Source of the DNA: Gossypium raimondii
Taxonomy: Eukaryota > Streptophyta > Magnoliopsida > Malvales > Malvaceae
Assembly (NCBI RefSeq): GCF_025698545.1
Contig: NC_068569.1
Coordinates: 26,474,001 to 26,538,000, forward strand
Direction: 5' to 3'
Length of the DNA: 64,000 nucleotides
Positions within the stretch are counted from its first letter, which is position 1; each line of letters opens with the position of its first letter. Both the position numbers and the translations under genes were made by a program. Below the pieces are notes generated by a model that was not told where the DNA came from, searched no databases, and worked only from the letters and a program-made list of their open reading frames with translations. Shown one piece after another: positions 1 through 64,000 of this stretch.

Positions 1-371
1 CTAGAGTTGCTAAGCCCAAAAAAACCGCAAAAGAATTGGAAAAAAAAGCTATTATTACAAAAAGAAAAGTAAAATTCAGAACCAAAAAAAAAAAACAAAT
101 TTCTTTTGTGCTTCTGAAAATGGAGAATTATCATTCAAGAATGCAAGGAAGCTTACAAATTCAGGGCTTGAAATTCGGTTAGGATCGTATCTACAGATCC
201 AGTGAAGAAGAAAAACCTTTTAACGGATCGAGAACAAGAAAAAAAAAACAGTGAGAAAGCAACAGAAAAAAATTCCTTCTTTATTTTTTTTATATTATCG
301 TCAAGAACAAGTCAAAGAACCCAAAAATCTTCCCTCTTTCTTTCTTATATGTAGTTTTATCTCTCTGATTT

Positions 372-682
372 TGGGCCTCTTTTTGTGGAAACCCTAATCA
401 AGGAAGGATCTTTTTCTCTTTAGCGCGGGAAAATTAACCAACATAACATCATGATAACATTCACATGCACATGACATGCGTGACTATCCAGTTATATTTT
501 GACACCTCATGATGTAGGATTGGCCTTTTGGCGCCAAAATTGTTTAACGCCTCGCCGTGACGAGGTTTCACGCTTTGCAAAGTTAGGGAAGCGGTTGGAT
601 GCTCTCCGTTACGATGATGTTTAATGGAATAGTTTTGGGGTTGGGTTCGGCCCAGCCGTTCGTCGGTATTGCCAATTGGGCT
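372..682 (-). promoter_or_regulatory. Possible promoter of a minus-strand gene beyond the left edge
   Basis: A telo-box (AAACCCTAA, 389-397) lies near three site-II-like motifs: TGGGCC at 372-377, GGCCCA at 649-654 and TGGGCT at 677-682. In plants this combination is known from promoters of translation and cell-growth genes. No coding frame is recognisable in bases 1-700, so the served gene, if any, lies to the left. Bases 1-350 are purine-rich with A-runs and could be its 5' leader. The call rests on short motifs only. Confidence 0.25.
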
Positions 683-719
683 CATTGATTTAAGACATTA
701 CTTTGAACGAAAATATTTT

Positions 720-1245
720 GGCTTAATAATAAATTTGGCCATTAACGTTTGCATATTTTGTCAAAATGACCTTAATTGTATTTTTGAGCATTTTTTAGCC
801 ATCAACCTTTATTATTTTTGTAATTTGCTTTTCTAACAAATTTAATGGAAGTAACATTAAAAAGTTAACGGTATGATGTAGAATTTCATATGTAGAATTT
901 TTTAATGAGATGTAATTTATTACTTAGATAACCCAATAAGATAATTACATGTGAAAATGATAAAATAAATAAATAATACATTAAATTAAAAATACTTAAT
1001 TTAAAGAAAATAAATATAATTATCTAAAAAATTAACTCCATAGAAAACTTATCATTAAACAAAAGTATGAAAGATTGAAACCTCTGGAAAGAAAAGAAAA
1101 TTTGAAACCTTGAATTTATTCATTAAATCTATTAGAAAAAGCATATTGAAAAAAATAACAAAGGCTAATGATAAGAAAAAAAAGGCTCAAAAATTCAATT
1201 AGGGTTATGTTGACAAACGTTAGTGGCCAAATTTATCATTAAGCC
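720..1245. mobile_element. MULE-type MITE, 526 bp, with 9-bp target duplication
   Basis: The ends are inverted copies beginning GGCTTAATNATAAATTTGG, and the similarity runs at least 30 bp inward. The element is flanked by identical 9-bp repeats AAATATTTT at 711-719 and 1246-1254. A 9-bp duplication is the Mutator signature. There is no coding content and the interior is very AT-rich. It is a non-autonomous element. Confidence 0.8.
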
Positions 1246-2997
1246 AAATATTTTTGTTGAATATTCTTTTGTTTATAAATTTTTTGTGTTTTATGTCTAA
1301 ATTTTAAATTTATATTCTTTATTCGTTTAAATTAAACTAGATTTTATGATGACTGAAATAAAATATTTTATGTTAAAATATTTTTTAAAATTTATTCACT
1401 AATAATACTAATAAATTTGTATTTTAATACTATTGAACATGAATACGACTATTAGATTTATAATTTATAATTCTTTTGTTTAAGGATAATATAAAAGTAT
1501 GAAAAACAAAAATTTCATCGTAATAATATTAATTATAATTTAAAATAATAATTATTTATGTAATCCATAATTGAATTGAAAGGGTGAATACTATAGATAA
1601 TTTTTTCTTCATGAAAATTTAATGAATTTGTTCATAGACATTAAACAAACATGTTCACAAGTAGACTTGTCCAAGGGCCGGGTAGCCCACCCGTCGGGTC
1701 GAGTTTAGACAAAAAAAGAATTTATTTCGAGCCAGCTCGATTCTGCGCAAATTTAATTTAAATAATATTTTATTATTTTATTATTTTTTTAATAGTAAAA
1801 CGGAATTTAAGGGCAAGCTAAGTCGACCTGAAAACGAATCTGGACTTGAAAATTATTTTGGAAGCAGCCTCAATCTGATCCGAACCATGAACACATTTAT
1901 TCATAAAGGAATTTGTTGATAAACTTAAATAATTTTTATTTAAATTGAAGTATAAAAAATATAAATATAAATTAAATTGTTTTTTAACAATAAATTCAGG
2001 CACCCACGTGCAAGAATCACGTGGCTCTCATCTTATGGGCATGTAGTGGAGGTGTAGAACTAGAACCAAGCAAACTTATCCTTTACTATCAATAGGCAAA
2101 AAAGTCAATTTAATTGATGCCTTAAGAAGAAGAAATTCGCATGGAAAAGAACAAAATTCATTTTTGGATGCACATTTGCGTTCTCGCCTTTAACAAGGAT
2201 CATTTTGTCCTTTCACTCCTTTTTTGCGCCATTCAACTTCATGTGCTCACTTCCTCGCATGTTCGCTTCTTTCTTAAACCTATATAAATTTATTTATACA
2301 TCAGTTTTAAAATATTTTAAAATATGATTAATTTTTACAAAATGAGAAAAATATGTAATAATCATTAAATTATACCCTAAATATTAATTTAATAAAAATA
2401 TGTTGCAAATTTTACTTAATTTTGAAATTTATTTATTTATTTATATTTATTTTTGGATATTTAAAACTACCGCTCCTAATAATATTTGAATTTTCTCCTG
2501 ACATGTCTTATTATTATTATTGCGCTCAACAATTATTTATAAAAATCAATTCCTATACCTCACCAACTACCAGCCACCTTTCTTTAAAAAATCGTTCACA
2601 AAATAATTAATTATTATATTATTTTGAATTGAAATATGAAATATAATTTTTATAAATTATTTAAATAATTAAAATTACATTTTCGAATGTATAAATATTT
2701 TTATAAAATTTACAAATTTTAGATTCAATTAATTTATAATTAAAAATTATTTAATAAAATTTTAATTGAAAATGTTGGTTTTTTAGTATTTATTAAGTAA
2801 ACAACAAAGATAAAATACGTTGGTAAAAATAAACTTATAAATTAATTAAAATACTTTAAAAAAGTTTTGAGTTCTTTTTATAAGTATTAATTCTTTTATA
2901 ATTTATATTTTTGACACTTATAAATATTATAACTCTAATCATAACTCTATATAAAAGGTCCACTTTTCCTTATTTTTCTACCATTTCAATTATAATG
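1246..2997. other. AT-rich intergenic sequence with a degenerate MITE fragment
   Basis: No coding frame is supported. Around 1666-1880 there is a degenerate element that starts with TAGACTTGTCC and has GC-rich ends around an AT-rich core, like the intact hAT-type MITE at 42230-42662. Two G-boxes (CACGTG) lie at 2005-2010 and 2018-2023, but no gene is seen next to them. The rest is AT-rich sequence. Confidence 0.5.
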
Positions 2998-3488
2998 GTA
3001 AAATATCAGTTTTGATCCTCTGTTATACTCAAATTTAATATTTAATCTTTATATTTTATTAGATATAATTTAATTATCTACTTTTACAATGATATTAGGT
3101 AGTCCAAATAATTAACATCTTTATCTATTCTAATTAATTTTTTAGTCTATTTTTTAAAGAAAATACTATTCAATAATAATTTGGCATAATGAATTGAAAC
3201 AACTGTTATGAAAAAATTTCACATCACTACTAAAATATCAAGAGTGCTAATTATTTAGACTAATTAATAACACAAGTCTTTTTTATTTTTAGTCATTGTA
3301 AGGTAATGATAAAATTGTAATTTCGATCTCTCTATTATGCTCGCATTTGAAATTTATTATTTATATTTTAATTTAACATAATTTGATCTTCTACTTTTAT
3401 AATAACATTAGTTAGCTCAAATAATTAACATACTTAACTATATCGATTAAAATGATTAGATGAATTTCTCTTTAAAACACCTTTCTAA

Positions 3489-3523
<35 letters not shown>

Positions 3524-3720
3524 CTACATGAAGTAGGAAGAGGTATTTTAAGAAAAAATTTGACCTCAACATTTTAACCAAAATAATTAAGGTATCTACT
3601 ATTTCAACTAATTAATGATATTGTATAGAGAAGCCAAATTATAAAAAAAATTGAAATAGATACTACATTCTAAATTTAAACATAATAGAGAGACAATTAC
3701 CATAATTTGATCTAAAACAA
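2998..3720. repeat. Degenerate direct and inverted repeat element
   Basis: A stretch of about 120 bp at 2998-3120 recurs in direct orientation at 3302-3430. An inverted, diverged copy of its outer part lies at 3655-3720 (an AATTACCATAATTTGATC-like end). The arrangement suggests an old foldback or MITE element. A microsatellite of about 15 AT units lies inside at 3492-3520. No coding content. Confidence 0.45.
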
Positions 3721-3808
3721 TCTATGCCTAACATAATCATTGATATTTTTTATTTAATAAAATGGTAATTATTTGGTACACGGGAGGTGAACAATTTTAA
3801 CTCTACAA

Positions 3809-4044
3809 GCAGAGGCGAATTTAGGGGGGCTAGCAGGGGTCCGGCCCCTCCTAAAATGTAAAATTGTTATTTAGGCGCTTAAATTTTATTTTAAATTTTA
3901 AATTAGTAAATGTAAAGTTGCACTTTGGCCCTCTTAAAATTATAAAAATTTGATTTAATCTTTTAAAAATTATAAAGATACATACTATAAAAAATTAAAA
4001 TTTCATTCGCCCTTAACAATTTATTCTGGCTTCGCCTCTATCTA
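3809..4044. repeat. Short foldback repeat, copy 1 of a dispersed family
   Basis: An element of about 235 bp with inverted ends (AGAGGCGAA at the left, TTCGCCTCT at the right) around an AT-rich core. It has GC-rich blocks just inside the ends. Related copies lie at about 18540-18720, 56733-56985, 59490-59745 and 63385-63650. It resembles a MITE. No coding potential. Confidence 0.55.
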
Positions 4045-4176
4045 AAGGAGATTGAGATTTTACCACATGTCTTGTCGATAATTTTATAAAAATTGTTTTT
4101 ATTTAATTTATTTGGTACAGGTGGTTATATATTTATCGAAAATGAATGGGAGATAACAAACTAATATTTACTAAAA

Positions 4177-4180
<4 letters not shown>

Positions 4181-4220
<40 letters not shown>
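4181..4220. repeat. (AT)20 microsatellite
   Basis: A pure AT dinucleotide run of 40 bases in non-coding sequence, likely polymorphic in length. Confidence 0.95.
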
Positions 4221-4223
<3 letters not shown>

Positions 4224-4584
4224 ATGTAATAAAAAGTGTGTTTGAATGAAAAGTATTCATGTTTCATTATTGATATTAACTACTTTACGTTTACATCATT
4301 TATCATTTATTAAATTTTGGTTAATATATTTCATAGGTTCTTATACTTTTCATAAACATGGAATTTAATCCATATGCTTTTATTTCTAGGAATTTAACAC
4401 TTCTATTTTTCAAATTTCAAAGTTTAGATTCAATTGTTAGCATTGTTCATTTTTTTTGTTAAATTTATTAACGTGACATTTTGAAATTAAAAAAAAAACC
4501 CACTTGACAGTATAATTAAAAGAAATGGCTTTGTAATGAATTTGAATTTAACAAAATAAATTTAATAGTGTTAAGAAATTTTTG

Positions 4585-5466
4585 GGTAAATTTCACCAAC
4601 GATCACTCAACTTTGGGGTAGCTGGTAAAAAAATCATTTAGATTTCAATTCAGTCACTGAACTTTTGAAAAATAACAAAACAGTTACCACTAACCATTTT
4701 TCATTACAGAAGTAACGGAGTTACCATTTTCCGTTACAGACGTAACGAAGCTATCATTTTTCGTTACAGTTCCACTACATACTTAACCAAACTACCATTT
4801 TCCGTTACAAACGTAACGGAGCTACCATTTTCCGTTATAGTTCCACTACAGACTTAACTAAACTACCATTTTCCATCCCCCTCCCATCCCTCACCCTCTT
4901 CCCCACCATCCCCCTACTCTGATTCTCTCTCCCTCTCCGCCTCTTCCTCACCATCCTTCCTCTTACTCTGATTCTTTCCCTCTCCCCCACCATCCTTTTG
5001 CTAATCCTCTCACTCTTCCTCACCGTCCCTTTCCCTCTCCACTCTCTATCTTTCTACCTACTGCTATCAATTTTAAACCAATCTAACAACAAATTCTTCA
5101 CCGTCGTTTTTGTTTAGAACCCTGCACTTGCAGGTCAATGGCTGCAATGGCTGCAACAACTGGTTTAGGTGTAGCTCTGTTTTTCTTTGTGGAAAGGCAA
5201 AGGGACGCAGGAAGAGGGTTAGCAAAGGGACGGCAGGGGAGAGGGAAAGAACCAGAGTAGGAGGAGGGATGGTAGGGAAGAGGGAAAGGGATGGGATGGG
5301 ATGGGAGGGGAGGGGGATGGAAAATGATAGTTTGGTTAAGTTTGTAACGGAAAATGGCTAGTGGTGATTGTTTTATTATTTTTTGAAAGTTGAATGACTA
5401 AATTGAAACCTAAGTGGTCATTTTGTCAGCTACCCCAAAGTTGATTGACTGTTGGTGTAATTTACC
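4585..5466. mobile_element. Foldback element with long inverted arms, about 880 bp
   Basis: The ends are inverted copies (GGTAAATTTCACCAAC at the left, against the complement of GTTGGTGTAATTTACC at the right). The similarity continues inward through the TTTGGGGTAGCTG block. Inside the left arm, 4690-4870, a unit built on TACCATTTTCCGTTACAG is repeated several times. Matching complements lie in the right arm near 5320-5360. Between the arms a pyrimidine-rich stretch (4880-5060) faces a purine-rich one (5190-5330). Reading frames across these are low-complexity R/E/G strings and not real proteins. No clear target duplication was found. Confidence 0.6.
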
Positions 5467-6195
5467 TTTTTATTTTTTAGCACTCTACCATTATAAATAC
5501 TATAACTTATTGGCCTTCACAAATATACTCATAAATTTACGTCTTGCATGTCCAAAATCTCACTACATTAGCATAAATTTTTTTAAAATATTCACTAGAG
5601 TGAGCCGGATGATTAATTTGTTATCTTATTAAAGAATTATATTTGAATGTAAAAAGAAAGTGGATAATGTATACTTTTAAAGTCGCAGTGATATACGTAT
5701 AGTTACCCAGTACCTAGGACTATCAGAATCTGTGCAAGTCACCGATAAGTGAAGCTATTTTTAGCTAGCAACGTGGAATGCAGCAAAAGGACCACAATAG
5801 CCACGTGTCAGCAACATGGGTTACCAAAATCTCAAAGTAATGGTTGGAAGATTAAGAGGTGGAATAAAATGATTACAAGTGGAGCAATGAGATTGCAGTT
5901 TTTGATGGAGGATTCTAAACCACTAATGAATTCCATATTATTTCTCAGCCACAAATTCTTTTCCTCTTGCCCCTCCCTGTTTTTTAAAAGCAGAAGTGTA
6001 CACCATACTCAAAATCTTTTCATTTCTTCCTATGAATCGACGTTTCTCTTTCATTTGCAACTTGTTTGTTTACTAAGGGGGCCAAAAAAAAAAAAAAAAA
6101 CAGCCTGCACATACCACTGCCGCCTTTGGTTTATAGCTTCTAAATCCAACTAGAGAACTAGGTTGTCTTCATTTGCTCAGCTAATTCACTACAAG
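5467..6195 (+). promoter_or_regulatory. Upstream region and first leader exon of the LNK-like gene
   Basis: A G-box (CACGTG, 5802-5807) lies about 0.9 kb upstream of the start codon. The sequence around 6090-6195 reads like a leader exon ending ACAAG|GTTTGA at 6195/6196. Exact transcription start is not visible. The open frame across 5749-6153 is low-complexity at its end and has no recognisable protein similarity, so it is not called as a gene. Confidence 0.4.
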
Positions 6196-6728
6196 GTTTG
6201 ATTCTTTCTCTTCTTCTGTTTGGTTGGTTGTTCTGTTTTTTTAGCTTTCTTTATGTATGTTTGTTGGAAAATATCTGAATTTTTTTTATAGTTCATGTAA
6301 TTTGCGTAAGAACTTTAGTTAATCCTAATTCAAAACTTTTGAACTTGGAAGTTTATTTATTAAAAAAAGAGAGTAAGAACTTGGATTCGTTTATATGTAT
6401 AGAAAATAAGGGGTTTAGTTCATTTTTTTCTGGAAAATTTTGAAAATTTTAGAATATATGACAAAATAAGAACTTGAATTGATCTTGATTCTTCATATCA
6501 GTATGGACTGAAAGTTTATTTTGATTCATGATATTGCTTGTTTAGTGATTAAAAAGTAAGGGAAGTATGATTACATCATCAATTTTTATTCTTTATACTT
6601 GCCCATGAATTATTTGGTCTTGGAGAGTATAAAAGCTTGATGGGGTTTAGAGAGCTTCTTTTAATTTGTGGGGGGTTTCTATGATTTTCTTTTGTAATAT
6701 GTTGTTTTTTTTTTTTTTGTTTTTTCAG
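6196..6728 (+). other. Probable 5'-UTR intron of the LNK-like gene
   Basis: A GT donor at 6196 and a strong polypyrimidine tract ending TTTTTTCAG at 6728 define a 533-bp intron that ends nine bases before the ATG. An exact evening element (AAAATATCT) lies inside at 6268-6276. Donor and acceptor are inferred from consensus only. Confidence 0.55.
6268..6276 (+). promoter_or_regulatory. Evening element in the leader intron
   Basis: An exact AAAATATCT match. This motif is bound by CCA1/LHY/RVE-type MYB factors, and LNK genes are known clock components. In AT-rich DNA the motif also occurs by chance, so a role is inference. Confidence 0.4.
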
Positions 6729-6737
6729 TAAAATCAC

Positions 6738-8825
6738 ATGGATTGGTATCTCTGTAATGGTATGGAGGATCTTGTTGTCCCCAGAAATCAAGAATTAGAA
6801 GATAATATCCCTTCCCCAGAAAGTTGGTCAAAATGGGAATTCAGCCCTCCTGCAAATTTTAACGATGAATGCTTTGGCGTGGACACGAATTTAAGTGGTG
6901 ATAAACCCAAGTTTAGCGGCAAATTATGCCATGATGTAGCTGATGTTAAGGATCCATCAATCTGTTCGAGTGTATATGGAGGTTTCTTGAATCAGGGTCA
7001 CATTTTTCAACAGCAGACGGATTACCAGCTCCACGATTTCGGCAGATTCGAGCAGCTCGATGACATATTCTTGTACTAAGCTTAACTCCTGGAATTACCT
7101 TTCTTGCCTGTGGGAAAATCATATAGTTATGAATAACAGCATGCTCGGACATCCCATGATAATTGAAGGGTTTGGAAGGTCCGGTCTATATAATTCTGTT
7201 AAAAACTATTTGTTCTTCATTGAAATAAGTAGCCACCATTGCAACTGGTTAGAACTTGGCTGTTCTTAATATGTTCTCTTTTATGCTATGATTAGAAGTG
7301 TTTTATAACATAGGTTAGCCATTCAATATTCCATGGGATGTTCGGATTTACTTTCGGTTTCGATGTTTTACCTTTGAGATCATATGGTTCTTGTCTTTTC
7401 AAATCATCACTCTCTTTGGGTTTCTCCATGTTGCAGGGGTTCCTTATTGGAAGATCCTACTTGGAGTGAAGATCTTCAAAAATCGTTTTGCTTTTCTCCT
7501 GAGTACGAGTGCGAGACGATGGCAACTGATCATCTTCTGGAAGATGTAAGTTTGGATTTTCAAAGTATTTCAAGCAATGAACATAGCATGGAAACAAGCA
7601 TAGTATCTCAAAACTCGTATGTTTCGTACTGTGCAAATTCTAAGCTTGAATTGGCTGATGGTAAAGCTGAGATTTTTCCATCCATCTTTTCACCAATGAA
7701 CCAAATATATATTGAATACTAGGCTAGCCTTCTGTATGTTATTAATACATGTATGTTGAAGATGTTTATTGTATATATAACCTAAGTGCCCTGCATCTAC
7801 TCCGGTCTTGCATAAGAGAAAGAGCATCAACCCTTGGTAATAGAGGAGTAATCTGAGCCTTTTATTCGTTACATAAGATTTTTTTTTCTCTAAACTAGCC
7901 TAGGCCGCAAAAGATATGTTGCAGGCTTTTATGGCTATATGTTTTTAGTTCAGTTGAAAAATGGATTCCGTGTTCTTGAAATTACTTTTGTCAAAAAAAA
8001 CTCCCACAGTGAATCCGATGCAGCTTTGAAGAACCTTTAGAAATATCCAGGGCAATCTGCCATACATACATTGCATCATCCTATGCTTATATTATGAAAT
8101 TTAATGTAGTTTTGGAGTTTATGAGATTAACTAATCAATGTAACTTCTGTACAAGGCATCTTTTGCCAAAATATTGGTTCCTCCTGAACAGATAACTGCA
8201 AACGGACTTGTCTCAAAAGGAATTTCACTTGAAGAATCGGTTTTGAAGGAGCTTGAAACGGTGACGGCTCAGGTAAAAGACTAAACAAATGCATACATCT
8301 ACTCATCAACGATTTTTATAAAAACAACTGCTTATAAAAATTTCCGTATTTTGATTTGTTCAGCTGTCTGATAAGACTCGAATTTGCTTCCGAGATGCAT
8401 TTTACCGTCTTGCCAAGAACTCGAAACAGAATCCTGTAGCATTAAACCAACAAGGAAACCTCCATGTTCGAACTCATTCTCCGAAGTGGACAATCTCAGA
8501 GGAGAAAATAAGGTAAACTTTCACTACGATTTGGAGTAATTTTATGTTTTTTTCTTATGTTAAACTTCCTTCTTCCGGTCCCGAGTTTCATGAACATGGT
8601 ACTCTTAGCCTTTGTTTTTTTTTCCAACCTGCTATGTCCTTGTTTAGACATTTTAAGCATGTTCTTGGTCGGAAGATAATTTTGATATATATTTTCAGGT
8701 CTGGGAAAAAGGAAACAACTGAATCAGAGACCAACACCATCGATCGAACTATCGCGAACCTCACATTCGATAAGATGGATATGAACGTTCGAGACTTTCC
8801 GGTTTGCCACACCCGACAACTCTAA
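6738..8825 (+). CDS. LNK3/LNK4-like night-light-inducible clock co-regulator (five exons)
   Basis: LNK proteins are nuclear co-activators that work with RVE8-type MYB factors in the circadian clock and light signalling. Exons by splice consensus and phase: 6738-7072, 7437-7545, 8156-8272, 8364-8512 and 8699-8825, giving 278 residues. The N-terminus has the family's VVP and PSPESWSKW motifs (about residues 14-32), then QLDDIFLGSLLED across junction 1. The C-terminal third has RDAFYRLAKNSKQN and ETNTIDRTIANLTFDKMD followed by NVRDFP, which is the most conserved family block. No ENT-like N-terminal domain of the LNK1/2 type is present. Exon 2 stays open past its GTAAGT donor to a TAG at 7720-7722 with coding-like sequence, so a retained-intron form would end there. 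Introns have GT-AG ends and all phases agree. The gene looks intact. A 3' UTR of unknown length follows. Confidence 0.8.
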
Positions 8826-9946
8826 GCAAAATTGTCATCGAAGTGACTGGAAAAGCAAACACGAGTTTCAAGTCAGTCGCTCAGAGATCCATTACGCTAG
8901 GCACGAAGTGATGCCGGAGTTGCAGACATGGATATGCCTCGAGAACTGATGCAACCGACAAGAATACCACGACTTAAAAAGAATGATTGAAAGGGAAGCT
9001 CAAAGGAAAAGATTTAGATTAAATTCTTTTGGGCGTGTTTCAATCATTGAATATGTGTATATATTGCTGCTGCTCTCTGCTCGGCTCAGTTTTGATAGAA
9101 GCAGTTGTAGAAATTGCTTCAAATTGCATAGTACCATGTGTTAATTTTGACTCACCATGAATGTTACATTAGTATGTATTTAATGCTTTAGTGCCAACAT
9201 ATTGAAGTTTCCAAGACCGTTGTTTAACATCAATTAAGGGCGTGTTCTTCATTGCACCTGAATGCATGCGTTTTTACATTGCTGAATATGAAAAATGTTC
9301 TATTTTTAAAGTTAAAAATGCCATAAAAATATATTTTCATTTTTATATTTAGAAGTAAAAATTATAAAAGACATTTCTATGTATTATATTAGCTATTTAA
9401 AAGATATATTAAAAATTAGATTAATTTATATTTTATATATTGATGAGTACCAAACAAGCTATAAGTCCAAAATGGGTTAAGAATTTAACTAATAAAAATT
9501 AAAATTCTAAGAAATTCATAATTAAACTATAAAACCAAAAGTAGTATTGAAATCTAAATTCTAAATTAGAACTAAAGTCTAATTTAACCTAATTTGAAAT
9601 TCTAAAGAATGTATCTTAACTTAAATCTAATTAAACTCAACTAATCCTAAATTTTGTAATTCTAGAACTAAAATTTAAGACCTAAAATGCTAAATATATC
9701 TAAGATCTAATCTAGATTTGAAACTTGCTTAAAGTCTAATTTAACTAAGAAAACCTTTTAATTTCAAACATACAACTTAAACTAAAAACCTATCCAATGA
9801 ATGTAAGGTGTACTTAAAATTTTACCAACACTTGAATTGAATGTAAAACACATACAATCTTAATTAAAATATCTAAAATATGATACCCTAAATCCCAGTA
9901 ACAACCAACAATAAATCAATCACAATCACATTTTCTTCAGGGTCCT
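8826..9946. other. 3' flank of the LNK-like gene and AT-rich spacer
   Basis: The first 200-350 bases probably hold the 3' UTR. The remainder (9240-9946) is AT-rich, with short repeats of the AATTCTAAA and TCTAATTTAACT kind. No gene or RNA is recognised. Confidence 0.5.
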
Positions 9947-10365
9947 GATGAAGTAATTATCCTTTTTAGATTGGCTGAAAAAGGGATGCGGCCAATTATT
10001 TCTAAATTTTTGGTCTATTTACAATTAGGTCTGTCCCCTTTTGAAATTAAATTTAAATAACTCTTAAAAAAATATAAGAATAACAAAAATAAACCCTTCT
10101 AATTTTTTTTTTATTTTGTAAAACCAATATAAACTAGAGGAAATTTTTGAGAGTATATTTGGGTAATTTAAATAATAATTTTATATAGTTTTTAAGTTTA
10201 TTGTTTTTCTTGAAAAGAAATGACAAGTGTTTATTTTTGTTATTATTATATTTTTAAGGGCTATTTAAATTTAATTTTAAAAGGGGACAAACCTAAACTA
10301 AAAGTTGGAAAGCATAGTCAATGGCACCCTTTTTTTCAACGAATCTAAAGGGTAATTACTTCATC
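9947..10365. mobile_element. Foldback MITE, about 419 bp
   Basis: Terminal inverted repeats begin GATGAAGTAATTA and extend about 90 bp with mismatches (left 9947-10040, right 10275-10365), followed by a further AAAAGGGGACA-type match inside. There is no coding content. A target duplication could not be recognised. Confidence 0.6.
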
Positions 10366-10490
10366 ATGTTTCTGAACATTTTATATAATCACACTTCAGT
10401 CCAATGTCATCACTAAAAATTTAAATTTAATTACTTCATCATGTTTCTGAACGTTTTATATAATCACACTTCAGTCCAATGTCATCACTA
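10354..10490 (+). repeat. Tandem duplication, period 75 bp, overlapping the MITE end
   Basis: A block of about 60 bp starting AATTACTTCATCATGTTTCT (10354-10413) is repeated almost exactly at 10429-10490. Copy 1 includes the last bases of the MITE's right end, so the duplication followed the insertion. Confidence 0.75.
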
Positions 10491-11122
10491 AGAATTATTT
10501 TTTTTTTAATGCAATCATTAGCTGCTGATGGGGCTAGTGCTGCCAATGTGTCTAGCGGCACCGGTAAGCACAATAAAAATCAAATTATTTACGTACATGA
10601 TCTCTAAGTTGAGTCATTTTCGTAATTAATTACTTTTCCTATAATGTTGACAGAGAAACTGTTAGGATTTCAACCCTAACCTGCAACATGGAAAATGAAA
10701 TAGGCAAATTAAGATGGGCTTCGATAGAGTTGTTACCTCAAAAGAAGATTGGGTTTTAACAGTTCAAAATTGAGCCTTGGCTAATTTTCCCCTCCATTTG
10801 CTGCTCAATCCCAGATTCAGACATTGGGTTTCAATTTTGGACTAAAGGAATCTCCTAAAACCTTTTCGATTTAATTCATGAACAACAATAATTGATTTTT
10901 GAATAAAATTAAAATTAATTATTGAATAATTTAAGTTCAAATTAAAACCCCTTCTTTCCATACCTCAATTCTAAAGTCGAAAATATGATTTTAATGGTAC
11001 AAGCACATGTCCAATGGTGTCAATGGTCCAAGTATGAGGCCAAAATAGTTCATATTTTCTTTTGATTTTCTGGAATCATTATATTATGTTATATTTATAT
11101 TCAATATTTTCGTTTATTATTG
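10491..11122. other. Spacer before the MULE
   Basis: AT-rich sequence with no recognisable gene. Confidence 0.5.
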
Positions 11123-11131
11123 TTTCTATTA

Positions 11132-11394
11132 GGGTTTTTTACTAATATAATATAAAATTAAAAAAAATAAAATGACATGTTTCAAAAATTATGTACTAAA
11201 ATGGTACATTCAAAGTGGTGGAGGGTGGTGCATAGGCGGCACCACCCTAGTTTCTGACACATCTGACAAACACAAAAAAAAAAAAAAAAACTGATAAAAA
11301 AAACTTGATGAAAACAAAAATTAAACTGATGAAAACAAAACCGGTCACGCCTAGGGAAGAGGCGACACCGGTCACGCCTTCCCCATAGGCGGCA
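11132..11394 (+). repeat. Left TIR of the MULE
   Basis: Matches the complement of 18148-18367 from the terminal GGG through GGTGGAGGGTGGTGC and on to the GTCACGCC motifs. The left copy has an insertion of about 30 bp in the middle. Confidence 0.85.
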
Positions 11395-12018
11395 TCAATC
11401 ACATCTTCTCCATAGGCGGCATCGGTAGCTTTTTTCCCCCTCCTCCATCTGGCTCTATTTTAAAGTATCAATTAAAAAAATAGCAGGAGAAGATAGGGAG
11501 AAGAGAAGAAAGAAAGAAAAGAGAAGAAAGAGAAGGTATTATTATTTTTATTGTTATTTTCAAATAGAATAGATTATGATAAGAAAAAAAAATATTTTAT
11601 TAGTATTATATAGTTTGTTTAGTGTTATTTTTATGTTTTGTTTTAAAGTTATTTTGTTTATTGTGATTTGTTAGTAAGTTTTGTATTTAGATTAATTATT
11701 TGTTTATTGTGAATGTTATGTTTTAAATTTTTTAATATATTTGAAAATTTTTATGTTAGTAACTATTATAAAGTAATTGTTAGTTAGTGATAACAACAGA
11801 AAAAATAGATAAATATTGAAAATATTTCATCATAGATATTGTTAGAAATGGCAATAAATTTGATATTGTTAGAAATGGTCTCTTTTCATTCATTAAATTT
11901 TTATGTAAGTATTTTTATGTCGTTCAAATTGTTTTGAGAATTTTTGTTTATTTTTAATGATTGAGTATTGAAGATGAATAATTAGTTTTTCGTATGCATT
12001 TATTTCGATGGAATCATC

Positions 12019-14593
12019 TTGACAACAACCATTGGATGTATATTTGAATGTCGGCAACAAATAGCAATCTCGTTCAATGATTTGAAGGAAAAGATTACCG
12101 CAAAAATTGTTAGACGTTGTGGGAGAAGGATCTCGAAACTTTTCTACAAGTTTCCAGTTTCGACAAATCCCATCAAATTCACAGAAATGGAATTTGTAGA
12201 CGATGAAGACGTGGACGCAATGATCGCTCTTTATTGTGGGAATCGGAGTGACCAAAATGCACCGATCCAGTTATTTGCTGAGTTAGCTGGTCTGGAGCCA
12301 ACAGAAGATCTCGCTGCATTTGGTTAAGGACATGGAGCTGAAGAACCGTGTATGGTGGCTCCAATATCGTACGTTGATAGTGAATCGACTATATGCGGGA
12401 TCAATATCGATCTAAAATGTTGCACCCGATATTGATGTGGTTGGTGATGATGGATACGATAGTAGTGATCGTTGTGATCAAAAGGTTGATAGTGATAGTG
12501 AGTCTCGATGTGGATGAAGTCCTTGATGATATTGATGACGAAGATGTGAATAACGATGGAAACATTAACGGGTCTTCAGTGGGGAACCAGATTCGACGTA
12601 CTGTGATACACAATAATCCTGGGCCATACATGTCGTTCATAGACCCCGACGCAGCACACGTAGCTGAGTTCTCGAAGTATTTTAAAATACTACCTGCTCA
12701 TCGACTGGCCGTGGATTCTGATCCTGAGGAGTTGTTCGTAAGCCAGAGATTTGAAAGTAAGGAAGAGTGCGTATTTGCTATTAAGTGGTATATCATGAAT
12801 ATATTAGTGGACTACAATGCCGCAGTGTCTAAACTGACATTATATGTTGGGGAGTGTTGGAAGTTGGCGAAAGGCTGCAATTGGCATGTACGAGCTGCAT
12901 TTATTCAAAATTCGTAGATGTGGGAGATACGAAAATTTGTTGAGCCTCACACATGCACATCAACACGTATGACAGAAGATCATCGAAAACTTGATTCCAA
13001 AACTATCTGTACGTATATCATGCCAATGGTGAAGGACATGTAGACCATTAAAGTTTCAGTACTGATTGCCGAAATGTAGGCACGATTCTAGTATCGAGTA
13101 TCATACCGAAATGCATGGATAGCTAAACAGATGGTAATGGAGTAATTATATGGGGATTTCGATACGTCGTATAATAAGTTACATGGATGGATATTCGCTA
13201 TGCGGGAGTACGTACTGAGGTTGTCATTGATTTATAGACATGACCTTATTATGACCCGAATGACCAACTACAACCGGAAAAAGAATTTTCCATCGAATGT
13301 TCTGGACGTTTGATCCATATGTGCGCGTATTTCCCCACTGCAACCCATTTGTACAAGTAGATGGAACCTGGCTATACAGAAAATATACACAGATCCTACT
13401 TCTTGCTGTTGCTCGAGACGGTAACAAGAACGTGCTCCCGATAGCATTTGCCATCGTAGATAAGGAGAACATGGAATCGTGGGAATTCTTCCTTACCAAC
13501 ATGCGGAGGTATGTTATTAGCAACGATAATATTTGCATCATCTCCAATAGAAGGAAATGATTAATTGCCGCCATTAGACGTTCCGGTGTGCTATAGAGAT
13601 CCGTTTACTACATTCGACATATCGCAACTAACTTCCATCGAGATTATAAGAATGCAAACTGGCGGAGACAAGTTGTGAGAATGGGTAAAGGATAACCTTA
13701 TCTTTTCAATATAAGTTTTAATGTTTTAGGGCAATACTGTAACTTATCTTTTCTTAATACATATACAGCGCACGAGCTAGAGCCACACATTTTCGCCAAA
13801 GAATGACTCGACTTGAGAGTGACATGGAGGATCAAAGACACACATCTTTTCAATAGTGTTTGGGTACCATGGAGTGTGGCAATGGGCTTAAATTTTTGAC
13901 GATGACTTTCGTTATGGTCAAATGACCACAAACTTAGTAGAGGGGATCAACGCTGTGTTGTTGAAAACACAACATCATTTGATTTCATCTATCTTTTTGA
14001 CTACATTCTATAGGTTGGCTACCTCGATGCCAAGAATGGGTCAGTAACAAGTCAACCAGATCGAGGCAGAACATGTGTTTGTCAAAGATGTCAGGGATGC
14101 AATGGTTGTAAACCGTCGAATGGTGAGGTCGATGAATGTAGAAGTGTATTCACGATGTCTTGAAACATTTCGAGTTAAGGAGACCATCGGTTGTCGACCT
14201 GGTATACCACCTAGGTCCTATAGAGTTAATCTCCGAAACAGACAGTGCGATTGTAGGAGGTTCCAAACATTTCATTATCCATGTGAGCATGTCGTGGTAG
14301 TGTGTGCTAAAGTATTGCTCAATGTTGAACAATTTACCGATGATGTGTACACCCTTGAGTGCACGTTGCGTGTCTGGGAGAATGAGTTCCCTGTCTTGCC
14401 TAACCTGTCTACGTGGGATGTGCTTCCGACGACTTTCGAGCTTGTCCCAGACAAAGGGTTACGTAGGAATCCGAAAAATATTCCGCAATCATCCAGAATC
14501 CATAATGAAATGGATATTAGGGAGAAACCTGACGGTAAGCTTTATGGATTATGTAGATTAGCTTATCATAATCGAAGTAAATGCCCGCAGTGA
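12019..14593 (+). pseudogene. MuDR-type MULE transposase, degenerate
   Basis: Pieces appear in family order. 12019-12327 is the N-terminal segment (FYKFPVSTNPIKFTEMEF, then an acidic VDDEDVDAM stretch). 12393-12917 holds the MuDR domain (ELFVSQRFESKEECVFAIKW and ECWKLAKGCNWHVRAAF). 13297-13560 is the core transposase domain (QVDGTWLYRKYTQILLLAVA and IAFAIVDKENMESWEFF). 14075-14593 is a SWIM zinc finger (CDCRRF, HYPCEHV) followed by a zinc-knuckle-like tail with CGLCRLAYHNRSKCP-like spacing, in which the first cysteine of the usual CxxC is replaced (YGLCRLAYH). An intron is likely near 13686-13767. Stops at 12325, 12915 and several within 12960-13250, plus shifts near 12420 and 13570-14070, break the frame. 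The ISDR motif reads ISNR (near 13545), a change at a conserved acidic residue. The protein would have cut and joined the element's own ends. Confidence 0.88.
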
Positions 14594-14976
14594 AACTACC
14601 ATATTGGACAATCGTCACAATCGGGTAGGAATTGAGCTTATGTAATCCAATGTACCTAATTTATATTACAAAGTTTATTCCAATTTTTAATGTTGTAATG
14701 TATTTAATTTATATTACAAAATTTATGTTACAAAGTATGTTCCAAGTTTTAATGTTGTAATGTTGTAATGTTACAATTAATCTAATTTATGACTACAAAG
14801 TTTGTTCCAAGTTTTAATGTTGCAATTAATCTAATTAAATAAATACAAAGATTGCCTTTTTATTGATTTATATTTTTTAGAATAAAAAAGTACAAACTTT
14901 GTAATATTTAAATTGTAAGAAACCCTTAAAATTGATAGTTTAATGGTGTGGTCCTAGGGGTATATTTCTGTGGGGG

Positions 14977-16710
14977 TCAACGTTCACGTTGTGGGTGATT
15001 GCGGTGATCAACATCCTCTTCAGTCGCAGGTGGGGGTGTGTGAAACATGAAAGAAAAATCATATGCCCCGAACGTCATCGATGAACTTGAGCCGAGATGA
15101 GTGTTGTATTGCGGTGGTGCTAAACTAAAGATATCAAACCCGAAATAATTTTCGTTTCCTGACGAGCCCGAAAAATAGTCATTGACCCGCAAATCCGGAT
15201 GATAAAAAGTCTCAGCGAAATGTGTATGCGACCGCTCGAGCTCGGGCTCGGGCTCTGACTCTGGCTCATTTTCTATATTGGGCACTGGCTCGTATGCCCT
15301 AAGTCGATGCATGTGCGGGGGGACTACAGTCGACTGCTCACCAAGTAAATATGGTTTTCCAGTACTAGAGTACCATTGTATGTACTCTAACAATGGTTGC
15401 AAATCGGAAGAAATATCCATCTGAGGTCTCCGCGCCATCTGATTATCCTACACTACAATATATTTCTGGTGCACAACCCCCTAATTATTTCCATATTTTC
15501 TTCTCTTGTTAATCCCGTGAATCTTCCCCACTTGCATTGGTGGAGCCGGGATATACTAGATGCAATCAAACTGCTGGAGTATTTGATCCTCGTGGTACCA
15601 CTCGACTGTCTGGAAGTTGATAATTGGTGCGGTGCGTTAATACACCACAGGTGAAAATGAATGTGGGCAGATGAGGGTATAACAGCCGCAATTTTTGGTC
15701 TCCAATACAGCATCCAGATAAACTGCAAGATTAATAACATGGTTAAAATTTAACACGATTCGAGTAAGATATACAAAGTAATTACATATCTCAAATATTG
15801 GAATAACTTACCCCTTTCCCAGTATGTTGTTCAATCATCAAACGATATATCAGGATAGTGTACGACCTCTCGATACCAGGATAAAAACTCCATCTACGAA
15901 AATAAATTACATGTTAGAATAGAATCGTTAGAATAGTATCATTAGAAAAAATGTTAATTAATTGCTATAACAAGTTAAATTTAATCACCTGTTCACTAGT
16001 GGGAATACGTATGCTTGGTGCCTAACTGATGCCAAGAATGACATTCGATAAAGAGCCAATGACTGTAGCAATATAACGTATCCGCCTATGTCTACGGCAT
16101 CAGGCTTTGTCGCCTGACAAAGCTCATGATACAACATAGCCAGAATTGCGGAACCCCAACTATACGAGCAAACATTCTGCAAATCAGCTAATAGGGGTAA
16201 ATACATCAAATAAACCCTATTGTTGTTCACTTCCGGCATCAGTACACCCCCTATAATATGCATAATGTACGCTCGAGCTGCGTACATTACCTCATGCTTA
16301 GTGGAATTAATTGATAAATGTTTAAAATTGACTTTCAGCCATGAAAATCTCAAACCCGTAAATTGACTCAGAATCGTTGGGCGAGACTCCTAATAGGCTA
16401 TAACAAAGGGTAGCTGGCTCAGCTATTGTACTTACGCTCGTTACGGCACTCCTGTCAATTGGGAGCCTAAGTTGCAATACAAAATCCTCCAGAGTGACAG
16501 TGCACTTTCCACACGACAAATGAAAAGTGTGGGTCTCCGGGCGCCAACGCTCGACCAATGCGGATATTAAATCGTACCGCAAATCAAACGTCCAGATCAA
16601 TGCTGCTGACCTGAGTTCTGCTAACTCCAAGTATGACATCAATCGTTCATCCGGGGAATATCCTAAACCATTCCCGACCCATTAATGCACGGTACGGGCC
16701 CTGACACTAT
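14977..16710 (-). pseudogene. MAIN-like / plant mobile domain (PMD) gene carried by the MULE, degenerate
   Basis: Reading leftward from about 16710, the first exon has ERLMSYLELAELRSA, then LISALVERWRPETHTFHL and GKCTVTLEDFVLQLRLPIDR, the hallmark of the PMD. A one-base frame change near 16350 leads into the part from 16353 to 15985 (VMYAARAYIMHIIGG, SWGSAILAMLYHELC, FPLVNR). Further exon-like pieces lie at about 15895-15812 and 15740-15450. The C-terminal exon 15438-14977 has EYIQWYSSTGKPYLLG and an acidic, P/E-rich tail. MAIN and MAIL1 of this family keep root meristems and transposon silencing in order. Copies inside MULEs are a known transposon-associated branch. The copy is broken by frameshifts and is convergent with the transposase. 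Confidence 0.82.
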
Positions 16711-17044
16711 TAAATTACAAAAATAGTTATAATAACATAATTTATTTCGGTAAATGACATAGAACATTTTTTAAGGGAACCCGTGATTAACAAATAACAA
16801 TATATTACCATATTATTAACTGTGTTTAATATGCGACCATCGTTCTCAATTAATAAACCCATTGCGATACCTGTAATTTCAAAACAAATTTCGTTATTAA
16901 TTTCAAAGTTTGATGCATTTTAAATATTTATCAAAATACCTAAATTTCATATATTGCTTTTAATTACAAAAAATACCAATCAGCTTTTGTCCACATCATA
17001 TTTTTGCTCTACTACATTAACAAAATATATATATCATACAAATT

Positions 17045-17560
17045 CAACTCGACTCCAACTCAATGGTCCCATTCACAAATTCTATCTCAATGGTTTAATA
17101 TTTTACCTACATAAAAAACAATAAAATTTATATTAAAATAATAAAATAACATGCCAATAAAAATATAACAAAAATATAACATAAATTATCTCAACATAAT
17201 AAATACAAATATTATTATAATTTTAAAATGATAATAAGTAAAATGTATTGGTTTAAAATATAATATATATAATAACATGCCAACTTAATTATTGTCAAAA
17301 ATATAAATTTTTTTGCATACAAGGATTCAAAAGAAATTTCATATATAATATTTATAAAAACATAAAATAAAACTTAAAACATAAACTCTTATTCTCAATT
17401 ATAAAATCTTAAAAATTAGAACATATAAACGAATTCGTAATTTATCTCATAAATTCTAACTCAGTGGTCCCATTCTCAAATTCCATATCAATAGTCTCAT
17501 CTTTTACTTACATAAAAATAAAAAAAATTATATTAAAATAATCAAAATAACATGCCAAAT
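17045..17560. repeat. Direct repeat inside the MULE, about 110 bp, diverged
   Basis: The block at 17045-17170 (CTCAATGGTCCCATTC, ACATAAAAA, AATAACATGCCAA) recurs at 17447-17560 with about the same order of motifs. It lies between the PMD gene and the right TIR, in sequence with no coding signal. A pyrimidine-rich stretch follows at 17880-18050. Confidence 0.5.
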
Positions 17561-18147
17561 AAATTACATAAAAATATATCTAATCAACCTAAAACACACA
17601 TAACAAATAAATTACATAAAAAATAAAACATTATTTGTACATAACATAATAGACTTTTTACTTCAATAAACATTAAAATAAATTATGAATGAATGAAAAT
17701 ATAAAATAAATACAAACACACCTTAATAGCTCTTTTAACCAAATAATACCTTACAAAAATAAAATTAAAAATTAAATCTGAATTAAATCAACAATAATAG
17801 CAACAAAAACAAATTAAATTAACATTAATTTATAACAAAAAAATTACCTTTTCTTAAACACCTAATCTTCTCTAAACAACAAACTCTCTTTTTCCTTTTT
17901 TATTTATTTATTTTACCTTGTCTTTCTCCTTCCCTCTCTCTATTTTGCTCCTCTTTTTTTCTTTATTTTTCCCTTCCCTTCCCTTCTTGCCCTGTCCTTC
18001 TCCTTATTCTTCTTCTCTTCTTCTCTTCTTTTCTTCAAAATTCTCTCTCCTCCGGTAGCCAAAAATGGGCATTGGGGACCATTATAAGGTCCCCAAACAC
18101 ACACAACTCGCAGGCCTTCATGCATGACCCGTCCCATTGCTGCAGGC

Positions 18148-18367
18148 CGGTGTTACCTATGGGGAAGGCGTGACTGGTGCCGCATCTTCCCTAGGCGTGA
18201 CTGGTGTGCTGTCCCATCAATTTTTGTTTTCATCAATTTTTTTATCAATTTTTTTTGTGTCAGGCACCACCCTCCACCACTTTAAATGTACCATTTTGGT
18301 ACATAATTTTTGAAACATGCCATTTTGGTATTTTTTTTAAATTTTATATTATATTAGTAAAAAACCC
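18148..18367 (-). repeat. Right TIR of the MULE
   Basis: Inverted partner of the left TIR. It ends AGTAAAAAACCC at 18367, directly followed by the TTTCTATTA target duplication. Confidence 0.85.
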
Positions 18368-18376
18368 TTTCTATTA

Positions 18377-19603
18377 CCTATTAATATATTACATATCAAA
18401 TATTTGTACTAAAATTTATATTATATGTACTATATTTTGTATTTTAAATACATTATATATTTCATGTATTTAGTATATCAGAACGAAGTCGAAAACTTGT
18501 TTAGAGGAGACCGAAATTAAATTGTGATTTTTATGATAATAAAATACAATTTCAACATTTGAGTAGTTTTATTTTTATAATTTTGAAAGGATTAAATCAA
18601 AATTTTATTATTTTTAGGAGGGCAAAGTGTAAATTTACTTTTTACTAATTTAAAATTTTAAAATTTTAAAAATTTAGAGGATGTAAATGAAAATTTTTTA
18701 AGATACGCCTTGCAGTATATATAATATATATATATATATATATATCATTTTTCGAATTTCAGATAAAAATTTAAAAAAATCTGAAACTGTTCAAGAATCA
18801 AAGAAAAAGAAAAAACTTTTTTCAAAAAAAATCAATAAAAAACTTTCCTTTCGAAAATCTGTAAAAAAAATAACATCAGACGTTTAAGAGAAAATTTTGG
18901 AGTGATTTTAGAAAAATCTTTCATCATTCCTTGATACATACACATTTCTTTTTACCTCCAAAAATCATTCCCCAAAAATCTGTGATTCATGGGAAAAGGA
19001 AGGAAACTAGCACAACAGCAACCGAAAAAAGACACATAAAAGAAAAATACTCAGAAACAAGAAGGAAAAAAAAAAAGCAGAGGATTGCAGAACTTCTGCA
19101 AGTCAGAAACCTTCTTTTTAAGGTATATTTTAGAAAAAAATTTATTCTTTTCTTTTGCTTGCATGTCTTCTATTTCATGAAACCCTTTTTTAAAGAAATA
19201 AAAAAGAAATGTATCATCTTTAAAAAATATATATATTTTGGCAACATATGAAGTTTTCGGTGCCGGAAATTGAAAACTTTGAGTTTTCCGGCGCCGGTGA
19301 GTAAGCTGTTAAAGCAACGAAGAAAGTAGAGGGATCAAAAATAAAATAGAGGAAAAGCTTTATTTTTAGAACAAGTTGGAAATGAATTAAAATAGTTGAT
19401 AACTAGTTTCTTATCCGTGAGATGTACGTATTTATTATATATATCTATTAAATTTTATTAATTTTAAAATTGTAATGTTTGTCAAATTAAATGATTAAAA
19501 TAAATATTTGTGCCATATTGAATTTAATAAATATTTAAAATCCATAATTACTAATAAGAGGTTGTTTTGGAACTAAATGTAACAATTAAAAGTTAATAGG
19601 ACT
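18377..19603. other. AT-rich spacer with a diverged dispersed repeat
   Basis: Bases 18540-18720 are a diverged copy of the short foldback family (compare 59490-59745). An (AT)n run lies at about 18720-18745. Bases 18760-19250 are rich in A and T runs. No gene is recognised. Confidence 0.45.
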
Positions 19604-19697
19604 CATATCATAATTTTAAAAGTTATTAAATAAATTGATTTCAATAAATTTAAAAGAGAATTAAATTGTGGAACTATTAATATTTAAAGAATTTATG
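19604..19697 (+). repeat. Left arm of an inverted repeat split by the copia element
   Basis: The arm (ATCATAATTTTAAAAGTTAT, then AATTGTGGAACTATTAATAT) reappears as its complement at 24541-24625. Both arms lie outside the copia target duplications, so the inverted repeat is older. A third partial copy (CACTATTAATATTTAAAGAA) lies at 24897-24916. Confidence 0.7.
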
Positions 19698-19744
19698 ATG
19701 CAAATAATATTTAAATATTCAAATCCATTGCATTGAGTTGATTG

Positions 19745-19832
19745 TGTATAAATACGTGAAGGCCTGCATGTATTAAGTAAGTTCTATGAATTGAATATGT
19801 TTCATTCTTCTTTTTCTTCTTAAAGTCTTACA
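19745..19832 (+). repeat. 5' LTR of copia lacking most of U3
   Basis: Identical to 24407-24494, the last 88 bases of the 3' LTR, beginning TGTATAAATACG at the TATA box and ending CA. The 128 bases that begin the 3' LTR are missing here. Confidence 0.85.
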
Positions 19833-19894
19833 TGGTATCAGATGTAAGGATTACCTGGAGCTTTCTTTCCGCTGTGCAGTTTGTATAAGGCGAT

Positions 19895-20905
19895 ATGGCT
19901 TCCATTGCTTCTGACGGAGTTCTTGATAGCCGTTTCTTTTCTACAAAGCGTATTAGCGTTCTTCTTGATGATAATACTTATCTACTGTGGCGCCAGCAAG
20001 TTCTCTTAGCTGTTAAAGCGCATAAGCTACAGCGCTTCTTGGATTCTCAAGAAAATCCTCCACCTCCGTTCCTTGTCGATGATAATGGTGGTTCGTATGA
20101 AAATCCAGATTTTGCAATCGCTTGAGCAAGAAGATAGTGCGCTTGCGCCGTGGTTACTCTCGTCCATTAGTCGACGGTGCTTCCTCACCTCATTGGCATG
20201 GATACTAGTGCCAAGATTTGGAATGCGGTTGTTACGTTGTTTGGTAGCAAAACAACCTCTAAGCTGATGGCATATCGACGAGCGTTGCATTCTCAACGCA
20301 AAGGTGAACTCAGCATGAAGGAGTTCTTGATGAAAGTTAAGGGCTGTTGTGACAATCTCGCTAGCTGTGGAGAAATTATTGGAGAACATGAGCATATTAC
20401 TGCAATACTCAATGGCTTACCTCCAGATTATGAATCGGTTATCACTATTATTACGGCAAGTCAGATTCCCTACACAGTACAAGGAGTAACCTCTATGCTT
20501 CTTGATACTGAAGCTCGTTAGCAGGCCGTAAGTGTTGAAGTTTCCAGCTCTGCGAACTTAGTGTCGAATGAGTCCTCTGGTGATCCTGGTGCACTACCTA
20601 CTTATCAGCCATCATCAACTCGCGGACGTGGGCGAGGGCGTTCATCCAACTCCAGGATTCAATGTCAACTTTGTGGGAAGGCTGGTCATCTTGTTGACCG
20701 CTGTTACCATCGTTTTGATTCATCATACAAGAGTAGCAACTACAGACCCCCTCCACAAGTACATATGTGCATGGCTGGTTCGAGTTCACCTACACCTTGG
20801 TTTTCCTATCCTCAGCAAAGTCCTCAGTGGGGTTCTTCAGGTTGGTGTTTTCCTTCTCCTTCACCTGTCTGGTCTAACTCGTTTGTTGGTAGCTCTCTAC
20901 AATAG
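19895..20905 (+). pseudogene. copia gag, interrupted
   Basis: The capsid-type region starts MASIASDGVLDSRF with LLDDNTYLLWRQQVLLAV. A shift near 20120 moves the frame, and the conserved EFLMKVKGCCDNLAS and ILNGLPPDYESVI blocks follow at 20310-20450. A zinc knuckle CQLCGKAGHLVDRCY (CX2CX4HX4C) lies near 20665-20710. Stops at 20519-20521 and 20903-20905 interrupt an otherwise continuous frame into pol. Gag would coat the element's RNA. Confidence 0.85.
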
Positions 20906-20911
20906 GTTAGT

Positions 20912-23900
20912 ATGCCTCAACAAGTCAGTATGCCATCTGCTGGAGTCACACCACCTCAAGCATATGTTGCTACCCCTGAAACAGTAGCTGACAATGCATG
21001 GTACCCAGATTCTGGTGCCACGCATCATCTCACCAATTCTGCTACTTTGGTTGGTAACGGTGGATCAGGTAACGAACCAGGTAAGGTTTTTGTTGGCAAT
21101 GGTTCTGCATTACCTATTTTGGCCACTGGGCAGTCCTCATTAATCACAAGATCTCGACCGTTGTACATGCGATCTTTACTGCTTGTTCCAGGAATTACTA
21201 AAAACCTATTGTCTGTGTCAAAGTTTGCTAAAGATAATCAAGTAATGTTTGAGTTTTTTCCTACTCAGTGTCGGGTGCGTGATTTAAGGACCAGAGAAGT
21301 GCTTCTTCAAGGGTTGGTGCATCATGGGTTATATAAACTTCAGCTCAACAAGTCTCCTTCACCTAGCACTCTGTCTACAAATGCTCAATGTCTTACAGCA
21401 AGCACCAAGCACCCTATTAGTGTTTGGCATGCTAGATTAGGCCATCCATGTAAAGCAACACTTACAAAAGCTCTTCATCAGTGTAATATACAGTTTACAG
21501 ATAGTAATAAATTTGTTGACTGTGTTGCTTGTCATTTGGGTAAAGAACGCAAGCTTCCATTTTCAAAGTCATGCACTGAGTATTCCTCACCCTTGCAATT
21601 AGTAGTAGCTGATGTTTGGGGGCCTGCTCCTGTTGTATCTAATGGTTTTCGCTACTATATTGCATTCACTGATGCTTATTCACGCTACACATGGCTCTAT
21701 TTTTTGAAGAATAAGTCTGATGTTGTTACTGTGTTTCCTCAGTTTCACCTTCAAGCTGAGAGGATGCTTGGTACTAAACTCAAAGTCCTACAAACCGATG
21801 GGGGAGGGGAGTTTCAGTCCTTGAAATCCTATTTGAGTCAACATGGAATTCTACAGAGGCTCACATGCCCATACACATCAGCTCAAAATGGGATTATAGA
21901 ACGGAAACATCGTCAGGTAGTTGAAATCGGTTTGTCTATGCTAGCTCATGCAACTATGCCCTTGTTGTTCTGGAATGAAGCATTTTGTAGTGCAATATTC
22001 TTAATTAACAGATTACCCTCTCAACCATTAGGTGATATATCCCCATATGAAAAACTTTTTAAAACAAAACCAAATTATTCATTCCTTCGAACATTTGGCT
22101 GTCTATGCTTTCCTAATCTTAGACCTTTCAACAAAACAAAGTTACAGTTTCGATCCATTCCCTGTGTCTTCCTTGGCTATTCTCCCTTGCACAAAGGCTA
22201 CAAATGTAGAGACCCTACTGGTAGAATTTATATTAGCCGTCATGTCACATTTAATGAGACTATCTTTCCATTTGAAACCCACACTTCAATGGTCAAACCG
22301 TCCACACCCAACACTCCACAAGTACATTCAAAATTGCTTGTCATACAGCCTAGTCATGTAGCTCATCATAACACCTCACCTAACATCATGTCTACAAATA
22401 TTTCATCAACACCTATTTCATCTACTCCAACAACTACAATGCCTAGTTCCCAGCCTACCCATTCAACGCCAGTTCTATCACCATCCACCTCACCCATGTT
22501 ACCTACAGACTTATTATATATACCAACACAACCATCTTCTCCTACGATAGCTCAACTACCACCCACATCATCCATATCTCCTTCAATCTCACCACCTGTT
22601 CAAATACAAACCACTCAATCTGTTCCAACAAATACTCATTCCATGGTCACAAGGAGTAAAGTTGGCATTTTTAAACCAAAAGCTTATCTGAGCGAGATGT
22701 CTACGTCTCCCACTGATGTTCCTTCTGACATACATGCTGTAATGAGGTTTGAATGCTGGAAAAAGGCCGTTCACAGTGAGTTACAAGCCTTGGTTCATAA
22801 TAATACTTGGGCACTTTGTTCTCTTCCTACGAATAGAAGGGCAATCGGGTGTAAGTGGTTGTTTAAAATTAAAAAGAAGGCTGATGGTTCTATTGACAGG
22901 TACAAAGCAAGATTAGTTGCAAAAGGTTTTTCTCAGCATGCAGGACTTGATTTTCATGCCACCTTTAGTCCTGTTGTTCGAGCCTCTACAATTCGCATTG
23001 TTCTTGCGTTAGCTGTTATGCAGGGGTGGGTTGTGCGTCAAGTTGATATCAACAATGCTTTTCTAAATGGTGAACTTACTGAGGAAATATATATGGAACA
23101 ACCACCTGGCTTTGAAGTCTTGGATGCCTCTGGTCAGTCACTTGTGTGTAAATTAAATAAGGCGCTCTATGGCTTGCGTCAAGCTCCTCGGCGTGGTTTC
23201 AAACTCTCAAACAAGACCTTGTCACCGAGCTTGGCTTCCATGCATCAAAAGCGATTCATCTTTGTTCATTCGAGTGTCTACCGAGGATTACATGCTTCTT
23301 ATGGTGTATGTCGATGACATCGTGCTCACTAGAAGCAGTAGTCAAGATATAGATGCAGTGATTCATCATTTGCATGCAAAATTTGCTCTTAAGAATATGG
23401 GAAATCTTAGTTTTTTTGGGAATTGATGTTCAACGCTCATCCTGTGGAATGTTACTCACCGGAAGAAATATGTCACCGAATCGCTCCTCAAGACCGGTAT
23501 GCTTACGCAATTGATACACTAACGCCCATGGTAGTCACTCCTAAGTTGATGATTTGAGATGGAAGCTCTCCTTTCCGGATGTGCATTTATATCATAGTAC
23601 AAAGGGTATGCTTCAATATGTTTGTATTACTAGACCGGACTTATCATACTGTGAACAAATCGAGTCAAGACATGAGTTCTCCTACTATCACTCATTGGAA
23701 AGTCAGAAACGAGTCTTAAGGTACTTGGCTGGCACTATGGATCATGGTTTGTATTTTGAAGCAGGTTCGTTGGAACTAGTGTGTTACTCGGATGCTGACT
23801 GGGCTTCCTCCATTGAAGATCGTCGTTCTACGTCAGGGTATGTGGTGTATCTAGGACCAAACCCAATCGCTTGGTGCTCAAAGAACAATCAGGTATCCGT

Positions 23901-24284
23901 GTCTTCCACCGAGGCGTATCAGTAGCCTTGCCAATCGCAGATCTCGAGTTACTATGGCTCAAACAACTGTTGGATGAAGTCCGCATTCCTCTCACTAAGC
24001 TGCCAATTGTGTGGTGTGACAATTCGTCTGCTGTTTCAATTACTGAAAATCCCACACATCATGCTAGAATGAAGCATGTGGAGATAGACTATCATTTTGT
24101 TCGGGAAAAAGTGCATGCTGGAATATTGCAGGTTAATTTTGTCCCTTCTGCTCAACAGATTGCTGATGTTCTCACTAAACCAGTGCCTCCTAAGCTGTTT
24201 TCATCATTTCGACGAGCTCTTCAAGTACTGTCAGTAAATGAAATTAGTGATCAAAAGTCAAAAGAAATGCCAAGGGAATGTTAG
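20912..24284 (+). pseudogene. copia pol (protease, integrase, reverse transcriptase, RNase H), interrupted
   Basis: An 801-codon open stretch (20912-23317) holds the protease active site DSGA (residues 33-36), the pre-integrase HARLGHP motif, an integrase core with its three acidic residues (VVADVWGP, QTDGGGEF, QNGIIERKHR), and the first half of the reverse transcriptase (IGCKWLFKIKKKADG, QVDINNAFLNGEL, LYGLRQAPR). A frameshift near 23195 passes to 23169-23426, which has the catalytic YVDDI. A second break occurs near 23425-23560. RNase H (YSDADWASSIEDRRSTSGYV, then VSSTEAY) breaks again near 23923 and resumes to the TAG at 24284 (LTKPVP near the end). At least three lesions make the copy inactive. 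Confidence 0.9.
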
Positions 24285-24494
24285 GGTTAATATGGTTGTT
24301 CTAAGTCTGTTAGCAGTAGTTAGTATATTAGCAGTTAGTCTGTTACGTAAAGTTGTTAGCAATTAGAAAGTTAGCTGGAATGTCAGTTAGCTTTAGCCCT
24401 CATGCATGTATAAATACGTGAAGGCCTGCATGTATTAAGTAAGTTCTATGAATTGAATATGTTTCATTCTTCTTTTTCTTCTTAAAGTCTTACA
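24279..24494 (+). repeat. 3' LTR of copia, 216 bp, full length
   Basis: Begins TGTTAGGGTTAATATGG and ends TCTTACA, with the TATA box at about 24409-24416. It is followed by the GATTG target duplication. Confidence 0.85.
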
Positions 24495-24540
24495 GATTGT
24501 ATATTAATAATTTCTGAATTAACATTTAAATATTCAAATT

Positions 24541-24625
24541 CATAAATTCTTTATATATTAATAGTTCCACAATTTAATTTATTGAAATCAATTTATTTAG
24601 TAACTTTTAAAAATTATGATATATT
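24541..24625 (-). repeat. Right arm of the inverted repeat split by copia
   Basis: Complement of 19604-19697, with a 10-15 base gap in the middle. With the copia removed, the two arms would have been separated by about 110 bases. Confidence 0.7.
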
Positions 24626-26560
24626 AATTAATCACAGTTATTATAGGAATAAAATTCTCTTCCTTTTATTTATTGATTTGATCTAAACCCTATAATGATT
24701 AAATATATACAAATCTAATCATATTATTTGTGAAACATTTAAAATTTTAAAATATTTTAATTAATATAGCATAAATTTTGTACTAATTTTAAGTAAATAA
24801 TTATAATATAGACACAAACAAGCAATGCAGAAAATTTATTTGACATTTTAATTATTGAAATCGGTTTAAATATTATAATGTATTTTAATTATTGTGGCAC
24901 TATTAATATTTAAAGAATTTATGCAGAAAATGGATAAGGAGATTTACATGATTAAAAGACGAAAAAGTTAAGTAATTAATTAGTACCTCAATTGAATTAA
25001 TTGATTAATAAGGTTGCAATTTCAAAATTAATTGAGAAATGACCTAGATTAAATGGTTAAGTAAGTAATGCACACTCTTAAAAGAAATATTATTTGAAGT
25101 TAAAATGCAGTAGCCCAATGGTTAGACATGTCCAACTCCCCCTAAATACTCTTTTCTCCTTTTTATTTTCGGCACTAGGTATATAGTCCTTTTTCCTCAT
25201 TACAATTGAGTTTTGTTTTTCTCCTCCCTATTTCTTCTGCCTTTTCCTGTCCATCTTCTTTGCAAATATTTTCTTTTCATTACTGTGAATTGTTATTGCT
25301 TATTCCGAATCAAAGCCAATCTCCATTAACTCATTTTCCTACTGGAATTGTACTCGTTGTTAGAAACCCCCAATTAAATCCCAAAGTTTGATATTGAATC
25401 TTTATAAATTTTCTATCTAACGATAATCTTGCGATTGATTAAACGGTTTTTCTTGATTTTTCATCAAAACTTTCAATAATCTTGACGAATCTTTAAATCA
25501 ATTATTAATTCTTGTGTAAATGTCGTTTGAAGGACTCATTTTAGGTGCATCGACCTAGATTTGAGCACGAGAAATGTCGATTGAGATCCCGGAGTCAAGT
25601 GTGTGTTCTTTTACAGGTGAATCAAGGTAAAAGCGTGCCTAAGATAGGGCCACACAGCTTGCCACACGTGTGGTCCATACGACCCATGTCCCCCTGGAAC
25701 CCTAAGATAGTTCGAATATGATATTAATATAAATGTTAATTTGTTTTAGTGATTTTAATTAAACATTTAATTATAGAAATATAAATGTTATGGGCGATAA
25801 TTGTACAAATTCACAATAAATATTCTTGAAATTTGAAATTAATATGATGGAGGGTATTGGAATAAAATGTGTTAGTTAATTTGTGATCTAATTGAAATTA
25901 TATGAACTAGTTGGAAATGGTAAAATAAAAATAAAAAATAATATTGTCCTGATTTATATGGAGAGGTAATTAAAGTTTTATTAAATATATGTTTGACACA
26001 AGTTCAAAGCAATGTATGTTGAAATTAAAAATAGTTTAATTATAATTACTAATGTTAAATATTTGTGATTAGTTAATTTGTATCAACATAATCAAATGAT
26101 GTTTATAAAGACATCTTGATGTTGTAACAATTAGGCTGTCTTTTTCTTTTTTAAAGAAAATTGATCTTGCCATATCTTATATTCTTTGATATTATATATA
26201 GTGATTATATTTAATTGGTAAATGTATAAAATTAAATTGTATATTTATTATTAAAAGGATATATGATGGTAGAACTTTATGCGTTATGGACAAACTGCTA
26301 TAAGCTTAAATTTTATCGGTGTTTTATTTGGATATACATTATTAAAGAAATTTAAGATGTAATAATCTTTTGATATTGAATCAAAGTAGATTACATATAT
26401 TTCTTTTTGAAGATTCACATTCAACTTCTCTCTAAAAAAAATGGTAATAGGCATGTATTGCATAATATATAATTAATAATTACAAAAACAATATCATTAC
26501 CCGTTAATTTACTGATTTCTTACTATTATTATCCAAGTTGAACTTACTTCTTGTTTGTAT
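24626..26560. other. AT-rich intergenic region
   Basis: No gene is supported. Bases 25200-25400 have a slightly higher GC content, but the 61-codon frame there is not recognisable. Bases 25640-25700 contain a GGCCACACAGCTTGCCACAC-like stretch reminiscent of plant gypsy LTRs. The remainder is AT-rich. Confidence 0.4.
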
Positions 26561-29184
26561 TGCATACCCAACAAAAAAAAAAAAACACAAACCAAAAAAT
26601 AAATAAATAAATAGTCAAAGTCCATTACAAATAAATAAGACCCAAATTACCAGCTCAAATCTAAAACCTATTACCTAAATTACAAAACTCAAAAAAAAAA
26701 AAAAACTAAAAACCCTAAAGCCCAAATGGCCCAAAACTAAACTAATTTTCGGCCAAAAAAAGAAGGGCAGAAACCCTAGCCGCATGCCACGTCGGCACCA
26801 TTGCCTCCTCGCACGCGCCTGACCCCTCTGTCACCACTGTCAGTCTCTGTCACCTCCTACAAAGAAGGATAAACACGCAAACAACAGTAGAAATAATAAA
26901 AACTTTGTAAAATGGCTATATAAGCCATGATAAACGGATTGTAAATGGCGGGTTTTTTTAATACAACAAAAAGAACAGATTCAAAGCATACAAACAAAAA
27001 TATAGCAACCAAGCAGAGAAAAAGTGAGAAACGTGCAAGGTCCTCTTCATTTTTTTATTTTCTTTCTTTTTCCTTTTTTTGAAACCGTTTATACATACAA
27101 ATATTTCTTTTTTTTTAAATACTGTTTATACATATATATATATATATGTATTTCAAAAGTATATGAAAAGAGAAACTTACACCTTGACCCCCGCGCGCGA
27201 CCTAACCCGCCAGGGGATCCGCGTGTTTTCAACTTTTGGGTTATTTTGCAGAAAGTCCTTCCGCCTTTTCCACCTATTTTAATTAGATCCTTTTTGTTTA
27301 TTTTTGTTTCTTTTAATTCGGACTGATAATTTTGTTTTCATCACATTTTAGTCCCTAATGGAACTGTGCGTTTTGGTGGACGAATTATTTCCCATTTTGG
27401 TCCCTCCTTGTTATTCCTGCGTTTGATGTGGTCCTTTACCCTTTCTTTTATTTTCGATTTTACCTGAAACTCTATTTAAAATTTCAATTTTTGTTATTAT
27501 TATATTTTTAGATTAATTAATCTAATATTATTATTACTATTATTATACTTTCCTTTTTTGCATTTACTTACTTATTATTATTATTTTACTATTAAACAAA
27601 TTAATTTTATATTATTGCTATTATTATTATATTTCTTTTTTTGTTTGTTTACCTAATGTTTTCTGTAAATATATTTATTTTTATCATTTTATTATATTTA
27701 CTTATATCCTTTTATAATTTCAAACTTAGATTATTTACTATTATTACTAATATCATGCTTATTATTTGTTTATTTATATCCTTTTCATCATTTCAAACTT
27801 TATTATTCTTATATTTATTAATATTAGGGTAAACTATAAAAATAGTCACTTTTGTTTGTCTTGGATTACATTTTAGTCACTTATGTTTGAAACGTTACGT
27901 CTTAGTCACTTACGTTATCGTTTTGTTACGAAGTGGTCACTCTACCGTTAAACTCCGTTACCTCCCTAACGACAGTCCTACGTAGCAGTCCAAATGGATT
28001 TTAAATGCCAACTTAGATGTCCTATGTGGTAGTCCAAATTAAATCTATTTAATTAAAAACCTATTTTCATTTTAACAACTGAACATCCAAATTGGCATTT
28101 GAAACTTATTTGGGCTACCATGTAGGATTGCCGTTAGGGAGGTAATGGAGTTTAACGGTAGAGTGGCCGCTTCATAACCAAATGATAACGTAAGTGACTA
28201 AAACGTAACATTTCAAACATGAGTGACTAAAATGTAATCTGAGACAAACAAAAGTGACTATTTTTATAGTTTACCCTTAATATTATTTCTTAAGCTGTTT
28301 ATATACCATTTATTTACGTAATTATTTACTATTTTTTTATCTTTTATTTTTAGTTTCTACTTTTTTCTCTTTCTATTTGCAATCAGCTCGTGTGTTTCGT
28401 TAATTCCTTTATTTTATTCTCGTCTTTATTATTATTATTATTTATTTTTTATTAACTCATTTATTTTATTATCATCGTGATTTATTTTTTACAACAAATT
28501 GGTGTTACATTAATCTTTTACTCAACACATACAATTGCGGTTTTTTAAAATAAGCACTGTTTGTATTTTGAGATTCGAAAAGTCGTATCCCAACTTACGG
28601 GGTTTTGATTTTCTCGATAAATCCGTATACACAAACCTCTTTTAAACATAGGTTTTAAATATTCTCGGGAATTAAGAAAAATTGTGTTCCAACTTAAGGA
28701 ATATGATTTCTTTCTAATATCGAGATAATTAAATATATTTCAAATAAGTAAATTTTTCGGTGTTCATTCTCGTATCAGGAATTTGAGACATTGTGTCCTA
28801 ACTTACGGGACATAATTCTTTTTCTCGATTAACGTCAAATATGCCCATTTCTCAAAAATTTTCAATATTTTAGCAGAGGATCGTATTTTAAATCTCTTTA
28901 AAGCTTTCAATTCTCGACACTAAGGCACTAATTAATTAACTAGGTACCATTGGGCGTAACGAAGGTGCTAATCCTTCCTCGTACGTAACCGACTCCCTAG
29001 CTCGTTTTCTTGAATTTCGTAGACCAAAATCATTGTTTTAGTAAATCAAAGCATTTTATTAAAACGATCAATTACGAGGTGATCTGATCACACCTCAATA
29101 AAAAGGATTGGTGGCGACTCTTATTTTCATTTTTTTGTTTTCATAAATAAAAATCGACCATTTTACAAAAAAATGGTTTCGACA
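26561..29184 (+). mobile_element. Long LTR of Ty3/gypsy type, boundaries uncertain, with a nested MITE
   Basis: The right end (GGTGGCGACTC near 29110, then AATGGTTTCGACA) matches the ends of the two solo LTRs at 49221-52093 and 57147-59099. All three share a GC-richer leader with pieces such as AAACCCTA and a TCC.AACTTA.GG-type motif repeated along the right half. A 450-bp MITE (27827-28276) is nested inside. The left end is chosen at TGCATACCC. No target duplication was recognised, so the left limit is tentative. Confidence 0.6.
27827..28276. mobile_element. MULE-type MITE (GGGTAAACTA family), 450 bp
   Basis: Inverted ends GGGTAAACTATAAAAATAGT extend about 120 bp. Identical 9-bp target duplications TTAATATTA lie at 27818-27826 and 28277-28285. 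The same family occurs at 47542-48260. No coding content. Confidence 0.88.
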
Positions 29185-30527
29185 ACCCTAACTTGATTTT
29201 TTTTTTTAAAATATACTTATTTAGAATGTTAATTTCATATTGGATGGTTCATCTTAGGTAGCGTTCGGTATTTTCTGATGTTATGATTCTAGTAGAATGT
29301 GATTTTTTGAAATGTAATAGCTGGGAATGCAATTACTATGAATGTGACTTTATAACATTTGATATACATTGGAAGGTATTAATTAAAATATCATGAAAGT
29401 TACATCATTACGTTTGATTCATTAAGCACTTTCTTAGGAATGTAACGATAATTTATGAATTTACCCTTATTAAAGAAAAATAATATTCATGTATTAATTT
29501 TCATAATAAACTTTATTATTAACAAATATTTGGATTAAATATTTAATAATAAATATTAATATGTTAATTTTAAAATAATTTTTTAATTTATAATTTTAAT
29601 TGAAAGCAAAATTATTTCAAATTTGTCTTGCATATATATATTTCTAAATATAATAATGCATATATAAAATTAAGTATATATAAACTTGTTTTGGAATAAA
29701 TTTAAAAATACTTGAAATCACATTTTATTTTAGCTAAAGGCTGACTCATAAGAATATAAAAAAGTTGATTCTAACGAATCCTTTGAACAAAACTATAAAT
29801 AATTTAAAGGTAAACCATGCAAAAAAAGTTATGATTAAATAAGTGAGTTTAACCTAAACTTTAATTTTTTCCATTTTGCTCGAAAAATTCATAAAGACTA
29901 TAATAAAATTAAAATTTCAATTAATATACTTAAAAAAGAGTTAAAACAATAAAAAATAAAGATAATATGTAAATAGTATACTAGATAGATCATTAAATAT
30001 GCATATGAAAAATAAAATTAGGAAGAAAAAACTTACGAAAAATTTGTTGAAGTAATAGAAAAATCAAGTTGGAGAAAGAAGACAATAGTTTTATTTTGTT
30101 TTTTTCATATGTTCATGGGAAATCAACTGTCAAGGGAAAGTAGCTCCTCGAAAGAAAATTAGTTTACAAGAAAATAAATAAAACTTGACATACCAAACAT
30201 TATCTTAAATTTTTAATCAAAATTATAAAAACTAGGTTTTGAAATCCTAAACTGCAATTATCAAATTGCTATATAATATGATATGATATGATATTGCTAT
30301 ATTTTTACTAAAATTCTCTCACTTATCAAATAACACTTCAAGCTCGATGGCCTAACCCATAAATAGATCTAATTTTATACTATTTTTATTATTTTATTCT
30401 ACCGAAAAGTAGCTTTTAAAACAACACGCACAATTATATGATTTGACTTCTCCTACTGTTGCTTTATCATTTTCATAGAAATAAAAATTATTATGTTTTT
30501 AACAATAATAATGTTATATATAAAGTA
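29185..30527. other. AT-rich intergenic region
   Basis: No coding frame or repeat boundary is recognised. Confidence 0.4.
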
Positions 30528-31908
30528 AACTACAATGCAAACCACTCAATTTTCTTTTTCACTCAATTATAAATTTTTATTTTAATTACTTAATTTTTTT
30601 CACCCAACTATTAAATTTTTTAATTTGTTCACCCAACTAATTAATATTTTTTTGCCCATTTCTATTAAGTATAGTTAAATCTTTAACCGAGAATGACATG
30701 GCAGTTAAAAAAATAATATAATAAATTTAGTCATCAACTTTTACGTATTATATCGATTTAATCATAATTTAAAAAAATTAATCCTCAAAATTTACCTCCT
30801 CTTCTTCTTCCCCACTGCCACTACCATGGTTACCTCCGCCACCACAACCACCTCTAACTTCACCTCTTCCATCTTTAAAAAAAAAAAACCTTAACTTGCA
30901 CAAAATGTTAAACCAAACATTGTTTGCAGGTAACTTTACCTTCCTTCACTTCCTTGTTTGTTGTCATCTTTCTAAACTTAATTTTGTATTTGGAAAATTA
31001 AGTATCTTTGTTTCTAACATTGACAATTTGAGTTTTCACTGCAGGTGAATATTAAAGGGAGTGAATTTCATATTTAATAATTAAGTGAATTGGAAGAAGA
31101 TGCTTGTAGTTTTGAGATTGTGATTGAGAAGGCAACAATGGGTTGTTGAGTTTGGGGCCATTAATTAACCTTGGGGGTGGCAGAATATGGCATCTGGAAG
31201 AGGCAGGAGTCATGGTCATGAGTTGATGCCTCTGGTAGCATTTATAAGCAGAGAGATGAATAAGCCAAGCGTGAGATACGAGCATGCTACTCAATCTAGG
31301 AAAGGAAAAGATTATTTCTTGGTTAAAACAGGTTGTCAATGAGTGCCTAGCAATCCTTCATCTACCTTCTTTGTTTTAAAGAAAAAGGGAAAGCAAAAGT
31401 TTTTAAAGTTATCCCATTTCATTGAGGCTCTTGATAAACTCAGAGAACAGACCAAAGAGACTGTAAAGGGATTGGAATCAATGTTGAAACTTGCGGCTGA
31501 TGATTTTGGTAAGGATGCAATGATGGATGATTATTTAATGATAAATTAGGTTCAAATAGAAGAAAAAAAAAGTTTTTTTTAAGGAAAGTGGAGTAAGAGG
31601 TGGTGGTGAGGCAATGATAGTAGTGGAGGTAGAGGAAGTAGGAGAAGAAGGTAAATTTTAAAAATTATTTGTAAATTTTGAAGATTAATTTTTAAAAAAA
31701 AATTATAATTAAATTAATTTAATATGGAAAAGTTGAGGGCTAAATTTGTTATTATACTAATTTTTTTAACTGTCACATTACCTACCTGTTAGCGATTTAA
31801 CGAAATGAGCAAAAAGAAAAATAATTTTAATTAATTGGGTGACTAAAAATAATGATAATTGGGTGATTAAAAAACCATAATTAGATCAACAATGATGTAG
31901 TTTAGCCG
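30528..31908. mobile_element. Pack-type transposon, copy 1, carrying PP2C and PEX19 fragments
   Basis: Diverged inverted ends (AGTAAACTACAATG at the left, CATTGTTGATGTAGTTTAGCC-like at the right) continue for about 350 bp: the CACCCAACT, GACATGGCAGTTAAAAAAAT and AATTTACCTCCTCTTCTTC blocks all have complements on the right (31640-31900). The GTAAACTACA end resembles the GGGTAAACTA MITEs. Between the arms lie captured pieces of two unrelated genes. No target duplication was found. A second copy lies at 44216-45470. Confidence 0.72.
31187..31549 (+). pseudogene. PP2C-PEX19 chimeric gene fragment, copy 1
   Basis: A 121-codon frame with a single internal stop (TGA, 31340-31342). Codons 1-62 match the N-terminus of a PP2C-type protein phosphatase (KPSVRYEHATQSRKGKDYFL, KTGCQ, NPSSTF), ending before the DGHNG metal-binding motif. 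At about 31375 the frame passes into PEX19, the import receptor for peroxisomal membrane proteins (KKKGKQK, then EALDKLREQTKETVKGLES, then DDFGKDAMMDDY), without its C-terminal CaaX box. Upstream, 30930-31044 looks like the end of a PP2C leader intron (TTTTCACTGCAG) and 31045-31186 like its 5' UTR, so capture was from DNA. The TGA sits where related phosphatases have CGA (Arg). No enzyme activity is expected. Confidence 0.75.
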
Positions 31909-32453
31909 ACTAATCCATTATCATATTAGATTCTCCAAAATGGAAATCCTACAAATGCATTATCATCTCATATATTAGTTAATTCGATATTCAGATTTTG
32001 ATGGAGTTTAGATTTTGCCAAATTAGATTGCATTTGTAAAATATGATGAGTTGGATACGTGTAGAATAATTTCCTTAAAATTTGAGTGGCAATAAAACTC
32101 TCGGTACTTTTATCAAGGTATTTTTTTTTTTTGTAAAATAGGTTGATTTATATAATTTCACAGCTTGAAGACACTAAGTGACAAACAGACAAACACAGCT
32201 GTTCTGCATTCAACACATGCATAGAAAATATCAACAAAATAAAGAAATAGCAAAACCGAACAAAACAAAGCAGAAAGTTCACTTTAGAAAATGAAACGCC
32301 AAACGAACATCAGCAGTGGCTCTTCCTCAACCCAAATCAGCCAAAGTGCTTCCCACTATATCTGCATCGATACCCACAGAAAGGAAACACTGGAGCTATG
32401 AACAGATTCTTGGAGATTCAACCGAACCTTCTCCAAAGTTTAAAGCTAACTCA

Positions 32454-35400
32454 TCAACAACCTTGAGACTTCCGTCCCCACGCAATCCAGTCCTTTCTCA
32501 CCGCCTGTAGAATCAGATTTGGGACATCAGTATCCCAGATCCGATAAGCCTCTCTCCTCCGTCTTTCGATGGCTAGAGCATGCGCCGTTTCATTTCCTTC
32601 CCGAGGCACAAATGTGTAAGTAACCTCTTCAAAACTCCTATCAAGCTGTTGGATGTGATAAACGATCGATCTAATAATCGATTTGCCCACCTCTCTATTT
32701 CTAATGGATTTTATGACTGACAAGGCATCCCCTTCCACCACCAGCCGTTGGAGACCCAACGCATGTGTAAAAATCAACGCTCTCTCACAAGCCCGAGCCT
32801 CTGCCACAAAAGGGTCAGCAACATCATTTAAAAGGTGAGTCTCCGCTCCAACAATTTCACCTTTATGATTTCTAGCCATGACTGCTGTTACGGCCAAACT
32901 TAAATCTTGCAAAAAGGATGCATCAAAATTAATCTTGACAAATCCATTGTTAAATGGTCTCCAAATTGCCTTACCAACGAGTCCCGTACCAGGGCTGATG
33001 ATCTCCCTACTGATGCTTAGTTCTTGTTCAAAACCTCTAATAAAACCCAGTAGTTCTTGCCTCGAAAATTTAACTCTTCATGCACTAGCTTGTTTCTGCG
33101 ATACCAGAGGCTCCAGATCGATATAATGATACTCTTTTTATGACGTTCATCCGCTTCCAAAAACGTTTTAACAAAACGCTCTTTATGGTCCAGTGAGCTT
33201 TCAAAAGAGGGATTCTGCACCAATAACGAGTTCCAAATATCCTGCAGAACATCACAACTCCACAAGAGGTGATCAGAATTCTCCAACTCATTCTTACACA
33301 ATGGACATACCACAGCTACGCACAGAGTCCGACGCGCCAGATTTTCGTAGTGAGGCACCAAATTGTGAAACAGCCGCCAAACGTGTATTTTAATTTTTCC
33401 TGGAATACTTAAATTCCATAGCCCTGTAAAGAATTTTTTGTAATTCTCCGATATAGAGGATAGGTTAGCTCTATTTTATAATAATACTATAGAGAGGGCC
33501 CTGTATCCGCTCTTGACCGTATATTCACCCGAACCCTCATACTTCCAAACCCTCACGTCTTCCGGCCTACTCACGAAAATAGGTATAGAGAGGATTCTTT
33601 TAACAGTTTCATCATCAAACAGCTTATGTATGACCTCCCTGTTCCAGGTATTGCCTTCAATAGGGTGATTTACCGTTGTCCAATCTGTACTAATGTCATA
33701 ACCTTGAATTCTATTGTTTTCCCTTCCAGGTAACCAGGGATCGTTCTATAGATTAGTGCACCCACCGTCCCCCACCCGCCACACCATCCCTTCTCGAATC
33801 ACCTTACGAGCACTGCAGATACTTCTCTAGGTAAATGAGGGGTAAGAACCGACTTTAGCTGATAAAATATCTGAATAAGGAAAGTAACGGGCTTTAAACA
33901 CTTTAGCTAAAAGGCAGCTAGGTCGGGTCAAAATGTGCCAGACCTGTTTTGCTAACAACGCTTTATTAAAAAGAAACATATTTTTAAATCCCATTCCCCC
34001 AAAGTTTTTTGGTTTGCAAAGCTTTTCCCACGAACTCCAACGAATACCTCTTGACGTTCTATTATTAGTCCACCAAAACCTATTCATAATACCTTCAAGC
34101 TTTTCACATAAAGACTTTGGTAATAGGAAGCATTGCATCGCATAAATTGATGTAGCCTGCAGAACCGATTTAATGAACACCTCCTTCCCCCCATCGACAG
34201 ATAGCACAGACTCCACCCTTCAACTCTTTTCCTGAATCTGTCCACATAACTTGCGAAAGCCCACTTTTTATTCTTACCCACCATCATAGGCAATCCTAGA
34301 TACTTTTCTAGATTAGGAGCCAACTGGACACCAAGCTGATTAACAATATCCTCCTTCACCTCCGCTTGCACATTCGCTCCAAAGTAGATTAGTGACTTAT
34401 CAAAATTCACCCGTTGCCCTGAACCTTTCTCATACTCACAAATTATCTCCCGTACGACTCTCGCTCCCTCAGAAGAGGCATCTCCAAAAATAATACAATC
34501 ATCCGCAAAAAACAAATGATTCACAGCGAATCTCTCTCTCCCAACAGTTGCGCCCATCAATCGTCCTTCGTTTCTCACATCATTAATAAGCGCTGAAAAA
34601 CCCTCTGCATAGATCAGAAACAAAAAAGGGCTGAGAGGGTCTCCCTGCCTTAACCCCCTCGAGGGAGAAAACCACTCACCTTGAACACCATTAAGACAAA
34701 CCGAGTATGAGATAGAACAAACACAGCGCATAATAAGAACAATCCATTCCATATGAAACCCCAATTGCTTCATCATCCCAGCCAAAAATCCCATTCAACT
34801 CGATCATATGCTTTACTCATGTCCAATTTGAGTGCAAAGTTACCCTTCTTACCGCGTTTCTTCATTTTCAGAGAGTGTAACACCTCATAAGCAATTAACA
34901 CGTTGTCCGAGATTAACCGTCCTGGAATAAACACCCCTTGTGCCTCATTAATACAATGCCTCAACATGGTACTCATCCGGTTCACCAGAACTCTCGCAAT
35001 AATTTTATAAACAACATTACAAAGACTTATGGGCCTAAAATGTGACATATATTTTGGCTTATCAATTTTTGGAATTAAGATGATACGTGTTTTATTGAGC
35101 TCACCTAATTCAGCTTCCCCATTTAGAATTGCTAAGTAAAATTGAGAAACATCCACCCCCACAATGTGCCAGTACTTCTGAAAAAATATAGCATGATACC
35201 CATCCACTCCGGGTGTTTTCAATGGTGCCATCGGTGCTTTCAATGGTGCCATCTGCTTAACAGCCATCGTGATCTCCTCTTCAGTGAACTCCTTTAGCAA
35301 ATCCTCATTCATACTCTCCGTCACTTTTTCCTCCACTAACCCAAATAAATGTTCATCTGAACCCACATCAGAAGCCGAGAAGAGATTGCCAAAATAAGTA

Positions 35401-36664
35401 GATGCTATCTATACAAACTCTTCATTCGAATTCGCTTGTCGCCCATAATCATCCTGCAGCTCCGTTATTCTTCTCCGGAGGTGACGTTGCACAGCCACCT
35501 TATGGAAAAAACTGAGATTGCCAAAATAAGTAGATGCTATCTATACAAACTCTTCATTCGAATTCGCTTGTCGCCCATAATCATCCTGCAGCTCCGTTAT
35601 TCTTCTCCGGAGGTGACGTTGCACAGCCACCTTATGGAAAAAACTAGTGTTACGATCACCATTCTTTAGCCAATTCGTACGAGCACGTTGCTCCCAATAA
35701 AATTCTTCCTTATCAGCTTCTAAATTAAGTCCCAGTTGAACTTCTGTGATCTCGACCAATATGTCATCGTTGATATCCTGATTATACAATATGGACAATC
35801 TATCCTCTAAATCGAATCGTTTCTTTTTTTCCGCCCTACTTGACGACTTCTTCCATCGGAGTATCTGATCTCCCAACTTTTCTAACTTTCCCAGCACATT
35901 ACCATCATTTTCAATCCACCATTTTTTAACCAACGCTTCAAATGAGTCATCCAAACACCACTTGGCCTCAAACCTAAAAATATTCACATTTCTATCTTCC
36001 TTTCTTCTATTAACACCCTCAGAATCAAGAAGGAATAGACAATGATCAGAAAAAGAATGGCTTAAATGTTCAATCCGATACCCTGAAAAACGATTCACCC
36101 AACTCGATGTAGCCACACCATGAACCATCTTCCCAAAAAGCCTAAATCTGTAAGGTCGTAATCTTCCAATGCATCAGTAAAATCTTTCATTTGTCGATCT
36201 GAGTAGAGACGCCCACCCTCTTTTTCAAAGGAATTCACAATTTCGTTAAAATCTCCCATTACAACCCAATGAATAGTTTGATCATGACTCAACTGACGAA
36301 GTAAATCCCATGATGCACCTCTATTTCTTTCCTCCGGATGCCCATAAAACCCCGTAAACCTCCATGTACCGCCACATTCATTGTCATGAATTTCCACATC
36401 TATATGATACAAGGAAAAACTTTTAAGCTGCACCAACGCATTACCTTTCCATCCCAACGACAATCCCTCTTTTGTGCCTATAGCCCCAACGTCGATCCCA
36501 TTTTCAAAACCACACCTCATCCGTACCCTTTCCATACTTTTTGAACATAATTTCGTTTCCATAAGAAATAAAATACGAGGATTTATGGCTCGTAACTTAT
36601 TCCGGAGCCTTTTAACAGTTCGTGGCCTCCCCAACCCACGGACGTTCCAGCTTAGGATTTTCAT
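32454..36664 (-). pseudogene. LINE ORF2 (endonuclease, reverse transcriptase, RNase H), interrupted
   Basis: Order from 36664 leftward: AP-like endonuclease (MKILSWNVRGLGRP, WVVMGDFNEI), which ends with a shift near 36110 and resumes with SHSFSDHCLFLLD; then the reverse transcriptase (PGVDGYHAIFFQKYW, FRPISLCNVVYKIIARVL, LDMSKAYDRVEWDF, GLRQGDPLSPFLF, FADDCIIFGD); then a zinc-binding zf-RVT region (CPLCKNELENSDHLLWSC, 33361-33017); and an RNase H domain (32912-32454, VEGDALSVIKSIRNREVG). Breaks occur near 36110, 35540, 34790, 34200, 33820 and 33400. A 132-bp tandem duplication (35382-35513 and 35514-35645) and a 21-bp one (MAPLKAPMAPLKTP) lie inside. The domain set is typical of plant L1 elements with a terminal RNase H. 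Confidence 0.88.
35382..35645. repeat. 132-bp tandem duplication inside LINE ORF2
   Basis: Bases 35382-35513 are repeated head-to-tail at 35514-35645, with near identity (start GAGATTGCCAAAATAAGTAG). 132 is a multiple of three. Confidence 0.85.
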
Positions 36665-36978
36665 TGAGCTCGGCTGCTCTGGTCTCTAGAGCTAGCCGAT
36701 ACATCCATAACACCTGGTCCAGCAATAGTCTCCAATGGTTTCCTCGTATTCTCCACGATTCGCTGCCTTTTCTTACCTTCCGCCAGAGCAATAGGGTCCT
36801 CCTCCTTATTCAATATCAAATCCATAGATCCATATCCAGCCCCAACAGCGACCATTCTAACATCCCCTCCGCCATACCCCAAATTATAGATACTATTATC
36901 TTTGTAATTGCCCGAACCCGCCTGCCTGAGATTGGGATTTATATTTTGACTCCCATTAGCTCCCCTAACATTGCGCCC

Positions 36979-37904
36979 TTACACGTTCCCCTCATATGAG
37001 AGATTACCCTGATTGGAATCTCCCGAATTATCCAAATTACACGGTATCCCATCCGCTGTCCTTAACCATCTATTGTCCAACATGTTCCGACGTCTAGTTG
37101 CTACCCGCAATGATAAGTCCCAACCAAAGGTAATTTTTGAAGGCTCAATTTGGAGTCGAAGGGGGAAAAAACTTTCCCCGTGTCCTAATCTTCCACAGAT
37201 GAAACAGAACAGGCTTAGCTTCTCATATTTAAACCTAGCATATACCACCAAGGATTTTCCAAACAAAACTTTCTTTTTACATTTTAGCGGGGCAGTAACA
37301 TCCAAATGGACTCGTGTGCGTAAGTAAAATTGAGAACCTAGTGTTGGTATAGAAGTATCATACTCAATGAATTTTTCGCAGAAATTACCAAACTGTTTTG
37401 CCATTGATTCGTTCATCGATCCTGGCGGTAAATCATGAACTTGGATCCAAAACTCGGTGAATTTTAGATCCATTACTGCCGGGTTGTCACCCTCAGAGAT
37501 TGATTGAAGTATAAGTAAGCGGTTATTAAAAAACCATGTGTCCCTGCAGACACCCTTTCCAAATCAATTTTATTAAAAAATTGAAACATATACCTTTTCT
37601 CCCCCAAATCCGTAATACAGATCCCTCCAATTGGATGCCAAAGATCCGCCATGATATTACGCAGTGATGGGAAATGAACAACGCTATCAGTTAAGCAACG
37701 ACCCACCAGGCAAAACTGATAAACAAAAGTTTCCGCTCCTACAATTTCCTGAATCTCTTCCTCCTCATCGTCTATCAACTTCATATTCGCCATTGCATCC
37801 TCCATACTGATTCCACAACCTGATACAGCCACAAGAAAATCTAAAGAATAATTAAGAAATTTAGGGTTTCGTGCCAAGTCGACAGACAAAAGGAAACGTA
37901 CCAA
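36979..37904 (-). pseudogene. LINE ORF1 (RNA-binding protein, DUF4283 type)
   Basis: Reading leftward, 37904-37473 holds the N-terminal domain (SMEDAMANMKLIDDEEEEI, LADLWHPIGGI-like core, MFQFFNKIDLERV). A shift near 37480 leads to 37473-36979, with FWIQVHDLPPGSMNESMAKQ and a zinc knuckle CFICGRLGHGESFF. In this knuckle the fourth ligand, normally C, is F. The tail up to the ORF2 start is short. ORF1 would bind the element RNA. Confidence 0.82.
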
Positions 37905-37979
37905 ATTCGGCAGACTTAGTTTATAATAACTTTTAACTTTTTATTTATGGAGGATACTTTCATTTTATCAAGGTATTTT

Positions 37980-39761
37980 AGTTTCTTTTAGAATCCGATT
38001 TGTAATTGTGAAGGTAATGGTTCAGATCTTATTTTATTTCAAGTGGTGTTGGGGTTTTCTCTTTTTCAATTTCTATCATTGGATTCCAACTATATTGTCT
38101 TTTATCAAGGTCGTTAATTCTGTTTTGGTATCATTCCTATTGATCGAAATATTTCCTATTGATAGTAAATTGAAATAATTGTAGATCTCGATCGGTATTA
38201 GTCCTACCATTGTGTACTGCCAATATTGATATAATAAGGAAATATTAATATTTAAAATAAACTTGAATGATTTGATATTATTCTCAATAATAATTTAAAT
38301 TGTTTTTTATTATATATTTTTAAAAATTGGTTGGCAGGGTTAGATTTGGACAAAAAAATCTTGTCGAAGGCCCTTCCCATATAGAAAATGAGCCTTAAAT
38401 TTTACTAAGCTCATTTTTCGGGCCTTATATTTTGTCCAAACCCTCTTATTTGTTGGGTGGACTTTCAGGCTTGGACGTGTAGCCTTACCCATGAGCAAGT
38501 CTAATACTATGGCTAAGAGCGGAGCCGCAAAGTTGAGGAAGTTGAAAGCGCAGATAAAAGTGACAAAGTCGATAGAGTTTGATGGTAGGATTAGTAAGGA
38601 GTCTCTAACAGAATTTGTTTCTAGAAATAGGAAATAGGTATGTTTCGAGATGCAGAAAAAATTTGGAGGGTGATGAAGATAATGCTGTGGATGTTTTGGT
38701 CGAGATTGTGACTTGACAAATTCTTATATGAAGATTTCAGCAGTTTTTTTATATGAGTGGAGTAGGTGTTGGTCGTTAAAGGTATTCAAGAAGGCAAGTA
38801 ACATAGTGGATCCAATTGGAACTTCTTGTTGGCTTTGCGTTCAGTGGTATTTGTGGAGTTTTATTGTGGTTACAGAATTTGTGAAGTGTGATTACTAGTA
38901 GTGAAGTATGGTTGAAGCTTTTATTAGTGATATTGAAGGTGTGTTTTAGATGGTCTTTGTTTGTTTAGTGAGTTTCATTGGAGATGTGTGGTTTTCTCTT
39001 TCTATAATTTGTGGGTGTTTCTATTTGAGAGTTTGACTCTCAAAACTTTTAATTTTTATTTACTAAAATTTTACTCACTTACCAAAAATAAAATTCATTT
39101 AGAATTGAAAAATTAATTACCTTAAATTTTGAATAAAATTATCAACAATTTTTTTTTCTTTTTGGATAAAATTAGGTGTATGTAGTGGAAAATTAAATTT
39201 TGTTTTATATACTTTTATGCTTTTGTATATAATTAATATTTTAAAATTTTAATGGTTAAACTTTACAATATAATTCTAGTTATATAAGTAAACTGTCAAA
39301 TGGATTAGATATACATATTATATTTATAAAAAATATTATCTGGATGCAACTACAGATAATCGAATGATTCAAAGCAAAGAATGCAATTTCAGCTAAATTT
39401 CATTACTATCAAATGCTCAAATTTCAGGAAACTAATAATGTTAGAAAAGTCATGCTGAAAACGTAAATTTATTAGAAAAAAAGGTAACTTGATGCGGAAC
39501 ACATCAACACACAAAAGGTAGACATAAAACAAAAGGAAAAAAATACAACATTTTACAATAAAGGAAAAACTTTGTACATGGCATTTTTTTTGGTAGAAAA
39601 GAAACATCAACTATGCGATTACAACCACTAGTTTCATTATAATACTAAGGTTTTATTATGATATTCTAACAAAATGTTTTTTACTATATCTGGAAGAGCA
39701 ACAAATTGTTGTAAACTAACAAGCCGTAACTTGGTTCTGAGAGCAAATCTTACTAAAAAAA
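37980..39761. other. 3' flank of SOT A, part of the duplicated unit
   Basis: Corresponds to 45630-48490 in unit copy 2 and, from about 39095 on, to 53409-53970 in unit copy 3. A degenerate hAT-type MITE (about 38335-38504, ending GAGCAAGTCTA) lies inside. A short coding-like frame (38509-38637) is listed separately. No other gene is seen. Confidence 0.6.
38509..38637 (+). other. Short coding-like frame of unknown origin
   Basis: ATG to TAG, 42 residues, starting MAKSGAAKLRKLKAQIKVTK and basic throughout. Coding-like sequence continues in other frames to about 38890 with stops. The copy in unit 2 (from about 46989) has lost a base and is out of frame. It may be a captured gene piece. I do not recognise the source, and it is unlikely to be functional. 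Confidence 0.3.
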
Positions 39762-40742
39762 TTACTTGAATGTTAAACCAGATCCACTTAATTTTTCTTC
39801 TAAAATGTTATTGAAACGTTCCACAGCAGTAGGAGTGAGATAATTAACATAATCACCCACTTTTCCACTCCTGAAAAATAACTTATTATTAGGTAATATT
39901 GTTTCTGCCATTTTTCCAGTTTTGTTGACCTCCAAATCTTTCAAATTGTTGAAACTGCAAAAATCAACAATTTGGTTAACCACACCTGTTTTCTCTTCTT
40001 CTATGGAGAAAGGAAATCCTAAGAATTCAGCCAATCTCTTTGTTTGAGCCACTGGATCTTCCTTCAACTCTTCATATCTCAAGAACAATACATTCGATGG
40101 CTTCTCCAAACTCATGTTCCAGTACCCCAAAACATGGTCCCAAAAGGGTCCATACCCTTCTTCACCTCTACAAAACATCTCAAAACAGTCTTCCACTGGC
40201 CAATCATCCATAAATCTAAAAAAGTGCCAAAGTGAGACAACGATGTCAAACGGATTACGGGTTATATAAATAATTCGGCAATTTGAATGTTTGATGGAAT
40301 CGGCTAGCATTGGATACGGGAGATGAGTAGAAAACAACCTTGGGGATGGGATTTTACAGAGATCAGGATTAGAGTTTTCCCTATAAAGCTTGATCTCAAA
40401 AAATGGAATCAGTTGATGAGGATTTGCAGAGTTCAAAGGGGTATTTGAGAGCGTATAAGAATGACGGTTGACAATTGTAAACACCAAAGCCTTGAGCCAA
40501 GTGGTGCCAGCTTTGGGCTTAGAGGCAACAATGATATCATCATCAAGAGCCTGGAAATATTTCTGAAATGAGATTATGGATGAAGTGGGAACACGAGAAG
40601 AAGGGATCCAAAAGCCTTGGAATTGGGTTAAACCTATCGCATATGCATTAGATGCTGCAGTAGAAGGTGAGACATTTGGGGTGGATGTTTCCAGGCTACT
40701 TTCCTTGCTCTCCATAATATTGTAATTGCAATGATTTAGCAC
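39762..40742 (-). CDS. Cytosolic sulfotransferase (SOT A), intact
   Basis: Transfers a sulfonate group from PAPS to a hydroxyl of a small acceptor. The acceptor cannot be told from sequence; plant relatives act on flavonols, brassinosteroids, jasmonates or glucosinolate precursors. One exon of 326 residues, the usual length and structure for plant SOTs. The 5'-phosphosulfate loop PKAGTTWLKAL is at residues 76-86, the catalytic histidine is in STHLPY (H140), the 3'-phosphate site is ITRNPFDIVVSLWHF (161-174), and the C-terminal FRSGKVGDYVNYLT (290-303) is a variant of the family RKGxxGDWKxxFT motif with Y for W. A TATA box (40749-40756) lies only about 7 bases before the first ATG, so Met10 (40715) may be the true start. 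It heads the A-B pair. Its coding integrity suggests function. Confidence 0.88.
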   Translation of the reverse strand: MLNHCNYNIMESKESSLETSTPNVSPSTAASNAYAIGLTQFQGFWIPSSRVPTSSIISFQKYFQALDDDIIVASKPKAGTTWLKALVFTIVNRHSYTLSNTPLNSANPHQLIPFFEIKLYRENSNPDLCKIPSPRLFSTHLPYPMLADSIKHSNCRIIYITRNPFDIVVSLWHFFRFMDDWPVEDCFEMFCRGEEGYGPFWDHVLGYWNMSLEKPSNVLFLRYEELKEDPVAQTKRLAEFLGFPFSIEEEKTGVVNQIVDFCSFNNLKDLEVNKTGKMAETILPNNKLFFRSGKVGDYVNYLTPTAVERFNNILEEKLSGSGLTFK

Positions 40743-42084
40743 AATCAGTATATATAATATTCTTGCTCAAAAATCACAGGTGCTTGAATAATGGGTTCTT
40801 TTAATATCTATTTATTAGCTTAATTACGTCTTCCAATGGTTAAATTACTGAAAAAAGCAACATTTTTAAATATTAGTTTATTAGCATTTGGGTTTTGTGG
40901 AAGATTTGGTGGATGTCACCACGTTCATGGGAGGCTCAACTAAGTCATTGAGTTTGGATCACTACAAATTTGATTATTTTATAACACTAGAATCACTACG
41001 TCTCAAATGATTGAGGCTTTAATTTTCTTTTTGATTTAAGTTCATCTTTAAGAAAATATTTTTGCTGAGAAAAAAAAAGTTGATCTGGGTTGGGGTATTG
41101 TGTGCCTTGATGCACTTTATTATCTTTTTTGTTCTAATGAAATATCTTTAATTGCTTAGAAAAATAATAATATTTAATAATTTCAAAAATATTTGAAATT
41201 TATTATTAATATAAAAAAAAAGAAAAGCCAAAATCCCTAATTTTCTGATACATGATTTTGTACTGCTGCTAGGCGAAGGATTAAAATAATTCATTATAGT
41301 CTTTCATTTCTTCCCTATGTTCTCTACTCTTTATTCACTCACCTCACGTTCCGGAAAGGAAGAAAAAAGTTATGTGCCATAAAATTAGGACCAAACATTT
41401 ATAAGATTCGTGTTGGTTAAAATGATTTAATTGGTATCATTTTTAAGGGATGAACATAAAATTATAAAAATATTTTTCCTTTAAATTATAACCAATAGTA
41501 TTATGATGCACTTTTATCTTTTCCCACTTTTTATAAATATGTTTTCTAAAATAAATCTAATATATATTTATATATTTACTCGGTCTTTCAAGAAAGTTCA
41601 TAAGAACATTACAAAGATTAGCAACCAAAATACACATACATGTAGAATTGTTCATGGCTCGACCATTTATCAAATGTCAAATATTTTCTATTTATAGATG
41701 ATAAATATTATTAAAATTTATTGTTATATATTATATATTTTTGGGTTAAATTCAACAAAATACTGTTATTAATTATTAAGTAATAATTGACTAAATTAAC
41801 TCAACTCATTAAAAGGTTTAACTGAAGCATGACTTAAGTGAATTGGGTTTACTAGATTAGATGAATAGTCCAACCTTCAAATTGGTTTACCTATACACAT
41901 TTAGGTATGTATGAAAGATCCACCATCCGTCGATTTTTTTATTTATAAAATCAACCTTTTAAAAGTTTGAAGCTGAAAATATAATTTTATTAGAAGAAAT
42001 AAAGGGTAGATAAGAAACAAGTTTACAAAAAAAAAAAAAGAAGGGAAATATTGGATATAACATAAACAAATGTTATTAAGCAAC
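40743..42084. other. Upstream flank of SOT A and spacer to SOT B
   Basis: Bases 40743-41320 are the SOT upstream flank, repeated at 48916-49220 plus 52096-52372 (split by a solo LTR), at 54949-55536 and, diverged, at 56037-56605. The remainder is AT-rich, with no gene seen. Confidence 0.6.
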
Positions 42085-43235
42085 TTAATTGAAAGTTAAA
42101 CTAGATTCACTTAGTTTTTCTTTCAAAACATTGCTTAAACGTTCCACAGCAGTAGGAGAGAGATGATTAATATAATCACCCACTTTCCCACTCCTAAAAA
42201 ACAACTTATGACTAGGTATTAGACTTGTCCATTGGCCGGGCCGAGCCCAGAAAAAAATTTCGGCCCGCCTCCTAGGCCCGGGCCCGGCTCGGCCCAGCCT
42301 GAAATATGGGCCTAAAATTTTGTCCAGGCCCGGCACGGGAAAAATATTATAAGCCCGGGCCCGACCCGGCCCGACCCATTTTTAATAAACATTAAAAAAT
42401 TATTTTAAAAATATAAAAATAAAAATAAAATTATTTTAAAAGTATTTTAAAATTTAAAATTTAAAAATAAAAATAAAAATAAAAATATATTTATTATATT
42501 CGGTAGGTAAAGGCTGCTCAAACCAAAAAGTGGTGCTCGAGGTCTGCCCGCTTTTTAAACGGCCTCATTTTTTGTCCAAGCCCATATTTCGGCCTATATT
42601 TTTACCTGAACCCTCCCATATTTCGGCAAGTCAGGTCAGGCCGCATACCATGGACAGATCTACTAGGTATTATAGATCTTGGCATCTTCCCAGTTTTGTT
42701 GACCTCCAAATCTTTCAAATTGTTGAAACTGCAAAAATCAATAATTTGGTTAACCACACCTGTTTTTTCTTCTTCCAAGGAGAAAGGAAATCTTAATAAT
42801 TCAACCAATCTCTTTGTTTGAGCCACTGAATCTTCCTTCAGTTCTTCATATCTCATAAACAATATATTCGATGGCTTCTCCACACTCATGTTCCAGTATC
42901 CTAAAGCATGGTCCCAAAAGGGTCCATACGATTCTTCACCTCTGCAAAAAATCTCAAAACAGTCCTCCAATGGCCAATCAGGCAAATTATGCACGCCTCT
43001 TACAAAGTGCCAAAGTGAGACAACGATATCAAACGGATTACGGGTTATATAAACAATCCGGCAATTTGAACGTTTGATGGAATCGGCTAGCATTGAATAC
43101 GGGAGATGAGTAGAAAACACCCTTGGGGATGGGATTTTAGAGAGATCGAGATTAGGGTTTTCCTTATAAAATTTGATTTCAAAATGTGAAATTAGTTGAT
43201 GAGGATTTGCAGAGTTCAAAAGGGTATTTAAGAGC
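42085..43235 (-). pseudogene. Sulfotransferase SOT B, split by a MITE and 5'-truncated
   Basis: Reading leftward from 43235 the frame starts at the position of residue 100 in SOT A (NSANPHQLISHFEIKFYKEN). It keeps the catalytic histidine (STHLPY) and YITRNPFDIVVSLWHF, and runs to EVNKTGKMPRSIIPS. There a 433-bp hAT-type MITE (42230-42662) intervenes, after which HKLFFRSGKVGDYINHLSPT resumes to the TAA near 42085. A three-residue longer loop (RGVHNLPDWPLED) sets it apart from A and E. The N-terminal third, with the PAPS loop, is missing: a copia LTR begins at 43236. SISHF/IKFYKEN features group it with F. Confidence 0.88.
42230..42662. mobile_element. hAT-type MITE, 433 bp, inside SOT B
   Basis: Inverted ends TAGACTTGTCCATTGG and, from the right, TAGATCTGTCCATGG. 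Both ends are GC-rich (GGCCCGGGC-type) around an AT-rich core. An 8-bp target duplication CTAGGTAT lies at 42222-42229 and 42663-42670, the hAT length. SOT A and E show the uninterrupted frame here. Related degenerate copies lie at about 1666-1880 and 38335-38504. Confidence 0.85.
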
Positions 43236-44215
43236 TGTTAGGGATCGACCCGATTAAGCAATAAGTAACAAAAATAGCGGAATAAATTGAGAAATTGAAC
43301 ACATAAATTTAATGTGGAAAAACCCCTCCAAAGAGGATAAAAAACCACAGGCAAAGATAGTTTTACTATAATGGTAAAAGAACGAAGAGTACAAAAGATG
43401 GAGATAAAACTAAACCCCGAAAACCTGAAAACAAAGAACTTTCAAAATGTAAATACAAAATTCTCTAAATGTGTTATGAGTTCTAATCTCTAATGGGTGT
43501 TTTTACTAAGGTTGTAAAAGAGCCTATTTATAGGCTAAATTCATATGTCAAATAATAATAAAATAATCTAAACTAATCAGTGTTTGATTGAACAAATAAA
43601 CAGAGTTTAACTAGAAGATTATTTTTCAAATTTGACTAAAAATAGGAGTCATACTTAACAAATCTCCACCTTGACTCATATGCCAAAGCCCGCCACGAGC
43701 CTATCTTGAACTATGCAGGGAATTAACTGAGTCGAATCTGTGCTTAGAAACTGGAAGACTTCTAGCCTTCGACTTGTACACTGCCGAATCAAAACTAACC
43801 CGAGTCTGATTTTCACGAATACAGTGCCCTAACTTTTTAAAACCTGCATCCAAAAGAGAACCTCTCTTCAACGAAACGGGCATACATTTTTCCTTAGTAT
43901 GACCAAGTTGCCTTCGCTCCAAACGAGTTAACTTCGACTCTGTAATGGACGAGGGACGTCCGATTTCACCGGTCACTGTAGAACCTTCCAGAATATAAAG
44001 ACTGCCAGTTCTTTTACCTTTTAACAAAACGAGAGCTCCACGAGATACTTTTAATGCCGCTTGACCCGATGTTGATTCTGCATCCTTTCAAGTCTAAAAT
44101 ACTCAATGAGATGAGATTCTTTCGTAAATCAGGTACATACCTGAATCTGAGAGTGTCCTAATCGTCCCATTGTGTATCCTAATTTTAATAGTACCAATAC
44201 CAATTACCTTACTAG
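43236..44215 (-). mobile_element. Truncated copia element (3' LTR plus a gag-pol fragment)
   Basis: On the minus strand the 3' LTR (43660 down to 43236, 425 bp) begins TGTTAAGTATGAC and ends CCTAACA, and is preceded by the purine-rich tract CAAGGTGGAGATT. Inward, 44215-43701 matches the copia pre-integrase region (IGIGTIKIRI and KGKRTGSLYILEGSTVTG), with stops at about 44075. Most of pol and the 5' LTR are gone. The LTR end lies in SOT B's coding frame, and the other end abuts the truncated Pack-type element, so the element or its junction marks a deletion boundary. Confidence 0.8.
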
Positions 44216-45470
44216 ATGAATCGTTAAATCTCTAACAGAAAATGACGTGGCAGTTAAAAAAATATAATAATAAATTTAATCATCAATTTTTACATATTAT
44301 ATCGATTTAATCATAATTTTAAAAAAATTAATCCTCAAAATTTACCTCCTCTTCTTCTTCCCCACTGCCATTACCATTGTTACCTCCGCCACTACAACCA
44401 CCTCTAACTTCACCTCCTCCATCTTAAAAAAAAAAAAAAAAACTCAACTTGCACAAAACGTTAAACCAGACATTTTTTGCTGGAAACTTTACCTTCTTTC
44501 ACTTCCTTGTTTGTTGTCATCTTTCTAGACTTAATTTTGTATTTGGAAAATTAAGTATCTTTGCTTCTAACATTGACAATTTGAGTTTTCACTGCAGGTG
44601 AATATTAAAGGGAGTGAATTTCATATGTAATAATTAAGTGAATTGGAAGAAGATGCTTGTAGTTTTGAGATTGTGATTGAGAAGGCAACAATGGGTTGTT
44701 GAGTTTGGGGCCATTAATTAACCTTGGGGTGGCAGAATATGGCATCTGGAAGAGGCAGGAGTCATGGTCATGAGTTGATGCCTCTGGTAGCATTTATAAG
44801 CAGAGAGATGAATAAGCCAAGCGTGAGATACGAGCATGCTGCTCAATCTAGGAAAGGAGAAGATTATTTCTTGGTTAAAATAGGTTGTCAATGAGTGCCT
44901 AGCAATCCTTCATCTACCTTCATTGTTTTAAAGAAAAAGGGAAAGCAAAAGTTTTTAAAGTTATCTCATTTCGTTGAGGCTCTTGATAAACTCAGAGAAT
45001 AGAGCAAAGAGACTGTAAAGGGATTGGAATCAATGTTGAAACTTGCGGCTGATGATTTTGGTAAGGATGCAATGATGGATGATTATTTAATGATAAATTA
45101 GGTTCAAATAGAAGAAAAAAAAAGTTTTTTTTCTGAGGAAAGTGGAGTAAGAGGTGGTGGTGAGGCAATGATAGTAGTGGAGGTAGAGGAAGTGGGAGAA
45201 GAAGGTAAATTTTAAAGATTATTTGTAAATTTTGAAGATTAATTTTTTTAAAAAATGATAATTAAATTAATTTAATATGTAAAAATTGAGGACTAAATTT
45301 GTTATTATACTAATTTTTTAACTGTCACATTACCTACCGTTAGAGATTTAACGAAATGAGCAAAAGAAAAATAATTTTAATTAATTAGGTGACTAAAAAT
45401 AATGATAATTGGGTGATTAAAAAACCATAATTAGATCAACAATGATGTAGTTTAGCCAACTAATCCATTA
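44216..45470. mobile_element. Pack-type transposon, copy 2, left end lost
   Basis: Nearly identical to 30662-31920 of copy 1, but it starts abruptly at GTTAAATCTCTAAC next to the copia fragment, so its outer left TIR (about 130 bp) is missing. The right TIR is retained to about 45460. Confidence 0.7.
44739..45101 (+). pseudogene. PP2C-PEX19 chimeric gene fragment, copy 2
   Basis: Same 363-bp layout as copy 1, with the shared TGA (44892-44894) and an additional TAG where copy 1 reads CAG (LREQ to LRE-stop, near 45000). Codons such as QSRKGEDYFL are closer to the expected phosphatase sequence than copy 1's KGKDYFL, so each copy holds changes of its own. No function expected. Confidence 0.75.
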
Positions 45471-47541
45471 TCATATTAGATTCTCCAAGTTAATTCTATA
45501 TTCAGATTTTGATGGAGTTTAGATTTTGCCAAATTAGATTGCATTTGTAAAATATGATGAGTTGGATACGTGTAGAATAATTTCCTTAAAATATAAGTTG
45601 CAATAAAACTCTCGGTACTTTTATCAAGGTATTTTAGTTTCTTTTAGAATCTGATTTGTAATTGTGAAGGCAATGGTTCAGATCTTATTTTATTTCAAGT
45701 GGCTTTTGGGGTTTTCTCTTTTCAATTTCTATCATTGGATTCCAACTATATTGTCTTTTATCAAGGTCGTTAATTCTGTTTTGGTATCATTCCTATTGAT
45801 CGAAATATTTCCTATTGATAGTAAATTGAAATAATTGTAGATCTCGATCGGTATTAGTCCTACCATTGTGTACTGCCAATATTGATATAATAAGGAAATA
45901 TTAATATTTAAAATAAACTTGAATGATTTGATATTATTCTCAATAATAATTTAAATTGTTTTTTATTATATATTTTTAAAAATTGGTTGGCAGGGTTAGA
46001 TTTGGACAAAAAAAATCTTGTCGAAGGCCCTTCCCATATAGAAAATGAGCCTTAAATTTTACTAAGCTCATTTTTCGGGCATTATATTTTATCCAAACCC
46101 TCTTATTTGTTGAGCCCAAACTAACACATGAATTTAATTATTATTCTAAAATACTTTCAAAACAGAAACATATTAAGAAGTCAATCAAAAGCTACCCACT
46201 TTCTAAAAGAAACTGTCGATGGTCGGTGGTGTTTCAACAATGATAGACACCATCATCTGTCCATTACAATTTGTGAAGACAACAAATATTCTCACAAAAT
46301 AGATCTGTAAACAAAAAATAGAGAAGACGCATGTAGTGAATGAAAAGAAAAAAGAAAAAGAGGATTGATAGGCTGAAGAAAAAAGTGAGCCGTAGCTAGT
46401 CCGAAGACTAATACCGTCGCTAGGCAAAAAGTATTTTAAAACAATTTGATTGTTAATTTAAACTTCTTGGAAGTCAGTCCACCATATTGCAGAGAAAAAT
46501 ATAATTGAATTTGCGATTAACCTATATTTAATATGCTTTAAATTAATTAACCCGAGCATGGTATCATCTAACGTCCTTCCTCAAAGCCCACTATATAAAG
46601 ATGCTTCAATAATGTCTTTCAGAATAAAAATAATAATAACAACAACAATAAAAATGTGGTCTCGATAGAAAAAAGAAATGCAATAATAATTGAGCTCCGT
46701 CCTCACCCATTACCTTAAAAGAAATATTAATATTTAAAATAAACTTGAATGATTTGATATTATTCTCAATAATAATTTAAATTATTTTTTATTATATATT
46801 TTTAAAAATTGGTTGGTAGGGTTAAGTTTGGAAAAAAAATCTTGTTGAATGTCCGTTCCATATAGAAAACGAGCCTTAAATTTTACTAAGCTCATTTTTC
46901 GGGCCATGTATTTGTTGAAACCCTCCCATTTTTTGGATGGACTTTCAGGCTTGGACGTGTAGCCCTACCCATGAGCAAGTCTAATACTATGGCTAAGAGA
47001 GGAGCTGCAAGTTGAGGAAGTTGAAAACGCAGATAAAAGTGACAAAGTCGATAGAGTTTGATGGTAGGATTAGTAAGGAGTCTTTAACAGAATTTGAATT
47101 TAGAAATAGCAAATAGGTATGTTTCAAGATGCAAAAAAAATTTGGAGGGTGATGAAGATAATGTTGTGGATGTTTTGGTTGAGGTTGTGACTTGACAAAT
47201 TCTTATATGAAGATTTCAGCAGTGTTTGATATGAGTGGAGTAGGTGTTGGTCGTTAAAGGTATTCAAGAAGGCAAGTAACATAGTGGATCCAATTGGAAC
47301 TTCTTGTTGGCTTTGCGTTCAGTGGTATTTGTGGAGTTTTATTGTGGTTACAGAATTTGTGAAGAGTGCTTACTAGTAGTGAAGTATGGTTGAAGCTTTT
47401 TTTGGTGATATTGAAGGTGTGTTTTAGATGGTCTTTGTTTGTTTAGTGAATTTCATTGGAGATGTGTGGTTTTCTCTTTCTATAATTTGTGGGGGGTTTC
47501 TATTTGAGATTTCGATTCTTAAAACTTTTAATTTTTATTTA
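45471..47541. other. Unit copy 2 flank, with a 620-bp unique insertion and a repeated block
   Basis: Corresponds to 31920-32124 plus 37980-39060 of copy 1, without the LINE. A block of about 190 bp (45893-46085) recurs at 46722-46910 on either side of about 630 bp (46095-46720) that is absent from copy 1 and that I do not recognise. The frameshifted twin of the 38509 frame lies near 46989. Confidence 0.55.
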
Positions 47542-48260
47542 GGGTAAACTACCAAAATAGTCACTTTTGTTTGCTTCAGGTTACATTTTAGTCACTTTTG
47601 TTTGAAATGTTACGTTTTAGTCACTTACGTTATCGTGTTGTAACATTTTAGTCACTGAGTCGTTAATTGCCAACAATGGTGTAACGATAAGCTGAGTGGC
47701 ACGTTAAATCATCATTTCAAACGAAAATTTTAGGTTAAATTCTACAATTGGTCCCTATATTTTTTTATTTTCAACAATTTAAAAATTTTCTTTTATGTTC
47801 TTCTAACTTTTTTTTTCCATTCTCTTATGCTTTTCCCTCTATTTTCCTCCCTTCTTTATTTCTTTTAACATAGTTTTTCTATGTTTTCCATTTGTAACTA
47901 GTCTACAAGCTCGCCTCACTCGAAAAAATTAAATTGTTCAAAAAAATAAAACATAGAAAACTACGTTGAAAGAAATGGAGAAGGAGGAAAACAAAGGAGA
48001 AGCATAAGAGAATGGAAAAGAAAGAAAGTTAAAAAACATAAAAGAAAAAATTAAATTGCTCCAAACGAAAAAATATGGGGACCGATTGTATAAATTAACC
48101 TAGAATTTTTGTTTGAAATGGTGATTTAACGTACACATCGCCATCGTTACATCGCTAATGTAAACCAACGGCTCAATGACTAAAATGTTACAATGTGATA
48201 ACATAAGTGACTAAAATGTAACATGAGCCAAACAAAAGTGACTATTTTAGTAGTTTACCC
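47542..48260. mobile_element. MULE-type MITE (GGGTAAACTA family), 719 bp
   Basis: Inverted ends begin GGGTAAACTACCAAAATAGT. A 9-bp target duplication TTTTATTTA lies at 47533-47541 and 48261-48269. Copy 1 (39050-39070) holds the empty site. It is longer than the 27827 copy, with an inner inverted block (GTTTGAAATG, then the AATTGTTC/AAATTGCT region). Confidence 0.88.
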
Positions 48261-48493
48261 TTTTATTTATTAAAATTTTACTCACTTACCAAAAATAAAA
48301 TTCATTTAGAATTGAAAATTAATTACCTTAAATTTTGAATAAAATTATCAACAATTTTTTTCTTTTTGGATAAAATTAGGTGTATATAGTGGAAAATTAA
48401 ATTTTGTTTTATATACTTTTATGCTTTTGTATATAATTAATATTTTAAAATTTTAATGGTTAAACTTTACAATATATTTCTAGTTATATAAGT

Positions 48494-48915
48494 AGATGAG
48501 TAGAAAACAACCTTGGGGATGGGATTTTAGAGAGATCGGGATTAGAGTTTTCCCTATAAAGCTTGATCTAAGAAAATTGAATCAGTTGATGAGGATTTAC
48601 AGAGTTCAAAGGGATATTTGAGAGCGTATAAGAATGACGGTTGACAATTGTAAACACCAAAGCCTTGAGCCAAGTGGTGCCAGCTTTGGGCTTAGAGGCA
48701 ACAATGATATCATCATCAAGAGCCTGGAAATATTTCTGAAATGAGATTATGGATGAAGTGGGAACACGAGAAGAAGGGATCCAAAAGCCTTGGAATTGGG
48801 TTAAACCTAGCGCATATGCATTAGATGCTGCAGCAGAAGGTGAGACATTTGGGGTGGATGTTTCCAGGCTACTTTCCTTGCTCTCCATAATATTGTAATT
48901 GCAATGATTTAGCAC
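48494..48915 (-). pseudogene. Sulfotransferase SOT C, N-terminal remnant
   Basis: Residues 1-112 match A and E almost exactly, including PKAGTTWLKAL, but a TAG (LIQFS-stop) replaces the GAG codon at about residue 116, near 48569. The frame then runs on to about residue 138, where a deletion of roughly 1 kb joins it to 3' flank sequence (TATAAGTAGATGAG). H140 and everything after it is lost. The TATA box upstream is kept. Confidence 0.9.
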
Positions 48916-49220
48916 AATCAGTATATATAATATTATTGCTCAAAAATCACAGGTGCTGAAAATAATGTGTTTTTTTAATATCTATTTATTAGCTTAATTA
49001 CGTCTTCCAATGGTTAAATTACTGAAAAAAGCAACATTTTTGAAGATTAGTTTATTAGCATTTGGGTTTTGTGGAAGATTTGGTGGATGTCACCACGTTC
49101 ATGGGAGGCTCAACTAAGTCATTGAGTTTGGATCACTACAAATTTGATTATTTTATAACACTAGAATCACTACGTCTCAAGCGATATGAGGCTTTAATTT
49201 TCTTTTCGATTTAAGTTCAT

Positions 49221-52093
49221 TGTACAACCCAAATTTGCTCGGGGCCCAAAAACCCAATACACCACAACCCAAATCAGAAAACAAAACAAGCCCAACACTG
49301 CCCAAAACTCAGAACCCAATTACAAAACCAAGCCCAAATACCAACCCACCTAGACCTAGCCCAATTCAGCCCAACAAGCCCACTATCAGCAGAAACAAAT
49401 AACTAAACCTAACCCTAGGTGCGGTCTTCTGATCCTTGACCTACCAGCCACCACCGCCGCAAGTCTGCCACCGCCGCTGTCACGTCGACCGTCGCCTATC
49501 AATCATCTGCAGGAAGAAACTAAACACGCAAGCAGCAAAAAAAAAATAGAAAAATGGAAACAAATCTGCTATAAAAGCCAAACACCACTTCTGTATTTTT
49601 TTTACGACTTGTTAATGAAAAAGCAGAGAAAAAGCTTTTAAATAGGTTGACTCAAGTTTTACTGTTTCTTTATTTCGTGTTCTTGTTCATTTTTCTCATT
49701 ATTATTTGTGTTTGTTTATTTTTTGCGAACCTTTTTCAACAAAAAACAAAAGGGAAAGGGGAAGATACCTGTTTGCTTCGAAAGCCGACACTGGAGCCCA
49801 TTTTCGTCGTCACCGGAGTCAAACAGGGAGAGGGGTCTTTTTCTTTTTCTGTTGGTCCCACGGTTGAGATGGCGTAGCCTTCGGGGACGCCGTGAAGTGA
49901 GGGCTGAAAAGCCCGTTTTGCGAGACTCCGGGCACTGGCCATGGAGGCGGCGCGGCGGAAGCCAGGATCTAAGGGCCGGATGTTCTGAAGGAGAAAGAGA
50001 AGTTTTGAAAGTTTTTTTAAAAAAATTGTAAAAATGGCATTTTCAAAAAAAATTTAAGTTTAATAATGATATCCAAACAGCGCTGTTTTGACAATAGGGG
50101 TCAGGTGCCCAAACGATGTCATTTTGGCCCTGACCCGCGATCCGACCCGTCCACCCTCAGGATCCGCGTGTTTCTGCTGTGAAAGGATATTTCGCACGAG
50201 ATCCCTCCTCTTTTGCGCCTCAGTATAATCTGGTCCCATCTCGTTTTTTAATTTGGCCACTTAACTTTTCGCACGGTTCATTTTAGTCTGCAATGAAATG
50301 CTACGTACTAGGATTGGGAATATTGCCCGATCGGCCCTTCCCCCTTTTAGTGTGTACTATTTTAGTCCTGGGCCATCCTTTTACTTATTTACAGATTTAA
50401 ACCCCGAATCTTGTTTCAAAGTTTAATTTAATCCTTTTGTTATTGTTTATTTCCTTAATAATTTGATATTATTACTGTTATTATTAATTATTATTGCAAT
50501 TATTTGTTCATTGATATATATTTTTTAACTTGAAATCTTTGTTATACATATACATATACATGTGTTTTATATATATATATACACATATGCATTTTGTTAT
50601 AATTTATCCATATATACAAATATGTATCTATATACATTTTTTTCATAATTATATATATATATATATATCTACATATATGTCTATAAATGTATTTTATTTT
50701 CATATATATATATACTTACATATTCTTTATACTTTTATAATGTGTATTTTGTATATATACATATTCTTTATATTTCATAATTCATGTATACCTACACATA
50801 TACTTTTTATATTCCATGATTGTTATATACATACATGTATGTACATAAACATTGACATATATTTTTATGTATAATAGTTGTAAAATATGTGTATATATTT
50901 TCATATTTCCATAATTTTATACACATATATACATCTTTTATATTTTTATTCATTTTCTTCGTTTATTTATTTATTTACATGTCCGTTATTATTATTTTTT
51001 TACGCCTTAGATTTTATTCGTTTATTACATGTTATTGTGCATACGTGATTGATTATGCTTATATATATTTGTCTTCTTTTTTATTTACCTTTCGTTCTTG
51101 TTCGTATTGTTTTTTTCTTGCATTATCATCCTTGTTATTCCATTACACCCATTTTTACTTAGATTCGTGAAAAAGGAAAATTTCAAAAATAAAAGCAATA
51201 CTCAGTATTTGGGATCTTCGAGAGGATTGAGCCCTAACGTATTGGGTTCCAATTTTCTTCGTTGAATCTAAATAATCGAGAAAGCTCTTTAATCAAAAAA
51301 ACATAAATAAAAGCTCATTATCGGGAATTCAATACGTTGTGTCCTAACGCATTGGATATGACACATTGTTTTCTCGAGATGAGGATTTTTCTAAAAAATA
51401 AATAAAGGCAATGTTCAATGTTTAGAATTCTGAGAAATTATGCTCTAATATATTGGGCTGCAATTTTTTCATCTGACATAAACAATTGAATATCTTTTTA
51501 AATTTTATTGCACGAGTTTTTAGATAAAGCTCATTTTTGAGGAGGTGAAAAATCATGCCCTAACTCATTGGGTATGATATTTTCTCTCTCTATTATTGGG
51601 CTGCAATTTTTTCATCTGACATAAACAATTGAATATCTTTTTAAATTTTATTGCATGAGTTTTTAGACAAAGCTCATTTTTGAGGAGGTGAAAAATCATG
51701 CCCTAACTCATTGGGTATGATATTTTCTCTCTCTAAAAGGAGAAGGTCTTAAGTGGCTAATTTGATTTATCCAAGTTTTTTAATACAAGGATTGTATTTT
51801 AAAATCTTTGCACACTTTTGATATTAAGACACCAATTAATCAACTAGGTACCAATTTTGGGAGTTACGAGGGTGCTAATCCTTCCTCGTACGTCACCGAC
51901 TCCCGAACCTATTTTTTTGAATTTCGCAGACCAAAAGCATTGTTTTAATAAATCTACACCGTTTATTAAAAACAACCGTTTTATGAGGTGACCCGATTAC
52001 ATCTTATCAAAAAAGATAGGTGGCGACTCCCACTTTCGTTTTTATTTTTCAAAACCCAAGTCTACCCCGTTTTCACAAAAAATGGTGTCAACA
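49221..52093 (+). mobile_element. Solo LTR, gypsy type, 2873 bp
   Basis: Starts TGTACAACCC and ends GGTGTCAACA. A 5-bp target duplication TTCAT lies at 49216-49220 and 52094-52098. The uninterrupted site (AAGTTCATCTTTAAG) is present upstream of SOT A (about 41038-41052) and SOT E (about 55248-55262). No internal region or second LTR remains, as after LTR-LTR recombination. An internal tandem duplication of 143 bp lies at 51452-51594 and 51595-51737. Hydrophobic low-complexity frames in the AT-rich part (50530-51170) are not genes. It sits 305 bp upstream of the SOT C start. Confidence 0.88.
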
Positions 52094-52372
52094 TTCATCT
52101 TTAAGAAAATATTTTTGCTGAGAAAAAAAAAAAGGTTATCTGGGTTGGAGTATTGTGTGCCTTGATGCACTTTATTATCTTTTTTGTTCTAATGTTTTTT
52201 TTTAAAATAAAATATCTTTGATTTCTTAGAAAAATAAGAATATTTAATAATTTCAAAAATATTTGAAATTTATTATTAATATGAAAATAAAAAAAAGCCA
52301 AAATCCCTAATTTTTTGATACATGATTTTGTAGCTGCTAGGCAAAGGATTAAAATAATTCATTATAATCTTT

Positions 52373-52525
52373 CATTATAACTTGAGATGACGATATCAAA
52401 TGGATTACGGGTTATATAAATACTCTGATAATTCGAACGTTTGATGGAATCGGTTAGCATTAGATACAGAAGATGAGTAGAAAATAACCTTGGGGACAGG
52501 ATTTTAGAGAGATCAGGATGTGCGC
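52373..52525 (-). pseudogene. Sulfotransferase SOT D, small remnant
   Basis: About 50 codons matching F (DLSKILSPRLFSTHLLYLML, YITRNPFDIVIS), with the same 3' breakpoint as F (FDIVIS then SYNERL). The upstream side is cut at 52525 by an LTR fragment. Confidence 0.85.
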
Positions 52526-53408
52526 CCGAGGGAAAGGTGCGGCGCACATGGCTTAGGAGGAGCTAGGGTTTTCTGAAAATGTTTTAGGTTTTTGGGTCAC
52601 TTGGGCCATTAGGGTTTTCTTTTTATTTGGGCCGTTGGGTCATATTGTAAATGACTTTAAATTGGCTGTAAATGGACTGGGCAATTATCATTTATTTTTG
52701 TTTGGTTTTTTATGTCTAGGGCCGGGCAAATTTGGGTTATTACAGCTGCCCCTCTTTGCTCATTGTCTTGTAACGAGAATAGAGCAAAGGCTTTTAAGAA
52801 AGAGCAATTTTGCCTGGTCTCGCTGAATTTTTTTTGGTGCTTATTCTCTTCAAGTAGCCTCATTCCAATCCACTGCGTCTTTAGGAATATAGGAAATGTT
52901 GCTTCAATCTGCTCTACTGTAACTGCTCTACTGCAACTTCAGGGAGATAACATTTGCTATGATCTGCTCTACTGCAACTTCAGAGAGATAAGATCAATAA
53001 CTTATAGCTTCAATTTGTTCCACTGTAACTTCAGGGAGATAAGATTGGTATCTTCAACCTGCTCCACTGCAACTTCAGGGAGATAAGGTTTGTGGCTTTA
53101 ATCTACTCCACTGCAACTTCAGGGAGATAAGATTGGTTATCTTCAGTCTGCTCCACTACAACTTCAAGGAGATAAAAATTGCTATGGTAGATTTAATCCG
53201 ACCTACTGCAACCTCAGAGGTATAGGATTCATTGTTTTAATCTGCTCCACTGCAACTTCAGAGAGATAGGATTAATAGCTTCAATTTGCTCCACTGTAAC
53301 TTCATGGAGATAAGATTCGTTATCTTTAGTCTGTTCCATAGCAAATTCAGGGAGATAAGACTAGTAACTTCAACCTACTCCACTGCAACTTCAAGGAGAT
53401 AAGGTTTA
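52526..53408 (-). mobile_element. Gypsy-type 3' end fragment: LTR piece plus tandem repeats
   Basis: On the minus strand an LTR starts TGTAATAACCCAAATTTGCC at about 52743 and runs left to 52526. It resembles the start of the solo LTR at 57147-59099. It is preceded by the purine tract AAAGAGGGGCAGC. Further inward lies the tandem array 52905-53405. The fragment separates SOT D from the 3' flank of SOT E. Confidence 0.65.
52905..53405 (+). repeat. Minisatellite, about 8-9 degenerate units of about 55-60 bp
   Basis: Each unit contains CTCCACTGCAACTTCAGGGA followed by GATAAG and a variable A/T-rich part. Such arrays are known from the 3' untranslated region of gypsy elements. Spacing and sequence vary from unit to unit. 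Confidence 0.85.
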
Positions 53409-53970
53409 CAATTTAGAATTGAAAAACTAATTACCTTAAATTTTGAATAAAATTATCAACAATTTTTTTCTTTTTTGGATAAAATTAGGTGCATATAGTG
53501 GAAAATTAAATTTTGTTTTATATACTTTTATGCTTTTGTATATAATGAATATTTTAAAATTTTGGATAAAATTCTATGCGAAATTTCATTACTATCAAAT
53601 GCTCAAATTTCGAGAAACTAATAATATTAGAAAAGTAATGCTGAAAACATAAATTTATTAGAAAATAGGTAACTTGATGCGAACACATCAACACACAAAA
53701 GGTAGACATAAAACAAAAGGAAAAAAAATACAACATTTTACAATAAAGGAAAAACTTTGTACATGACATTTTTTGGTAGAATGAAACATAAACTATGTGA
53801 TTACAACCACTAGTTTCATTATAATACTAAGGTTTTGTTACGATATTCTAACAATATGTTTTTCACTATATTTGGAGGAGCAACAAATAATTGTAAACTA
53901 ACAAATTGGGTAGCGATTTTAGCCATGCAATCTGCAACTTCATTCTGAGAGCAAATATTACTAAAAAAAT

Positions 53971-54948
53971 TTACTTGAATATTAAACCAGATCCACTTAA
54001 TTTTTCTTCTAAAATGTTATTGAAACGCTTCACAGCAGCAGGAGTGAGATAATTAACATAATCAACCACTTTTCCACTCCTGAAAAACAAATTATTAGGT
54101 AATATTGCTTTTGCCATTTTTCCAGTTTTGTTGACCTCCAAATCTTTCAAATTGTTGAAACTGCAAAAATCAACAATTTGGTTAACCACACCTGTTTTCT
54201 TTTCTGCCATGGAGAAAGGAAATCCTAAGAATTCAGCCAATCTCTTTGTTTGAGCCACTGGATCTTCCTTCAACTCTTCATATCTCAAGAACAATACTTT
54301 CGATGGCTTCTCCAAGCTCATGTTCCAGTACCCTAAAACATGGTCCCAAAAGGGTCCATACCCTTCTTCACCTCTACAAAACATCTCAAAACAGTCTTCC
54401 ACTGACGAATCATCCAAAAATCTAAAAAAGTGCCAAAGTGAGACAACGATGTCAAACGGATTACGGATTATATAAATAATCCGACAATTTGAACGTTTGA
54501 TGGAATCGGCTAGCATTTGATATGGGAGATGAGTAGAAAACAACCTTGGGGATGGGATTTTAGAGAGATCGGGATTTGGGTTTTTCCTATAAAGCTTGAA
54601 CTCAAAAAATGGAATCAGTTGATGAGGATTTGCAGAGTTCAAAGGGGTATTTGAGAGCGTATAAGAGTGACGGTTGACAATTGTAAACACCAAAGCCTTG
54701 AGCCAAGTGGTGCCAGCTTTGGGCTTAGAGGCAACAATGATATCATCATCAAGAGCCTGGAAATATTTCTGAAATGAGATTATGGATGAAGTGGGAACAC
54801 GCGGAGAAGGGATCCAAAAGCCTTGGAATTGTGTTAAACCTAGCGCATATGCATTAGATGCTGCAGCAGAAGGTGAGACATTTGGGGTGGATGTTTCCAG
54901 GCTACTTTCCTTGCTCTCCATAATATTGTAATTGCAATGATTTAGCAC
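53971..54948 (-). CDS. Cytosolic sulfotransferase (SOT E), full-length with altered motif
   Basis: One exon of 325 residues, very close to SOT A. PKAGTTWLKAL and STHLPY are intact. Two changes affect conserved parts: IIYIIRNPFDIVVS (I for T before RNP) and RSGKVVDYVNYLT, where the glycine of the family GDW-type motif is V. It also lacks one residue (PNNLFF for PNNKLFF). The motif helps bind PAPS, so lowered activity is possible, by inference. The TATA box and 590 bp of upstream flank match SOT A. It heads the E-F pair. Met10 (54921) is a possible alternative start. Confidence 0.8.
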   Translation of the reverse strand: MLNHCNYNIMESKESSLETSTPNVSPSAAASNAYALGLTQFQGFWIPSPRVPTSSIISFQKYFQALDDDIIVASKPKAGTTWLKALVFTIVNRHSYTLSNTPLNSANPHQLIPFFEFKLYRKNPNPDLSKIPSPRLFSTHLPYQMLADSIKRSNCRIIYIIRNPFDIVVSLWHFFRFLDDSSVEDCFEMFCRGEEGYGPFWDHVLGYWNMSLEKPSKVLFLRYEELKEDPVAQTKRLAEFLGFPFSMAEKKTGVVNQIVDFCSFNNLKDLEVNKTGKMAKAILPNNLFFRSGKVVDYVNYLTPAAVKRFNNILEEKLSGSGLIFK

Positions 54949-55520
54949 AATTAGTATATATAATATTCTTGCTCAAAAATCACAGGTGCTGAAAATAATG
55001 GGGTTTTTTTTTAATATCTATTTATTTGCTTAATTACGTCTTCCAATGGTTAAATTACTGAAAAAAGCAACATTTTTAAAGATAAGTTTATTAGCATTTG
55101 GGTTTTGTGGAAGATTTGGTGGATATCACCACGTTCATGGGAGGCACAACTAAGTCGTTTAGTTTGGATCACTACAAATTTGATTATTTTATAACACTAG
55201 AATCACTACGTCTCAAATGATTGAGGCTTTAATTTTCTTTTCGATTTAAGTTCATCTTTAAGAAAATATTTTCGCTGAGAAAAAAAAAAAAAGGTTATCT
55301 GGGTTGGGGTATTGTGTGCCTTGATGCACTTTATTATCTTTTTTGTTCTAATGTTTTTTTTTTAAAATAAAATATCTTTGATTTCTTAGAAAAATAAGAA
55401 TATTTAATAATTTCAAAAATATTTGAAATTTATTATTAATATAAAAATAAAAAAAGCCAAAATCCCTAATTTTTTGATACATGATTTTGTAGCTGCTAAG
55501 CAAAGGATTAAAATAATTCA

Positions 55521-56036
55521 TTATAATCTTTCATTATAACTTGAGATGACGATATCAAACGGATTACGGGTTATATAAATACTCTGATAATTCGAACGTT
55601 TGATGGAATCGGTTAGCATTAGATACAGAAGATGAGTAGAAAATAACCTTGGGGACAGGATTTTAGAGAGATCAGGATTAGGGTTTTCCTTATAAAATTT
55701 GATCTCAAAATGTGAAATTAGTTGATGAGGATTTGCAGAGTTCAAAGGAGTATTTGAGAGCGTCTAAGAATGACGGTTGACAATTGTAAACACCAAAACC
55801 TTGAGCCAAGTGGTGCCAGCTTTCGGCTTAGAGGCAACAAAAATATCTTCATCTACAGCCTGGAAATATTTCTGAAATGAGATTATGGATGAAATGGGAG
55901 CAATACGAGAGGGGATCCAAAAGCCTTGGAATTGGGTTAAACCTAGGGCAGAAGGTGAGATATTTGGGGTGGATGATGCCAGGCTACTTTTCTTGCTCTC
56001 CATGATATTGTAATTCCAATGATTCAGAACAATCAA
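55521..56036 (-). pseudogene. Sulfotransferase SOT F, nonsense and truncated
   Basis: Begins MIVLNHWNYNIMESKKSS and keeps PKAGTTWLKVL. A TAG replaces the tyrosine codon after NRHS (near 55763). The same frame then runs on (NSANPHQLISHFEIKFYKEN, STHLLY with the histidine kept) to RNPFDIVIS, where homology ends near 55540. The C-terminal 155 residues are absent. It is closest to B and D. It lacks seven residues of the N-terminal spacer found in A. Confidence 0.88.
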
Positions 56037-57141
56037 TATATATAATATTCTTGCTCAAAAATCACAGGTGTTGTAATAATGGTTTTTTTTATATCTATTT
56101 ATTAGTTTAATTACGTCTTCCAATGGTTAAATAATTGAAAAACACAACATTTTTGAAGATTAGTTTATTAGCATTTGGTGGATGACACCACGTTCGTGGT
56201 AGGCGCAATTAAGTCATTGGCTTTAGATGACTACAAATTTGATTATTTTATAACACTAGAATCATCATAATAAATTAATGACTACGTGCTTTAATTTTCT
56301 TTTTAATTTAAGTTGATCTTTAATAAAATATTTTTGCTGAGCCAGAAAAAGTTAATCTCAATCAAATTGTTTAATGTTGATCTGGGTTGGGGTAATGTGT
56401 GCCTTGATACACTTTGTTATCTTCCTTGTTCTAATGTTCTGTTTTTCTAATAAAATATCTTTGATTGCTTAGAAAAATAATATCATTTAATAATTCTAAA
56501 ATATTGAAATTTATTATTAATCTAAAAATAATGAAAAGTCAAACATGATTTTGTACCCACTAGGCAAAGGATTAAAATAATTAATTATAGTCTTTCATAA
56601 AATAAAACAATTAATTACACAAAATTTTCCTTTTAATTATATTAAATAATTAATAACTTAATATTTAACTAACTAAATTTAAAAATAAACTTTTGACCAT
56701 GGTAAGAAATTATTCACAGGAATTAGGGTAAAATCAGAGGTGCTCGCAGGGGCCGGCGCCTCTAAAATAGAAAATTTTTTATTTACACCCTTTGAAATTT
56801 TTTAAAATTTTAAATTATAAAAGATAAAATTGCACTTTAGCTCCCTTAAAAATGATAAAAATTTAATTTAATTATTTAAAAATTACAAAGATAAAAGCTA
56901 TTAAAATGGTGAAATTCTATTTTTACTATCATAAAAATTATAATTTAATTTCGACCCCTATAAAATTTTTCTGGTTTGACCCTGCATATAGTGAAAAAAT
57001 ATAATATGTTAAAACCAAAATATAACATGACTAAAAACAACAAAATCACGACATAAATTCATGAACTTACAAAAATATATATATAAGAATTATTAATGTG
57101 TTACAATTAATATTAAAAATCACAAGCACATCTCGAATATG
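56037..57141. other. Upstream flank of SOT F and spacer
   Basis: Bases 56037-56605 are a diverged copy of the SOT upstream flank. Bases 56733-56985 are a copy of the short foldback family (GGGGCCGGCGCCTCT near the left end). No gene in the rest. Confidence 0.55.
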
Positions 57142-57146
57142 GGTAC

Positions 57147-59099
57147 TGTTGACACCATTTTTTTGATGAAAACGGGCTTGACTTGGATTTTAAAACGAAA
57201 AAAAGGGGAGTCGTCACCAATCCTTTTTGATAAGGTGTCATCGGGTCACCTTGAAAAATAGTTGTTTTTAATAAACAATTTGATTTTATTAAAACAACGG
57301 TTTTGGTCCACAAAATTTAGAAAAACAGGTTCGGGAGTCGGTTACGCACGAGGAAGGATTAGCACCCTTGATACGCCCAAAATTTGGTACCTAGTTGATT
57401 ACTTAATGTCTTAGTGTCGAAAACTGAAAACTTTAAAGAGATTCAAAATACGATCCTAAAAAAACTTGAATGACATGGATTGAGATTTAAGAGGATATTT
57501 GGCTATTTGGTCAAACGAAAAAATCGAAACCCAGCACATTAGGGCACGTTTTCTCGAATTTCCAAACGCAAAATATTGTCTTACTTTGAAATTTTAAAGG
57601 ATATTTGGCTATTTGATCGAACGAAAAAAACGAAACCCAACACATTAGGGCATGCTTTCTCAAATTCCCAAATGCGAAACATTGCCTTTATTATTTTTTA
57701 GAAATCCTCATATCGAGAAAACAACATGTCATATCCAATGCGTTAGGACACGACGTATCGAATTCTCGATACGAGAATACATGCCGAAAAATTTACTTTT
57801 TTAAAAAGACATTTAATTATCTCAGGTTTAGAAAAGGGATCATGCCCAGTAAGTTAGGACAAGATCTTTTCTTAATTCCCGAGATCGTTTAAAAACTCGA
57901 GTTTGCAAAGATTCATGTCTTTAGATTTATTGTGAAAGTCGAAACTCAGTAAGTTAGGGTACGACTTTCTCAAATCTAAACACGAAATTTTGTTTATTCA
58001 AAATTCATAATTCATACATCGAATGAAATAATTTAACACGAAATAGTAGAAATAAGATATGATGTTAATATGCGTAACTAAATAAAGATGAATAAGATGA
58101 TGTAAAAAAAACACGAGTAATAACAACGAAAATAAGATAAATAAAAAGAACAGATCAATAACATACGAAATAGCAATGTATACAAGCAAATAAAATTAAA
58201 GCATTCTTTCAAATCAATAATGAAAATGAAAATGAAATAAAATAAATAAATAAATGAATAAAATTATAAAAAAGGTAAAAAGATATATATGTATATGCAT
58301 AAAAATATAAAAAATATGAAAAATCTTTTTAAGGGGCTTCCCTGACCCTCCCAAAACGGCGCCGTTTGGTAAAGGCTATAAAAGCCAAAATTTTTCAAAA
58401 TTCCTCATTTTTTCTTTTTCTCAAAAAAAAAAAACCCTTAAAAAACTCTCAAGCCTCCCCCCTTTCTCTGATGTCCGGCCTGGAATTCGGTGAGGAGAGC
58501 CGCCGTCGACGCCGTCGCACCGGCTACCGTGTACGGTGGCCAGAAAAATAAAAAAAGGTATTTTTTTTACGTTTATACATTATATAGATATATATAGTTT
58601 TAAAAAATAAAAGAAACAAAATCGAATACAAATAGTTTCGAAAGGAAAAAAATAAAGAGAAAAAATAAAAATAGAAAAGGAAAATAGATATACCGAAAAA
58701 AGGGTTTTTGAATCTGCTTGTTTTGCTTTTTTATTTCTTCAAATCGTGAAAGAGGGGCCGAACCCATTATAGATGTTTGAATGGCTTTATATAGCCATTG
58801 TTACAAGTTGTTTCTATTTTTTTCTATTTTTTCACTGTTGCGTGTTGCAGGTGGCTGAGGCGGCAAGTGGGCGACGTTGGTAGCAGTGGCAGAGGGCAGG
58901 TGAGCGGCAATGGGACAGTGGCGGCGCGGTGCCAGAAGACCAAGGGTCTAAAGACCCTTGGTGCGGCGCTAGGGTTTCTTTTCTGAAACACTAGCTTGAC
59001 TTTGGGGGGAAATGGGCCAGTTGGGCCTTGTTTTGAGCCTTGGGTTATTGGGTCTTGTAATTGGGCTTGCCTGGGCTTAGGGCGAAATTGGGCTGTACA
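57147..59099 (-). mobile_element. Solo LTR, gypsy type, 1953 bp
   Basis: On the minus strand it starts TGTACAGCCCAATTTCGCCC and ends AATGGTGTCAACA. A 5-bp target duplication GGTAC lies at 57142-57146 and 59100-59104. It shares its ends with the LTRs at 49221-52093 and 26561-29184. Several spaced copies of a CTAA(C/T)GCATTGGG-like motif (here in complement, CCCAACACATTAGGG) lie at 57530-57960. Confidence 0.88.
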
Positions 59100-59330
59100 G
59101 GTACAAATGTATAAATATTATTTAAAAGTAAATTTGTATGATAAATTATGTGATAAATTAATACACAATACAAACATGACATAAAATGTGATTCATTTTA
59201 TAGATTGAATGAAAAAATAAATTATATGTGCGAATTAAAAATAATATGACCATGTGAAACACTAAATACAAAACAATATAGATCGTCTTTGATTTCACTT
59301 TATGCTTATTGTTCATGTCAAAAGCCGGAG

Positions 59331-60103
59331 TTGTTAGGTGATTATTGAATCATTTGAAGATTTCTGAATTTTTTGCGTTGAAAGGGTGGGTTTTTTAAGA
59401 GGACAGTGATTTTTTGAGATTGAAGCTTGTTGGGAGATTAGATTTCCATTTCTTGGGTTCTCGAATGATGATGAACGCAGTAGTGGAACTGGAAAATTTT
59501 TTGTGGGGCTGAAATTAAATTATATATTTTTATGATATTAAAAATATAATTTTATCATTTTAATAGTCTATATCTTTATAATTTTTAAAAGGTTAAATCA
59601 AATTTTTATTATTTTTGAGGGGTCAAAATATAATTTTACTATTACTAATTTAAAATTTTATAAATTATAAAGTGCCTAAATTGAAAATGTATCATTTTAG
59701 AGGAGGCCATGGCTCCCCTGGGTCTCTTAGTGGCTCCGCCACTAGATGAACATCGATGATTCTAAACTTTTCTCTTGTTGCCAGCCTTATTTCCTTTCAA
59801 GGCATTTGTAGGGATCTTTCAAAGTTTAATATTGCCTTGTTAGCTAAACAAGGATGGAAATTGATAATAATCTAAAATGACATACTTTTATGTGTTAATT
59901 GCATATCTATTTTGAGTATGATCCTATTAATTTGAGTTTTTATTAAGATTTTTTTTATCTTTTAGGCACTAAATTGCAGGAAAAAGGAAATTCGAAGGAA
60001 AAAAGCGTGAATTTAAAAACAAAATGGGTCAGCATGCAAAATAGGAAAGAAGTGGTGCCGAATATACAAAGTATGAAAGACTTGAGGCAAAAATTCAAAA
60101 AAG
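59331..60103 (+). repeat. Direct repeat, copy 1 (partner at 63232-64000)
   Basis: About 770 bp of high similarity from TTGTTAGGTGATTATTGAAT to AAAATTCAAAAAAG. It contains a short foldback element (59490-59745) and a LINE scrap at about 59790-59870 (DLSKFNIALLAKQGWKL). The copy at 63232 reaches the window edge, so the repeat is longer. Confidence 0.85.
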
Positions 60104-61130
60104 AGATTTATAAATAGAAGACTCTATTTAAATTCGAATTTTATTTTTAGAATTATTATTAAGATTATTATGATATTATTTAGATTTAATTTCATATTAT
60201 ATTTTTATTTATCTTTTAGAGTTTAAAAAGAAACAAACTAGGTTTCCTATGTACTATAAATAGGGGATGAAATAACATAAATATTCACTGATTATTTTTG
60301 TAAAAAAACTCGTTCCCCCAAAGGCTTTTAGCCTTTTTGTTCCTTTCATTTTCCAATAAAATTTCATTCCATTAAACTTATTTCTTTTTTCCGAAAAGCA
60401 TAAGCCACTAAACTCATCTAGCCAAAGATTATCGAAATTCCCTAAAAAAGGTTCATGAGGCTTAGAACCCACACTTAGCTTTCTCAACGAATATTCTTCA
60501 TTTCTCCACATTATGGGACTGATGTTTCCGTCCATGTCCTTCCAAAGTGATCTTTTCATCTTGTGCAAAGGCAGCCGCTTTGTATGTTTTGGGAAGGTCG
60601 CATAGTCCGTTCGCTAACTTACTGCATCAGTGGTTGTCGAGCCCAAGAGACGAAATAGCGTGGCTTTCGCCATTAATAAATGATGATCTAGTGTAAGATT
60701 GTCCCACAAAAGTAACGGTTGGCTAGAGTTAGGTTTCTCTAAATCATAAGGCTAAAGTCTAAGTGAAGCTAGTGGTCGTAGGCACCCTCTTTCAATATAA
60801 CTGGCTTATTCTATCATGAGAAAGATCACCTAAAAGCCTAGAATTGAACCCAAAGAGGATCAAAATAACCGGAGGCTAGAATCCCTCAATCGAAAAACCT
60901 TTTTCTCAATTCTGTTTCTTTTTACAATTGCATTTCAATTTATTTAATTTCGACTCATCCATATTTTTAATTCTGTTTTATTTTATTTCTTTCCGAGGTA
61001 CACTATTTTTAGTGGGCACAAATGTGCCCAGGTTTTCGAGGAGTAAAAAGTTTTAGCAATCCTCCTATGAGTGCAAGATTAGGGTCTTACCCTTCTTTTA
61101 CCTAGGGAAACATTTGGGGTGCCTGAAGCC
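59885..61130. mobile_element. Probable LTR-type insertion within a LINE remnant
   Basis: The LINE reading stops at AKQGWKL (about 59870) and resumes at KGLRWRIGNKNLVNLWND (about 61140), with about 1.25 kb of unrelated sequence between. That sequence has LTR-like features: a TATAAATAGG box near 60255 and a GTTGTCGAGCCCAAGAGACG stretch near 60635, as in some plant gypsy LTRs. Ends and target duplication were not resolved. Confidence 0.4.
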
Positions 61131-62347
61131 TTTTAGAAAAAGGCTTGAGATGGAGAATTGGAAACAAAAATTTGGTGAACCTTTGGAATGACATATGGAT
61201 ACAAAAACCTGGAAACGACATAATAGAAAATTAGAACATTGATATAAGATTTACTATAGTAGCGGATTTGATAAACAATGAAATATTTACATGGAAAGAG
61301 GATGTGATCAGAGATTTACTCCAAGAAGATCAAGTTGAAAGTGTTCTAGGCATCCTGCTGTTAAATCCTATGCAAAAGGATGAATAGTGTGGAGAGGAGA
61401 CAGTTTCGGAGTGTACACAGTGAAGGGGGTACAAATGGCTCATTACAAAGGGGCAAAGCTTTCAAAGACACAACAATACAACTCAAACAAACGATACAAG
61501 CCATTATTTTACAAAGATATGGCAACTCAAAATACCTAGCAAAAATTAAGATTAACCTATGGAGAATTACAAACCACTATCTACCACTATTAGTAAATCT
61601 AGTGCGTAGAAGATTAAAGGTTGAAGCACTCCGTCCAATATATAATGAGGCAGACGAAACGGTTGCACATCTTTTTCGGGACTATAAATTCACAAGGTAG
61701 GTACTTGACAAAATTGGTTTAACACCCTCCAGTAACGACATGTAGCAAGATTGGAAATAATGGTTACTGCAAGTTTTCAATAACAACAGTTCAGAATAGC
61801 GCACGAAGTTGGCTATTACCCTCTGGGATATATGGTACAACCGGAATAGAGTTTACCACGAAGGCATCAGGGATACAGTACAAGAGGTGGTGGGTTTCAT
61901 TATAGCATATAGAACAAAAAGCAATCAACTGGAAACTTTGACGCTTCCTATTTAAATCAGTTGAAAAAAGCAGTAGCAGGCATTATTTTTAGAAATGAAG
62001 TAGGTTTGGTCATGGGATCGTGTATTTAACCGTGGGATAATGTGAGCGACCCGACCACTGCTAAAGCCATCGCTTGTTTACATGCGGTGAACTTGGCAGA
62101 AGACTTGGGATTTGGAGAAGTCGGTATCGAAAGAGACGCCTTAACAGTGATTAAAAAAATCAGATTTGAGGAAAATGACAGGTCGATTATTGGCAATATC
62201 GTAAATGAAATAAAACAAAAAACTCCAAGTTTAATCACTTATCTTTTAGGCATATCTCCCGAGAAGTGGATGGTGTGGTGTACGAACTGGCAGTTTAGGG
62301 GTGACAGTTTGACTCGCCACGATACTAGGTGGAAGAAATCCCCCTGA
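61131..62347 (+). pseudogene. LINE ORF2 3' fragment (zf-RVT and RNase H), degenerate
   Basis: GLRWRIGNKNLVNLWNDIWI at the start, then VADLINNEIFTWKEDVIRDL and scattered pieces of the zf-RVT region to about 61900 with many stops. The RNase H part 62042-62347 (AKAIACLHAVNLAEDLGFG, VGIERDALTVIKKIRFEEND) is open and ends KSP-stop. It corresponds in order to the last third of the intact-order LINE at 32125-37962, but it is a different, more decayed element on the plus strand. Bases 62348-62660 may be its 3' UTR. Confidence 0.75.
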
Positions 62348-62679
62348 TTCAGATTACCTCCTAAATGTCGACAGACGAGGTGGGTATGGTTCTCGGGTAG
62401 AAAGATTTTGTGAACTAAGATCGGAAGAAGGGAAGGAAGCGAAGACTTTGACGACGCTCAGTGCATGTGGGACTGGTGGTTTCTGTAGAAGATAAAACAG
62501 ATCGATGGGAAGGTGACCAGACTCTCACGTCTACATCATCTGATGCATTAAGAAATGGGTTTTTAGGAAGGGGCTAAAGATGCGTTTTAGTTTTTTTAGG
62601 ACGTTTTAGTTGTCTTTATTTTTTTAATTTATTAGAATAAATGCTTAGGAAGCTGTTTTCTAGTTTTAGGAACTCCAAG

Positions 62680-63231
62680 GCACCGCCCAGGCCAAGCTAC
62701 TGGTGATACTATTTCGGTTGAGCCTGGTTGTTTGACGTTTACTGGTGATCAGATTATTCACTCATTTCCTTGTCATGACACTGTTAAGCTAGACAATGGA
62801 AATTTAGTTCAGTGGCAGCAACACATTCGATTAATTGTTGAAGGTTACGAATTAACCAGATTTTTAATTGGACATTACCTCTTCCATCATGTTTCGTGGA
62901 ATCGTATGAAGGATCTCTCGTTTCAAATCCGAATGCGTCGATGTTTACTCAGTAAGATCGATTGCTTGCCTCTTGGTTGCTCTCTACCATACATCCCTCG
63001 CTGTTATCCTCCTTTACTGACGCTCGAACGACTTGAAATTTTTGGGCTACGACCACTCATCTATTTGCAGCAGTGACCGGTGTAAAATTGCAAGAATTCG
63101 TCATGAATTGCATTCTCTTAAGAAAGGTAACCTATAGATTAAAGATTATGTAGCAATAATACAAAATACCTGTGCCTTGCTCGATGGCTTTGGCTCTCGG
63201 GTCTTAGAGGTGGAGAAAGTTGAGATTATTC
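62680..63231 (+). pseudogene. copia gag fragment
   Basis: Frame pieces read DTVKLDNGNLVQWQQHIRLI and VEGYELTRFL, then in other frames LRKGNL-like and DYVAIIQNTCALLDGFGSR, ending VLEVEKVEIIL. These are the DUF4219/UBN2-type gag motifs of copia elements. At least three shifts break it. It abuts the second copy of the direct repeat at 63232. Confidence 0.7.
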
Positions 63232-64000
63232 TTGTTAGGTGATTATTGAATCATTTGAAGATTTCTGATTTTTTTTGAGTTGAAAAGGTCGGTTTTTTAA
63301 GAGGACGGTGATTTTTTGAGATTGAAACTTTTTGGGAGATTAGATTTCCATTACTTGGGTTCTCGAATGATGATAAACGCAGTGGTGGAACTAGAAAATT
63401 CTTTTGTGGGGGTCAAAACTAAATTATATATTTTTATAATAGTAAAAAATGTAATTTCATCATTTTAATAGTCTATATCTTTATAATTTTTAAAAGGTTA
63501 AATCAAATTTTTATTATTTTTGGGGGTCAAAATGTAATTTTACTATTATTAATTTAAAATTTTATAAATTATAAAGTGCCTAAACTGAAAATGTATCATT
63601 TTAGAGGGGCCATGGCCCCCCTAGGTCTCTTAGTGGCTCCACCACTAGATGAACATCGATGATTCTAAACTTTTCTCTTGTTGCTAGCCTTATTTCCTTT
63701 CAAGGCATTTGTAGGGATCTTTAAAAGTTTAATATTGCATTGTTAGTGAAACAAGGATGGAAATTGATAATAATTTAAAATGACATACTTTTATGTGTTA
63801 ATTGCATATATATTTTGGGTATCATCCTATTAATTTGATTTTTTTATGGTTTTTTATCTTGTAGGGACTAAATTGTAGGAAAAAAGAAATTTGGGGAAAA
63901 AACGTGAATTTAAAGACAAAATGAGTCAGCATGCAAAATAGGAAGGAAGTGGCGCCGAAAAGAGAAAGTATGAAAGACTTGAGGCAAAAATTCAAAAAAG
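63232..64000 (+). repeat. Direct repeat, copy 2, running off the window
   Basis: Matches 59331-60103 with about the same length and scattered substitutions, including the short foldback element (63385-63650). Confidence 0.85.

Follow-up and report, generated by a model that had tools for sequence, protein, structure and literature searches.

A Pack-type transposon in a cotton genome that carries fragments of a PP2C gene and a PEX19 gene

Introduction

How did the start of a PP2C gene and part of a PEX19 gene come to share one reading frame on chromosome 5 (C5) of a Gossypium genome (750.8 Mb, 281 contigs), and does that frame code for anything? We analyzed a stretch of 64,000 nucleotides around it (C5:26474001-26538000, hereafter the window). 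The original prediction placed a Pack-type transposon here, with two unrelated gene fragments between inverted arms, and regarded the fusion as exon shuffling. The cited parts of two sources describe Mutator-like elements (MULEs) by long terminal inverted repeats (TIRs) and target site duplications of 8-11 bp (PMC6446971) or 9-11 bp (PMC3310237). We consider it highly probable that the locus is a non-autonomous Mutator-like Pack-type TIR transposon whose captured cargo is drifting without coding function.

Results

Two gene fragments between inverted arms

The element was present as predicted, with its bounds corrected from 30528-31908 to 30523-31907. Both gene fragments and both arms were found in the sequence of this copy, named copy A. 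Its parts, in window coordinates, are as follows.

30523..31907, plus strand: copy A of the Pack-type TIR element, complete, 1385 bp, with ends AAGTAAACTACA (left) and TGTAGTTTAGCC (right)
30523..30895, plus strand: left inverted arm, with inverted matches to the right arm
30896..31377, plus strand: captured PP2C fragment (5′ leader and exon 1), one gapped alignment to the C3 donor; proteins P0001-P0005
30930..31044, plus strand: predicted PP2C leader intron, GTAACT...CTGCAG, in donor and element, its splicing inferred from sequence
31187..31377, plus strand: PP2C-derived coding part, 15 bp shorter than in the donor, 23 of 191 aligned sites differing
31340..31342, plus strand: in-frame TGA (CGA in the donor), common to copies A, B and C
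31379..31532, plus strand: captured PEX19 fragment, 154 bp, 14 differences from the donor C8:52346302-52346455
31533..31907, plus strand: right inverted arm, giving the last codons of the fused frame and its TAG stop
31547..31549, plus strand: TAG closing the fused frame, arm-derived

The arms are about 373 and 375 bp long and flank the cargo as inverted terminal repeats. Both fall within the range of 100-500 bp that the cited part of PMC3310237 gives as typical for the long TIRs of Pack-MULEs. The longest gapped match between them (BLAST) had 73.6% identity over 216 bp, below the minimum arm identity of 80% given for a tomato MULE TIR library in the cited part of PMC3310237. Shorter inverted blocks measured 64 nt (78%), 28 nt (89%) and 21 nt (86%). 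Between the arms there are only the two gene fragments and one further base, which leaves no room for a transposase. Pfam searches with the PP2C and PEX19 frames separately matched no family.

The arms belong to a dispersed family. Stretches of them occurred within at least 98 genome matches, with 40 of 831 candidates scored. The suggested GGGTAAACTA family was supported by a pattern search for such ends, which found 41 in the genome at two or fewer mismatches (5 at zero mismatches) and none with a reversed control pattern. The ends of copy A differ from the family end GGGTAAACTACA by two mismatches on the left (AAGTAAACTACA) and one on the right (TGTAGTTTAGCC). A further member with GGGTAAA ends lies at window positions 4584-5467; it has inverted arms, and its interior repeats are GA/CT-rich. 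As in Pack-TIRs, the inverted arms of a family surround cargo from identifiable host genes located elsewhere. That the locus is a gene-capturing TIR element is close to certain.

Donor genes of the two fragments

The PP2C donor is C3:55044744-55045292 on the minus strand. The whole fragment aligned to it in one gapped piece (DNA E=1.6e-108), and the protein match to PP2C had E=2.3e-19. In the leader, 45 of 286 aligned sites differed, gapped columns excluded. A genome query with the PP2C core gave five matches from the five candidates scored, namely the three C5 copies, the donor and a locus on C10. The donor and P0002 (G. schwendimanii) encode VRCGH, and P0001 has VRYGH. Protein matches placed the window in Gossypium, and VRCGH suggests that the host is probably this D-genome diploid or one of its near relatives. 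The fragment stops 4 bases short of the apparent end of the donor exon, ...GTTTTTGCG|GTAATG, and P0071 reads as an apparent translation that runs on through the donor intron after GTTTTTGCG.

The apparent leader intron lies wholly inside the captured DNA and is also found in the C3 donor. Capture of the cargo from genomic DNA is probable: donor and element share an unbroken genomic segment that includes a leader intron of canonical appearance. The original prediction had argued the same from this intron, whose splicing is predicted. Two family ends, C3:55010761 and C3:55020633, lie near the PP2C donor gene, at distances of 24-34 kb. Their position may be due to chance, or it may possibly have a bearing on capture.

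The PEX19 fragment matched C8:52346302-52346455 at 91% (DNA E=2.0e-53), and the protein match to PEX19 had E=1.4e-15. Both of its edges are internal to one exon, which extends to ...GGATCTCAG|GTATAT. Other PEX19 loci were weaker (C12:52721728, 81%; C2:46926018, 82%). The PEX19 query of the genome gave 15 matches from 14 candidates: the three copies, the C8 donor, the two paralogues on C12 and C2, two pieces of an element on C2, and seven arm-only matches. A PDB sequence search with the PEX19 frame returned ten weak matches, the best to a designed helical repeat (E=0.008), and no PEX19. We considered whether VQIEE, after YLMIN, was a decayed form of the PEX19 motif VKQFEE and rejected it; this stretch is arm sequence that occurs elsewhere without PEX19.

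The matches of both fragments are well beyond chance by their protein and DNA E values, and the DNA matches lie on two different chromosomes. With donors on C3 and C8, the two halves do not come from one contiguous gene. Both predicted donor loci were found, but neither outer edge of the captured pieces coincides with a visible intron border. The idea that whole exons were captured at intron borders was not supported, as the PEX19 piece is exon-internal and the PP2C piece is 4 bases short.

Copies on C5 and partial relatives on C10 and C2

Three copies were found on C5. Copy C is complete (C5:26611912-26613317, 107 kb distant); the other features are in the window.

44220..45457, plus strand: copy B, left end missing, same right flank as copy A, extra TAG in the frame
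about 32126-37960, minus strand: LINE in the right flank of copy A, with duplicated TTTTATCAAGGTATTTT and an RNase H-type domain (Pfam)

Copy C matched the window without a break over 29040-31938, so that about 1.5 kb of left flank is common to A and C, and the right flank to A, B and C. As the flanking DNA is shared, the three copies spread by segmental duplication and not by separate insertions. The LINE, in which reverse transcriptase and endonuclease frames were recognized by eye, is missing from copy C, and the right flank of copy B is uninterrupted at that point. It entered the flank of copy A later.

The original prediction counted two copies within a duplicated SOT unit. A duplication with flanks in the SOT region was indeed seen, but there are three copies, plus the partial relatives on C2 and C10. 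Copy C is linked to the SOT unit by its flanking DNA alone, because no sulfotransferase match was found within the 8 kb examined around it. A cluster of sulfotransferase genes and fragments occupies window positions 39765-56054 (seven tblastn matches, minus strand).

On C10 (C10:36988-37404, L005), arm sequence meets the PP2C leader at the poly-A junction also seen in copy A, and the sequence is truncated within the leader. This locus and copy A share differences from the donor, namely two gaps and an AAAGGG-containing stretch. On C2 (C2:37530000-37535000, L040), a left-arm stub is joined to PEX19 at window position ~31403, followed by a nested 1.26-kb insert and then by a PEX19/arm junction identical to that of copy A. 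The inner left arm was lost there at a short TTAA-type junction. The nested insert has ends TAGGGGTGAGC.. and ..CTCACCCCTA with an imperfect 8-bp duplication, and we take it to be a hAT element. A 9-bp duplication was considered for this insert and rejected on reading the sequence, which fits a nested TAGGGGTGAGC-type element with the imperfect 8-bp duplication. Both cargo junctions are thus found outside chromosome 5, on C10 and C2, with no match to the flanks of the C5 locus. Neither relative yielded a proven target duplication.

These relatives bear on how the chimera was assembled. Recombination between two elements, one with a PP2C capture and one with a PEX19 capture, would explain why C10 has only the PP2C leader and C2 only PEX19. 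However, the C10 sequence breaks off within the leader and the inner left arm is gone from C2, so each may instead be a degraded derivative of the chimera. We regard such a recombination as possible but doubtful; it concerns the assembly step only and is compatible with a Mutator-like Pack-type transposon.

Three loci were considered as empty sites and rejected. At C1:6847172-6847827 (L050), the two flanks meet with no element between them, but about 23 bp of left flank and about 35 bp of right flank are also missing, and the locus may be a deletion. At C3:22667639 (L059) and C11:40817218 (L060), the right flank begins 7 bp inside the element end. In both, the right flank starts with the element's terminal 7 bp, TTTAGCC, and adjoins unrelated DNA; the two loci are ~95% alike over 3 kb.

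Target duplications and the superfamily

No target duplication was found at copies A and C; the best 9-bp comparison had 6 of 9 mismatches. Among relatives, exact 9-bp duplications flank L008 (TAGATTTAA) and L014 (ATTAAAATA), and near ones flank L012 (7/9) and L010 (8/9). Twelve hand-chosen end pairs gave two exact duplications and three at two or fewer mismatches, with a mean of 3.08 mismatches; in this set a single insertion is represented by both A and C, L010 was left out, and the pair C6:23669144-23671889 is an inverted duplication including its flanks. For 130 swapped-flank controls the mean was 4.17 mismatches, and 7.7% had two or fewer. Another scan of six end pairs gave 0, 2, 3, 3, 3 and 4 mismatches. 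With other window sizes, 8-bp windows also matched at the two exact sites, and with 10-bp windows none of the 12 pairs had two or fewer mismatches. Arms were paired by local alignment at 16 loci, and the second end was recovered for some only, so most family members were unusable for target duplications.

As a possible autonomous partner, the MULE at 11132-18367 of the window was compared; its ends differ. That element is a 7.2-kb MULE with ends GGGTTTTTTACTAATATAATAT.. and an exact 9-bp flanking duplication TTTCTATTA; it carries a frame with a SWIM domain and, antisense, one with a plant mobile domain.

Could the element be a TIR transposon of another superfamily that captured gene fragments? 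Only 2 of 12 end pairs have an exact 9-bp duplication, in AT-rich DNA and at sites where 8-bp windows match too, and the one MULE compared, that in the window, has other ends. Against this, arms of ~375 bp together with 9-bp duplications suit MULEs best, and 10-bp windows gave 0 of 12 pairs at two or fewer mismatches. A non-MULE origin is unlikely, and assignment of the element specifically to the MULEs is probable. Pack-MULE is the likely, though unproven, family, because relatives have some 9-bp duplications and copy A has none.

Coding status of the fused frame

The predicted frame was confirmed in its main outline. It runs from the ATG at 31187 through 121 codons to the TAG at 31547-31549 with one internal TGA. 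The junction and the end needed revision. The PP2C match ends at 31377 and the PEX19 match starts at 31379, with base 31378 in neither. The last codons, YLMIN and the stop, are transposon arm and not PEX19: six of seven arm-only matches elsewhere start at 31532-31533 without PEX19 (the seventh starts at 31542), and the last codons and the TAG were assigned to the arm on this basis. Continuity of the frame across the junction is expected by chance in about one case in three.

The TGA is shared by all three C5 copies, and copy B has a second stop in the frame (CAG to TAG). Among the copies, 12 sites of the frame vary, of which one is synonymous and 11 are non-synonymous or nonsense. The probability of one or fewer synonymous sites is 0.29 for an unconstrained frame, 0.058 at omega 0.5 and 0.0011 at omega 0.2. 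Constraint at omega 0.2 is unlikely, but weak constraint at omega 0.5 is compatible with these counts. Because of the TGA in all three copies, the TAG in B and the 11 of 12 non-synonymous or nonsense sites, the frame seems non-coding here, and we are very confident that the cargo is non-coding in this genome. The claim of productive exon shuffling was not upheld, given the shared TGA, the second stop in copy B and no sign of strong coding constraint.

Divergence between copies was also compared. Between A and C, 10 of 632 cargo sites (1.6%), 12 of 276 flank sites (4.3%) and 45 of 663 arm sites differed; the cargo was below the flank (p=0.018) and below the arms (p=2.7e-6). The cargo was also below the arms in A/B (p=0.042) and B/C (p=0.037), but it did not differ from the flank in A/B (p=0.78) or B/C (p=0.80). 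Across the copies, divergence was 5.0-6.8% for arms, 3.2-4.3% for flank and 1.6-3.0% for cargo. Low cargo divergence could be a sign of constraint. Fast arms and slow cargo are indistinguishable here, because arms and flank did not differ significantly in the three comparisons (p=0.51, 0.18 and 0.30).

A gene model in another cotton has the form of the chimera. GOBAR_DD16523 of G. barbadense (P0070, 97 aa) consists of the chimera plus arm code: a PP2C N-terminus that changes frame after YEHA, then PEX19 ALDKLREQTKETVKGLESMLKLAADDF and an arm-coded RGGGEAMIVVEVEEVGEEGKF. Its pieces map to 31187-31331 (with the frame change), 31427-31508 and 31594-31658, all within the element. By sequence reading, the implied introns in copy A coordinates run from GT 31332 to AG 31426 and from GT 31509 to AG 31593. 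This composition indicates that the chimera is very probably present in a tetraploid cotton as well; from the DD locus tag, we read the model as lying in the D subgenome. A search with P0070 found P0070 alone among three candidates. According to the cited part of PMC4588572, the G. barbadense annotation combined three gene finders, homology and RNA-seq/EST evidence. As such an annotation merges these sources, the model by itself proves nothing; unless transcribed, it is likely an annotation artefact.

This model speaks for a young functional chimeric gene, in which the arm would drive a spliced three-exon transcript for a small protein made of a PP2C N-terminus, a PEX19 helix and an arm-coded tail. 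The lower divergence of cargo than of arms in all three comparisons would suit it, and, according to the cited part of PMC3310237, the interiors of Pack-MULEs are expressed from promoters in their TIRs. Yet the shared TGA, the further TAG in B and the 11 of 12 non-synonymous or nonsense sites argue against coding constraint, and the P0070 search added nothing beyond the model. We find such a gene highly improbable. The same low probability applies to a real new 97-aa gene formed by transposon exon shuffling in allotetraploid cotton, with the diploid copies as non-coding relics.

Discussion

Ectopic recombination that produced a chimeric pseudogene, lying between inverted arms only by accident, is also highly improbable: copy A has no target duplication, and the locus is rearranged, with a C1 paralogue that joins left and right flanks without the element, but this origin is disfavoured by the C10 and C2 relatives, where the arm/cargo junctions recur without the flanks of this locus, and the arms come from a family with paired ends and some 9-bp duplications.

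For a Mutator-like Pack-type transposon, the following course is suggested. Break repair or template switching within the element would have copied the cargo in from genomic DNA. PP2C and PEX19 may have entered in one or two such gap-filling events. The element would then have moved by transposase supplied in trans, and the fused cargo would have drifted afterwards without coding function. Here we infer the capture route, its order, and the transposition with its transposase. Gap-filling or template switching is proposed for the origin of Pack-MULEs and Pack-TIRs in the cited part of PMC8277862.

The phenomenon is already known, and the element is a well-resolved new example of it. The open-access literature searched yielded no description of this chimera; subscription papers were outside the scope of the search. 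Like the Pack-MULEs of rice, Arabidopsis, tomato and maize, the element is non-autonomous, has long TIRs and carries fragments of unlinked host genes. The sizes of tomato Pack-MULEs have a peak at 1.0-1.2 kb and a minor peak at 1.3-1.4 kb (PMC3310237, in part). According to the cited part of PMC4858842, two or more parents contributed to 5-10% of the MULE-derived putative genes in most Oryza species. Unlike Pack-MULEs, copy A has no target duplication, the arms are more diverged, and the three C5 copies arose by segmental duplication and not by transposition.

The definition of animal Pack-TIRs in the cited part of PMC8277862, non-TE sequence between TIR TE sequence, fits the element. The differences are that its host is a plant, that it is decayed and not young, and that it has partial relatives on two other chromosomes. 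The CACTA element Tgm-Express of soybean (PMC1947982) carries several gene fragments, spliced, by the title of that paper, into novel exon combinations. Our element belongs to another superfamily, and its splicing is predicted by a gene model in another cotton.

What the locus adds is a plant TIR element that joins pieces of two unlinked genes and for which the donors, the arm junctions and partial relatives on two other chromosomes are all resolved. Capture order thereby becomes testable across cotton species. The locus also illustrates that transposon debris can reach gene catalogues, as with GOBAR_DD16523.
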